In this document: positions 1 through 64,000 of the stretch, piece by piece
How the letters are laid out: the number at the start of each line of letters is the position of its first letter
How positions within the stretch are numbered: position 1 is the first letter of the stretch
NCBI GenBank assembly: GCA_022497155.1
Contig: MU385775.1
Span: 183,672 to 247,671, forward strand
Origin: Whalleya microplaca
Taxonomy: Eukaryota > Ascomycota > Sordariomycetes > Xylariales > Xylariaceae
Direction of reading: 5' to 3'
Length of the DNA: 64,000 nucleotides
Notes under the pieces: generated by a model
Database searches by the model: none
Seen by the model: the letters and a program-made list of their open reading frames with translations, nothing else
What the model was told of the DNA's origin: nothing
Made by a program: the position numbers and the translations under genes

Positions 1-101
1 GCAAGTTGGTCTGGCGCGTCCCTTCCCTATGTCCAGCTGTATCTCTCCTGATCTGCGACACTTGTCTCAGACGGGCATTAGTACGGCCGTGAGTGGCCAA
101 G

Positions 102-1407
102 ATGGCTCACCAGAAACGAGCCAGCATTGCCTACTACATCCGAAGTGCCCTAGAAGAAATATTCCCTGAAGAAGAAAAGAAAATGAACCCGGATTCCCCC
201 TTTTCTTGGTCCGAAGAAGAACTCCCTACAGGCTACCTCTTGCCAAACAAACCGGATGAAGCCAATAGAAAGAACGTTTTGCTGTTCTTTGGTGGCAGTT
301 TCAACCCACCCCACCTGGGACATCTAGAACAGATTATGGAAGCGCATGATAATTGCGGATCCGATTGGAATATTGTTGCGGCAGCGATCGGGATCGCGGA
401 GGATAAGCACATATTTGACAAGGCCTTGAAGGCGAAGCGATATTTTGCGCTCCCGCGGGCTGAACGTCGAGAACTATGGTGTGGTGGTATTAAGGAAAGA
501 GGCAATAGTGAGTCTCATCTACAGTCATTGACTACCCTTTCCCGTCCTGTTTCAGGAGCAATAATGCCATACTGGGGTGTGTTCGGCAGTCAACTTCTCC
601 CCACCCGTACAAGTATTGGAATTCCCGACAATTCTCCAGGTTATCCAGAATGGGGAGATACTGACTTGGAATATTGCAGTGTCGTGGTGTTGGCCATTGC
701 CTAGTACCCTGGGAACATGGATGCGCTGGTGGAAGTTTGAGAAGTGCCTCAAGAAGAAGGTATTAGAAGGAGGGTACAACTTTGAAGTTGTTTGTGTGCG
801 TGGTGGCGACCATCTATGGGACATCAAGTCAGGCCAGCCCGAGTCCAGACGATACACACCTATGATATATAACAGAGACCCAGGAAGTCAGCAATCTGCG
901 TCAAAATCGAGCACCCACAGAATAATAGAATCAACGATACTGAGCAAATCACCGCCCAATCGGGTCTCCTACCTTGGCGCACCAGCTTGGACAGAGATTG
1001 ATGGGAAGGAATTTCCCTCCGGTTTGAAACTTTGGTCGATTAAAGAAAATTTCGAAACTCCTAATCAGCCGCATGAGGAAGTTGCCTGGAAAACGACCTT
1101 AGTACTCGATGATGGGGACGTCCCCCTCATCGACGTGAGCCAGTACACCCGATGGGAAAGAAAAACTGAAAAGGAGACGAGGGTACCTATTTGGGAATGT
1201 GTGGACCAGAGCGAGATGTATTCTGGTTGTGTGATCCGCTACATCCGTGGAGCGAAGACTCGGCGCTCGACAGACATCCAGAGAGCAATTGAGAAGTACA
1301 CAGAGAACCTGAACAGGGCTGAAAACATATTGAAGATTGACGCCCTCGACGAAGCCAAGTTAAGTGAGCTTTGGCCTAAATACAAAACAGACTTGAAGTC
1401 ATCATGA
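102..1407 (+). CDS. nucleotidylyltransferase-fold (NMNAT/cytidylyltransferase-like) protein
   Basis: Predicted two-exon gene of 377 residues: exon 1 102-507, intron 508-679 (GTGAGT donor, TTGCAG acceptor), exon 2 680-1407. The intron length restores the frame exactly. The start is the ATG at 102, just after an upstream in-frame GTG. Near residue 63 the protein has FFGGSFNPPHLGHLEQIMEA, the GxFxPxHxGH signature of the HIGH-type nucleotidyltransferase superfamily, where the two His bind the nucleotide phosphates. The downstream RAERRELW and a later VCVRGGDHLWD segment match a fungal family of uncharacterised NMNAT-like proteins. The substrate cannot be told from the sequence. A shorter alternative intron (508-555) leads to a stop at 702-704, so the longer intron is preferred. 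No functional partner is visible nearby. Confidence 0.72.
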
Positions 1408-3739
1408 ACTTGGTGCACCTGCACTTCACTAGAACACCTGGGTTGATTCTATCATTCTAGACATATCCCCACATTGCCAGCCCATACTCTTCCAAAGTTT
1501 ATTGGTTACGCCATCCACGAGACCTCTGGAATCTCAGTACTCAATCATTCATTTATTTAGAAAACGTCCCAGCACCTACAATTCTTCCCTCATAATGGTA
1601 TTCCTTCCTTTTGTTTGCATCCGAGTCTACGTGGAAATTGGTGTCCGGGGTCGGCCGTCAACTGGTGTTAGTTCATCTTTACTGTCACTAGAACAACATA
1701 AAATTAGCTACGGAGAACGCTGGTCAACCAGGCCATCCAAAGGCGATGTACTACTATCACAGAACCACTTGTGGCTGACTATGTCGCACTTCAATAATGA
1801 TTTGTGCATTTTCCGAAGTGAGAGAGTACTAAGTGTGCCAAAAAAAAAAATAAAAATAAAAAGCTATTTTGCAATATAGAAGAGCTTTGCTGTGGTAAAG
1901 ATAGTACCGAGAATGGGTGCCATGCTAAATAGATACTGGCGTCGAGGTAATCGCCTCTGTTGAGGCAGGGCTGAACTTTTGCTGCTATATAAAGAGAAAA
2001 TCTACCCCAGGTCTGTTAATTAAGTATGTTATGGACGCGTGCATTGAGACTGCAAAGGCGGAATGTAGGAGTGAACACCCGGGCATCATCGTTGTCCCTT
2101 GAGTAATTATAGAAGGACTTCTTCAAGTCTTCGTCATTCTCTATCAAATACAAATTTGGGAGTCTGAGGTGGAAATTGTCATATATTAACTGCTCGATTC
2201 ACATACCCGGCCATTTATTACACTTATGGACAGCCAACCACTTACTCTCACTATTGATGCCAAGCCACCCGTGGAATGTGTCACCTCTACGCAGCATGCT
2301 TGTCCAATTCGCCACGATGTAGGCGCGTATGTTAACGCCGGCAATGTTGAATTCAAGGTCAAGGACTAGTACGGTACAGGGCATAGAGTAGCATTGTATA
2401 CACAAAACAGGCCATCTGCCACTTTAGAATGGCTGAAGCTCAAGTCAATCAAGTCTCATGAACCCTGTATTTCAACATGCGAGGTTTGCTTTGCGATCCT
2501 CCCAATACTGATTGCAAAAGGAGTATTTTGCAGCCCATAGCACCGAATTCTTCCACTTGACCCAATCTTCGAGTGGAATGCACTGATTTTGGCGGGGTAT
2601 TCGTAGGTATAAAATTATATCAAGTTTGTCTAGCCCCAAGTCTCGGCTCTCCCCCTTATTATGCTGGGCAGTCGTATAATTCCGCCCACGCTAGAGAATG
2701 ATACCTATAATTGGCTGAATATGGGTGGGTCATGACCACTTCAACTATTCCGTAGCTATATATAGAGCACTCACAGTAAATTGGGTTCTACATATATGTA
2801 TAGTCCACGAAGGACCGGGATTGTCTGTAAATCTAAGCTCTACTTTGTAGGAGTGGGCAAACAGAATGATAAATAAGCTATAGCATGGTGGGGATGCTCA
2901 CTTGAACTTTTCCATGTACATGTATGTGAACTCCTCGTAGCCAGTTGTCCAATCACGGAAGGGCTTACTTATTGCTACGTAAGTGAAGCTACCTGGAAAA
3001 GGTGGGCCAATGAATTGCGACGACACTTGAAGCAGGGATTAGAATGTGAACCCCCAGCAAATAAGAGCTCATTTCACTGGGAATGAATGGTTTATCTACG
3101 GTGGACTCATTACACAGTAGAAGATAGATGCTACAAATGAAGAAAGAATCAGCAAAAAGGGTCAAAGGTGCCCACCTACGTATACGGATGATAAGTACCT
3201 ATGTTTTTGTGTGTTACGAATTGCGCTTCAACTTGATTCTGATGGTAGGGAACTTACCTGTAGTGATGAAATAACTGATGTGACCCAGGTGGGTGATAGC
3301 AGCTTATTCTCATTTGGCTGCTTATTCGGCTGAAAATTATTGTCGGTACAAAGGCCGGGGATGTATCGGGTATAGGTAAACCATGTGAATCTACAGTACA
3401 TCAAGATATATCAACCTGTCACATGGTGCTGCGGAAATAGAACTATAGTTTATATCACGGCTTACATACAATATGCAGCATGCTGAGTCACCTATGATAT
3501 CACATGGAACAACACGAATCTTATAATGCAAGGCGGAAGACCTATATAAGAGAGGTAGTATCGCTCATAATAGTAACAGGAACTGTTAATTCTATACCTT
3601 ATACCAGTTTCTAGACTATGCTCTAAGCGGCTATCCTCTTCTACTAAAGTTCCTTGAAATAAGTTACTCCCTCTTGGCTGTGTGCCACTTCCTCTACACT
3701 ACATAACTGGACCTACATTTCGTTTCGATATTCTATACG
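1408..3739. other. intergenic region, 2.3 kb
   Basis: No convincing gene was found on either strand. Short open frames here lack recognisable domains and codon structure. The stretch holds an A-rich tract near 1840-1860 and an AT-rich promoter-like zone before the reductase gene at 3740. Confidence 0.6.
3543..3550 (+). promoter_or_regulatory. TATA-like box before the A-T-R reductase
   Basis: TATATAAG lies about 190 bases before the ATG at 3740. It is the best core-promoter match in this AT-rich upstream region and would imply a 5' leader of roughly 150 bases. It is placed by sequence only. Confidence 0.4.
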
Positions 3740-6700
3740 ATGAAATATAGGTATGGCTCGCGGCTTATGCCAGTAGTTGTTGACGATACAGCACAAAGCC
3801 AACCTAATACCCCGTTTGCGTTTGTTCCCCTTACCTCTGATGTACGCGATGGATTTAAAGCAGTGACATTCTCTGATGTTGCCACCGCAACCAATCATCT
3901 TGCAACATGGATTCATCACAATCTAGGGCGGAGTTCCTGTTTCGATACTATCGCATATATGGGTGCCGCAGATTTGCGCTACGTGGTTGTATTTCTGGCT
4001 GCTGTCAAGTGTGGTTATAAGGTGACAAAAACAACCTTCACGGGACTTGCCACATTCATTAATTTTATAATTATATAGGTCTTGCTACCGTCAACCAGAA
4101 ACTCGGCATGGATGAACGCATCTTTGCTTGAACAAACACAATGTTCCCACCTCTTGTACGCCCTAGAGGTGGAAAATTTGGTCATCCAATTGCTTCAAGA
4201 GAAAACGAATGTGAAGATTCATAAGATCAAGCCCCTAGATGACATGATAAAGCCAGAAACGAAGCACTATATATTCAACAAAAGCTATGAAGATGCTAAG
4301 TGGGACCCTATCCTCATCTTACATTCATCTGGGTCGACGGGAGCTCCAAAACCAGTTCAGATGAACCATGCTACATTTGCCGTAGCTGACAACGATCGAA
4401 ATCTTCCCCAAGTGCCAGGAAGAGTGAACCAGAATTGCTCACTGTGGGACTTTCCTACCAAGGAGACCTATGCTGCCCCATTCCCGTTTTTTCACCTAGC
4501 AGGATTTCTCTCCTGTGTTGTGATACGAATCTATTATCCAACAGCACAATTAGTCCTATGCCCTCCAAATCGCCCACCTACGGGGAGCCTCATAAGTGAA
4601 ATCATGGATCACTTCAAACTTAAGGCAATGATGGTCCCTCCCATTATCGTGGAGCAACTTGTACAAGTACCCGGCAGTATCGAGAAATGTAAACATCTCA
4701 AGTTTATACTCTACGCTGGCGGCCCTCTCTCACAGGCCGCGGGGGATTCCTTGAGCAAGGTCACAGATGTTTGCCAATTCTACGGACAGACGGAGACAGG
4801 TCCGATCCAGACGCTCGTGCCAAGGCGTGAAGATTGGGCAAGCCTAGAATTTCACCCAATGCAGGAAGCAATCATGGAACCATCTATGAATGGGACCTAT
4901 GAGTTAATAATGAAAAGGAATCCAGCTTTAGAGGGTGTTCGCCCCATTACGTGTAACTTTCCAGATATCGACGTTTGGCGGACGAGGGATCTCTTCAAGC
5001 CGCTCCCAACGAACTCCAATCTTTGGAGATTTCATGGGCGAGCCGACGATATAATTGTGCTTTCAAACGGCGAAAAGTTTAACCCCGTCCCCAGCGAGCT
5101 ATACATACTAGCACACCCACTCCTTGTGTCAGCGCTGATTGTTGGCCAAGGCTATCCTCAGGCTGCGCTGATTCTGGAACCAAAAGACCATTCATGGGAA
5201 TTAGAGCCGCTCATTGAAGAAGTATGGCCTATTATTGAGAAAGCGAACTCAGAAGCTCCTGGACATGCAAGGATCACAAGGGATATGATTCTTAAAGCAT
5301 CTCCTTCCAAGCCCTTTGACAGAGCTGCAAAAGGAACCGTGGTCAGAGGCTCGACCGGAGATAAATATAGACAAGAAATTGCACAGCTGTACACAAGAGA
5401 TATCTCAAAGAATCTACAACATATCAAGCTAGGTCCCTCGCCTGATCTTGCTGAAGTGACCAACTTCGTCAGCAAGATTGTTGCGAGCGCATTTCCGAAA
5501 CACGATATCACAGAAGAAGACGACCTTTTCGTACTAGGATTGGATTCGCTGCAGACGACTGAGATAATCTCACTCCTGAAGTCTGGGATTCGATCTCGAA
5601 ACGATTCGGACGGTGTCTCTTGGATTTCTCCTAGACTCGTGTATGTGCATCCTTCTATAAGAAGTCTTGCTCGAGTGATATTGAGTCATATCAACCCAAC
5701 ATCGGTGTCCTCAGATCCAGGTGCCCCTACAGTCCACAATCGTGCCCGAAAAATGGAAGAAATGGTCAAGAAATACACCCATGACTTACCTCCGCTTCGG
5801 AAGCGGGATATTCAGCAGCAGTCTGGGTATCACGTCATTCTGACAGGATCTACTGGTTCCCTCGGCATTCAGATACTCGTGAAACTACTATCCGATCCGA
5901 GTGTCCAAAAGGTTTATTGCTTAGACCGATCCGCCAATGCCCAAGAACGTATCATGAAGGCCCTTTCGTCATGGTCTCCTCAACCAACGGTGGATCCTTC
6001 ACGCGTCTCATTCCACCAAGCCGATTACAGGAGTCCCGACTTTGGCCTTCCGTCACCATTACTCTACAAACTGAAAGAAACAGTGAACATCATTATCCAC
6101 AACGCATGGAAGGTAGACTTCAATCACTCCCTTGATTCCTTCGAGGCAGTCCATATTCGTGGTGTCCGCAACTTCATCGATTTCAGTGCAAGCAGCAAAT
6201 TCAACTCACGTATTGTGTTTGTATCTTCCATATCATCCGTACTGAACTGGCGAGCAGTAGTCAGGGAAGGAAATAGTTCTACACAGACGATGATTCCAGA
6301 ATCACTCCCTCCAAGTATAGCCGCAGCCCAGCCGATCGGATACGCAGAATCGAAGGCAGTTTCAGAACACATCCTCGCCTCCGCCGCAGAGAGAAGCGGT
6401 ATCAGGACATCCATCCTTCGAGTCGGGCAAGTTGCTGGTCCGATCAGTGCTGGAAACGGTGCCAAATGGAACGAAACTGAGTGGTTCCCCCTTTTGGTGA
6501 AAACTTCGAAGACACTACGGAAGGTGCCAGATGGGCCAGCGTTGGGGAAGATTGATTGGATTCCGGTTGACCTGCTCGCAGCTGTCACTTGGGAATTATC
6601 TACTAATGCTGATGCCACTGCAGGGGGAACCTTGCAAATTTTCAATCTGGTGAATCCTGCGACCAAGCTGTGGAAGGAACTCCTGCCGGATATCAAGGAA

Positions 6701-6964
6701 AGCTTAGGAGGGGAGGCTGTAACAATGCACGAATGGATACAAGAACTGGAAAAGGTAGACTTGAATGACAAGGATGAAGTGTTGTCACGGCCGGCCGTGA
6801 AAATATTGGAATTCTTCAGGGACATGCGGGAAACTAAGTACATAGGGGCAGACGAAATAGTAGTCTGTACTGACAGAGGACAACAACTGAGCGACACCCT
6901 GAGAGAGTCGGGGCCCGTAAGAGTGGAATGGATACAGAAGTGGATGAAAGATTGGAAGCTCTGA
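3740..6964 (+). CDS. NRPS-like adenylate-forming reductase (A-T-R, carboxylic acid reductase type)
   Basis: Two exons, 3740-4021 and 4079-6964, encode 1,055 residues; the junction is phase 0 and restores the family motif CGYKVLLPSTRNS. Domain order is adenylation, thiolation, reductase. Adenylation motifs include HSSGSTGAPKP (about residue 176), YGQTETGP and HGRADDIIVLSNGEKFNP. The carrier domain has LGLDSLQ with the phosphopantetheine Ser near residue 584. The reductase domain starts near residue 680 with the NADPH-binding TGSTGSLG and has a YAESK (YxxxK) catalytic motif near 849. Such enzymes activate a carboxylic acid as the AMP ester, load it as a thioester and release an aldehyde or alcohol. 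Length is typical of the family and no condensation domain is present. The substrate is not predictable here; aryl acids and polyketide acids are known for relatives. It is convergent with the next gene, with stops 6 bases apart. Confidence 0.93.
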
Positions 6965-6970
6965 AGCTCT

Positions 6971-8317
6971 CTAACCCATTCTTTCGAATATACGTTTCCG
7001 GGGAGCCTTTGGCTTGAATCTTCGAGGGGGAGGTGCCGGTTTATCTGTCGTCTTCTCATTCTTGGCCTTGTTCTGATCATCTATACTCTTCTCATGTTGA
7101 ACCTCATTAACTTCATCTTCAACCTCGCTAACTTGGGGCCTGTTCTGTATTGTTGGATTGGTGATCGAGTTGTCTTTATTCTCCGGTGCTGCATTAGGAA
7201 TGTCGCCTTGCTCTGGCTGTCGTTGGTCTAGAGACCGTCGTCGTTCGGCTGTCTCCTGCGCCAGTCTGGCAAGAGCATCATTTGCTAGCTTATCATAATC
7301 GATATCCTCGATCTCAAGGTCTTCCATCTTATCTGTCGTAAAGCGCATTTTCTTGTCCTGATGCTGAGCTTCTTGGGCGAAGTCATTGATCATCCCTCCT
7401 ATGCTTTCTTCATTAGCAAAGGAGAATGTATCTTCGTCGCTATCGTCTTCCATTTCATCTTCGGCCTCCATCTCTTGTGCCTCAGCATCGGCTGCGTCCA
7501 CATCTGTGCTGTAATGCAATGCTTCCGCTGATGGTGCTTCGTCTGGATAGTACTCGGTCAAGAAGTCAATCCAGTCGTCTAGTGGATCAACGACAGTGCC
7601 ATAAGGCCAATTGCTATTCATGGAGAACCCATAGTTCTCAGGCTTCCTTCCTCTCGCTCTAGCTTCTGCTAGCTCAGTGACAAATTGCTGCAGAATGTTA
7701 CAACCACCCATTCCTGAATATCCCCGCATCCAGCTACCACGTGATTTATGGTTGCCAAGAAGGATAGTGGCTTGGCAACCAGATGGTTGCCAAGGCTTAT
7801 AGTGGCTTGGCAACCAGATGATTACCAAGGCCCTTAGTGGCTTGGCAATCAAGTTCCATTTTACTAGGAAGCTATTCAGATATAAAAGGACTGTATTTCG
7901 CCGTCCCTTAGATAGTCTCTCTTTGCTAGCCAGCGATCAATCTAAGTATATTACCTTTCACGCCTTTTGTTATTTCAAATCAAGACCTGTGGTAACGGCT
8001 TCGTTACACAGAATTTTCTCGTTCATGTTGTGATCATCCTTTGTCCAAGAAACAGTGCAGTAGACATGAAGCCAGAATGCATCCCAGTCACGATTATTGA
8101 TGACAGGACTAGATTTCTGGCACATGTGAAATAATTCGTGGAGACGCCTATCCACTGCTCTCCAATCGGTACTACGAAGGCCTTGAAGGAGAGCTGCGCG
8201 AACAGTCTTATTGTATGTGAAAGGATGTAGAAGAGCAGCAGGCGGGAACCAAAAGCCTTGTCTCGGAAGAATATTCAAAAGAGACTTACTTTTACGCGCC
8301 TTATGTTTTCGAGCCAT
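6971..8317 (-). CDS. hypothetical acidic protein (gene model uncertain)
   Basis: Two open segments on the minus strand may be exons of one gene. The first, 8317-7970, encodes a basic start (MARKHKARKSKS) and a Trp-rich stretch (DWRAVDRRLHELFHMC, RDWDAFWLHVYC). The second ends at 6971 and is most protein-like from about 7737 downward: WPYGTVVDPLDDWIDFLTEYYPDE, a highly acidic Glu/Asp region, charged helices likely to form a coiled coil, and a basic Pro-rich tail (PPPRRFKPKAPRKR). I do not recognise the family. The exact intron cannot be fixed; the segment between the two parts contains three 35-bp palindromic repeats. It could equally be two genes, or a gene split by an inserted repeat. The tail-to-tail overlap zone with the A-T-R gene is very short. 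Confidence 0.4.
7750..7854. repeat. three tandem copies of a 35-bp hairpin unit
   Basis: Units start at 7750, 7785 and 7820. Each has 10-bp inverted arms (GGTTGCCAAG / CTTGGCAACC) around an 11-nt loop ending AGTGG, then AGAT. Copies 1 and 2 have identical arms; copy 3 has one substitution in each arm (GATTACCAAG / CTTGGCAATC), so its arms still pair with a single mismatch-type change shared on both sides. Confidence 0.85.
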
Positions 8318-9686
8318 GGTACTGCATGTTGGTTGACGTAATTGGCGATGGGGGCGGGTGATGGGAGATTATAAGATAAATTGTTGTTGGCAAGTGTAAA
8401 AATATACAGTCAACGAGGCTTAGGTTAACCCGAGGTATTGGCAGCTGTCCTACGAAATATATCTAATGGATATAAGGTGTGTCGTATTATGCCAGTCCTT
8501 GACTCAAATCAACAGGAAGCCACCCTTGTCACCAAGTGTCAACCTGTGATAAAATGAAGATAATGTGAATGGTACCTCAGACCGTGACATACGGAGAAAA
8601 AAAAACGCTACTATGGATTTATTTATAAATCTATATAATGAGAGAAACAATAAAGAAAAAAAGAAAAAAAAAAGGGATCTCCCCTATATTATTTAGCAGA
8701 TCCGGACCACTCAAAGGACAAGGCCCAAGCGAGACTTCACTGCGCCACAACATAGGATCGAACCCGGGACCCTCATGATATAACAGAAAGACATATGCCT
8801 TAGACCACTACACCATAAGAGAGGGTTTGTTACAGGTACAGCTCATGTTAGCATTTATAAAGCATACACCGGCCGCCCTGACCGCCTGCTGCCTGCCCCA
8901 AGGAACCAAATCAATCCCAACACGATCTTATTTCTAATACAACCATAATAGAACGCGTTCCTTCAGCCACAGCCTTCTCACTTCCTATTGTATAATTGCC
9001 AGATGTTCACCAAAGTGTTGACCACACTACATTTTATCCACATTACAGAGCATCACTAGGTGTTTATATCTACTTGCTACTTATTACAATAGTGCCCGTG
9101 CTTTTTGTAGACTGCCGCCACTGATTGCATATACAAAAAGGGATAGTCAACCTAAGAAGTTCAGCACAAAGGATGAAAACTCTGAAGCAAAGTACGTTAC
9201 AACTCGGATCCAAAAGATTTAGCCATCAAGCTTACATGACTCAAATCTTTTGGCCTCCGGTAACTTCGCTAACTTCAAACCATTCCGTGGTCATTGCACA
9301 TGAACACTTCCCAAAGCAAATCATCTATCCGAGATGTTTCTTCTTTTACCTAGCTTTCAACGGCAGGTTTATGGCTGTCACGGGATAGATGACTAAGCAC
9401 CCGTGCCCCACATATCTGATAGCAGCACAACCTCACCTCATCTCATTATCGGCAACTACAGCACACAGATATGCAGCAGATAGCGTCAATAGGAACCACC
9501 ACTTGCGCAGCCAGAAGCCCCATATATCGTGCTGAGCGAGACGTGATAATGGTACAAGCATATTAGCAATCTTCAGACGAAAGTTGACGAATCTTTCACA
9601 TATGATTGATTTGCATGCAAGCCCTTCCATATTAAAAACAGGGATTTAAAGTACTCGACACCACTTCATCAAATACAACTGCCACC
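8318..9686. other. intergenic region with A-rich tract and tRNA-like sequence
   Basis: No protein gene was recognised. It holds the tRNA-like sequence at 8735-8823 and, on its left, an A-rich tract at about 8595-8675. The part from 8830 to 9686 shows no supported feature until the BTB gene. Confidence 0.6.
8735..8823 (-). other. tRNA-Glu-like pseudogene or SINE head
   Basis: Read on the minus strand, TGGTGTAGTGGT resembles a pol III A box, and GGGTTCGATCC matches a B box/T-loop 40-50 bases later. A CTTTCTG loop between them would give a TTC (Glu) anticodon in a weak AT-rich stem. The acceptor and T stems do not pair properly, so this is not a functional tRNA. Downstream on the same strand is a T-rich tract (about 8675-8595) that could act as a pol III terminator. 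A tRNA-derived SINE is the likeliest reading. Confidence 0.45.
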
Positions 9687-10680
9687 ATGGCTCGCGGCAA
9701 GGCCACTGCAAGCGGCTATACGACTACTGCCATTATGCTCTCCAAGTCTGGGGAGGAGTAGGTTGCTCTTCACACATTAACTTCGCATAATCGACATCTA
9801 TGAAAACTGACGCGAGCAAAATAGCCTTCTAGAATCCGGAAAGTTCTCAGATGTAACGGTCAAGTGCGCCGATCGCACCTGGAATTTGCACAAATCCGTC
9901 ATTTGCATCCGATGCCCATTTTTCGAAAAGGCCTTCAATGGCGAGTTTGAGGTGCGACAGTATTGTCCTCAACGTCATAAGCTGCTCCTCTTTTGCCATA
10001 TACTAACATCTTTGCTACAGGAGATGAAGACGGGCGAGCTCACCGTTCACGACTGGGCGTCCTATGAAGTGGATTGGGTCATCAAGTTCCTCTATACTGG
10101 ACAAGGTCAGTCACCAGACCAACATTCTAGATACACAAGACACTCATACTCACATTCGTAAAAAATAGTCCCCAAAGAATTCCTAGAGGTCCACAGCATC
10201 CACGCCTGCATCAATCTTTTTAAGATTGCCGATTTCTTTCAAGTTCCTAGCCTTCAAGATAGGGCAGTCAAGATGGTTAGATGCGAGTTTGAAACTATAG
10301 CACAAAATATTCGAGTGGCTGCAGACTCCTACCTAAACAATCCTGCCAAGTCATTCACCGAAGACGAACTTAACGACTTTCTGTATGTTGCCGAAACTGC
10401 ATATGATACTGGTTCAGCCTCGTATACTGTCCTACAAGACCTGGTGAAATACTTTCTGGATATCACTAGATTCCATATTGGCAAAGACATACGTTTCAAC
10501 ACAGTCCTAGAGAAGGTTCCAAAAATGGCCGTAGATATGGTCAAGCTCCTTATGCGAGCCGAAAACAAGGGGTCGATGTCGGCAGTTGTTACTCAGACAC
10601 AGACACCAAAAAATTACATTATTTGCAAAAGGGATGGCATTATTTGCAAAAAGGATTTGCACCTAGCTGCCTACATGTAA
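9687..10680 (+). CDS. BTB/POZ domain protein
   Basis: Four exons: 9687-9757, 9825-9951, 10021-10105 and 10169-10680, total 264 residues, all junctions in frame with GT-AG introns. The start ATG is in a CCACCATGG context. The spliced product reads LLESGKFSDVTVKCADR...LHKSVICIRCPFFEKAF followed by VIKFLYTGQ and HACINLFKIADFFQV, the standard order of BTB secondary-structure motifs (SDVTV, HK..L/VC..S..F, the aromatic-Tyr-Tyr turn). The remaining C-terminal ~135 residues are helical with no recognised domain. Fungal proteins of this layout are mostly uncharacterised; BTB domains mediate dimerisation or cullin-3 binding. The 3' coding end carries a short imperfect duplication (TTATTTGCAAAA twice), suggesting local slippage near the stop. 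Confidence 0.85.
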
Positions 10681-11011
10681 TTTGCCTTTCTCGCAGATCT
10701 GGTCAAATTTACTGTAGCACAGAATGCCGGAATAGATGATACTGTAAGTAGGGAGGTACACGTCACAGCCAATGGACGTCTGCTTTCTCTTTGAACACGG
10801 GCATTGCAATATGGAGGACTTTTAGGGTTGCCATAACTTTAGCCGCTGGTATTTAGCTACAGATTTGCAAAAGTAGTCAATGCCAGACCACCATGCATCG
10901 TTTGATTGAAGACGAGCTGAAGATGTTGCCCCATATCCCCAAGACGTGAGCACTATGCCTCACAATTGACAAATACCCTACACCCCATTCCCAACCGACT
11001 CATAAAGCTAA
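10681..11011. other. short intergenic region
   Basis: The 331 bases between the convergent BTB gene and the Cys-rich small protein gene show no supported feature. Confidence 0.6.
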
Positions 11012-11311
11012 TCAAATAATACAAAAGTCGCATGGTAACGGGCACGGAATGCAGAAGCAGAACCGCCCAGGACAACACGAGCTCCGATCTCCACCGCGCA
11101 AGCCTAGATCGGTCTCGGGCTGCGGACGCTGCGGATCTGTTACACTGTTAGACCCGCCATCCGCAAGACATAAATACCGAAAATACAGAGATAGATAGGG
11201 CCTACCCATTGCCTGAAGAGCTATCGGTTGCGTAGTCTGGATACGCTGGGAGGGTTGCGCGCTGTTGACTTCGGCCTGTTCATTAGGCGTTATGGTCTGT
11301 GAGGGAGACAT
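11012..11311 (-). CDS. small Cys-rich C-terminal tail protein
   Basis: Two exons on the minus strand, 11311-11206 and 11136-11012, give 76 residues; the intron has a GTAGGC donor and an ACAG acceptor and removes an in-frame stop problem. The N-terminal part is polar, Gln/Pro/Ser-rich and probably disordered. The C-terminus is CCPGRFCFCIPCPLPCDFCII, eight cysteines in about twenty residues. There is no signal peptide, so secretion is unlikely. Clustered C-terminal cysteines of this kind fit palmitoylation and membrane tethering or metal binding, but that is inference. I recognise the pattern from small fungal hypothetical proteins but cannot name a family. Confidence 0.62.
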   Translation of the reverse strand: MSPSQTITPNEQAEVNSAQPSQRIQTTQPIALQAMGRPYLSLYFRYLCLADGGSNSVTDPQRPQPETDLGLRGGDRSSCCPGRFCFCIPCPLPCDFCII

Positions 11312-11960
11312 CTTCTTATAAGATGGTATGAATGTTGTTCAATGGATGCAGCCTAGATATGTAGATAAAGCAACTGAATAATCGATTCTTCACGGGATAT
11401 TTGTAGGAGAAAGGTGACATGAAGTTGGTATTGGATCCACAGTCGGCGGTCTAAAAAGACGTATTAAAGCTGGGCCCTAACAAAGCCTCACGGACCGCGT
11501 AAACGCGTGACGTCATCTGCAATTTTACCAATCAAGATTCTCTACATACACATGTGCAGTTTATCACCAGCCAGCCAGCGTACAGACTACATGACGGCAT
11601 GAATGGCCACAGCACAGGTGTCAACGGCCCGGAGGAAAAAGAACATCTAGTAAGAGAGCTGCAGGATAGTGGTTGGCTCATTCAGTATATTGGATGCTGC
11701 TATCTATCTAGACACGGTGCAAAACAATCACACGGTCTGCCCCAGCCACACATGGGCTACGTACTACAGCGAAATACCATTAAGTAAGCCCAATACCACC
11801 ATCAATGACCACCATGCGTCCCTGGCCATGTTCCTAGAGCATGGTCCGACCAGCCACCAAAGCAAGAGAATGAAATGTCAAGGCCCCGACAACTAACGGA
11901 TTCTCACGGAAGAAGACTTCATATCCTAAGCAATTAGGAAGTCTTGTGGGAAGTCGATTG
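11312..11960. other. intergenic region
   Basis: Nothing supported. It is the promoter side of the small Cys-rich gene and the 3' flank of the CCCH gene. Small open frames at 11554-11896 look like chance. Confidence 0.55.
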
Positions 11961-13076
11961 TCAATCTCCGTGCTGCGCGAGGTACCAAGGCTCCGGCTTG
12001 GCCCACTTCGGCGGATGATTTGAGTAGACTCCGTGCTCCGCAAAGTCGTGCAAGAACTCGCAATCCTCGTCCTCGTTCTTGCATTTGCCCTGTCCACGTA
12101 CCTTCGAGTAGTACCAGACATTGCACATGATCCTCTCCTGCTTCCCGGGTCCATCGTGGGAAAATTTGCACTTGTCGCTACCCCACGGGCATGTAAGGCC
12201 AGGGGTGCAGACGTACGGGCAAATGACATCGGACCGCTTGACAGGTTGGCGCTGCGACCGCGCGGAAGCTTTGCCGCGATTTGAGGTTCGGGACTTATAC
12301 TTAGGGTTGGTTTGGTTGTCCCTCTGACCATGCGCATAAGCTTGGTGGCCCTCCTCACAGGTGTCGTAGTGACGACTTGATTGAAGACCTCGCATCGGTG
12401 GATTGGTGGGTGTCGCGACGGTGGGTCTTATGGGCAGAGTGTCGGACTTGACCATGTTGCCTTTGGCCGAGGCACCAGTATTACCAGTGCCCATGGTGGC
12501 ATCATTGCGAACCGGTGGCTCCATGACGCCCGTCTCGGCCTTAAGAGTAGCATGATTGTGGCGGATAGGTTCGGGATGGTAATCAGCATATTGGGGAGTC
12601 ATCATGCTACTATGAACGGTAGAGTGATGACCGCTACCAAACTCGGGAGTGGCCACATTGTAATTAGTGGAGCCGACCGTGCCGGTGACAGACGCAACTT
12701 GATCCGAGGCAACTTCAACATTGCTAGCGATATGCTCAATCTCGGAGCTTGTGCTATCGTTCATGCTTAAACTACCAAGTTAGTAAATGCTAAAATAGGA
12801 AACTGTAGGAAATGCCCAGAGTCGCGAGAGTTTGTCAGGGGCAAATGCCCTTCCCACAGCCACTCCCGGCAGGTAGTTATACTCTGAAAGAAAGTCGATA
12901 AGATTAGGGGTGACATACGAAGTTTCATTATTCTCAGCGACGAAATCTTCATCTCGTCCAAGCAACTTCAAGATGGCGACGTACTTGGAGTAGTCTAGTA
13001 CTCCGGCACCATGCAAGACGCTGATCGCGGAGAGTGCCCGACCAAAGTTGCGGTCGATGAGGGTGGATTGATCCAT
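11961..13076 (-). CDS. CCCH-type zinc-finger protein
   Basis: Likely two exons on the minus strand: 13076-12883 and 12765-11961, joined by a phase-2 intron (GTATAA donor; CTAAC branch; TTTAAG acceptor), about 332 residues. The N-terminal exon is helical (MDQSTLIDRNFGRALSAIS). The middle is a long disordered Ser/Thr/Pro-rich region with a basic stretch (KYKSRTSNRGKASARSQR). The C-terminus has two Cys/His clusters: CPYVCTPGLTCPWGSDKCKFSH and CNVWYYSKVRGQGKCKN followed by DCEFLH, consistent with CCCH fingers of the RNA-binding type. If the intron is wrong, the second exon alone still gives a 267-residue protein from the ATG at 12764. RNA-binding is the expected role by family; no target can be inferred. 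Confidence 0.68.
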
Positions 13077-14336
13077 CTCGAACGATATCGAATTCGTAGA
13101 TGCGAATTTGGGAGTACAAAGTGAATTGGGTGAATGTGAGGTAGCTCCCAGAAGAGATGTATGGGATGGAGACTCAAAGATTGACTTGAGACGCTATCAA
13201 AGGTGCGGAAGATTTTGCTAGCTGAAGAGGTCTGTCAATAGATGTAGAGGAAATAAAGGTTCTTAAAATCGAAATATTTTGGGGAGCAGGGCTGGTATTT
13301 ATATAATAGTAAAACTTTCAGTTGTGAAATTGATCCTATTGTTGCCGCTCCCCTATTGGTCCCCACAACTCCGACCAACAAATGGCCATCCTTATTGTTT
13401 CAATGCGGTTCCTATTGTAGTCAGGGTGAATCTTGTTGTTTGCTACCTAAGTGAATGGCGCTGGGCAGCCTGACACATGACTATTGTATACGCTTGGGGC
13501 CTTAGGCCACAATACTAGGTATTCCCATCAACCGCAACACTCAGATACATACAGATAGACATGCAGAGTGTGGACCATGAAACCCCGGGTCGTATGCATA
13601 TATATAGCAGAATAAATCATAACTGTTGGTTGGGAAAGGTTAGAACCACCGGAAATAGTTTAGAGTTCTGGCTAGCTTTAATGGTGCCTCCATGTAAGTC
13701 TACATCTCCACAAGAAGAAGCTCTGAGTATAAAATACTCAAATGTGAATAAACAAAATTAACAAAGGTACCTAGACGCTGGTTTTAAACCTGAAACTGGT
13801 TGGCCGGATATTCAATGCTATCTAGAAATATAGTAAGGAATCACCATATATAAGACGTGAGCTGAGTGAATGGATTACGGAGCAACTGGGGGTGAATGGT
13901 CTGATCCTCCAGTTACACTCTGGGATCACCGTTCTTATCAATAAAAAGACAAGCCCTACGGTGGGTATATTTGCTTCAGCTGTTTGCTGCAAACAACGTC
14001 TGCAAACATTTGAGCAATTATGATATTTGAGATGTTTTAAAGTATCAAGCCATTATAGGACAGTCTTATTTAAGTAAAACGCGGCTTTTAGATAAGTTTC
14101 CTCGAAATGTCTTGCCGCATCAGTGATAAGAAAAGGATGTTTAATGTATATTATGTCTATGCTTTACTTTCTGTCATACCCTCCTCCCATATTTAGATGT
14201 AGATGTAGTATTATCATTCCTAGATTGCCTATTTGATTAGATGAATACTATTATAAGATAGCCAAGATTGGACTTTAAAATGACCTCCTCTCCATCCCCA
14301 AACTTTTCCCAACCCTCCAAGCTCTTCTTGAATATC
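13077..14336. other. intergenic region
   Basis: No supported gene. It is the upstream region of the CCCH gene and the 3' flank of the kinase-like gene, with an AT-rich stretch near 14000-14280. Confidence 0.55.
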
Positions 14337-16206
14337 CTAATTATCAGCATTTAATAAAAGCCCCTGGACGATAGCCCTTATGTGAACCGTCCTTTCAAAT
14401 CCTCTTCCTCGTGGGTAATCTTTGTAGTAATTACTACCTCTCTCGACCCAGGTACTGAGCTTATCGTGTAGCTGGTCGATTTGAGGCCGCCGGTCTGGAT
14501 CGATAGCTAAGAGCAGGGCTACCATTCCTCGTATGTTGTCGTCGAGGTCTGGACTGCAGCACTTAGAGTCAGTGTTTTGCTATTAACCTGGTTTGATGAA
14601 TAATAGAGAATCCTGACACGGTTTTTTGACAGCCCCAGGTATACCTGTTAGGTAGTTTTGCTCTTGACTTTAAACCGACTCAAAACAAAAGGTGGTGATA
14701 AATCAATCTGGGTGTTACTCACTAACTAGGTCTAGAGAGGTCTGCACCAGCAGATGCAAGATTTACGTCTTCCCCGTCGACACGAAACCCTACAGCAGCT
14801 ACTGGAGGATTGCGAGTAATAACGCCTGTAATCAATGCTCGCATTATCTATGCCGCACATTCCATTAGTTAGAATATCGCTTGAGCGACTATTTTGTAAA
14901 TATCTCAGTAAAGAACTTACCAATCCAATATCGTAGAGGTTCCCCTTCTCTGCCAAGTTGTTACTAGAACAATCAGGTTAACATAGGTGCACGGATAAGT
15001 GAGCTCCGCAGCTGACATACTTCCAGGGGTCGTCGATAGGCGTAGCTCGGCCGAAGTCGATAAGTTTCAATACAGGTATTACGGAATGTTCTTCTTCATC
15101 CAAACCTCCAAACATAACTAGAAGTACCCTGGTATTAGTAATAGGTTTATCTCCAATCTACACAGCCCGAAGAGCTGGGTCTACCGGGAATATGGAACGA
15201 TGGAGGCGGGGAGACTATACGGTTTCCAAAATGCACTATATCATCAGAAGTTAGTACCTATCATTTTTAGATATGTATACGACCATTGGGCTCCCATATT
15301 CCCTAATGATATGCAACTCTTGATCCCGAAACAGGCAGGAAGCGTCTATGGAATTTTGTGGATGTTACTCACTGTCCCCATGTCGGATATGAGACGCCTG
15401 TTGTAGCCGAGCTGGGTCACTCGGAGGTCGTTCTGTTGTAGCCCTAGCACCTCTCGGTTTACGTGGCGGCCAGGCCATGGCTATACAACTTCGCACCACT
15501 GCAGGTTAATTAGCTCTGTAGCTAGGGTCTGAACGCCTTAAAGTTCCTCCATGCTACTCACAGCACATGAAAACCCTGAGAAGGAAACGATTTGGTAGTG
15601 GCCGGCCCGTTGTCTGACACCGAGTAAGGAAAGTGTGGAGAGAACCGTTCTCAAGCAGTTGCATCATTAATGTTCGTCCTGGGGCAGAATCCAAGGGGTC
15701 ACGGTATTTGCTCCTCAGACGAAAAGGTTGTACTATATGCAAAGCCCCTCGGAATGACTAAAAACTGTCAGCTACAAAGTCAAGGGGGTCTGCAATCTCT
15801 CGCAATATTATATAATATTCGACTGTTAAGGAACTAAACCTACCCTTAGCAATCTTATCTCCCTTGCAATGGCATGGTCCTGGTCTCGCGAGAGAGCCCT
15901 TTTGATGGCGTATCTTTCTGTTCTGCGAAACGGCCAAATGCCATGCGTAAATTTAATTTTGCAAACCACGCCGTCTGCACCATGGCCCATAACCTCTTCT
16001 AAGGTGAAACGGCGGAGCGGAGTGTTGCGATGACGAAAATACCTCTTAATTCGCCGAGTTTCTTTCTTAGCTCTTCTGTCTATCCTGGCAAGCCAATCTG
16101 CGGTGTTCGTTGGCAGTGGAGGGCCGGGGTACGGAGGCGGCGGCTCAGAATAAGCAGGCAGGTCAGATTCTGACCCAGATAAGGCATCATCGATTGGGTC
16201 ATCCAT
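14337..16206 (-). CDS. protein-kinase-like gene, multi-exon
   Basis: At least six exons on the minus strand. Exon 1 (16206 to about 15850) has a Pro-rich start (PPPPYPGPPLP), then EEVMGHGADGVVCKIKF (Gly-rich loop) and ERYAIKRAL (the ATP-binding Lys). Exon 2 (15757-15562) continues ALHIVQPFRL and LMMQLLENGSLHTFL (hinge region). Exon 3 ends ASHIRHGD, in the place of the HRD catalytic loop. A later exon has VLKLIDFGRA (DFG). The last exons carry LAEKGNLYDIG, then IRGMVALLLAIDPDRRPQIDQLHDKL, matching subdomains IX-XI. The link between HGD and DFG is not resolved, and the usual Asn after the catalytic Asp is not evident, so it may be a weakly active kinase or pseudokinase. Fungi have many such orphan kinase-like genes. 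Confidence 0.62.
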
Positions 16207-16959
16207 TGGAATCTATAACGTCGAATTTTTTTTTTGTGAATCTACAGGAGGGTACGTAGCTCGTTTACTCGAACCGATTTGTTCATTGCCGTAATCATCG
16301 AATAAAGTTAATATTGAAATGTATCAGCGTCAGAGAATGACCGTACAATCACAATATGTTGGTCTTTGTTGAGGATATGACCGAAAACAGGTAGACACAA
16401 TGAACTCGAAACACAATTTCTTCTTCGATTTAAAGGTTCCATGTTTTAAATAACCGGTATTTTGAGGGGGTAAAAAGAATAAAGGGAGAAAGAAACTAGT
16501 ATAGAGCTCCCGTTTACCATACTAAAAATAGGGCGCTTGTGAAAAGTTCAAGTAATGTAACTGTACCGTTATCACTTCCCAGCCCAAATACAACATCTAA
16601 TCAGCCTTGTCTGAACCTACGGTCTCTTATATAGAATGGGAAAAATACAGATTGGACGTTAAGCGTTGTATTCAACATGTAGCAACACAGCCTAAGGCAC
16701 AGGCCATTATGCGATATAAACATAATATCCCCGCGGTATGATTTGTCATAATGATCCTTCACGGTTACATCATTTACACATTCATATCGTTCGCAGTTTC
16801 AATCGCTGTAACATCATCAAAGAAACGATTAGAAATGTTTCCAGTTGGACTTAGTCCTTATGTATAAGCATTCACTCTGCCTCCACTTAATTCCATGAGC
16901 AATTTCTCATTGATGAGGTAATAATTGTGTTCGTTTTCGCTATACCTCCTCAACCGAAC
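16207..16959. other. intergenic region
   Basis: No supported gene. AT-rich, with short poly-T/poly-A runs. An open minus frame at 16858-16960 may be a decayed continuation of the neighbouring monooxygenase pseudogene. Confidence 0.5.
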
Positions 16960-18303
16960 CAAGACAAAGGGCACATCATACAAAGCCACAAGCCTGCAGC
17001 CACGACACAGGCACCCTGGGATCCCTCCAGCGCAGCGCATCTACCCCGATCCGCTCCACGCTCGCAGCCCTCACGGCATCCAACTACAACCCCTCATTCG
17101 CACGCGCGACCACGGCCCCCCGCTGCCCCTCGAGGAACCTAGCCAGCAGCAAGGCCAACACCTGCTCATCCTCGAACGCCTGGCTAGCCCCCTGCCCGCT
17201 GCGCGGCGGCAGCGCGTGCGCGACAGCGTCGGCATCACGAAAATCGGGTACACGTTGTCGAGCTGCGCGGCGCGCAGACATTCCGCGATCGGCGGACCCG
17301 TACAGTGGCCGTGGCACGCGCGCAGCTGCGTCGTGATGGCGGCGTGGTCCAGCTTCGCGCCGCGGGTTGGAAGGTCGGTTTCAAAGACTGACTAGTATAG
17401 TAGCTTGCGAGCGTCTGGTTGCGAGAGCCCTGTGTATCTGAACACGCCGGTTGAGCCGACGAAGAAATACATGCTGGGCTTCGAGAGTAGGTAAGGGGGT
17501 AAGGGGGTAGGGGAATGTCGAGGACGCCGTCAGGCTATTTAGGCCTGATCGGCTTCCCCTCACACAAGAAAAAACTTCCCTTCTTCAGGGACCTCAGGAC
17601 CAAAGCCATTTATTATCAAGATGAGTACAACTCAAGCCCTCATATAATGAGCCCTTGTGATAGCAGATGCCGCTGTGGGGGGATTTGGTTTGAGGTGGGT
17701 GTTGGTGTGATATTGACTGAGTAGGTAGGTGGTACAATCGAGGACTTACACGTAGTCAGGCTAGCGCTTTTCGTTGTCGCCGAAGAGGTCGTGGCGCACG
17801 GTGCTCCGGATCCCGTCGGCGCCCACAATTAGATCGGCAACCTCGTCCGGGGACCCGCCCTCAAACTGGATCACGGGCTTCTGCCCCTGTCGGGTGACAA
17901 CCTTGCTGACTGTCTTATACGTCACGGCGCCCTTGGGCAGAGCATCCTGGAGGATACTGATGAGTAGAGGGCGCGAGTTGGGCAGGGCGTCGAAATATTC
18001 GCCTCGCAGAAGCCAATGCCTGCCGGTGAAGTGGGTACACGCAAAGCCGGCGGCGTAGACTTTGTCCCTCAGCGCCGGGTCGAGATCGCCGAGTTCGCGG
18101 AGACCATTGGCCTGGAGACCTAGTCCAGCGCCTAGCCTACTCGTGGCGACTTTTAGACTCGGTTGACTATGATCTGTGCTGTAATCTAGATGGGTGTTGT
18201 CGTAGATCTTGATCTCGAGATGTTGGCTAGTCTGAATGTATTTGCGGAGCGCGATGGCTGTACTGAGGCCGCTTAGGCCAGCTCCAATGATGATTCCCTT
18301 CAT
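16960..18303 (-). pseudogene. broken FAD-dependent monooxygenase (salicylate hydroxylase-like)
   Basis: The 5' part, from ATG 18303, is intact: MKGIIIGAGLSGLSTAIALR (FAD-binding GxGxxG) and later DLIVGADGIRSTVRHDLF (the GADG...R motif). After GDNEKR an in-frame TAG stops it at 17763-17761. Homologous sequence continues: MYFFVGSTGVFRYTGLSQPD, then KLLY followed by TAG (17394-17392) where the family has Trp, then VFETDLPTRGAKLDHAAITT and AAQLDNVYPIFVMP. There the frame shifts around 17240 and the family's GD motif region is partly missing, resuming as DAVAHALPPRSGQGASQAFED. A further TAG follows FLEGQRGAVVARANEGL. Several independent lesions rule out a sequencing slip. The gene would have hydroxylated an aromatic or similar substrate with NAD(P)H. 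It stays GC-rich, so it decayed recently or was not RIP-mutated. Confidence 0.82.
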
Positions 18304-19352
18304 GTACGGAGTAGCACCTTGAAGTTTTGCATATACAGAGAGACTCGATAGCAATGATACAAGTAAGATAGCTCAATTGGAAGTATAAGCTGAAAACTAC
18401 TTGCTGATCGGCAACTTAATTATTCTAAAAGCCTTGATCATCGAATAATACACCATCTAGAACCCGGCCTGCAAGGGCTACAAATTCAGTCACGCCAGTT
18501 TTCGCTCGATCCCCGGGTCGGCGGTAAGTAGGTTGCAGAAACTCCTGCAATACACTGTGATACTACCTAAGATACACAAAACTTGGCTCTACAACATTAC
18601 TTCATATCTATTCGAAGACATATATCACACTCATTGTATATAAATGTTGAGTGCTTAGATATGTAAAATCATATCCGTCGTACAAGTGTTGCAGTGGTAG
18701 GACCCGTTAATCTACTATATACTCTCTAGTCGCACCTGGACGTAGCACGATATGCATTTATGGAATATAGTGAGAAAAACGCATTGAGGTCGACATATCA
18801 TCAATCTCCCACCACCTTCCCCGGTTCTCACTTTCGTCCGTATTCTTCTTCGTCAATAATGCGCTGATTATACGCCGCATTGACAAGGACAAGTGGCACA
18901 GCATCGCTGAGGATCCCAGCAATGCTACCATAGAAGCGGTGTCCGCCTCTTGTGTCACTTCAGGTGCCAAGATGCCTGGATGCATCAAGGCTGCACCCAA
19001 GACCTGAGGACTGCCTCCTCGCCCAACCTTGATGACCTGCGTCTACACCGAATGATCATAGAGACTTGCATAAACTCTGTGTATGACAGTCTAAGGTAAC
19101 TTTGAACTTACTGCTTACCCTGACTATACATGAAACAGCTTCTTCATTTAAAGTTCTCACGCATGCTTCAACTGACAAACAAACATCAGCCAACCGTCGT
19201 GATCGTGATCGTGATCCCATTTTCACCTCGTTGACCACCCGCCTTCATCTTATATCTACTCTAGTTGCCCAATCTACCTAACTCCGTTTCCCCCTTTTCT
19301 ACCTACAATTAGAAAAAAAGCCTTCATAAACCTCCACCATACCACAACAACC
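18304..19352. other. intergenic region
   Basis: No supported gene. This is the upstream side of both the monooxygenase pseudogene and the 2-hydroxyacid dehydrogenase. A pyrimidine-rich stretch at about 19255-19350 directly precedes the dehydrogenase ATG, as is common in fungal promoters. Confidence 0.55.
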
Positions 19353-20408
19353 ATGCAGCTCGCCGTCTTCTCCGCGAAGCCCTACGACAAGAAGTACCTC
19401 ACCACCGCACGGGCAACCGAGCTCGACAGCGCCGCCGGCATCGAGATCCTCTACCACGAGTTTGCGCTGTCCCCCGAGACTGTCCCGCTAGCTAAAGATG
19501 CGACCGCCGTCTGCGTCTTCGTGAACGACAACGTGAGCGCGCCGGTTCTAGAATCGCTGCATGAAAACGGCGTGCGCGCCATCCTGCTTCGGTGCGCGGG
19601 GTACAACAACGTAGATCTGGCTGCGGCGGAGCGATTGGGTCTCTACGTCGCCAACGTCCCCTCGTACTCGCCCGAGTGCGTGGCCGAATTCGCCGTGGCG
19701 ATGGTCCAGACGCTGAACCGCAACACGCATCGAGCATACAACCGAGTGCGAGAGGGCAATTTCAATCTCGACGGCTTGCTGGGGCGGACACTGCACGGGA
19801 AGACGGTGGGGATCGTAGGCACGGGCAAGATCGGCGTGGCCTTCGCGCGCATCATGGCGGGTTTCGGCTGTCGACTGCTGGCCTTCGACCCCTTCGAGAA
19901 CGACGCCTTCAAGCAGTACGGGACGTACACGGACCTGGACACACTGCTGCCGCAGAGCGACATCGTGAGCCTGCACTGCCCGCTGATCCCGGAGACGCGC
20001 CACATCATCGACGAGGGCTCGGTGTCGAAGATGAAGCCCGGCGCGATGCTGGTCAACACGTCGCGCGGCGGGCTGATCAAGACGCGCGCCGTCATCGCCG
20101 CGCTCAAGAGCAAGCACCTGGGCGGGCTGGCGCTCGACGTCTACGAGGGCGAGGGCGCGCTGTTCTACAACGACCACTCCGGCACCATCATCGACGACGA
20201 CGAGCTCATGCGGCTCACCACCTTCCACAACGTGCTCGTGTGCGGCCACCAGGCCTTCTTCACCGAGGAGGCCCTGCGCGAGATCGCCGACGGCACGATC
20301 CGGAACCTGGCTGACTTCTTGCATAAGCGGCTGTGCGACAATGCGCTGGTCCAGAGCGCGGGGCTATCGAAGTTGGCTAGGAGAGACTCGGCCCCGATTC
20401 GTATCTAG
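19353..20408 (+). CDS. D-isomer-specific 2-hydroxyacid dehydrogenase (D-lactate dehydrogenase-like)
   Basis: Single exon, 351 residues, intact, preceded by a CAACCATGC start context. It has the NAD-binding GIVGTGKIG at about residue 150 and the family signature through the catalytic domain: VNTSRGGLI (catalytic Arg), LALDVYEGE (catalytic Glu) and CGHQAFFTEEAL (catalytic His). The N-terminal substrate domain contains LLRCAGYNNVDLAAAERLGL, typical of the fermentative D-lactate dehydrogenase branch. It probably interconverts a 2-keto acid and a D-2-hydroxy acid with NAD(H) in the cytosol. Length matches the family. Coding GC is very high, especially at third positions, giving long but meaningless open frames on the other strand. 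It is next to, and convergent with, the FMO fusion gene; no shared pathway is evident. Confidence 0.93.
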   Translation: MQLAVFSAKPYDKKYLTTARATELDSAAGIEILYHEFALSPETVPLAKDATAVCVFVNDNVSAPVLESLHENGVRAILLRCAGYNNVDLAAAERLGLYVANVPSYSPECVAEFAVAMVQTLNRNTHRAYNRVREGNFNLDGLLGRTLHGKTVGIVGTGKIGVAFARIMAGFGCRLLAFDPFENDAFKQYGTYTDLDTLLPQSDIVSLHCPLIPETRHIIDEGSVSKMKPGAMLVNTSRGGLIKTRAVIAALKSKHLGGLALDVYEGEGALFYNDHSGTIIDDDELMRLTTFHNVLVCGHQAFFTEEALREIADGTIRNLADFLHKRLCDNALVQSAGLSKLARRDSAPIRI

Positions 20409-20675
20409 AGATTCCGGGTCCCATGCCGCAAGTAAACGACAAGACTGGCAGTGCTATGGAAAGTAAGAGGCACTAGAGGTAGGTGGACCTATCAAGTAAC
20501 TAAGATGGCTCGGGCAAACTACTCTACTCATGATAGACGGACATGGTATGACCTAATGAATAGATGATATACCCTATGCTCTGATTTCCAATTTCTATAT
20601 GTTGGTCTTCCTTTGAACGAACCGGGCCATGATACTAATTGAATGACACGCCGATGATATATATCTGTCAATCCC

Positions 20676-23185
20676 TCACTTCCTCCTATACACCCCATCG
20701 ATAGTATAATCCTTCTTGGGCCCCTTAACCGAATACCTCAGCCTCCAATCCCTCAAATTAACAGCCTTGAAGTTGAACTCGTAGTGCACATCATACAGAT
20801 CCTCCACACACAGATGACTCGCCTCCGCCAACCAGCCCCTCCCCTTCTCCCCCTTCTTCCCCCCCTCCTCTGTCTCCGCCGTGGCGCCCGTGCTGCCACT
20901 GGCACCAGCGTCCGCGTCCGCGGGGACCTGGAACTCCAGCTCGTGGAACAGGTAATCCGCGCGCGCGGGGTCATCCGTGCGCGCGAACCAGACGCTCAGC
21001 CGGTCGGCCGCCTCGTCGTACCGGTACACGTAGCGCCGGGTCGCGCGGAACCGCATGCCGTTGTGCGCGACGAAGTCGCCGTCTTCGATGTACAGGTACT
21101 CGAGACCCAAATCTTCTCCATCTCCCCCATCTCCCCCATCTCCCCCATCTCCTCCTCCATCTCCCTTCCCTTCCCCTTTATCCGCACCCAACCCCGAACC
21201 CGAACCCGAACCCGAACCTGAACCTGGACCTGATCCGGAAGCGGAAGTTGTAGGGGCAGGAGCAGCACACGCAGCCCGCCCGTCCGCCGTCCCCTCGCGC
21301 AGCAGAAACCGCGCGGTCCCCTCGAACCGCCCGCTCGGGTGCCCCGGCAGGCGACTGACAAGCTCGCGCTCAAGCGTCCACTCGCCCAGCAGCGAGCGGA
21401 AGACCGCGCCAGCCACGAAGCGGGAGCCGGCCAGCCCCGCGCGCGCGCTCGCCTGCGTCATCTCCAGACTCTTTTCCGCGTGAGCGGCGCGCTCGGGCGG
21501 GATTTCGGGGGGCAGGTAGCGCGCGGGGGTTAGGATGTCCATGGGTTTGCCGTTTACGAGGATGGGATCCGTGGAGGAGGAGAGGGAGGGGGGTAGTGAG
21601 GGGGAAAGGGGCAGGGAGAGCGCGGACCCGAATTCTTGCATTAGGAACGCGTAGTCGCCCATCGGGAACTGCGAGGTGCGCGGGTCGGCGCGCAGGGCGA
21701 GCGTGCGGGCGATGGAGTCCTCGGTAGGGGGCAAGTTGAGGGAGGTGGGGTCGGTCCAGAGGCGGGTCAAGAAGCGCGACTGCATCTCCATCACGCCCCA
21801 GTACGGCGAGCGGTAGAAGCCGACGAAGCCCAGAGTCGCCAGGGACGGGTGGTGCGTGCCGTGGAAGGTGAGGGCGAGGGGGAGGTTGGGGTGCGCGGGG
21901 GAGTGCGAGAGGGTTGTGAGGACGGGGGGCGGGAGGAAGGAGAGAGAGGGCGAGGGGTCGAAGCCGGTTGCGAGGACCACGGCCGCGATGTCCGTGATCG
22001 ACTCGTTGCTCGGCGAGACGGTCGCGGCGGTGCCGGAGAGGGCGGAGAGCTTGCCCTTGTGGAGGGCGATGAGGCCCGAGCGTACGAAGTCCATGTAGTG
22101 CGTACTCATGGCCAGGAAGGGCGGCTCGTCGAGGAGCTCGCCGTCGACCTTGGTATCTTGCGAGAATTCAGATTGGTCGGTGGCCAGGACGGTCTTGTAG
22201 ATGGAGTTGGCGACGCGTGCTGCGTCGACGCTTATGTGGCCTTGGGTATTCGTCAGGGGCTGTGGACGGTTGGCCAAGTTGTATGACGGTAAATCGCACG
22301 GCAAGAATGGCGGTGCTGATGCCGTTGGCTAAAGGGGGGCAGTCAGTAATAGACAATGATTTATGAAGTAGAGATCATAACCTACCTTGGGTGATGTGAA
22401 CAGTGGGAAAACCCATGATGGCCGATGTACGATATGGTGTATCGAATACTTCTCGGGCTCTTGAATGACCTTCTCGCCCGGCGAGTTGATAGCAGAAGAG
22501 AGGTGAGTCGCGATGGTTCCAGCAATCTCAATGCCAGACATCTGCCCACCGACGATAAGAATCTTGCCTCCATGACTCTTCGATTTCACTAAGAGGCTCT
22601 TGAGGTCTCTATACTTGCTGCTATGTATAATCGGCACATCCGCTTCCTTCGGCACCTCGTCCGGCCATATTGGCTTGCCGAAGAACCCAGTGGTTACAAG
22701 CAAGTAGTCAAAAACGCCAGTCTCAGAGCCCTTGCTGGACTCTGTCTGCACCTTCCATGAGCCATCGTCTTGTAGTTCAGTCTTCACGACTTTATGACCG
22801 AGCCGTACATCGGCACCTTTATAAGTGTCGAGGTAGCGTTCCAGGTACTGGCCCACTTGCCACGCCCTGGCGAATTCCAGATCGGAGTCACGCCAGGCAA
22901 AATCGCTAAATTGGACTGTATGTCTGCTCTGATTTGCTACCATGAGCGGGTGCACCAAGCCGGCATTATCATCCTTGCGCGTAGGCCACAGACCTCCGAT
23001 GCGAGACTGGGCATCGAAGACAGTGACCTTGAAGGAGCCGATAGGGGCATCATAGAGTAATGTCTTCGCCGCGACCAAGCCAGACGGGCCAGCCCCTAAG
23101 TAAGGTGTGCGTGAGCGGATAACTCATCCATACTCGGAACGTGGAGGACTGGCTGCCTACCGACAATACAGACACTTTTAGCCAT
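20676..23185 (-). CDS. flavin-containing monooxygenase fused to a DUF6314-like domain
   Basis: Three exons: 23185-23161, 23095-22386 and 22328-20676, total 795 residues, all junctions in frame. The first junction rebuilds IVGAGPSGLVAAKTL, the FAD-binding motif. IIHSSKYRD and then ILIVGGQMSGIEIAG give the NADPH site of class B flavin monooxygenases. A disordered FMO-to-tail region follows. From about residue 550 comes a separate domain: LLGEWTLERELVSRLPG...FEGTARF, a Gly/Ser/Asp linker, then EYLYIEDGDFVAHNGMRFRATRRYVYRY, VWFARTDDPARADYLFHELEF, LCVEDLYDVHYEF and WRLRYSVKGPKKDY. This resembles DUF6314, a lipocalin-like small-molecule fold, here split by low-complexity sequence. The FMO part would oxidise a soft nucleophile or ketone; the fused domain may bind the substrate. 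That role is inference. Confidence 0.85.
21109..21240. repeat. in-frame low-complexity repeats inside the FMO fusion gene
   Basis: Two adjacent microsatellite-like tracts: about four ATCTCCCCC units (encoding GGDGGDGGDGG on the minus strand) and several CCCGAA units (encoding GSGSGSGSG). Both are multiples of three, so they keep the frame and insert a flexible linker in the C-terminal domain. Confidence 0.85.
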
Positions 23186-26100
23186 TTATTTTCTCGGACC
23201 GGGCCCGGGGTGTCCCGTAGAACCGGGCGAGGATGTTATTTATGAGTGCTTCTCCGCCTCGGGAGATGATTGTGGGGTTTCTCGGGAGGGACAGTTGGAG
23301 ATACGCTTAGCGAAAGTTACTCTCATAAACTCAAGATAATTATGCTCATGCTGCTTGTCTAGTCTTGTCCGCAATTATAAACCGACTTGAGGGATTGAAG
23401 CTCGGAAATGTCAGCTTTCCTTAGTCACGACTCATTCGAGTCGTAACATAATCGCTCAGAAGAACAGGCCAAACGCCGCTATCCACGCATATCATTACAT
23501 AGTGATCAGGTACACATCGGTTCCACCAAGATGGACCCAGTTGAGGTCCGCCAGATGTAAGCCGCATTATCTAAAGGCCGAATCCCGGCGCAAAAGTGCG
23601 TGGATCGGAGCTTGACTGCTACATAGGTGAAGTCCAACTTCAGCTTCAATGCTTCCTCTCATACTCAAATCATATCAGCCCGGAAGTCCAGAACGATCTA
23701 ATGACTATTGTTTCGATAGGCGATTGCTCACATTCCAATGGACTGCAGGATCAGAGATACGAACACGCTACTTTGCATCACTAGATTAGGTACAACTGTC
23801 CGCGACAGCCTGCGGTGTCGTCGACTACTAAGTGCTAAGCTGGTCATACATATGCCCAAGTGACACGAGACATGTCGCCGGAAAACATTAAGCCGTATAC
23901 GCTATTGATTGGAGATCAAGCCCAAGCCCTCGAGCGCAATGATAGTCCTAGTCTCCTCTGACCAATACCTACCTAGGTATCTTACTCGAATTTTGCAGCA
24001 ATAATGTAGTTGGTGAGGCAAGGCGTATTTAATAAAAGGGGTAAGGGGGGGCTATCCCGACGTTGTCGTCTGATTGAACCATGCCCCATTCAATAATCTG
24101 GATTATAGGTCGGCTGCTCGCATGCGGAGAGGCATATACCCGCCCAACTAGGACACGTTCCTTGCCTTAAGATAATCTAGAGACTTCCGAATCATGCAGG
24201 CCCAACACGTGCTCACCGGTGCACAACTGTTCGGGGCAGCCTGCAAGGAGGCAAGATGGGTAAATGCGGCAGCCGCCCGGCTCCCATGCAGTCGCTTATC
24301 CGCCGAGCACGCGTCAGCACAACGAGGAAGGACGAACTCCGGAAGTGATGCCTAATGAATCTGCTCTTAGGATAGACAGCAGTGTTAGTTGACGCTTTAG
24401 TTTCAAGTTTAATATCTAGCATATCTAGTGAACAGATCTCGACGGGGTCTAAAGTCACCAACAAGGTACGGAACACCATGAAGCTCGTTCGGTTGGAATC
24501 ATTTGACGCATTATATTGCACCTCTCCCGATGCTGAAAGCATCCGCATGGCTTGTCTTCCCTATGTCTGAAGCATTTACGAACGCGACTTGATGTTGTCT
24601 CCATAGCAGAACGCTGATTCAGCTCTTGATAAGTCTACTTAGAGTGGAGCATTGCGAGATCCGATATCTGACTTGCCGGAAGATGCTACCAAGACCAGCG
24701 GTGAACGATCCCAATGGCAAAAAAAAAAAAAAAAACGCAGGCCGGCAGACAGGTAGGCAAGCGACAGAGATCAGGTCATCCCGTAAGATCGAGTCGTTTT
24801 GTTGAAGTCGTGAAACTCGCACCAGCTGGAGCGGGTATCGAAACCGGGTATCGAGACGGCTCATCCGAACTAGATTAACCCATTCCTATAAGTCCAGCGA
24901 GTGGCTGAAAGGGAGGCTGCATTAGCGAGCCTTTGCCAGTCTATATCCTAGCAAAAGATTGCAATAGGCCGTGAGGGCCATGGTGGTCGAAGGTCCCAAT
25001 GACCGCGTAGAGCTTCGTTGATCGGATCAGCTGGAATGGAAGAACATTTTCTTGTGCAACGGAAGGCTTCGTGGACAGCTACTTATAAGATAGAAACCAG
25101 GCGCCTGGGATTGTGGACAGTGGCGCCAAACAAGCTGATACATATGACCTGAAATAGCGTGGGCTAGACTCTCCGTTGTCATACAAGGCTGACAAGGATG
25201 CCAAGGATGCCGATGTTGTCAACGACGTATTCGAGGCCAATCACCTATAAGATAGAAAGAATACGGGACATGCCACTCAACCCATTTATTTGTCGCCCTC
25301 GTTTTCTGAAACTCGCAACCATGTGATTCGGTTATTTCTTTAAACCCGTTGAATCAATCTCTCTTGCGGTTCCCAGTAGGTTGGTAGGTTGATCCTGATG
25401 ACCAGGTTGAAGTGTCCAAGAAGTCCTCCTGTAATGTCTAGTGGCGATGGTGGGCTTGGTGGTGGAGATAGGGACAATCCTTCCATGCGGGGAAGCTGGA
25501 ATAGGTGGAGTTAGTCCAGTAAGCTACGCGGGGATAGAAAACCGCCGGTGGGTCAGTTGGGTATGTACAGTAAGGTACACAGTACAATGGCACACTATCC
25601 AGTGTTAGGTATTTCGCCGTTTTTTAGCTCCCGTTTAGAGATCCCGCAATGTTGAATGTTCAATGCCCTAATAATGGGAGCTTGTTCAAGATACTTCAAC
25701 TGTAACCACTTTGCTCACATCATTGCAAGTTTGAGAAGCTGTTAAAAGATGATGTTGAATACATGTAGAAGCCTTAGTACTTACTATATTACACAATAAA
25801 CGCCTCTCGACCGTCCTTATCTTTTCCTCAATTACATACCTAGGTAGCCAGAAAAATGAACCTGTGCCTTGCTGATTCAATTGGCATGCCGGTAGTCCAA
25901 GAGTCACAACACGACTCCGTGGTACTAGACTAAGGCATGAATGCCAGGAACCAGCCAGTCAACGTGATAGCTTGTGCCATGAAATAAGCACATATGTTGG
26001 GCATACGATGTACGTGATCGTGGTCCTATACAAGATAACACACAGCGCCAATTCTTTAATCAGGTAATCAGGTCACCATGCTAAACCTCCCTTTGTGCAT

Positions 26101-27463
26101 CGTGAGCTTTTCGCCGCATGCGCATGGTCAAAGCCATAGAGCATCAGGTGTGCAATGCCACTGACGGAATGAGAAGGTCACGACACCCTCAAAATCCACT
26201 GACAAATTGGACCAGTCAGCCAAGTATACCGCTTTATCTGGGCATCGGAACCAGCCAACCATAGCGTGGCGCTGTTTATTAGTGCCTCTGTAACCCCAGT
26301 CTGCGACCTGCGTCACAGGGGTCTTGAGCGTATCTCAGCCGCTGCAACACGGCGAAAGTTACTGAAGCTGTAGTAAACACTCGTTGGATCTAACCTGTTT
26401 TCATAGTAGTAGTATTGTAGTATTGCTGCAGGGACTTAGGTCGAGTAGCATCCGTCCATCCATATCCATCGTCAGCGACGCCACCGCTCCAGCATTGCTC
26501 CAGCATTGCTCCGTTGGTGTAGGCCGCCCGTAGTGAACCTCATGTTTCCCTTGATAAGCTCCTCTCTACCTCAAACCCATCTGACCGGGCAGATATGCCT
26601 CTGTGCTATGCTCAGCCATCAATTGAACTATATATATAGATAGATATAAATAATACTTATTTGGTCAGAGCGGTATATGGGTCAAACTTACAGATCGTAG
26701 TGCGCCTAGTGTGGTATTCTAGGCTCATGCAACAGGAACTAGACAAACACTAAATCTAATACCGAACTATAGTGTCAATTTATATTCCGTAGCTTTCAGA
26801 CGAGGGAAGTATACTCTGAATTGATCAGTTCTCATTGGTAGTCAGACAATCTTCAATCTGGTTTCTCGACAGACTCGACTCTCTAATTGTCCGACTAAAT
26901 GTTAGGCAATGCTCAGCCCTCGTCGATGAGATCTACTTTTGACTAATAAAAAAGTAAAGCGTATGTACATAGCTTACGAAGTATTGCTACCCCTCAGAAA
27001 GAGATGCCTCTCCATTTATAAAGTGCCGATCCTCCTCTTCCTCCACCAAACACACACACTCGCTAATGGATCTTACTAGATCTATACCCCGGCCTACCTA
27101 CGACCCTCTACTCAACCTGCGCACCTACAAACTTCCATAATTCCCTAACCCCGGTGCTCTGCCGGGATGTAAATAGCTTACGTCCCTTGCTTCCAGCAAT
27201 CTTTTACTTAGACGCATCCTTAATTTCATTCTCTTCAATTTCACCTGCTGGACATTCGCTTGGTCAGCTGGACTGGAGACTGGCTTTGTCCATAAATATA
27301 TTTAACCACCTCACGAGACCCTCGATCGAGCGAACAGGTTGAATTTGTTCCCGGAGACGTCAATTCCAAAGTGCTGTTGCCTTTTAACTCTCCCAGTTGG
27401 AATTACGTTGTCGCATAAGCAGATTAGACCAGACTTATTCGACTCCAAGCGACGCCTGCCAAT
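23186..27463. other. gene-poor 4.3-kb region
   Basis: No convincing coding gene on either strand. Visible items are a poly-A run at about 24720-24736, CCTAGG palindromes near 23973 and 25841, and a local direct repeat (GCTCCAGCATT) near 26488-26510. The last ~400 bases are pyrimidine-rich and look like the promoter and leader of the MFS gene. Confidence 0.55.
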
Positions 27464-29273
27464 ATGAGTGATATTGAGAAGATCTCAGCTTCCCACGAGA
27501 ACGGCTCGCAAGATGGTAACATTGCCGGCTCGATCGATGGGTTACCACCGGATCCCGATGCGCATCTCAGCGAGGAGGAGAGGGCGAAGATTGTAAGCCG
27601 TAACCTAACCTAACCTAACCAAAGATTCCCGTCAAACCTGCATTCCGCTCCCAAAGTAGCTGGCGCTGACTCAAAATGTGCATATTAGGAGCGCAAACTA
27701 GTTTGGCGACTAGATTGGATATTGATTCCCTGGGTATGCCGGCTTCCCTACAGGAAAAACCCACGTTGCACACATAACGCTGACACCCGCATTTCCCATC
27801 TAGCTCTGTATCCTTTACCTGCTTGCTTTCCTGGATCGCACCAACATCGGCAACGCCAAGGTGGCCGGGTTTGCTGAGGACCTGCACCTGGCGTCGCATG
27901 ACTACAACCTGACGCTGACCATCTTCTTCATCTCGTACTCCGTCTTCGAGCCCTTGACCAATGTCCTGCTCAAGAAGCTGCGGCCTTCCGTGTTCATCCC
28001 CATCATCATGTAAGTGTTGCAGCTGCGATGGATCGGCATCTTAGCCGAGCCCGAAGGGGAAAAAAACTAACGTCGTGATACCTAAAGGATACTCTGGGGT
28101 TGCTCCATGACGGGCATGGGTTTCGTCACTAATTACTCCGGGATTTTGGCTGCCCGTTGGTTCCTCGGCCTTACGGAGGCCGGTCTGTTTCCCGGAGTCA
28201 ACTACTACCTGTCTTGCTGGTATAAGCGCTCGGAGTTCGGTATTCGTGCTGTATGACAGGCCCATTTTTCTCCCGTGTTGTCAAACGTTCACAAAGCTAA
28301 CTTAACGTAGGCCATATTCTTTTCGGCGGCCGCCATATCCGGCTCTTTTGGTGGGCTTCTGGCTGCGGCCATCGAGCTGATGGACGGTATAGGTGGCCGT
28401 CCCGGCTGGGCGTGGATCTTCATATTGGAGGGTCTCCTCACCGTCGTCTTCGGCGTCCTCTCTTTTTGGATGGTGCACGACTTCCCCGACCAGGCCCGTT
28501 TCCTGTCCGACGACGACCGCGCCCGCGTCGTCCGACGGTTGAAGATGGACCAGCAATCCTCGGCCGAGCACGAGGAGTGGAAGATCTCGTACCTGTACGC
28601 AGGTCTCAAGGACTGGAAGATGTGGCTCGGCATGGTCATCTACATGGGCTGCGACATGCCCCTGTACGCCTTCTCGCTCTTCCTGCCCAGCATCGTTCAG
28701 AATCTGGGCTGGGGCTCTAGTACGGTCCGAGCCCAGCTGATGAGCGTGCCGCCGTACGTCGTGGCCGCGCTGCTCACGGTCGTGATCGGGTTCATCGCCG
28801 ACCGCACGCACCAGCGCGGGCTGTGCAACATCGGCGTCAGCCTGATCGGGATCGCGGGGTTCTGCATGCTGCTGGGGTCGGCGGAGCCGGCGGTGCAGTA
28901 CGCGGGGACGTTCCTGGGCGCGATGGGCATCTACCCGTGCATCTCGAACACGATCAGCTGGATGGCGAACAACATCGAGGGCGTGTACAAGCGCGGCGTC
29001 GTGCTGGGCTTCGTCATCGGCTGGGGCAACCTCAACGGCATCGTCAGCTCCAACATCTACTTCTCCCCGCCCCGCTACCTCGCGGGGCACGGCGTCATGA
29101 TCGCCTACATGGTCGTCTTCCTGCTCGGCGGCTCCGTGCTCAATACCGTCCTGCTCCGTATCGAGAACAAGAAGAGGCGCGAGGGCAAGCGCGATTACCG
29201 CATCGAGGGCAAGACCACTAAGGAGATCGAGGCCCTCGGCGACGACCAGCCCGACTTCATGTACACGGTCTGA
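27464..29273 (+). CDS. MFS transporter, allantoate/nicotinate permease (Tna1/Dal5, ACS) type
   Basis: Five exons: 27464-27592, 27689-27733, 27804-28009, 28088-28250 and 28311-29273, total 501 residues with all junctions in frame. The acidic cytosolic N-terminus leads to RKLVWRLDWILIPWLCILYLLAFLDRTNIGNAKVAG, the hallmark first helix of the fungal anion:cation symporter family. FLGLTEAGLFPGVNYYLSCWYKRSE and GGRPGWAWIFILEGLLTV are the conserved helix 4-5 and central-loop motifs. About twelve membrane segments are visible and the protein ends in a polar tail. The family imports organic anions such as nicotinate, allantoate, pantothenate or tartrate across the plasma membrane; the substrate here is unknown. 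Intron 1 starts with four exact TAACC units. It is not adjacent to any biosynthetic gene. Confidence 0.93.
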
Positions 29274-30556
29274 TGGTCTTGCTTATTTGGGAAGGAATCG
29301 AATTGCGGCGCATTGGGCGCAGGAGTGCTTTCTCTGGGTGCGTTCACGTCTTTTGGGCTTCATCTGCGTGGCAGGATACTCGAACTAGAGTCTATATTTG
29401 GTTTGGTGCTTACTATACGCGGAATCCAATGGGTGGTTAGTCATGGGTGAATTGAATATGAGAGAAGGCAGACCGCATCCCTAAACCAAATTTAGTGCGT
29501 GCTGACCACAAGGTCGTATATAGAGCCCATGTTCTGGTCATCAGGTCTGGCTGCAAAATGGGATATTCACGCTGCGATTCGACAATATGCGTGATTTCAC
29601 ACACGCGCTTTTCTGTTTTTGTGAAACATTAGGACTGAAGAATGTGACCATTGGCTTCTAAGATAGCTAGCTACCTAGGTAGTCTTGTTAGGATGCTGTT
29701 CCTCTACATATATCATGCATGTGAGGAAGAGAACCAAGCGCTGTGACACCATGGTGAATGCGTGATGATCAACGGGTGACATGATCCAGGCAGGATATCC
29801 TATCGACTCTGTAGGGTTTTCTTCTTCGTAGCCCTAGCAAGCTAGAGGATACAATGAAAAAAAGAGTTGGGAAGAAAAATTCGTCCGAAGGGACGTGTAT
29901 ATCAAAAATTAACAAAGATCTGATTCGAAGAGCAGATGATAGAAGCTGATGCCGAGCCATTCTTGATCGGCAGCATCAGCGAGGTAGGTAGGTAGAGGGT
30001 AGAGGTGCAATGAGAGGAGAGGTAAATAGAAGTAAGAGGAGGGTTCCATCACGACGCGCACTCCCCCCCAAAATTGCAAACACCGTCAAACGTTCACCGT
30101 CTTCAAGTGGCCACAGTGCATGGTCCCAAAGCCGGAGGGAAGCGATGGGGATGGTCAAGGGGAGGCAAAGCCTCATCCAACAATGATAGCTGATAAGGAT
30201 ATTAAGGACTCCGATGCCGCGCCTAACGGCTTCATGCGTGGTATCACCCTCGGCGCCAACACTTCGCACAAGGAGACGCATTGTGTCTCAATGCTAACCC
30301 GCCCTCGGCTCGCTAGTCAATGAACATACACCATTCACCCGCGGGTGGTGATGCAGAGGTCGAAAGAGGTCGGTCTGCCTCCGCAGGCGTTAATTAAGGG
30401 ACCTATGTATTACACGCTAAACACGTCATGCCTTCTCAATGTGCTAGGTGCGGGCTCTGGGTGCGTCGTATCCGGATGGTGAAGCGAAGAGAGAGATGTG
30501 CTGGTTGATGATGGTGTTGGTGGAAGAAGAAAGGTGGAAGAAAGAGATATGTTGGT

Positions 30557-30582
30557 TGGTGGTGGTGGTGGTGGTGGTGGTG
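30557..30582. repeat. GGT trinucleotide microsatellite
   Basis: An uninterrupted run of GGT units, flanked by related GTTGGT and GATGAT units. Non-coding context. Confidence 0.85.
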
Positions 30583-32259
30583 ATGATGTTGGGAGAAAAA
30601 AGATGGAAGAAAAGTTGGAAACTTTGGTAGGGGGGATGTCCGCATTATATACCAAAGAGGTGTACGGGCGGTGTAATTCTAATCACCCACTGGCAGAATC
30701 ACACAGTAGTATACCCATACCAGAGCAACTGCCTTCTTTACAGCAACTGCCTGTTGTTCAGCTGCTATCAAGGTACCTACCTATACGCAATTACACCGTG
30801 AGAGGGCCTCTCTGATTGGCTGCATGGGGTATCTACATGTACAGTCTATTGTGATTCTGATCTTGATACCTGGGACTTGCTGTTTATATATATGTAGTTA
30901 CAGCCCATGCTTAAAGCTGGCATATCTGTATATTCAGGTATATCTGGGACATTTCTACTTCCCATAACAAGTAACAGTACTAGGTACAGGAGCAAAATCA
31001 TTCATCATGTTTTCCATCACGTTAGATTCTCGTACCTACCTAGATCAGGCAACTTATCAATAATGACATATATAAAGCAAGTACATTATACGTAGATTCA
31101 TCTTCTGAAAAGGCCAATCAGATTTAATGTAGTACATGGATACAGAGTTTGTAACTTCCCAATACACATATACTTCTCGAACCTGACTACGTAAATTACC
31201 ACTTTACAATCACATAGATAGTAAAGAACCCACATAGTGTAACAGGTACTCGTCCAGCTATTTAATGGCTAGGGTGTAGATGTGGATGTCTACAACTATT
31301 CCCCTGGACAATGATACTCCTTTCACTCTCACTTCACTACCATCATGGGATGTTAATTCGCATGGGATGCTGTAATGTACCCAATGGCTAGAACCTATAT
31401 TGCTTGTATCATTACTTGTAATGTTTATATAAGGCCACTTGTATGTCGTGTCAATGATGTTGTGAGTCGAGAATGAAACACCACATATCTCCTAACTGTA
31501 TCAAGGTATAATTCAGGAGAAAATATGAGTATGGTTGTGAGCACTGTATGGACAGGGACGCGGTCAAATTTAATGATGTATCATAGTTACACTTACGTAG
31601 ATGAGGCTGAAATTCAATGGGTTGTTGATAGAATTTCGCCGAGATACGTCCATGCGGCTGAATAATGCCCTACATATGGCCGCCGCTTGTGCATATATAA
31701 TGGGACTCGGCCTTATTCTAACTTCACCTTGCCTGACCAAGCCATGATGCTCTTAATTAATTTATCCTATGTTGAAGTCATATATATCTCTTTCATGATA
31801 GGCATAGTTGTTAGTTACCCCTTTTTAGTATGGGGCTTGGCAAACTAGTGTTTCCGAGCGGTTAATATCGAGACAGATCCTCTCGCCCTCTGGGAGGAGA
31901 TCACTTAGACAGTTACTAGACTAAATTGACTACTTGCGATCACGGCAACACTTAAGTGGCAATTACACACACAATAACTGTGATAATATCAACTAGAGAA
32001 TTAGTCCTACTGCCACGATAATAGGGGTATTAGCTGTAGTGCCTTCGGCAAATGGAGCTCGGAGTAATAGTAGACCCGAGAGCCCCTTTCTTAGAAGGAT
32101 CTCCCGAGCTCCTACATATAAGATCACTTAAACTTTACAACTTTTTAACTCTAATGGATAACCACTGAAGTGATCGCGGCAGCACTTAAATGATCCTTGC
32201 ATAAACTACAGTTGGCATATGTACGCTTCAGCTGTCATACGGGGATTGGAGGCAAGACC

Positions 32260-32547
32260 TGTTGGAAGTTATATGAGACGCAGGAATGCTACACAAGTAC
32301 ATATATTAGGTGCTGTTAGATATCATTCGGTACTGTTGAAATGTATGGTTACCTGACAAATGGTATGGCCACCTAACGGCGGCTAGGTCGGCTACGTCGG
32401 CAACAGACAAGATACGTACCAGGAATACGTACCGCGGCAGCAGGTCTATATAAGACCTGTCGCCGACCTTCAGACTTAGATTCAGACGTAAACCCATAAG
32501 CATATTGAGGGGCCCTGGAGAATTGTTAGCTAAATTAATATATTCCA
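32260..32547. repeat. possible solo LTR-like segment
   Basis: Starts TGTTGGAA and ends TTCCA, with a TATA-like TCTATATAAGACC near the middle to 3' part, as in fungal LTRs. No target-site duplication is visible, and no internal retroelement coding sequence is nearby, so this is tentative. Confidence 0.2.
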
Positions 32548-33318
32548 AGCCATAATCACAGCCCTTGTTCCATCAGCACTGGATATCACGAAGTCTTGTC
32601 TAAGCTACAAGGTTTGACAACTACACTATACCTAAAATGACGTTGGGAGTAAATACACATCGTCATGTACTTGCCGTTAATGAAATGGAAATTTTTACGA
32701 ATATGAAAAGGAGATCGAATATGAAAAGGAGATTGAAGGAATTTACAGACCTTAACCCTAAAGAGATATATCGTTGATTTAACGAATTCCTATGTTAGTA
32801 AAATGATATTAAGCCCATCCTTACGGCAGAGTGTCTTAAGATGTCCAGGTGAAACTCGGCAATGGAATTCATGTCAGAATATAGCAGGTTCGGCCAGGAA
32901 GTATATTCTACACCTTGAGATTTACAGCATAACACATACGAGGTCTCCTCTTCTATGAGATAATATCTACCTGAGATTGAGCTGGATCAGGGGACCCGAG
33001 CCAAGCTGAGGATTGGCCACAACTTTGATTCTGTCATCCTCGAGATCGTTTTACCTTCCGAAACCATGCGTGGGGGTCAGATCTGAGCTCGTTGGTCTCG
33101 CTTACGAAAGCACGTCGGTAGAAATATCAAAGGAACTACGCAAGAAGTATTCGTTGAAGTTCTTCGTCGTTTTACATATCGTATATCATTTTAGACGAGA
33201 AGTTGACGAGAAGTTAACGAGACGTTTGCTATGCGCGTTCACGCATGCAGTTGAGTTTATGTAGGAGAATGTAGGCCCCCCAACCCCCGGCATGGGTCTG
33301 AGTCCACTGTCGTAATAA

Positions 33319-33338
33319 GCGTGCGTGCGTGCGTGCGT
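33319..33338. repeat. GCGT tetranucleotide microsatellite
   Basis: Five exact GCGT units in non-coding DNA. Confidence 0.9.
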
Positions 33339-36157
33339 ACGTTAGGGCTGGAGAGGCACTAACGGGCCCACGTTCAGAGAGTGTGGTTAAGCCAATCGTA
33401 GCCCTCTAGGCATGGTGCCACCCGCCACAAACGGTAATGTCTGAGCGCTGTATGCACCTACCGCACCTAAAGGTTTACATGTACCTCTTCCCCACGCGCC
33501 GCGGGTTATGACGGGTCCCATGTTCCATTCCCCAACTCCACAATACTAACGGCTAACATACTTCCTTTCTGTCTACAAACGCGTCGCCTGGACTTAAGAA
33601 ACACCATGTGTATGTAATTATTCGGGACAGTCTATGACGAAGTTAAATTCGTTGTTATACCTGCCGGAATTAGCCATTCGTTGGGCATGCCAGCGCATCG
33701 TGTTCGTAACAGTTCGTTTGACTTGTTTCGGGAACCACACCTGTTGTTCCATTCACTCATGATCTCGAGAGTCATTAGCACTGGACCTCGCACCTCGATA
33801 TTAATTATCTTCACTATCGTCGATGGTTATAGATTACTATAACTCGAATTCCTCGGGACTCATTGTCGTCACCTGCAACGACCCATAGTTATTGAAGTAG
33901 GTAACCTTAGACAACTCAGTCCTCGGGGCCGGTACAGACGACGGAGAGGTTTGGTTGGCTATTCGTCTCAAGTCGGCCGTATATAGCCTCTGTGCATGCT
34001 TTGCGATACGGGGGACGGCTCGCAATTGGATCCCGGCTGCAGAGCCTATCATGTGGTGTAGCAAACAGTAGCCAAGGTCAATCAATATCTTTGTTAATCA
34101 CCAAAAAATGGCATAACGGGCCAAGGAATAACTGAAAGACTGAGAGGCCGCCCGGATTAACTATTCTGTTCTGCTCTCCTCGTTACGAGGTCTCTATGAT
34201 TGGGGGCATTGGCGCTATCGATCTCTTTAGGTCTCCTGCTATCCGCTTAACGTCGATGGGATCTTCCCGGCCCGACGGCCGCATGTTTGCCCAACTTGAG
34301 AGGGCCGTCCAACAACACATGGCTAACTCCGCCGTCGATCGACGCAAGGGCTCGCCCTCCATTCCGTGACTACGTGGGGACGATTTGACCAAACCCTTCA
34401 TCAAGACTAGAAATGATCCATTCCCTTTCATTGCAGCGGTATGTGCTAGAATGGCAACTATCAAAATTGTCCTTGCCGCCTAGTCTGAGCGCCCACGTGA
34501 GAAGGAAGATGATCGCATGCAGGTAAGACACCCAAACACTCAGTGCCCATGTCAGCGATCAGTTGATGTGCAATTAACGATGCTGTCCGCAACAGGCACA
34601 CCGGTCCACATCGTGACACCTGCTGGACGGAGAAATAGAAAATATGTCGCTGAGGTTGCACTTCTTGGAGACTTATCATCCTCGCCTAGTAGCTTGGTTC
34701 GCTGCGGTCGGTCGTTCTCTCTCAGGGGATGTGTGATGTCGTGTAAGTCTCGCTTGTGTTCAACAGCAGCACGTAATCTGGGCCGACAGATACATCTTCC
34801 AGCTATATACAAGTAGCAGCTAGCTGTTATTCATTTCCCTCTTTCTGACTAGCATAGGCGATGAGAAGACTCAGCTAGCCTTCAGCCTTCTCTTACAAAT
34901 CATTGCACTCCATATGCATCGTCATCATCTTGAAACAGTGAAGCTACATATACCGACCAGATTATCTTACGATTAAGGCAACGCATCCCCGAATCCTCAT
35001 GAGAATGAACTAAAGCTTCCTTCGTACTGTGTGCGCTTTCCCTTTGATCCGAATTTATTTCTTGGGGGTGGCAGGGTGGTTGACTAAGAACTCCAATTCT
35101 GCTACGTCGTCTCTACTAATGCCCGGATAACATTACCTTGTCGTGTAACCACCCGAGGTAGAATACGTATGAGTATGGAAGGGACTCGGGAACTCGAAAA
35201 CCAACACCCAAGTGCAGTGGGTAAACAACCTACCTGCCTGACGTGATTATCTCTCACCTAGCTGCTTAACCTAGCGATATTGCTTATGTATGGCGCTTCC
35301 CGCCAGTTGCTAGGTCTGCAGCCAAGAGAAAAGGCTGAGGGAGATGCATCTTGACATGCACTCACCCAACTGATGGACCTATGCATCCTCTTCTCATATA
35401 CACATGCACATCCCTTCTTTACTCCTAATGCCATACATCTCACTTGGCTATAGTGGTTATATATACCCGACTAGCAATCGAAGTTCCGGTTACGTGCGTT
35501 TCTTTTGGCTTCATTCCATTGGACTTTCACCAAACGCACAGCTTCATCTCAGTGCACCTCTCAGACACTCTCTCTTGGTTTAGTCCACATCGCGCTCAAC
35601 CTAGTAACTCAAGTTTTGACCTATTTCATTGACCTCCTTCACCTAGGCCCATCGCCTTTTGACTCTCCTGCCTCTACTTAAACAACTTCTCATCCAGTCC
35701 TTTCTACATAAGTTTGAACACATCCAACCAGATTGGCGTCAAAAAGTTATCAGCTTCGCCTCAACAGTCCTTCATTTGGTCACTCGCTACTCATCACACA
35801 CATCTCCTCATCTGCAAACGGTGTACGCCGTAAACCGTATTCACACAGCTCTCAGTCTGCGACACCATTGCAGCTAATAAAATCCGATTTCACGCCACTG
35901 TCAAGTCTACTGAAACATCGATTCGAACCATTGCGATTCGATCCTCTTCATATTGTTTATGGCGGTGTATGCTTGGTCTTGCTAAGCTTCTCATATACCC
36001 CTTTGCCGGGCGATCTCCGCCACTCAAGCATCTAGCCTAACTCGAACACCAAACATACCATCGTCAGTCGGGCTTGTTCTGCTGTCTGTTTTGGTAATCG
36101 CATATGTAATCAGTATCGGTATAATCATTAGTCGCCTCCCACGGCACACAAGCCGCT

Positions 36158-37971
36158 ATGATGAACGACACGATACATTATGACCCAGATAATACCGACC
36201 AGTCAGACAACTATGTCCCCGGTGCGCTGACTCGGCAGCAGATCGAGACAATTGTCATATTTGAAAGATTAGGGGCCGCCCTATCCTGTACGGCTGTTCT
36301 CCTAATATTCATCGCTTACGCGATTTTCAAACGACTCCGTTCTGTGCCAAACACCTTCATCGTCTTCGCATCGTTCGCAAACCTAGGAGCCAGCATTGCC
36401 TGCTTGATAGGATACTCGGGGGTGCTGGCAGGATCCGCGAGCCATCTGTGCCAAGCTCAGGCCTTCATGTTTGAGCTGTGAGTCGGGCCCAAGATCCCAT
36501 TACCGTGTCACGAGTAAGACACCGATTCAGCCTCGACTAACATTATGTATTAGTTTTATGCAATCAGATCCATGGTGGTCCTTTGCTATGGCCGTCAACG
36601 TGTACATGGTGTTCTTCTTCTCTGCCAACCCAAGGAGCTTTCTTCGCTACTGGTGGGCGTACTTCAGTGTATGCTACGGCATCCCTTTTATACCATCGTT
36701 GTGGCTCTTGATTGTTCGAGGTGCCGATGGACAGTTTGTGTACGGCGATGCGACAGTAAGCATATCTCCTCTGCTTGAAATCCGTATCATCCCTGGATTA
36801 GCCTCTTGACTGACTGACGTCGAACTAGATTTGGTGTTGGATAGATAAGGACTGGTCCAACCTTCGCATCTACACGTACTACCTGCCAATATGGGTTTGT
36901 ATCATCCTGTCGTCTTGCATCTACGTTGCCGTCGGCAGTTACGTTTTCAAACAACGCAATCAACTTCGAAACCTGTCGTTAAGCAACCCTGCTCACGACG
37001 ATTCTCCCACGACGCGTGACTCGGGGGAAAAGGTGAGCGTCTCCAAACCTCTATATTGCTAAGCGCTAGAATGAACGGACTAATCTTAACCGTAGAACCT
37101 CTTCGCGAACGCGGCTGTTATGGGCAGGATCAACAGAGAGGTCGTGCAGGTTACGACAGTGAACTCGGCCGCCACGCACCCCAGCGGCGTGCCACCCGCC
37201 GGCGCGGCGGCCATAAACTGGTTCGACGGGCCGCCCGAAGACCCGGCCTACTACCACGGGCCGTACTCGCCGACGGCGGTGTCGCCGAGCTCGTACCACA
37301 CGACGGTGACACGCATCACGGCGCAGCCGGCGCCGCGGGAGGGGCTGTTGCGGCGGGTGCGCGGGGGGTTCCAGCACTGGTGCAGCAAGTTCGCGAACAT
37401 GGACCCGGTGAAGCTGGCGTACCTGCGGACGTCGTTCGTGTTCGCGATCAGCGTGTTCGTGACGTGGACGCCGAGCAGCATCAACCGCGTGCACGACCTG
37501 ATCTACTACCAGAGCGCTAGCTTCGCGCTCAACCTCGCCAGCGCCGTCGTGCTGCCGCTCCAGGGCGTCTGGAACGCCGTCATCTTCTTCTCCACCTCCT
37601 GGGCCGCCATGCGCCAGGAGCTCCGCACCAAGATCGACTGCTGTCGCGGCATCCCCCTCGGCCACCGCACCGCGGCCGCCGTCCGCGGCGAGCGCGAGCG
37701 CGAGCTCGAGCTCGAGCGCCGCATGGGCCGCTCTGCGAAGGGTTGTCTTGGTGGTGGCAGTGTCCGCGCAGCACACCACGCTACCGTCAACGGCGCCGCC
37801 GGTGCTGTCGCCTCGGACGACATCGATGGGTTTGCGGGGAGCGAGCTTAGTAGTGTGGTTAGTAACAGCACGCTGGGCGGTAATGCCGCTAGTGCGAGCG
37901 TCGCGGGCTCGGGCACCGGGAGCACCATGAGGGTGATGCGCGGCGAATCACTGACGAGCATCAGTTTGTAA
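36158..37971 (+). CDS. cAMP-receptor-like G-protein-coupled receptor
   Basis: Four exons: 36158-36477, 36554-36755, 36829-37032 and 37096-37971, total 533 residues, all phases consistent. Membrane segments include ALSCTAVLLIFIAYAIF, IVFASFANLGASIACLIGY, WWSFAMAVNVYMVFFF, YFSVCYGIPFIPSLWLLI, YYLPIWVCIILSSCIYVAV, and two more after a long loop: SFVFAISVFVTWTPSSINRV and LNLASAVVLPLQGVWNAVIFF. The order and the motifs WCWID and LQGVWNAVIFF fit the Dictyostelium cAR-like class of fungal GPCRs. The third intracellular loop is unusually long (about 110 residues, Pro/Gly-rich), and the Ser/Gly-rich tail carries a charged helix (GERERELELERRMGR). It should sit in the plasma membrane and couple to a G protein; the ligand is unknown. 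Exon 4 is much more GC-rich than the first three. Confidence 0.9.
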
Positions 37972-40900
37972 TTTTGCTACGTGGCCTGCTCATGGGTGCT
38001 CGTGATAGATGATGGCGCGGGATCGGGATCGGGATCTCGAAATGTACACAGACACACACATACGGAATCAAGAAAAGACACATATGCATGGCTGCGGTAG
38101 ATGGTTGGATGACTGGATGGATGGATGGGTCGGTCTGCCGGTTGGGTTGTTGTTGGTCTACGTACACGTCAGTTTTGCTTTGTTCGGATGGTTTAGGGGA
38201 AAGGGACAAATGGCGCCTTACCGGACATGGTCATACCATTGCTGTGGGTGGAACTTGTATAGCTCCATCGATATAATTCTGGCTGGTATCTTGTGGTACG
38301 GCTTCTGGACTTCGTATATAGCCTAGGCCCTTGTAGGTGAGGCTTGGTATGGATTGATTCTACCTAGTCATATACATGGTCCACGGAGTAGTTTCTTACC
38401 TAATGAGCATGTTAGGGAAGACTGTGTATAGACTGTGTCACTGTGATGAGACCTCTGGGTATTCTGTAATAGAACGGACGTACCTAGATATTCCGGATAA
38501 AACTGATTGTTATACTAGAGACGTATCTACAGTTATTGTAAGACATAAACTATATTATTGAACTGTATCAAACTTGCAAACACACACCTGTGCCGCTTAT
38601 TTGGACAATGACTGAGATGAAAGTATCGGTGACAGGCCGCCGACAGATGGCTGCAGGTGTGGAGGAGTAATTGCCAAATAAAGGGGCAATAGGGGTACAG
38701 TCTAAGTGCCTCCATGGCGATTGCTGCTGCCACGGGCATTTTAGGCCCCGGACCTGTTGTTCCACGAGTGCAATTCGATCAACAGTCTACAAGGTGAGCG
38801 ATTCTGGACGAAGTATATAAGCCATGTGGAGCCGCCCAGCTTGAAGTCGCGCGAAGGATATATGAGGCAGCGCGGTCGGTCAAACCCGGTCTATAATAGT
38901 ATCGCATACGGTATTCCTCTATGAGGGTTTGGAGACCTCTGCATCGTGTTCTTGACACTACAGTTGTATTGAAGCACAACTCAAGCCATCGTCGATGGAT
39001 CGGATAGAATCAGCTGCTTGAAACATGCAGCCATTCGAATCATCGTAATTTATGGGAACACGAACAGGGGCATTGGCTTGTATGGTGGGATAGAGTGAGT
39101 GGAGGTCTTCTTAAATGAATAGATATAGGATGGTTTGACTGTCAACTGATATCTCGCTGTTTCGTTCTAGTGGCTGTTAGCACTAAGGTTACTATTAGCA
39201 TGAAATCATGCCCACAGCTTCTGTACGGCAAGGTCACTCATCTTTAAACGTGAACAAGGTGACGTCTTGCTTGGCTATTGTCTTGTGAAGTTTGACACCC
39301 GCCTTAGCGCCTGTCATAGAGCCGTAGATTCCCAAGTGTTACCTGTGTCAGGCATAAGCTCCAAATGCCTTCTCTTGTCCAGAAAGTATTCTATGTAGTC
39401 GCCCGTCCAGTTGGCTAACCATGTCGTTTATGTATCTCGGCCCTTGTCGTAGTTTTGTTGGTTTCTTGAAGCCGACGAAGAGGCTCAGATTACGGACGAC
39501 TACCGTCAACAGTTATGGGCCAGAACACTTCCTATTGGGTACCTTCGGAGGGTTGAGAAAGACACCACCTGAAGTCTAGACCGTATGTTGTCGTATCATG
39601 GTACACTTAATGCAATGCAAGCAATGTTCTATCGCGTGATTTCTTTGGTTAGGCTACACATTGGATTCCTTAACTCGCTTGACCGCGTAATTCTGGATGG
39701 GAAATATTGGGAGTGTTCAGGAGAAACTGGGAAGGTTCTTCAACAGTCGAGCGACCATGGTTGCTGGCAAAATTGAGGAGATATAGGCGTATTTCCAAAA
39801 GAATACAGGCTCGTATTCAAACATCCTGGAAGTAAATATATAGTTAGTGGTTATACAATTGCAGCTTCAGCATTTTCGTCCCCGTGTTACCAAATACTCA
39901 ATAAGGGGCTTTTGGCACCGGGATAGTGAGGTGGAGACCTACAAGATATTTTCCAACACCAGAACATATCGGGTAGGAGGCTCCAAAGAGCATAAAGCAG
40001 CGTTCTGGCTCTCTCTGGCCGTCTTATGAGCCTTTTCTCCAAATGGCCAGCTAGTTGAAGTTTGACCAGATCGCGAGAATCTTCCAGCTTATACCTACGT
40101 GCTTTGCGGCTATATCCAATCTAAATCGGTTGATATGGAGTATTTTAGATAGTATGTATCCTCCTTGGGTTGTGGGTATGTCGCTAAGGCTGGATTGTCA
40201 CTGAGCTTTCTGGCGATCGGACACGCGTCTTCTTCAGCACAGAAGGGTGAATAGAAAGATGATCATAATGCGAGATCTATGAATAAAGAGGGAACATTGT
40301 CAGGCCTGAGGATGAAACTTTTCTGCTGGAGACAAGCACCAACCTTTGGCTTTGGTATATACTTGTGAAGACGTGTAAGGTAAGCAGGTATTAGCGTGGT
40401 GTGTAAGGACAAGTAACCCCAAAAACAAAAAGAGGGTTTTGGGGGCAGTACATGTGAACATTTGGCTTCTGTGACCGCAAAGGCATGACCTAGCCATAGC
40501 TACCCAAGAACTTACACTGAATAGATTTTGATAGATTTATTTGGCCCCAGAGATTTGCTAGAAGCATATCGGCACATTATGTCCATCAGATACTAACGCC
40601 ATAAAGTATGTTGATAAACCCCCACGTTGATATTTCTCCGGCACCTCAAACAATTCGAAAGCCGTCCCATCAAAGAGGTAGCATTCAAGTGGGATGTACT
40701 ATGTATGCCATTAGTGCCAAGAAAATAGGCCTCCTAGATAGGCTCTCTCATAATTTTATTTAGGTTACCTTTTCTGCCTAGGCTGCCTCGCCTTACTCCG
40801 CCAGGCGACAAGGCGGAACCGCTGATCTGGTTGTCGGGTACTCCATATTTGTTAGCTCGATCTGTTGGATTGAATTAGGTCGCGAACGCATCATACGTGA

Positions 40901-43900
40901 CTCCTTCCGAAGGGTACGAGACCCCCTGGCTGACCTTCCCCGTACATGACAGAATAAGTCTGACTCGTTATTCAATGGCATCAATTCCAACTTCTTATTC
41001 CTAAGAGGTAATGAAACTACTCTATTAAACTCTTGTCTTGTGCTTTCCAATCCCTCGGTAAAAGTACCTTGTGCAAGGTTGTGTTATTACTAGCATGTGG
41101 ACAGGGAAAGAAGCCTTGATATTTTCGAATTCAGAGCCTGTTCAGACAGTAAATAGTGCAATTAAAGAAGACCTAGAGTTGTATTTAGGTAAGCTGGATT
41201 GATGCCTACAGTTATTCTGCCAATGCGTAGGTGTTGTTTCATCTCTTGTGCAAAACGCCTACGGATGCGACCCAGCGGCGGCCCGACGCCAACAAGGCGG
41301 CCATTAAGCGCCTATGTTCACCAATAGAGCATTCTCAACCTACTAATTACGATCCATGGCATATAGGAACTATCACTGTATATTTTTAGTTACATCGCGG
41401 ATTTGGAGGGAATAGCCCTTGTTACCCTTGAACATGAGATATGTAGGTGGTTATGGAACAAGGTATTGCTGTTGCAAAGTCAAACCTTTGCCATTTTTCA
41501 CAATGCTTACATATAGCTAGTTCCAGTAGTAGTTTCAGATGAGCTCCAAGGCGTCTTTTGGTATATTCGTTCGTAGCAAGGAGTTTCGAGATGATATGTT
41601 ATGTTCTTCCGCCCCTTTGTATAGCGCACAACGCCTGTCCCTCGCTATCATCGCTCTAATAATCCAGTGAGATATTCTCACTAGCCTAGAGAAATAGGAG
41701 ACCATACTTCACGGCTAGGTAATTCTCCAAACTGGATCACTTCGATATTAAGATTCAGGTATATTCTGTGGTAGTCCTGCAATGTAACCCCAGGCGGAAA
41801 CGGAGATCTAAATCATTGTTTCGTATCCAATAACATTCCTTGTACCAAGAGGATGGCTGTCGCTCATGCAGGTAGGTTCCATTACAGTAGGGCTCGCAAT
41901 GGTGAGAAAGCCTTGGAAATGAGTGGCTGCGTGGGAGGCAAATTATCGACCATCTATATAGAAAAAAATATTTCAACTATCCTTACCTTCGTGGAACGAA
42001 TACTTTACTGCGCACATGTCAACTATTTTTGAAAACTGTTCCTAATACTCTTCTTCTTGCTTAAACGAAATGACCAGTATTGTGCCTTACCCGCTCGACT
42101 TTTTACTTGGACGATCTTACGCTAATACGTTACAATCCGTGAAATCATTAGACTAGACGATTTACAACTTTCAGGTGCACATTCATGAAGAATGTTCTAG
42201 AAGCTAATTATACCAACAGCATTAAGTAAGCAGGAATCATGGAATGGCCGTATGATCTACAACAGTTGACCAAAGTACCAAAACCACTGTTTGTATCATC
42301 GACTTTCATCAACCTGTCTATGGTGACATATCCAACTTTACTAACTACAGATACGACGAAGATCGCCTTGTAGATAGGTACAGGTTAATGAGAATTAACT
42401 ATAGTGTTGTATTCTTAAGTGTCGCGAGATTCACTGGAGCTGGATCGACTAAAAGTGCTACTAGGTACCTTGGAACTTTTTATGAACATTATCTGTCTAT
42501 CTTACATATTCTATAAGATCACTAATGGAAATAGATCGACAGTTTTAGATGCAATTGTGTCTAATACCTTAGTTAACATTACTTTATCCCCTAGATGCAG
42601 ATGGCCCCTGAATCGCCAACCTGACCCGCAGCCGACGCGCACTGAATCTATTTTTGGTCTGTCACAGAACATTCCTACCGTGAAGATTACCAATAAACGA
42701 CGACAAGGTGCTGATGGTTGTACTTTATGTACCAATACTACTCCACTTTGTAGCCTACATGACTATCTGAATCTCCCAACAAAAACGTGACAGGCACATT
42801 TCCTGATTGATATTCTGTATTATGGCAGCCTAGTGCAGAGCGGAAGCTCCGGTTGCCTCGATTTTCTTAGGGACCTGATCTTCAATTTGTTCGTAGAACC
42901 AGCTATAAAACACCCCATCACTTGAAAAGCCTTGCGTTGGCCAGAAATTCAGACCGCGAGGGTCGCATACTCTGGCGTCTCACAACTTATTTACATAAAC
43001 TATCAATCGCTCATGGCCAATAAATCATCCAATGGCCCTCTTGTGACCACTAGAACAAATGTAACAAGACTCATACCTCAAACTAGACCATGCGAATTAG
43101 AGGTTGGACTCCAAGAATGAACTAGTAACTGTAGTTCCCTTGTTTAAGAAGATAATAGATGAGATCTACTAAAACAGATTGCCAACTACAGATTGTCTGA
43201 GATAGATATTAGGCCTAAGTCACTGAGGGGGCTTTAAGTTGACGAGCAGTGTGGGTCATTCCAGCCTCGGTTCCCATCATGATTTGATGGTCAGGCGTAA
43301 GTAATGAGCTCCCATAGCCTCTGATAGATGGGAGTTATAATAACGGCTTAGATCTAGATTGTATCTAAGATATAATTCATTTTACCATTGTTATCCTAGT
43401 GTGAAGATTCCTGCAGCTCAACCTAGACGCTTGTAGTTGCGTATCATAACGGCCTAGTCTGAGTTACAATGAGCTTTGGTATCCTTGTAATCGGGATTTA
43501 CCCCTAACACATTTCATCTGTAGTGAGCATAGACTCATGGTGGGTGCAGCGGTAGTGAATAGTCCCAGCCTACAGACTCTACGTCAGGGCCTTCAGTCGC
43601 ATTTTCTTGTAAGTTTCTTCACTAATCCCGTCGGCTAAATGACTTCCACCTATTCGTTTTAATTCTAATCGATATCGCTATGACCTCCTCTTGTGCACCT
43701 GCAGTCGTAGGGGTTAGGGGGCATCTACCCCTGAAGCGTCTGATAAATGATAATCAGACTGCTTATTCACGCATTCTATCTAATATGCCAGAGGAAAACT
43801 TGGACGGACTTCCCAGCCCCCTTATTACCCTCGTCTTATATCTAGTATGTTCTCAGGGTACATATATAATACTCAGTTCGCTTCTGGTGCGATCTATTTA

Positions 43901-43962
43901 CTCTTGGCCATCCAAAAATACCCAATCCAGCATTCATTGTTTTAAATACTCGTACTCACAGT
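37972..43962. other. gene-poor 6.0-kb region
   Basis: No confident gene. A GATG microsatellite-like stretch lies at 38100-38135. Several short open frames (for example 42419-42790 plus and 40793-41050 minus) show no domain, no splice support and no codon pattern. Composition drifts toward AT from about 39 kb on. Confidence 0.5.
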
Positions 43963-45446
43963 ATGGCAGAGCTGGACAGAGAGATCTGGAGATGTGCTAC
44001 CGATTCCATCGCCGACATGGTCCAGACGAAACTGGAGAATTACCTCCAGCGATCAGAAGCACACATTCAGCAGATTATCAACAATGTTATGCCGTTTCTC
44101 AGACAGATAGATGAGGAAAAAGCCAAATTTGAAGATTTCAAGGCGACATGTACTGGGTGTCTTCGGAACGCATTGACTAATGATCATATTCATAAGGGGA
44201 CAATCCAGGAGACTATCAATAAGCTTACAGTACTGGCCCCAACAGCTACGGGAAACATTCTCAGGGCATCCGATCTACTTGACATCAAATTCCCACAGCC
44301 TCGTTCTTCAAATCATGCCTGCACGGTATCTTTAGACAACAACAATGCAAACCCAGCAGATAACAATCGGAACAGAAGTACCACCAACGATCAGAATACC
44401 ATCCCGAATGCAAAACGTACGATTGTGGTTGATCTACTAGACGATACAACGAGCACTGGAAAACGTCGAAGGCTCCTTGACACTGACTACGAGAGAAGTG
44501 CATCAGCACCCAGTTCGGTCTTTCAATTCCAGTCGAACCAAAAGGACTCGCTCCTCCTATCAATGGAAGCTCCGTGTGGGAATGTCCAAAAGAGCGTTGA
44601 GGCTGGTGAGTTCCGTATTTTATAGTCCAAGGAGCCTAGAAACTTCTTCACCATATGGTGCCAAAACAAAGCTCGCGACTCTATGGTTTTGGCCAGGCGC
44701 CCATTCAATCTTTGCCTTCCAGCACTTTATGACCTACGGCTCTGATGGTCAGCCAGTCAGCAAAGTTGAAAGAAATCAGCGTTACGCACGTATTTCACAA
44801 GATCTAGCAACTGATCTACAACTAACCCATATCATATGCTGTAGTTGAATATGAAGATAGATGGACTAGTTGCCAGCATGGAAAGGAGGCATACACATGT
44901 CAGTCTGCACCTGCCATAATATTAATTTTTCAGTGTCATCCCTATTCGCTCTATCGTTACCTGATAAGACACTACAGGTCATCAACCAACTGATCTTCTG
45001 TTTCGATAGGTACGCCAGAGAACATGACCCCTGAGAGATATGATCAAGTCCTTTCCCGCAGTCCACCAAATGATCGCCGGGTCCATTATGCGATGCAGCA
45101 CCTCACGCCGACTGGTAGCGCTACCCGCAGCAAGTCCCCACGCTCTCTTCATGACGAAAAGTGCATAGACATGATTCAGCCCTACCACGAATTCAATGGA
45201 GTTATTCACCCCGACCACGCCGAGTTACACAGAGGCCGTTGCCCATACGGCCTGCTTCAAAGTGAGGGATCAATCCAATCGCCTAGGACCCCTTACCATG
45301 ATACTCCTAATGTGCGAAAGAGGTCAAGCACTCCAAAGCAATTCATTGCCGCAAGAAAGTCGGCTACGACACCCCAGAATATTTTGGACACCAGACGCGC
45401 GGGGATTTCTCAAGAAGGGCAGGAACATCTTCTTCCTCAGTCTTAG
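43963..45446 (+). CDS. hypothetical nuclear-type coiled-coil protein
   Basis: Two exons, 43963-44605 and 45010-45446, give 359 residues; the donor GTGAGT and acceptor GATAG join in phase. The first ~90 residues are helical and coiled-coil-like (MAELDREIWRCATDSIADMV, then QIDEEKAKFEDFKATC). A polar Asn-rich stretch follows, then TIVVDLLDDTTS, which looks like a SUMO-interaction motif next to acidic residues, and a basic GKRRRLL nuclear-signal-like patch. The C-terminal exon is basic, Pro/Ser-rich and disordered (TRSKSPRSLHDEKC). No known domain is recognised. The 404-bp intron is long for this genome, so an extra exon inside it is possible. A regulatory or chromatin role would be a guess. Confidence 0.55.
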
Positions 45447-45903
45447 TAACCTGACTTGCTGTATTAGGACTGTACAAGTATGTTGAAGCATCAAGCCCTG
45501 ATGACGAGTACTGCTAACGCATCCATACTATCCAGACATCGACCGGCATGGCCGAGATGCTTAAAACGACGTGGGTAGTCTGGAGGTTAGGATTACTATT
45601 GTCTTTAAGGCGAACATGGCGGGAAAAGTAGTTGCAATGCAGCATATTTTACAACGGTAGCAGCATACTGAAAGAAGAATCTACAACTATACACACTGAG
45701 TCTATCGCGTGATACGGCATATCGTTCTGGTATACACTAGGTAGCCTTCGACTCCCTATCATACATGCAGCATTATTCATTATGTAAATAAAAGCTATGG
45801 CATGACCTACTAGTACACACTTTTTACGACAACATGTTAACTCTCAAGTACTGTCATCATGTTTCGGCTGAGCTTTATCCTCAAGTACAATTCGGTTACT
45901 AGC
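45447..45903. other. intergenic region
   Basis: No supported feature between the orphan coiled-coil gene and the MFS pseudogene. Confidence 0.55.
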
Positions 45904-46485
45904 TCAATTCGCAGTTTTTCTTCCCAGTTTTTTAAAACTTAAAAGGAATGCCAGTCCACTAAACGCGATGTAAACAAGGAAAACTTGGTGTAGGGCTCTG
46001 GTGAACACGTCCATTACCTGACTACGTGCCGGCTACGGTAGCGCTTCGGCGAAGGCCTTGGTTGCGCTCGCGTACGACTTTCCGTTCTGTAGATGGTACT
46101 TAGCAGGAAGGTCTGTTACGCCTCAGCAAACCTGCTACTGTAAGTGTTGAAGTCAGCCGCTAGGATTGCTACTCCCAAATATTGCCGAAACTCCTCACAA
46201 ACGTCTAGGTCGCAGTCATAGCAGCGGCATCAAATTCGGCAACACCCGCCTGGAAAGCCGGTAGTAGTGTGTCAACTACTATTCCAGACGCCAGCCCATG
46301 AAGGCAGACCCATTTGGCGGTGGTAGAATATTCACCAAGCACCGAAAGAGAACCAAGGCCAGCAATCAGGAGAGCAAATCCGATGATATGCAGCAATTTG
46401 AACTTTCACCAATGAGATGAAACGATCGCACCAATTACCGCCTCGGAGATGACGATCAATGTGGTCGGTAGTATCTGGACTCTTG
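45904..46485 (-). pseudogene. C-terminal fragment of a DHA-type MFS efflux transporter
   Basis: Minus-strand sequence from about 46480 reads VQILPTTLIVISEAVIGAIV, then after a stop KFKLLHIIGFALLIAGLGSLSVL and VDTLLPAFQAGVAEFDAAAMTAT, a stop in the usual Trp position, then FVRSFGNIW, two more stops, a frameshifted segment ATKAFAEALP, and finally SQVMDVFTRALHQVFLVYIAFSGLAFLLSF. This is the second half of a fungal drug:H+ antiporter (14-helix type). At least four in-frame stops and lost N-terminal helices make it non-functional. Several lesions fit Trp/Gln codons changed by C-to-T or G-to-A. Its place next to a polyketide gene suggests a former export pump of the cluster. Confidence 0.8.
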
Positions 46486-46599
46486 ACTATATAGGGGTCG
46501 AAATTTCACGGATTGCAAATAAATTAATAGGAAGAATTTAAGAACAGCATCCAGTACCTAGTTTAACATCGAGAAAAGAAATCTTTTGACATATATGAC

Positions 46600-47120
46600 C
46601 AGCGCTTCCATCAAGTCAATTCAAGTTAAATAAACCACCTTATTTGACTTGAATCAAGTCAAATCAACTAATTGAAATTTCAAGTTGACTTGAAGCTATT
46701 TGCAACTTGACTTGATTAGTAATACACTAAATTACGAATTTTACCCCTGAACCCCTGAGTCACATATTAGGTGGCTTCGAGGAGGTAAGGAAAAATTCTT
46801 CTCGGGAAATGACTAGACACAGCAAAATTGTTACACACAAGTCACGGACGTGATAGTGGTCAAGCCTTAACAAGAAAAATCAGCACAGGCCATAAGGTGG
46901 CTAATAATATTGACTATTGACAACCCTAAAACTCCAGAAAACCTTACGATATATGGCTTATACAATGGCTTATATAACTAGAAAAATAATTGACTAGTAT
47001 CAAGTGAATCAAGTCAAAAATAAGCTTCTAGTTGATTTGATTAATTATCGAAAAAAAAAACAATTGTATCAAGTCAATTCAAGTCAAGTCAAGTAATTAG
47101 TTGATTTGATGGAAGTGCTG
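46600..47120. mobile_element. non-autonomous hAT-type MITE, 521 bp
   Basis: Terminal inverted repeats: left CAGCGCTTCCATCAAGTCAA, right (reverse complement) CAGCACTTCCATCAAATCAA, 18 of 20 identical. It is flanked by a perfect 8-bp target duplication, TATATGAC, at 46592-46599 and 47121-47128. The 8-bp duplication and CAG-starting ends are diagnostic of hAT elements. Subterminal CAAGTCAA/TTGACTTG motifs recur many times at both ends, as expected for transposase-binding sites. There is no transposase ORF. Confidence 0.9.
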
Positions 47121-47709
47121 TATATGACCGCTGTTGTTCTGTTTGATGAAATGGACGCAGGTTATGAGTATCACAGTAGTTATTATTAATTTATTAGGGA
47201 AGTATCATCACTAGGTAGAGTCTGGAGTAGAATGGAGACCTCCTATATAAATCATAGCTTGTGAGGCATCCCGCCACCTGGATTATCAGCCACACATCCC
47301 TGCAGTCCGACACTTTAGATGGCCTCACGGTCTATAGGTGTTGAGGAGGCTTTGCTGCCAAATTCCTCTGTGTTCTATGGATTACTGAGTTGAGGAAAAG
47401 GGATACGAAAACCTAACCGGACAAAAGCTGACATGGCAGCATGGCTGGCGAGAAACGTGTCAGGCACTAGCTGGAGCTAGGTTACTAGGTTGCTCCGTGT
47501 GCCCAGCATTAGATTTTCAATACAATTCATGCTTTTCTGGCTGGTAGCGTAGTAAGGTGCTAGCAGCGCATTGACCACACCTTAATCCAATACACAATGA
47601 TAGTGTGGGACGGGCACGTGATCCCCCAATCAAATGCATAATTTTCATAGCTAGCCAGCTACCTGTGCCACGCCCCACCTTATTGCAGTTTCGTCGGACT
47701 TACCAGCTA

Positions 47710-47931
47710 AAGCTGGTGCTTACCAGTAATTCTGACAGGACCAGTAATTCAACCACTATCAAAAAACCTACAAAAATATTGTCAAAAGTGTCTAATCAAT
47801 AGTCTCCTAAGTCAGAGTGTCTATAAGCAACTTAGAAACCCATTGTCTTTTGTATATTACCTTATAATTGGGATATTGTTGACGGTGGTTGAATTACTGG
47901 TCCTGTAAGACTTACTGGTAAGCACCAGCTT
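47710..47931. mobile_element. Tc1/mariner-type MITE, 222 bp
   Basis: Both ends carry a ~47-bp inverted repeat beginning AAGCTGGTGCTTACCAGTAA with only two mismatches, and the element is bounded by TA at 47708-47709 and 47932-47933. A TA duplication plus long TIRs and no ORF fits a mariner-derived miniature element. Near identity of the arms suggests recent insertion. It ends 119 bases from the PKS stop codon. Confidence 0.88.
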
Positions 47932-48049
47932 TATCCACAGCTAATACAACTTCATTCCGCCACCAATCCCTACCTCTTGATCCCTTATTTCAATAGGTAT
48001 ATAACACAAGTAAAAGATGAGAATTGCTATTTCAGGGAAGAGCGCTTTG

Positions 48050-51000
48050 CTAACCTTTAGCCTCTTCACTATTTTCATCCTCGTTCGCACTGCTGACAAG
48101 TTTTGTCTCCACAAATTTAGCAAGCATATTAAGATCCATGCTGGGGCTCAATATGTTGAGGAATGGCACGTCAACCCTAAATGTCCTCCAGAACCAAGTC
48201 CGAAATTCGGATGCAATCATGCTGTCTACACCAAACTGACCCAATGTCTTGTTGTGGTCAACCTGGTCCACAGGGATGAGAATGAGATCGGAAAACCGCT
48301 TCCGAATAAGCTGTAAAACCGCCTCATCTAGCGAGCTACTTTCCGCTACAGCTAAAAATGACTCGGCAATATGTGCAGGGATAGACTCGAGCCATTTGGG
48401 AATCGGTGCGCCAGCATCAAGGCTGGTTCGTGTTCTCCGTGCTGCATTCCGAGACTCTTGTTCAGCGATTAAGGCAGCCGAAATGATCATGGTGCGCGGA
48501 TCTTGCATTGTTCCATTATCCACCTCAAACCCTCTGGCCATGAGCTTGTGCAACCCAAAAGGTTCCAAGCCTGTAAGTATATGTGCGCTAGTATGGTCAT
48601 CAGAACCCCGAGTATTAGAACTGAGAGCAAGGTCGATAACTTGAAGAAACTCGTCTTCACTCAGGGGTTGGATTCCTTTACGCAGCAGTAGGGCCTCGAT
48701 GTTTGGGTTCTCGTGTAAGTAGCCCACTTCTGATATCATTCCCAACCCCACCGAGACAGACGGAATCCCTCGCTGGCGCTGCCATTGCGAAAATGCGTCA
48801 AGGAAGGCATTCGCAGCACAGTAATTGCTTTCGGTAGCTGTCCCAACACTACCGGATACCGAGGATGTCAAAAGGAAGAAGTCTAAATTTTGGCATTCGA
48901 GTTCAGTGTGCAAATTCCACGTCCCCGCCCATTTTGGCTGGATGACTGTATGCCAGGCTTCGTTAGGCACTACAATATGATGAATCAGTAACGGATATTT
49001 ACTGAAGAGCAACATAGCTCGGAGCATCCTCCATGTGAAAACTACTTACTGCGGGAGAAAAGGGCTTCGTGTAGACCCATAGCCGCTTGCACAACTCCAC
49101 CGATTGACTTTCCCATAGTATTGCACGCTTCCACGGAAGCTTTGACATCCGGACGCTTGGCCACATCGCCACGAATGACGGCAACAGCCGCTCCGGCATG
49201 TCGAAGGCGTGACACCAAACTCCTTGCCTCAGGCTTATCACAACCTGACCTTCCAAGGAAGACAAAATTCCGCGCTCCGCGAGCCATCATCCATCTACTT
49301 AAGCTTCGGCCCAATCCGCCGAGGCAGCCTACAAGAAGATAGACCTTGTTAGGGTCAAAGATTGTCCGATATTTGGGAGGGGCGGTCTACAATTCTGATC
49401 AGCCATACAGTTCCATTTTCCGAAGTAAGAGTGATCGGTACCGGAATGGAACTTTTCGGATTTTCCATTGATATGACAATTTTTCCAATTCTCTCTTTCT
49501 GCGAAAATCGACGATATGCTTGGGCAATATCAGAGACGTCAAAGATGGTCAGAGGAACACACTTCAAGTATCTATGTCGGTATAAATCTAGAACCTCCCT
49601 CATTTTACTTTATGTCAAGTCAGTCAGTTTGTTGAATAAAACATATGACTTTGTCTTACCTAATAAGGATATCTTTGCCGTGGCTCTCGTCATAGTACAA
49701 GTCACCAAGGTCAAATGCGGTGAATGTTGCATTGCGAAGAAAGACACGCATATCGAGCTTACCAGCATCAAGAAGTTCCTGCTTACCGATTTCGACGAAT
49801 CGACCAAAGTTAGCCATACAAGCCCAGCTCTCATGCATGAGATCCCCAACGAGAGAGTTGATAACTACGTCAACACCACGACCTCCGGTAGCTTTGGCTA
49901 TCCCGGCTGCAAATGAGGCATCTCTTGACTGGAAGATATGCGTTTCTGGGACGCCTAATTCGTGGATTAGGAAATCTCGTTTGTTTGGCGAACTGACCGT
50001 CGTGTAGATGCATGCCCCTATACGTTGGGCGATTGTGATGGCAGCGATACCAAATGCCCCAGCCCCGGCATGGATTAATATCGATTCACCCTCCTTCAGT
50101 TGCGCACGATCGTGTAAAGCGTATAATGCAGTGGTATATACAACGGGGATTGACGCCATCTCAGAGAAGCTTTCTCTTGGAAGAAGCTTATGCACCGCCC
50201 ATGCAGGCACTTGTTCTGTGGTGTGAAAGTAGGTTGGTGCTAGAACGACAACGCGGTCGCCGGGCTCCAGGTCAACATTTGAACCAACAGATTTCACAAC
50301 TCCGCTGAATTCGCCAGTTAATGTACCTTGTTGCGTTTCTACACGTCCCATGATTGTGTAGACATCCTTGGCATTAACTCCCACGGCCTTGACTTCGACG
50401 TCGATGAATCCAGCTGGAGGTGACTCTGCCAGCGGCTCACGAAGTTCTTGAAAATGTATCGTATCGATCAGCCCAGGTGTATCAATCTTCATTCGTGCTG
50501 GACAGGAGTCTGATAATGTTTTCTTGTATATTTGTTGCTGCACACTGGACTTGAGATGATGACGGAAGAGGGCGTTCAGACTCTTGTCAGGGACGAAGCG
50601 GCTGACATGGAGTATGTATTCCACTTGAATGAACTCCTTATCATCCGAGTCATGGCGCGCAATCAGAGCCCTGGATATATTTGTGCAGGTAAGCTGTGCG
50701 CCTGTTTGGGAACTATCGTTGAAAATAGTTCTACCTATATCTAGGATCGAGAATCTCAACGATGGCTGCTCTAGCATTATCGCACGTGATAACCCGCTCG
50801 CAAGGGCAAGGTTTGGGTTCATGTTACTACTCGTAATTCCAGCGCCGGTAATCCATACGAGATCTGAAACGATGTCTGTGACGCGTCGTAGAAGGTTCAT
50901 TTCCTTGGAGTTCATGGTTGTTAAGAACTCCTTTTCCGTCTCAAGCATTGAGATGCAAATGAGCTGCTTAGTAACGTCTACGTGGTCAATTCCGTCAAGA

Positions 51001-54000
51001 GAAATTGTGTGTACACTCTTGGAATTGGTCTTTTCGAGTAGGTACTGCTCTAGACAGTCGACGAAGCGGACTAGAACGTCAGATGGCCTGTTCATCTGCC
51101 ATTAATCGGTGTTAGCCAGCACGCAAATAACATTCGAACCCAGATGCACCTACCATGATTAGAACATCTCTGCCAGTAAAAAACGATGTGTCTGTGGGCG
51201 GGATTGCTAGGAGACACTGCTTTCCTGCAACGACTTGCTCAAAATCATCCAACGGGATCCTTGAGGCCATGCCCGCCGTCTTGACGACCAGTATGCCATG
51301 TTTAATGAGTAGCGGTCGAAGTTGCTTGGTGACTACTTGATTTAGATGGACTGGAAGGGATGCCTAAATAAATTTGTTACTTCGGCGTCTGAAGAGCGGA
51401 CGAACAAATGAAAACTACTACAGTAGAAACTCACTTCTTCAATTATGATGACATCAAACAGTCTCGTGTCGTCGCTGAAAATGTGTATCTTTCCATTTTC
51501 GTCCAGCTCCCCTGAGCTCCAGGATGAACAGTGTGGATATCCTGCCTCTGCGTTCAATCTCTTTTGTTTTTCGCTATCCATAGTCGCATTATACAGCTGA
51601 AGGATCCGTATGCGCGGATTCTTGTGGCTAGCGAGGTCTAATATTGCTCCCACTGTGACGTTTTCATCTACATCAAGAGCAAAACTTTCGTGCTGTGCGG
51701 CGGTGAAGTGCGATATGTAATTCTGAAGCTGAGTCTCAACCCCTGGGAAAATACCCATGATATCTGGCTTCCAATTTACTCTGAGACACGGGTTTCGCTG
51801 CGAAACTAGAGAATAGTCATCACCTCCACGTCGCTGTGTATCTGCTTTGCCGTTATAGAGCGACATATGGACTCCCTTCAAGTTAATCACTGGCATGTCG
51901 TGTGCGTCACGAAGAGTACAGCACACTTTCTTGGTGGCAGGCCCGGTGTCTTTGGATCTTGTATGGATCTTTCCATCAATGGCAATATCATTAGGGCCAG
52001 GAGTCCTAATCTGACAGCTGGAGATGTAGGACGGAAGATAAGCTTTCAAGTTGTTGATATTCCCTGCCGTACCTCCCATTATGGCAGCTTGAATGCAAGC
52101 ATCGATGACAATTGGGTTTATGTTGTAACGTGTCTCAGGGGATCGCCCATCGGGGTTCTGCGTGTCTCTCTGTATCAGCCTGGTCGTTGAAATGGCTGCA
52201 GTGCTGATGCGGCTGCCATCTGTGCTTAGGCTCGTCAAAGACTTGAATTTAGGGCCAAAGTTCAATCCTTCTTCTCTGAGCTTAGTATACCACCTTTCAA
52301 TTGCCCATGTTTCATATCCTGTGGTGTCATCGACCATAACAGGCTTGATGAAAGACATGATATCATCAAGATTTTCTGGACCATCAATACGAATACTTCC
52401 TGCGCAGTGCAAAGTAGGAAGACCAACTGACCAGGACGATACAGTAAACTCGTACCAGTCTGCTGCTTTGCTTGCTGTAGATAATTTGCGCTGCGTAATG
52501 GATGTATGTAGCTCGGTATTCTTGACATTATTATCTTCAACAACGAAAGCCGTAATCATATTGACATTCTGAAATTGGCACAAGATATTAGGCATAAAGA
52601 GATCAACACCAATAACTTGCGACAATGCCTCCATTGCAAGCGAAAGATATCCTGCGGCAGGGAATACGATCTGTGCTTCAAGCTTGTGATCTCGCAACCA
52701 CGCAATCTCGTCGAGTTTGAGTATATTACGCCAGCAGAAATCAATACCATTTCCTGCTAATTGTTGTGACCCCAACAGCTCATGGCGAGCATGACGTCGA
52801 TTACGAAGCTCGACGCTCGGGCGTGGTTCGTTCCACATTAACCCGGCGGAGTAGTCCCAGGGATAGGGGGGCAGGTTAGGGAGTGGTTTCATATTGGTAG
52901 TCCTCTCGGGCCACCCATGTATAGCCGACCATTTTAACGAATGCCCATGAACAAAGAGATTTCCTACCAGAGAATTGAGACATTGGTTGGCATTCCGACC
53001 TCGATAAAGTGTGTAGCTGTAAGGCAAAAGATCTTTGCCGATCCCGAGTTTTGTACGAATTTGCTCTACTGGCCCCCTAAGTGAAGCGTGGGGACCAATC
53101 TCGATAAGATGCAGTTTGCCGTTAGCCACTACAGACTGTAAAGCTGCACTGAATTGAACCTGCTTTTCAAGGTTTTCCCGCCAGTACCTTGGCGTTGACA
53201 CTCTTTGGCGGTCGACTGCCCTTTTTTCATCAGGCCCTTTTCCTACCGACGAAATCATTCGGGTGTTCTGCTCATACTGATTGCAGCTTGAAGCTGAGGT
53301 GTTCCAAACATGTTGCTGGAGAAGCTCCTCGTATAGGTACCCAGCCTTCTGCATTAGATGCGAATGATATGCTTGATTGTTCGTTTCTAATTTGCGTACG
53401 AATATCTTCCCCTGTAATTCTTCGAAGAGTTTGTCTATACCTTCCTGTTGCCCACTAAGAGTTACACTTCCAGGAGAGTTGACACATGCAACAGATACCT
53501 GAAGCTCAAGGCCATGTTCAAGGATAAGCGTTTCGGCAGCTTCTGCATTTAATCCAACTGCAATCATTTGACCTGGAGTATGGAGCTGCTTAACTGCGAG
53601 GCCACGGAAATATGCCACGAGGATGGCGTGTTCTATTGTCAAAAGGCCAGCGGCATATGCTGCTGCAATTTCGCCTGAAGAATGGCCCACTGTGAACGTT
53701 GGCTGAATATTCCAATTTCGCAGCAATTCAATTAGACCTATTTGTATTGCTGTACACAGAGGTTGGCTGCGATCAGCGTCGTGAATCTGGCTCGTGCTTG
53801 ATGGCTCTAGAATCATTTCTTTCAAGGTCCAGATAGGGGCCAAGGAATCCGGCAAGGTTTGTAACACGGACTGAAGTTTGAAAATTGTGGCAGAGAATAT
53901 GGATGTGTCATCGTAGAACAACTCCTCAGCCATTCCGGGATACTGTGCGCCTTGCCCAGTGAAAAGGAATACAATTGGCAACGGCTCAGGGCCCTTACTT

Positions 54001-56191
54001 TGGGCCAGGACCACATTAGGCTGTTCAGGCTCTATATCAATCCTCTCGTCGTGGCAAGTAGCCAAGAGAAAACTACGAAACTTCAAGTGTGACCTTCTTT
54101 CAGCTAACGTGAATGACAATGAATCTAGGCTACTAGCCTTCATTTTTTTGGCCATCTGTGCTGTTTGATCAACTCGTTTTTGGAGGGAGCGCCTGGACGC
54201 AGCGGAGACAGGCAAGACGTAATATCCCATCCTTGGATGTTGAGGAGTTGTGGCCTTTGTAATATCTCTGTTAAAGTAGCTGTCAAGAGATTCCAAAACC
54301 GCATGTCCATTGGCACCTCCGAATCCGAAGGAATTTATGCCCGCCCTGCGGAGACTTCGAGGCCAAGCCTCAAGTTCTGTTGCAATCTTGAAGTTTAGAT
54401 GCTCAAGCCGAACTGCAAATGAAAATCTTGGTTAATGCTCGAGTATTATCTAAGATCCATAATCACTCACGTTTTGGATTTACTTTGTGAACACCACAAG
54501 TGGGTGGAATTCGGCCATTCTCGAAAGCAAGGACGACTTTGATAATAGATGATAGGCCGCTAGAAGCCTCACTGTGTCCAATAGTTGGTTTCACCTTTGT
54601 GCGAGAAACATGTTATTAGCGGACCTGGACTCGATACTACCACAAGAGAACCCAGTGGGGAAGTCGACTTACTGCTCCAATTATCAAAGGTAGCCCATCT
54701 CTAGGGGCAAAACAGCGTCCAACAGCGTCAACTTCGATGGGATCCCCAATTGCTGTTCCAGTACCGTGAAATTCGACGTAATCAGTATCCGCGATGTGCA
54801 GCCCAGCCGTATTATACGCCTTACGAATCACGGCTTCCTGACGAGCGGCGCTCGGTTGGGATATGCCAGCAGTACGGCCGGTACTGCGATAGATCTTTCT
54901 CAGAGTATGATCAAAGTGAGAAAAGCAAGGGACATACATACGCATTGACTGCAGTACCGCGAATCACTGCCCGAATAGTGTCCCCATCTTTGAGTGCAGA
55001 TGATAAACGTTTCAAGTAGATGGCGTTAACTGCTTCTGCCCTTCCGTACCCATCTGCAGAAGCATCGAAAGTATGGCAGGTTGACGTGGGAGATATCACA
55101 CCACCTTTTACTGTCGCTATATGCTGCTCAGGGCCGTTGATGAGATTGGCACCGGCTACAATAGCACCATCGCAATCGCCGTTCTTTAAAGCGACAACAG
55201 CGCTGTGAAGACAGTATAAAGATGAAGAGCAGGCTGTATCTAGTGTGAAACTGTCCAGAAATTAGTACATGGTCCATAGCGAGATTGATTAGTTACGGTG
55301 ACTTGGCGGTGTAGCAGGAACATGGTCTACCTAGACACCATAATTCCTTTTATTGTTTCCAAGTGTCATACTCTCTACCTGACTCTAAGTATAGGAGGTG
55401 AGAAGTAAGAGTTTAGATTGACTGGAAGAATTATCTCACCTGGGACCGTGAAGATTGAACACATGGCTGATTCTATTTGCCATAATACCGGTTCCAGTGC
55501 CTGTGCCGTGGTATCGATGAAGATAATCCGGATCCCTCGTTTGCATAGACTGGAAGTCGACGGTAAAGTTTCCGATATATACGGCCGTGTTACTCCCAGA
55601 AATGTTTTCTAATGGCACTCCGGCGTCCTCTAAGCATTCAGCAACTACTTCGAGTAGCTTCCGTTGTTGAGGGTCCATCTGTTAATCGTCAGTAAGCTCG
55701 CCTGTAATGAACCGGATCCCATGCAAAGTGTGATGGCGTCTGTTAGGCTGAGGACCCCTTTCAAAAGAATCGAATTCGCTTTACTCACTGCAAAACTATC
55801 AGTCAACAGTACAGCCCAGGAAGATATTAACACATACCGTAAGTTGCCTCAAGGTTATTGATACCAAAGAAACTATTTTCAAATTGTCGAACATCCTCCT
55901 GCAAAAAGTAACCGCCTTCGGCGTCTATGACACCAGCGCGACGGCTGCCATCAGGATGATAGAATCCTCCGATATTGAACCGCTCCAGTGGAACACGGCC
56001 TTGGGTGGACCGCTTCTGGATAAGGAACTCCCATAGTGCGGAAGGTGAATTGATCCCCCCTGGGAGACGGCAACCTAAGTCTAATGCATTAGGGGCAGTC
56101 CCCATGGGCGAAACGAGACGGGAATGAGATTACCTATGCCAACAATACAAGCAGGATCTTCATCGACACCCATGAAATGTGAATCGCCCAT
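48050..56191 (-). CDS. highly reducing type I polyketide synthase
   Basis: About 12 exons (56191-56134, 56074-55838, 55678-55440, 55250-54942, 54898-54673, 54594-54471, 54412-51435, 51363-51154, 51095-49660, 49607-49442, 49386-49050, 48969-48050), roughly 2,410 residues. [11 protein letters not shown] (active Cys), [14 protein letters not shown] and [11 protein letters not shown] (two His). [13 protein letters not shown] and [14 protein letters not shown] near 640. [20 protein letters not shown] near 970 and IDACIQ near 1167. The methyltransferase region is vestigial: [16 protein letters not shown] lacks the Gly-rich SAM motif. ER: GVNAKDV and [16 protein letters not shown] near 1800. [12 protein letters not shown] near 2005 and SNYCAANAF near 2153. 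ACP: FGVDSM, Ser near 2354. No thioesterase or reductase release domain is present, so release needs a partner. The exon 2 to exon 3 junction in the KS is odd: it leaves one base too many (see findings). Confidence 0.93.
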
Positions 56192-56695
56192 TTTCTGTGT
56201 AATAAAGCGAAGTTACCTAGGTATTCAAAAGATTGTCTTCAGATCGTGGGACACCCAGAGCGAACATCGTCTAGTGGCTAAGAAAACCTAATACACCAAT
56301 TACGGGAGTGTACCTAGGTCCTTATAAACTTGAGAGGATAGAATACAGACACCTAAACATCGCCTCAAAATGTGATCGGAGAAATGTACCCAGGTACATG
56401 AGAGGTTGATTAGATACTTCCCAGAACTACCTGTAAGCATTTTTAACGCTCATCTAGTATAAGGTTATCTTCATGTAACGTACAAACTATGGTTATATCG
56501 ATATGCATTTATGCATTTCTATTCAAAATTCCCACCTTGGGTGGGGGTAATGTATTAAATACCACAACTAATGTAACAATGTAGTGTGCTGGCCAACTAC
56601 CTACACAATTAGGTAGGGATAGGAGAATACTTGTTTATGGACTTCTCTGAAATCTATCTTAGCATTCTGACAATAGATTCTCCAAGAAAATCACC
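56192..56695. promoter_or_regulatory. divergent promoter between the PKS and the Ayr1-like SDR
   Basis: 504 bases separate two divergent start codons. A TTATAAA-type sequence (about 56318-56327) reads as a TATA box toward the PKS. The SDR side is AT-rich with no clear TATA. CCTAGG palindromes lie at about 56217 and 56313. Head-to-head placement implies co-regulation of PKS and SDR. Confidence 0.6.
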
Positions 56696-58099
56696 ATGTC
56701 ACGAAGTAAGAAGTTCGCACTGATTACCGGGTGAGTCTTTATCATATATATATATCTCTGGTTACATTTTTGAAACTGGACTAAGTCATGTCGTAGGTGT
56801 GGTAAAGGAGGAATTGGCGAGGCTCTTGCCTGCGAATACTCTCGAGTGGGAATTCATGCTATTGCAACCATTTTGCCGTCTGAGGCGAGCGAGCATCTTG
56901 TCCAAGCTGGCCTTACCTGGTTCTACCTAGACGTTACAAGCGAGGAATCCATACGTGAGCTAAAGCAACAGGTTGTTAAGCTTACAGGCGGAATGCTTGA
57001 TATTTTGGTCAATAACGCGTAAGATACTCATTCAACTCATCGGGATTATAACTAAATGTGGTATCGTACCATTAGGGGTATCTGTAAGTATCACCCCTGT
57101 TTCGACGTACCTTGGTATGTCAAGCTGAAATAAAAAACGAGGCTATACTATGACAGCTATCGATACAGATATCACCGCAGTCGAAAGAATGTTCGATGTC
57201 AATATCTTTGGTCCTATTCGAATGGTTCATCATTTCCATTCGTTGATCATCGCATCTGCTGGCACTATCGTAAATATCGGTTCCGTGGGAGGGATCGTTC
57301 CCTACGTATACGGAGGTAATTTGTACTCGATATATGTATACAGCTGACCGCTAATGTCTATTTTCTAGCATCGTACAATGCGACTAAAGCAGGATTGCAT
57401 CATTGGAGTAATACTCTACGAGTAGAGATGGCACCCCTGAGGTATATATTCAAATTATAAAGAAACCGTTCCATACCTACTCATATCTCACAAGTCGGTG
57501 ATATAGTGTAAAGGTCTTGACCGTCAGTGATACCGACTTCCATATCTCATTTCATAGCGGAAACTGAAATTGACCCATGTTTAAAGGTGATATCTGGTGA
57601 AATTGGCACCAACATCTTGCGAAGCGATCGAGACAGAGAGTTGCCAGAAGGTTAAAAATCTCCCGTTCATAACCTTCGATGTGTTCTGACAAGATAGTAG
57701 ATTCGTATTTCTCTCCTCTCGCCCCCGAGTTTAAGCGGCATGTCCAAAGATCACCGGGTAAGCTTGCTCCATTCCTTCCGAGATCCCACACTGCATTCCT
57801 GGATAGCTAGTTTACAGGTATACTTAGAGACTACGAATCGCTTTTCCTACGCAGCTCAAGTCGTTTCCCAAAGCCTGAGGCCTGATCCACCTGCGTGGCT
57901 TTGGTATGGCAAAACGACGAGAATTGTGAGATTCTTCGATATGTTCGCCTGGCGGACAATTTGGGTTTGTATATCTGATACCTTCTCAATGAATGTCTTG
58001 CAACGCTTTACTGATTTTGAATACGAACAGGATTGTATCTTCTGGTTTATGTTCAACTTCGGGAAGTTGAAAGCGGCTCACAAAGGACGCCCAACATGA
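56696..58099 (+). CDS. Ayr1-like short-chain dehydrogenase/reductase
   Basis: Ten exons: 56696-56730, 56797-57018, 57076-57083, 57142-57315, 57369-57441, 57507-57522, 57587-57650, 57701-57757, 57807-57964 and 58031-58099, total 291 residues, all phases consistent. Motifs: ALITGCGKGGIGEALA (NADPH-binding TGxxxGIG), DILVNNAGICYTM (NNAG), VNIGSVGG (catalytic Ser) and ASYNATKAGLHHW (YxxxK). The C-terminus (FKRHVQRSPG, WRTIWDCIFWFMFNFGKLK) matches the membrane-associated tail of Ayr1-type reductases. Two microexons of 8 and 16 nt are required to rebuild conserved sequence. By context it likely reduces or oxidises a carbonyl of the polyketide chain. The weakest junction is exon 7 to 8 (GTTAAA donor). 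Confidence 0.85.
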
Positions 58100-58498
58100 A
58101 ACGGATAGACCAAATGTACTTGGTACCTGAGGTACTTTCAAATATATGCCTCTAATATTCAATAATGAAATATGAATGTTACGCGTAGGTGTGACTTCTA
58201 AATATAGTCGTTGAATTGCTATCTTTTGAGGCTGTGTATTGTAAAGTACCTATACATCTAGGTATGTGTACCTGGTATGCAAGATATTTTGGCATACGTG
58301 ACTATTGGATTGACACTCGGCATTGTCATCAAGCCGAGATAACAACTACTACTCTGCTTAGTGCATCCTTTCTATAGTAGTAATTGGAATAAATTGCCTT
58401 GGTTATCCACTCGTATCATCCGTGTATAGATGATCACTGTCCCGTCCGGTTGCTCTCTTTGCTTGAGACACTTCGTACTCGAATCTGGAACTCTGACC
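58100..58498. promoter_or_regulatory. intergenic promoter of the second SDR
   Basis: 399 bases between two same-strand cluster genes. Nothing specific stands out beyond AT-rich sequence. Confidence 0.4.
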
Positions 58499-59498
58499 AT
58501 GAATCTGAACGGATATGCCTTAGTCGTTGGGGGTTGTAAGAACCCTCCTACCATCATCTCGCTTCTGTACGACCGACACTCACAAATCATAGCAAGTGGC
58601 ATAGGGAAAGCGTGTGCTAAGGCGCTTGCCATGCAGGGCTCCACGGGTATCATGATAGCCGATATTGATAGCACTGCCGCGGAGACAGTTGCATCGGAAT
58701 GCAAGGCTCTGGCAAAATTTCCTCATTTTCGATCCGGAGCCGTCCATATGGATGTTACATGCGAAAAGTCGGTCACGCTAGCAGTTGAGCATACGTCGAG
58801 GCAGTTTGGGAGGATCGACTACTGCGTTACTAGTGCTGGTGTGAGTGCCATGTCGTATAGGCGGTGCGGTGAACAGGCTATTACTGACCAACTATAATCT
58901 ATTAGATCGGCGCCGAACATGGTTCCGAGACGTCTGAGACAGCCTTGTCAGAATTTAAGCGATTCATGGATACCAATGTCACCGGTACGTTTCTGGTAAA
59001 CCGCGCTGTTTCTGCCTCTATGAGGCTGCAGGATCCAAGGCCCGCAGTGGTCGGACTTCCGGAGAGGGGCGTTACACGGGGTGTGATCGTGAATATGGGA
59101 TCTCTAGCATCATTTTTGCCGTCCCCGGGGTTGGTGCAATACACTACGTCTAAGCATGCGGTGCTTGGTTTAAGTAGGAGTGCAGGTGGGTGACATGCCT
59201 CTTGGCGGCGTGGGGGTACAATAAGGCTAACTACGAATCAGCCCTCGATAATGTACGCCACAGCATTCGAGTAAATTGTGTATGTCCGTCCTGGGTAGAC
59301 ACTCCGATGGTACAGCGCGCTAAAGAGGGTGTACCTGAGCTGGAGCAGATGATCAATTCGTTGGTTCCCATGGGACGGATGGCGCGGCCGTCAGAAGTGG
59401 CAGACACGGTGGTATTTCTCTGCAGTCCATTATCCAGTTACATAACTGGATCTATTATTGTGGTTGATGGTGGTACGACGCTTGGAAGCAGATTGTAA
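58499..59498 (+). CDS. classical short-chain dehydrogenase/reductase (3-oxoacyl-ACP-reductase-like)
   Basis: Four exons: 58499-58535, 58593-58840, 58906-59185 and 59242-59498, total 273 residues, all in frame. Joined motifs: [18 protein letters not shown] (cofactor-binding), IADIDS (Asp after beta-2, which favours NAD(H)), CVTSAG (NNAG equivalent), VNMGSLASF (Ser), [18 protein letters not shown] (YxxxK), [14 protein letters not shown] and [14 protein letters not shown], the terminal signature of classical SDRs. It lies 400 bases after the Ayr1-like SDR and 236 bases before the cupin, all on the plus strand. In the salicylaldehyde-type clusters, enzymes of this class oxidise an alcohol to a ketone or install the arene; that role is suggested by context only. 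Confidence 0.9.
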
Positions 59499-59665
59499 GC
59501 TGTTGGATCGTAGAAAATCGGGGTGCAACAGATAACTGCAAGCGACTACCAACATTACCATCGAGTTAGTTGCAGGGTCGTACCATAGCCATTCGACGTC
59601 AAGGATATTAATAAGAGTGCAAGGGTATCTCGACGTAGTGATGTGACTTGCCCTATGTCACAGAG

Positions 59666-59705
59666 TATATAAGGCGCTAATATCTGAACGGTATTAGCGG
59701 TACCG
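59666..59705 (+). promoter_or_regulatory. TATA box and CGG-triplet site before the cupin gene
   Basis: TATATAAG at 59666-59673 lies about 65 bases before the ATG at 59735. At 59689-59705 three CGG/CCG triplets occur close together (CGGTATTAGCGGTACCG), a direct CGG-N6-CGG overlapping an inverted CGG-N2-CCG. Zn2Cys6 regulators bind such triplets. No regulator gene is in the window. Confidence 0.45.
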
Positions 59706-59734
59706 CTTTTACCACACCTAACAAGATCACAATT

Positions 59735-60381
59735 ATGGCTTCATCTACAGAGCAGGCTGAAGGATTCGTCACGCATGGGTTCCCCGCCCCTGGTTTACCT
59801 CGTACTCAGCGCCATATTACTGGCCATGATAACCAGGGCAAATCTATATTCTTGACCACGGACTGCGGTGATCACCATCGGGTGATGGGAAAGGAGCAGG
59901 CTGTTGCCAATATCATTTATTCTACACAAGAGAATCCTGTCGAGCTCAATGGGGAAGTCGACATTCAGCGTGCTATGGGCATGGAGGTATGTTTCGTGTC
60001 ATCTATCTCAGACTTAATCGCGGGATCCTGATGGGTTGTTACTAGCCACCACTTCATTATCATAACGGCACGGTAGTCCGCATGGTAGATTTTGGGCCAG
60101 GGCTAGAGTCACCCCTTCATCGCGCCCTCTCCATCGACTACGGAGTCGTTTTGGAGGGGGTCTTCGAATTGGAACTCGACTCTGGAGAGAAACGTGTAAT
60201 GCGCCGAGGAGACGTGAGTGTTCAGCGAGCGGCTGCTCACAAGTGGCGCAACATTACAGGAAATGGTACCCTACCAGGCCGAATGCTTTATGTACTACTC
60301 GACTGCAATGACGTGGTCGTGAATGGTGTTAAACTGGAGGGATTCCTCGGTGAGCTTGAAAAGGAGTATGCGGGTCGCTGA
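59735..60381 (+). CDS. cupin-domain protein of the polyketide locus
   Basis: Two exons, 59735-59986 and 60046-60381, give 195 residues; the intron starts GTATGT and the joint is phase 0. The N-terminal part reads GLPRTQRHITGHDNQGKSIF, then after the joint PPLHYHNGTVVRMVDFGPG, SIDYGVVLEGVFELELDSGEKRVMRRGDVSVQRAAAHKWRN. This matches the cupin-2 fold found in fungal polyketide clusters: a start strand with His/Glu ligands is only partly conserved (LHRALSIDYGVVLEG) and the second motif keeps GD and H. Some members bind metal; others are thought to be non-catalytic chaperones or cyclases. Small soluble protein, no signal peptide. It is the last gene before a long non-coding, RIP-affected stretch. 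Confidence 0.88.
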
Positions 60382-61046
60382 GATGATTAGGTTAGGAATG
60401 AAGGCATGCAGGCAATAAAATTTCGTCATCAATACATACAGAATGTTATATTTAAGTACATTTGACTGTGCTCAGGTTTTGGGATATACCCGTGCAATTC
60501 CGAGCTCAGCCGCTCGAAAGTTGTGTCCAATTTGGCCACATTTTCTTGTGATACCAACCAGACATAACTGCGTCCTAAGATGACTGAATGACGGATTATG
60601 TGCTTGAAAATACATGTTGGGGGCAAGTGCCTACAAGTCGATTGAAAGTAATCGGGATGCATTTAACACATCATACATGCAACGAACCCTGCACACGAAG
60701 CTCGCCGATGTTGTATGGAGTACTACGTGCTGCAAGGCAGGCGTGCCCTTGGCAAGGGTAGCTTAGCCAGCCTTACTGCGGGGTTGTACTAAAAAAAGTG
60801 GATTAATAGGGGGTAGTCTGGCCCAAGTGACAGATAACGGGCATTAGCTACGTTTGCGTGCATAACTAGGACGGGTAATATCTGCTGTGGTACCCGAGTA
60901 GATGGCATCAATTGTTCATGTCCGTAGGGCGACGGAGTGATCTTGCGAGCTGCAGTCCAATCCTATGAAAAGACATCTGGAGCTAGAGCCATAGGCTCCT
61001 AAATATATCCTTATTTACTAATAACAGGTTTGAGTAGACTTATACA
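60382..61046. other. intergenic region at the cluster edge
   Basis: No supported gene. Normal composition gives way to AT-rich sequence from about 61.1 kb, so the polyketide locus ends against a repeat block. Confidence 0.6.
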
Positions 61047-61068
61047 TGGGAGTCCCATGGGACTCCCA
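61047..61068. repeat. perfect 22-bp palindrome
   Basis: Arms TGGGAGTCCCA and TGGGACTCCCA meet at CATG with no loop. Related GGGACTCC motifs recur at about 61091 and 61121. It sits just before the AT-rich block and may mark a transposon end. Confidence 0.75.
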
Positions 61069-62412
61069 CCAATTCCCATGGGAAGTGATGGGACTCCTAT
61101 ATAAGTCCTACGCTAGTGGTGGGACTCCCACGAAATTTCCCTTCCATTATATATTCCTATAAGACTTTTATAGGAAATATATATATATTAATAGGACAGA
61201 TAAGATTTCGAAATAATTATAAAATAATTAATTAAGACTTATATATTAATATAAATTAATAAATGCCTAAATGCCTATATTAATAAATAATAAAGGTATT
61301 TATATAAAATTTTATATTTTAAACGTTAGTATTTTTTAAAAACTAAATATTATTAAATTATTATTTTAATTAAGCTATAGAAAATTATTTTTTTATAGTC
61401 TCAAATTGTTAATCTTTTTTTTATATCTTTCGGTTTTTTAAAATTTATCGAGTTAGTATAGCCTAATGTTATTTTAGAGCCGTTTTTTTTTATGCCGCCC
61501 GATTTTTCCGAGTTACTTCCTTACGGTATGTCTGTTATCCTAATAAATTAGGCGTATAATTTCTTAATTATACTTCTTATAAAATTAAGAAATAACTAAT
61601 AACTATTTTTATTAAAGTTATATTTTTAATTTATAATATAACTCGATTAGCGTAAATATAAATTAAATTAAATATTAAAAACTTATTAAATTATTTTATA
61701 ATTATTTTATTAATAATTATATTTTTTATTATTTTTATTATAATAAATTTAGCTGTTTTTTAAAAGCTAAATATAATAAAAACTTGCTATTTATACTTTA
61801 TATTAAATTATTAAAAAACTTCCCGGACAAGTCGTTAAAAGGCGGCTTTAGAAATTAAAAAGTCGGTACTTTTTTAATAACAATAAATTTTACGTAAAGT
61901 AGCGACTATAATTAAATTAATAAAATAATCATGAAATAATTTTTTTATATACCTTTTGGCCTTTATTTACGTACTTTTGGTTACCGCGCGCCAGGCGTAC
62001 TAAAAATAGGAATCTTTTTTTTTATTTATTTTTGAGGTTTTTTTTTAATTAATAAAATAGGTGTTTTACGAGTTATAGTTTTACGGCTTTTTTTATTTAT
62101 AGTAAATTAAATTTCTTTAGGCTTAAGGTTAGTATTTTTTCCTTTTAAAAGTAATAAATTTATATTAATATATTGCTATTTTTTTTCGGTAAAATCTTTA
62201 ATAGTTATAATAGTAACTTTATTATTTATATTTATTTTTTTATCGTTCTTATTATTCTCGTTATTATTATTAGTTTTATAGTTAGGTATTACTTTATTAT
62301 ATTTACTCCGGTTATTATTTTAAAAAATAGGATTAGGATTATTATCCGAGTCTAATATAATCTGGAATTCTTTATTATAATACCGATTATTATTACTATT
62401 TTTATTTATAGA

Positions 62413-62532
62413 GTTATTGGTATTACTATCTTTATTTATAAAGTTATCGGCATTATTATTTTTATTAATAGAATTGTCGGCATTATTATTTTTATTTACA
62501 GGGTTATCGGTATTAGTATCTTTATTTCTAAG
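62413..62532 (-). repeat. four 30-bp units encoding an Asn-rich decapeptide on the minus strand
   Basis: Units start at 62413, 62443, 62473 and 62503. Read on the minus strand they give ten-residue repeats such as NKNNNADNSI and NKDTNTDNPV. The surrounding minus frame is also Asn-rich over about 450 bases with a single TAA near 62324, suggesting a decayed coding sequence, perhaps from a transposon, altered by RIP. Confidence 0.7.
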
Positions 62533-63161
62533 GTTATTATTATTTATTTCAGTATTATTATTAGCATTATTTTTAGTTATACCCTGGTTTTTTATAGATA
62601 GTTATTTTTGAATTTAATTATCGATTTTTAGTGTTAAAATTAATACTTCTTAATTATTAGGCTAAGGCTAAGGCTAAGGCTTAACTGTATTCTTTTTTAG
62701 CTAAAGCTTAACCGTATTCTTTTTTAATATAAGATTTATAACTCGCGAAAATTTATGCTTTTTTTATAAAGCCTATTAATATCCGATTATTTTATAATTA
62801 TTTTATTATTTTATTAAAGGGTTTAAATTACTACTATCGGCAGTTTCTTTATTTATTACCACATTTATAAATTTAGTAGTATCGGTATCCTATATTATAA
62901 AAAATAAGTATATAATTATCTATTAATTATTTAGGAGTATTTACCTTAGCCTAATTAATAATAAAAATCGGACCTTTAGACTAGGAATTATTTAATAATA
63001 TATATTAAAATCTAGCTTTAGCGTTAGACTTTAAGTTATTTATTTATAATAGTTAGCGAATAATTACTAGCTGGATATTTTATCTTATACCTTAAGCTAA
63101 TAGTTACTTATAAATAGTTTTTAAATAGTATAATTGGTTTAATATAAACAAATATATAATT

Positions 63162-63790
63162 AAAAGTCGATTATTTCGTAATTATTTCGATTAATAAAAT
63201 GAATTTAATTAAAAGCGACCGCAGGAAATAATAAAAGTAATAAAAGTAAAAAAGTAAAGTAGTTATATATAAGCTTTCTACCGGTTACATTTACTTAAAA
63301 GTCGATTATTTTATAATTATTTCGATTAATTTATTAAATTTAATTAAATGCGACCGCGGGAAATAATAGGAGTAATAAAGGTGAAAAAAGTGAATTAGTT
63401 ATAAGCCTTTTACTAATCGCATTTACTTAAAAGTCAATTATTTCGCGATTATTTCAATTAATTAATTAAATTTAATTAAATGCGATCGCAGGAAATGACA
63501 GGAGTAATAAAAGTAAAAAAAGTAAATTGGTTATATACTTGCTACCGGTTATATCTACTTAAAAGTCGATTATTTCGCGATTATATTAATTAATTAATTA
63601 AATTTAATTAAATGCGATTGCGGGAAATAATAAAAATAATAAAGGTAAAAAAAGTAAATTAATTATATATTTACTACCGGTTATATTTATTTAAAAATCG
63701 ATTATTTCGCGATTATATTAATTAATTAATTAAAGTTAATTAAATATAACTGCGGGATATAATAAATGTAATAGTTATAGCGAAAATTAA
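63162..63790. repeat. tandem array of ~132-bp units, about 4.7 copies
   Basis: Units start at 63162, 63297, 63429, 63561 and 63693 (spacing 135, 132, 132, 132), each beginning AAAAGTCGATTATTT or a close variant and containing GCGAYYGCRGGAAATRA and CTACCGGTTA motifs. Copies differ mainly by C/T and A/G transitions, as RIP would produce. Confidence 0.88.
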
Positions 63791-63899
63791 TTAAATTATA
63801 TAATATATAGTATGTAGTAAAAGGTGTAGTGAAAAGGGGTATAATAGGTGGGGTAAAATTAAATAAATGATTTAAAAAAGTGGGGCGTTTTAATAAAAG

Positions 63900-64000
63900 G
63901 GAAAGAGCACTTTAAAAAATTAATTATATATAAAAGGAAAAAGCACTTTAAAAAATCAATTATATATAAAAGGAAAGAGCACTTTAAAAAATCAATTATA
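63900..64000. repeat. tandem array of 36-bp units running off the window
   Basis: Units start at 63900, 63936 and 63972 and contain AGCACTTTAAAAAAT. The third copy is cut by the window end. Only one or two bases differ between copies, so it is younger than the 132-bp array or shielded from RIP. Confidence 0.9.

Follow-up and report, generated by a model that had tools for sequence, protein, structure and literature searches.

Formation of alkyl salicylaldehydes by an HR-PKS usually requires two SDRs and one cupin, and at least 493 homologous clusters are recorded in 401 strains (PMC11915489). Expression of rusA-D with the regulator rusH leads to the salicyl alcohol and aldehyde; the products named are stachysalicyloids B and D, together with a hydroxylated derivative (PMC11915489). 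By their titles, works cited in that article report that release of the chain can be catalysed by the KR domain and that aromatisation takes a non-canonical course. For trichoxide, T. virens Gv29-8 is the strain named in the available part of PMC11161606.

The locus presented here comes from Whalleya microplaca (Xylariaceae, Xylariales) and lies in a window (the whole stretch of DNA analysed) of 64,000 nucleotides, which makes up the last 64 kb of contig C66 (247,671 bp). We find in it the same set of four genes and, within the KS-coding region of the PKS, a predicted stwintron, a rare arrangement in which one intron sits within another.

Gene content of the locus

On our exon models the four genes have their outer ends at 48050 and 60381 and span 12.3 kb, with intergenic gaps of 504, 399 and 236 bp. 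The features of the core are as follows.

48050..56191, minus strand: HR-PKS, 12 exons, KS-AT-DH-ER-KR-ACP, with no methyltransferase match and no release domain
56192..56695, no strand: divergent PKS/SDR1 intergenic region, 504 bp between start codons
56696..58099, plus strand: SDR1, Ayr1-like, StrD/SrdE-type, 284 aa, 10 exons
58499..59498, plus strand: SDR2, classical SDR, 273 aa, 4 exons, with homologues at the C31 and C6 loci
59735..60381, plus strand: cupin, StrC-type, 195 aa, 2 exons

A preliminary description of this DNA had reported an HR-PKS without a release domain, two SDRs and a cupin at these positions, and both the exon models and Pfam bear it out; it also had the PKS and SDR1 share a promoter, and their start codons are divergent, 504 bp apart. 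Pfam detects KS, AT, DH, ER and KR in the PKS and reports no ACP family at E ≤ 0.001; the ACP is assigned by its serine motif, which is located about 55 residues before the C-terminus with nothing behind it. The active-site motifs of the PKS are intact and align with those of the T. virens Gv29-8 PKS. The cupin has a Pfam score of 24.5, slightly under the curated cut-off of 27.2. Concerning the deposited proteins of W. microplaca, P0241 is identical to SDR1, while the PKS from MDPQQR on (2309 aa) matches the C-terminal end of P0121 (2407 aa) exactly. Two residues differ from P0121 at the join of exons 1 and 2, where the acceptor of the deposited model sits 6 nt further on.

Class assignment and relatives

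The cupin is identical to StrC, whose structure has been solved, at 133 of 185 aligned residues (72%). Among the best 120 of 2920 hits, SDR1 presents 62% identity to StrD (P0336), 63% to SrdE of N. crassa (P0352) and 65% to P0319, which its source calls fogD. A KS tree of 130 sequences was built from the best 120 of 7959 PKS hits, the two paralogues on C31 and C6, and eight other PKSs of the genome. The window KS is placed in a 118-tip clade (support 0.91) together with the T. virens Gv29-8 PKS P0191, which we take by its strain to be VirA (its UniRef name stops at 'Highly reducing polyketide synt'); this placement is relative to that single characterised reference. The C31 and C6 paralogues enter the clade at 122 tips with a support of 0.75, and the eight other PKSs all fall outside the clade of the window KS. 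Internal nodes are partly unresolved, one 18-tip node having a support of 0.0. Two further PKSs of W. microplaca, P0156 and P0210 (on contigs of 415,007 and 937,681 bp), sit in the same KS clade, and membership of it is therefore no proof of the pathway by itself. The preliminary description had made the clade of the KS and cupin a point on which its class depended: with the references available, the T. virens Gv29-8 PKS falls together with the window KS, and the cupin has its 72% identity to StrC. Assignment of the locus to the salicylaldehyde type is well supported by these comparisons.

Among the matches listed, the closest relatives of the KS are those of Daldinia sp. FL1419, Nemania abortiva, N. 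bipapillata, Nemania sp. FL0031 and Hypoxylon sp. FL0543 (6-tip clade, support 0.98). The cupin tree took 106 of the 120 listed cupin hits (180-260 aa) and, like the tree of SDR1 relatives, was midpoint-rooted; among the matches listed, the cupin groups with N. bipapillata, Nemania sp. FL0031, Ophiocordyceps australis and Hypoxylon sp. FL0543 (5-tip clade, support 0.84). Because the nearest relatives of the KS and the cupin overlap, the PKS and the cupin appear to have travelled together. The closest relatives of SDR1 among the matches listed belong to Xylaria telfairii, Hypoxylon fuscum and Biscogniauxia marginata and differ from those of the KS and cupin; given this, the cluster may be a mosaic.

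Linkage in other fungi and paralogous cores

Linkage was scored by equal size of the deposited contig over three lists of 120 matches (cupin, PKS and SDR1), a measure of shared contigs and not of distances along them, some contigs being megabases long. Among the matches listed, cupin and PKS share a contig in at least 21 cases, PKS and SDR1 in at least 41 (window included) and all three in at least seven. Again among the matches listed, 116 PKS rows carry a contig, and 55 of these, counting the window's, show linkage to a cupin or SDR1; the linked tips in the 127-tip KS clade number 55. Species names match in all 21 cupin and PKS pairs and in 40 of the 41 PKS and SDR1 pairs, the lone mismatch being between two Aspergillus names (90% clusters).

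Within the W. microplaca genome, a search with the cupin led to five places (C66, C31, C33, C6 and C12). Homologues of the PKS, cupin, SDR2 and SDR1 are found together on C31 and again on C6.

C6:1105000-1145000: second core locus, with two P450s, a FAD_binding_3 match, a Zn2Cys6 regulator and a DMATS gene beside the core
C31:149000-170000: third core locus, where an MFS transporter and one more SDR accompany the four-gene core

The C6 locus also has a FAD_binding_4 match, below its cut-off. That one genome holds three such core loci, one or more of them with many tailoring genes, offers a natural setting for asking how tailoring genes come and go.

A predicted stwintron in the KS

The last in-frame residues of PKS exon 2 are ..NNLEATY, and exon 3 starts with MDPQQR. 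By reading, every GT-AG intron at this junction adds or drops residues, and the obvious donor GTATGT leaves one G. Since an ordinary GT-AG intron cannot join exons 2 and 3 in frame, the junction needs a stwintron.

55679..55838, minus strand: predicted [D1,2] stwintron of 160 nt, in which a 50-nt internal intron separates G1 from T2 of the 110-nt external one

Removal of the 50-nt internal intron (GTATGT..GCAG) creates GTGAGT, the donor of the 110-nt external intron, which ends in ATTAACAG. Both nested introns match the consensus donor, branch point and acceptor (GTRWGY, RYTRAY and CAG), and the deposited P0121 carries the same join as the predicted spliced product. On these grounds the 160-nt KS intron is predicted to be a [D1,2] stwintron. 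It is present as a single copy in the genome. We also considered a GC-AG intron at the junction; it would remove the residues ATY, which are kept in the deposited protein.

In the C31 paralogue the intron is located 5 nt further on and, by reading, an ordinary GT-AG intron suffices, so the stwintron is not common to both genes; the C6 paralogue aligns unbroken at this position. Among the relatives, the Nemania abortiva model has two additional residues here and that of Daldinia sp. FL1419 three, and the N. bipapillata model is without the stretch. These discordant models may reflect the same difficulty. Stwintrons of the [D1,2] type have been described in Hypoxylaceae and Xylariaceae with the same architecture and the same one-G mis-splice, as given in the available part of PMC12403724. 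The words 'Whalleya', 'polyketide' and 'PKS' are absent from the main texts of PMC12403724 and PMC9024468. If the prediction is true, the KS stwintron would be a two-step splice in a gene of secondary metabolism, in which one-step mis-splicing destroys the enzyme.

Flanks and contig end

Features of the window outside the four genes are listed below.

4079-6961, plus strand: NRPS-like frame with AMP-binding, carrier and thioester-reductase (NAD_binding_4) domains
17764-18372: FAD_binding_3 match (Pfam)
20679-23123, minus strand: FMO-like gene (Pfam), with a long DUF6314-domain frame after it on that strand
28311-29270: MFS transporter (Pfam), 19 kb or more from the PKS
46600-47120: inverted pair with 20-nt arms, left of the MITE-like repeat
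47708-47933: MITE-like inverted repeat, 58-nt arms 91% complementary, just past the PKS stop
61035..64000, plus strand: AT-rich RIP-like dispersed repeat, starting 653 bp after the cupin; C66 ends inside it

Genome searches, with 92 of 336 P450, 150 of 199 Zn2Cys6 and 8 of 8 DMATS candidates scored, gave no match for any of these three families in the window, and the sole P450 listed on C66 among the 92 of 336 scored is located at C66:41285-42637, some 190 kb away from the PKS. The Pfam comparison covered 29 window ORFs outside the four genes, including 13 of the 40 flank ORFs of at least 60 aa; ten flank ORFs of 77-135 aa had no Pfam match. When the ORFs of at least 60 aa from the C31 and C6 loci (n = 473) were compared with the window, two short ones matched outside the four genes, at 32.4-32.6 kb. 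The preliminary description had seen no P450, prenyltransferase, regulator or FAD-linked oxidase in the window. The first three absences stand within the scoring just given; the last goes too far, as the FMO-like gene and the FAD_binding_3 match are present about 25-30 kb from the PKS.

To the right, C66 stops 3.6 kb past the cupin, within a repeat at least 3 kb long. From 61035 to the contig end the GC content is 0.21, TpA/ApT is 1.23 and (CpA+TpG)/(ApC+GpT) is 0.43; values of that size are usual for RIP. Copies of the repeat occur at the ends of many contigs, among them the left end of C66 itself (C66:737-3294). Since the right edge of the window is a contig end inside this repeat, the absence of tailoring genes right of the cupin says nothing, and such genes may lie beyond the assembly break. 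In the repeat search, ten contigs had a match of more than 2000 bits starting in the first 740 bases, ten out of ten on the minus strand, and there were weak plus-strand fragments as well. These minus-strand matches looked subtelomeric, and we considered whether the end of C66 is a chromosome end. Among the matches listed, exact (TTAGGG)4 tracts are found at base 1 of C41 and at high coordinates of C18, C21, C28, C29, C43, C47, C55 and C71, with none for C66, and this reading was rejected. A dispersed repeat that halted the assembly is the simpler reading, because a query holding one edge of such a repeat would always point outward.

Proposed pathway and alternative explanations

Gene content, motifs, homology and conserved linkage together indicate that the locus is very probably an intact alkyl salicylaldehyde core. 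In such a pathway the HR-PKS would build and selectively reduce the chain on its own ACP, the two SDRs would set its oxidation level, each in a presumed role, and the StrC-type cupin would assist cyclisation and dehydration to the aromatic ring. Reductive exit of the chain as an aldehyde would give an alkyl salicylaldehyde, or a salicyl alcohol after reduction. Chain length, the order of the steps and any action of other enzymes on the product are likewise matters of inference. Of the earlier reading, the salicylaldehyde-type class is supported by the KS clade and the likeness of the cupin to StrC. Its suggestion of a new minimal variant is not: the quartet is an already published core (PMC11915489), and the contig end in the repeat hides the right flank. 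Unless sequence past the contig end is obtained, the locus should not be presented as a new minimal pathway.

The extent of the cluster is a separate matter, since the core could be part of a fuller tailored cluster whose P450, flavoenzyme and perhaps prenyltransferase lie past the contig-end repeat, its 'minimal' appearance then being an assembly artefact. We place this just short of an even chance, and it is compatible with our best explanation for the core. It draws on the end of C66 only 3.6 kb after the cupin, in a repeat found at many contig ends, and on the C6 core of the same genome, which is flanked by P450s, flavoenzymes, a regulator and a DMATS gene; against it, the comparison with the C31 and C6 ORFs showed no relics of their neighbours elsewhere in the window, and the repeat measures at least 3 kb. 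A complete stand-alone pathway, with an alkyl salicylaldehyde or salicyl alcohol as its undecorated natural end product, two further cores in the genome (one richly tailored) and the PKS gated by a stwintron splicing switch, appears unlikely. If it were true, one-step mis-splicing with its one extra G would break the KS frame and act as a splicing-level on/off switch.

It is very improbable that the core makes a non-aromatised reduced polyketide and not a salicylaldehyde: chemistry is not readable from sequence, and the differing nearest relatives of SDR1 allow for a mosaic set, but a cupin so close to StrC is retained and the core motifs are intact. The failure of any ordinary GT-AG intron to join exons 2 and 3 in frame could also be taken as a KS frameshift at 55838-55679, which would make the PKS a pseudogene. 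This we regard as highly improbable, because the frame is restored exactly by a stwintron whose two introns both fit the consensus, P0121 shows this same join, the remaining frame of 2.4 kaa is open, and stwintrons are known in Xylariales (available part of PMC12403724). The four-gene locus is most likely functional.

Comparison with known systems

The str cluster of Stachybotrys sp. g12 (stachysalicyloids) is close to this locus through StrC (72% to the cupin) and StrD (62% to SDR1), a likeness drawn from the sequences of these two proteins. The rus cluster of Penicillium roqueforti (roquesalins) has an HR-PKS, two SDRs and a cupin, as in the Whalleya core, and the P. roqueforti cupin P0031, which is tied to the species and not specifically to rus, is 68% identical to the Whalleya cupin. 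In addition, rus has a P450, two FMOs and a transcription factor (PMC11915489), none of which was seen beside the Whalleya core. Regarding vir (trichoxide, T. virens Gv29-8), the window KS groups with P0191, taken to be VirA, and regarding srd (sordarial), SDR1 is 63% identical to SrdE of N. crassa. In the parts of the sources available, vir, fog (flavoglaucin) and srd have oxidases, and fog also a prenyltransferase, unlike the surroundings of the Whalleya core; the C6 locus of W. microplaca resembles these three clusters more than the window locus does. Compared with the [D1,2] stwintrons of Hypoxylaceae and Xylariaceae, the KS stwintron has the same G1/T2 nesting, with one G left by the one-step mis-splice, whereas it stands as a single copy in this genome, outside any repeated set, and its splicing is predicted. 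The four-gene set is of a known kind and not a demonstrated new variant. What deserves to be followed further is the KS stwintron, together with the presence of three parallel cores in a single genome, and the locus adds a well-resolved member, from a named species, to a large known family.
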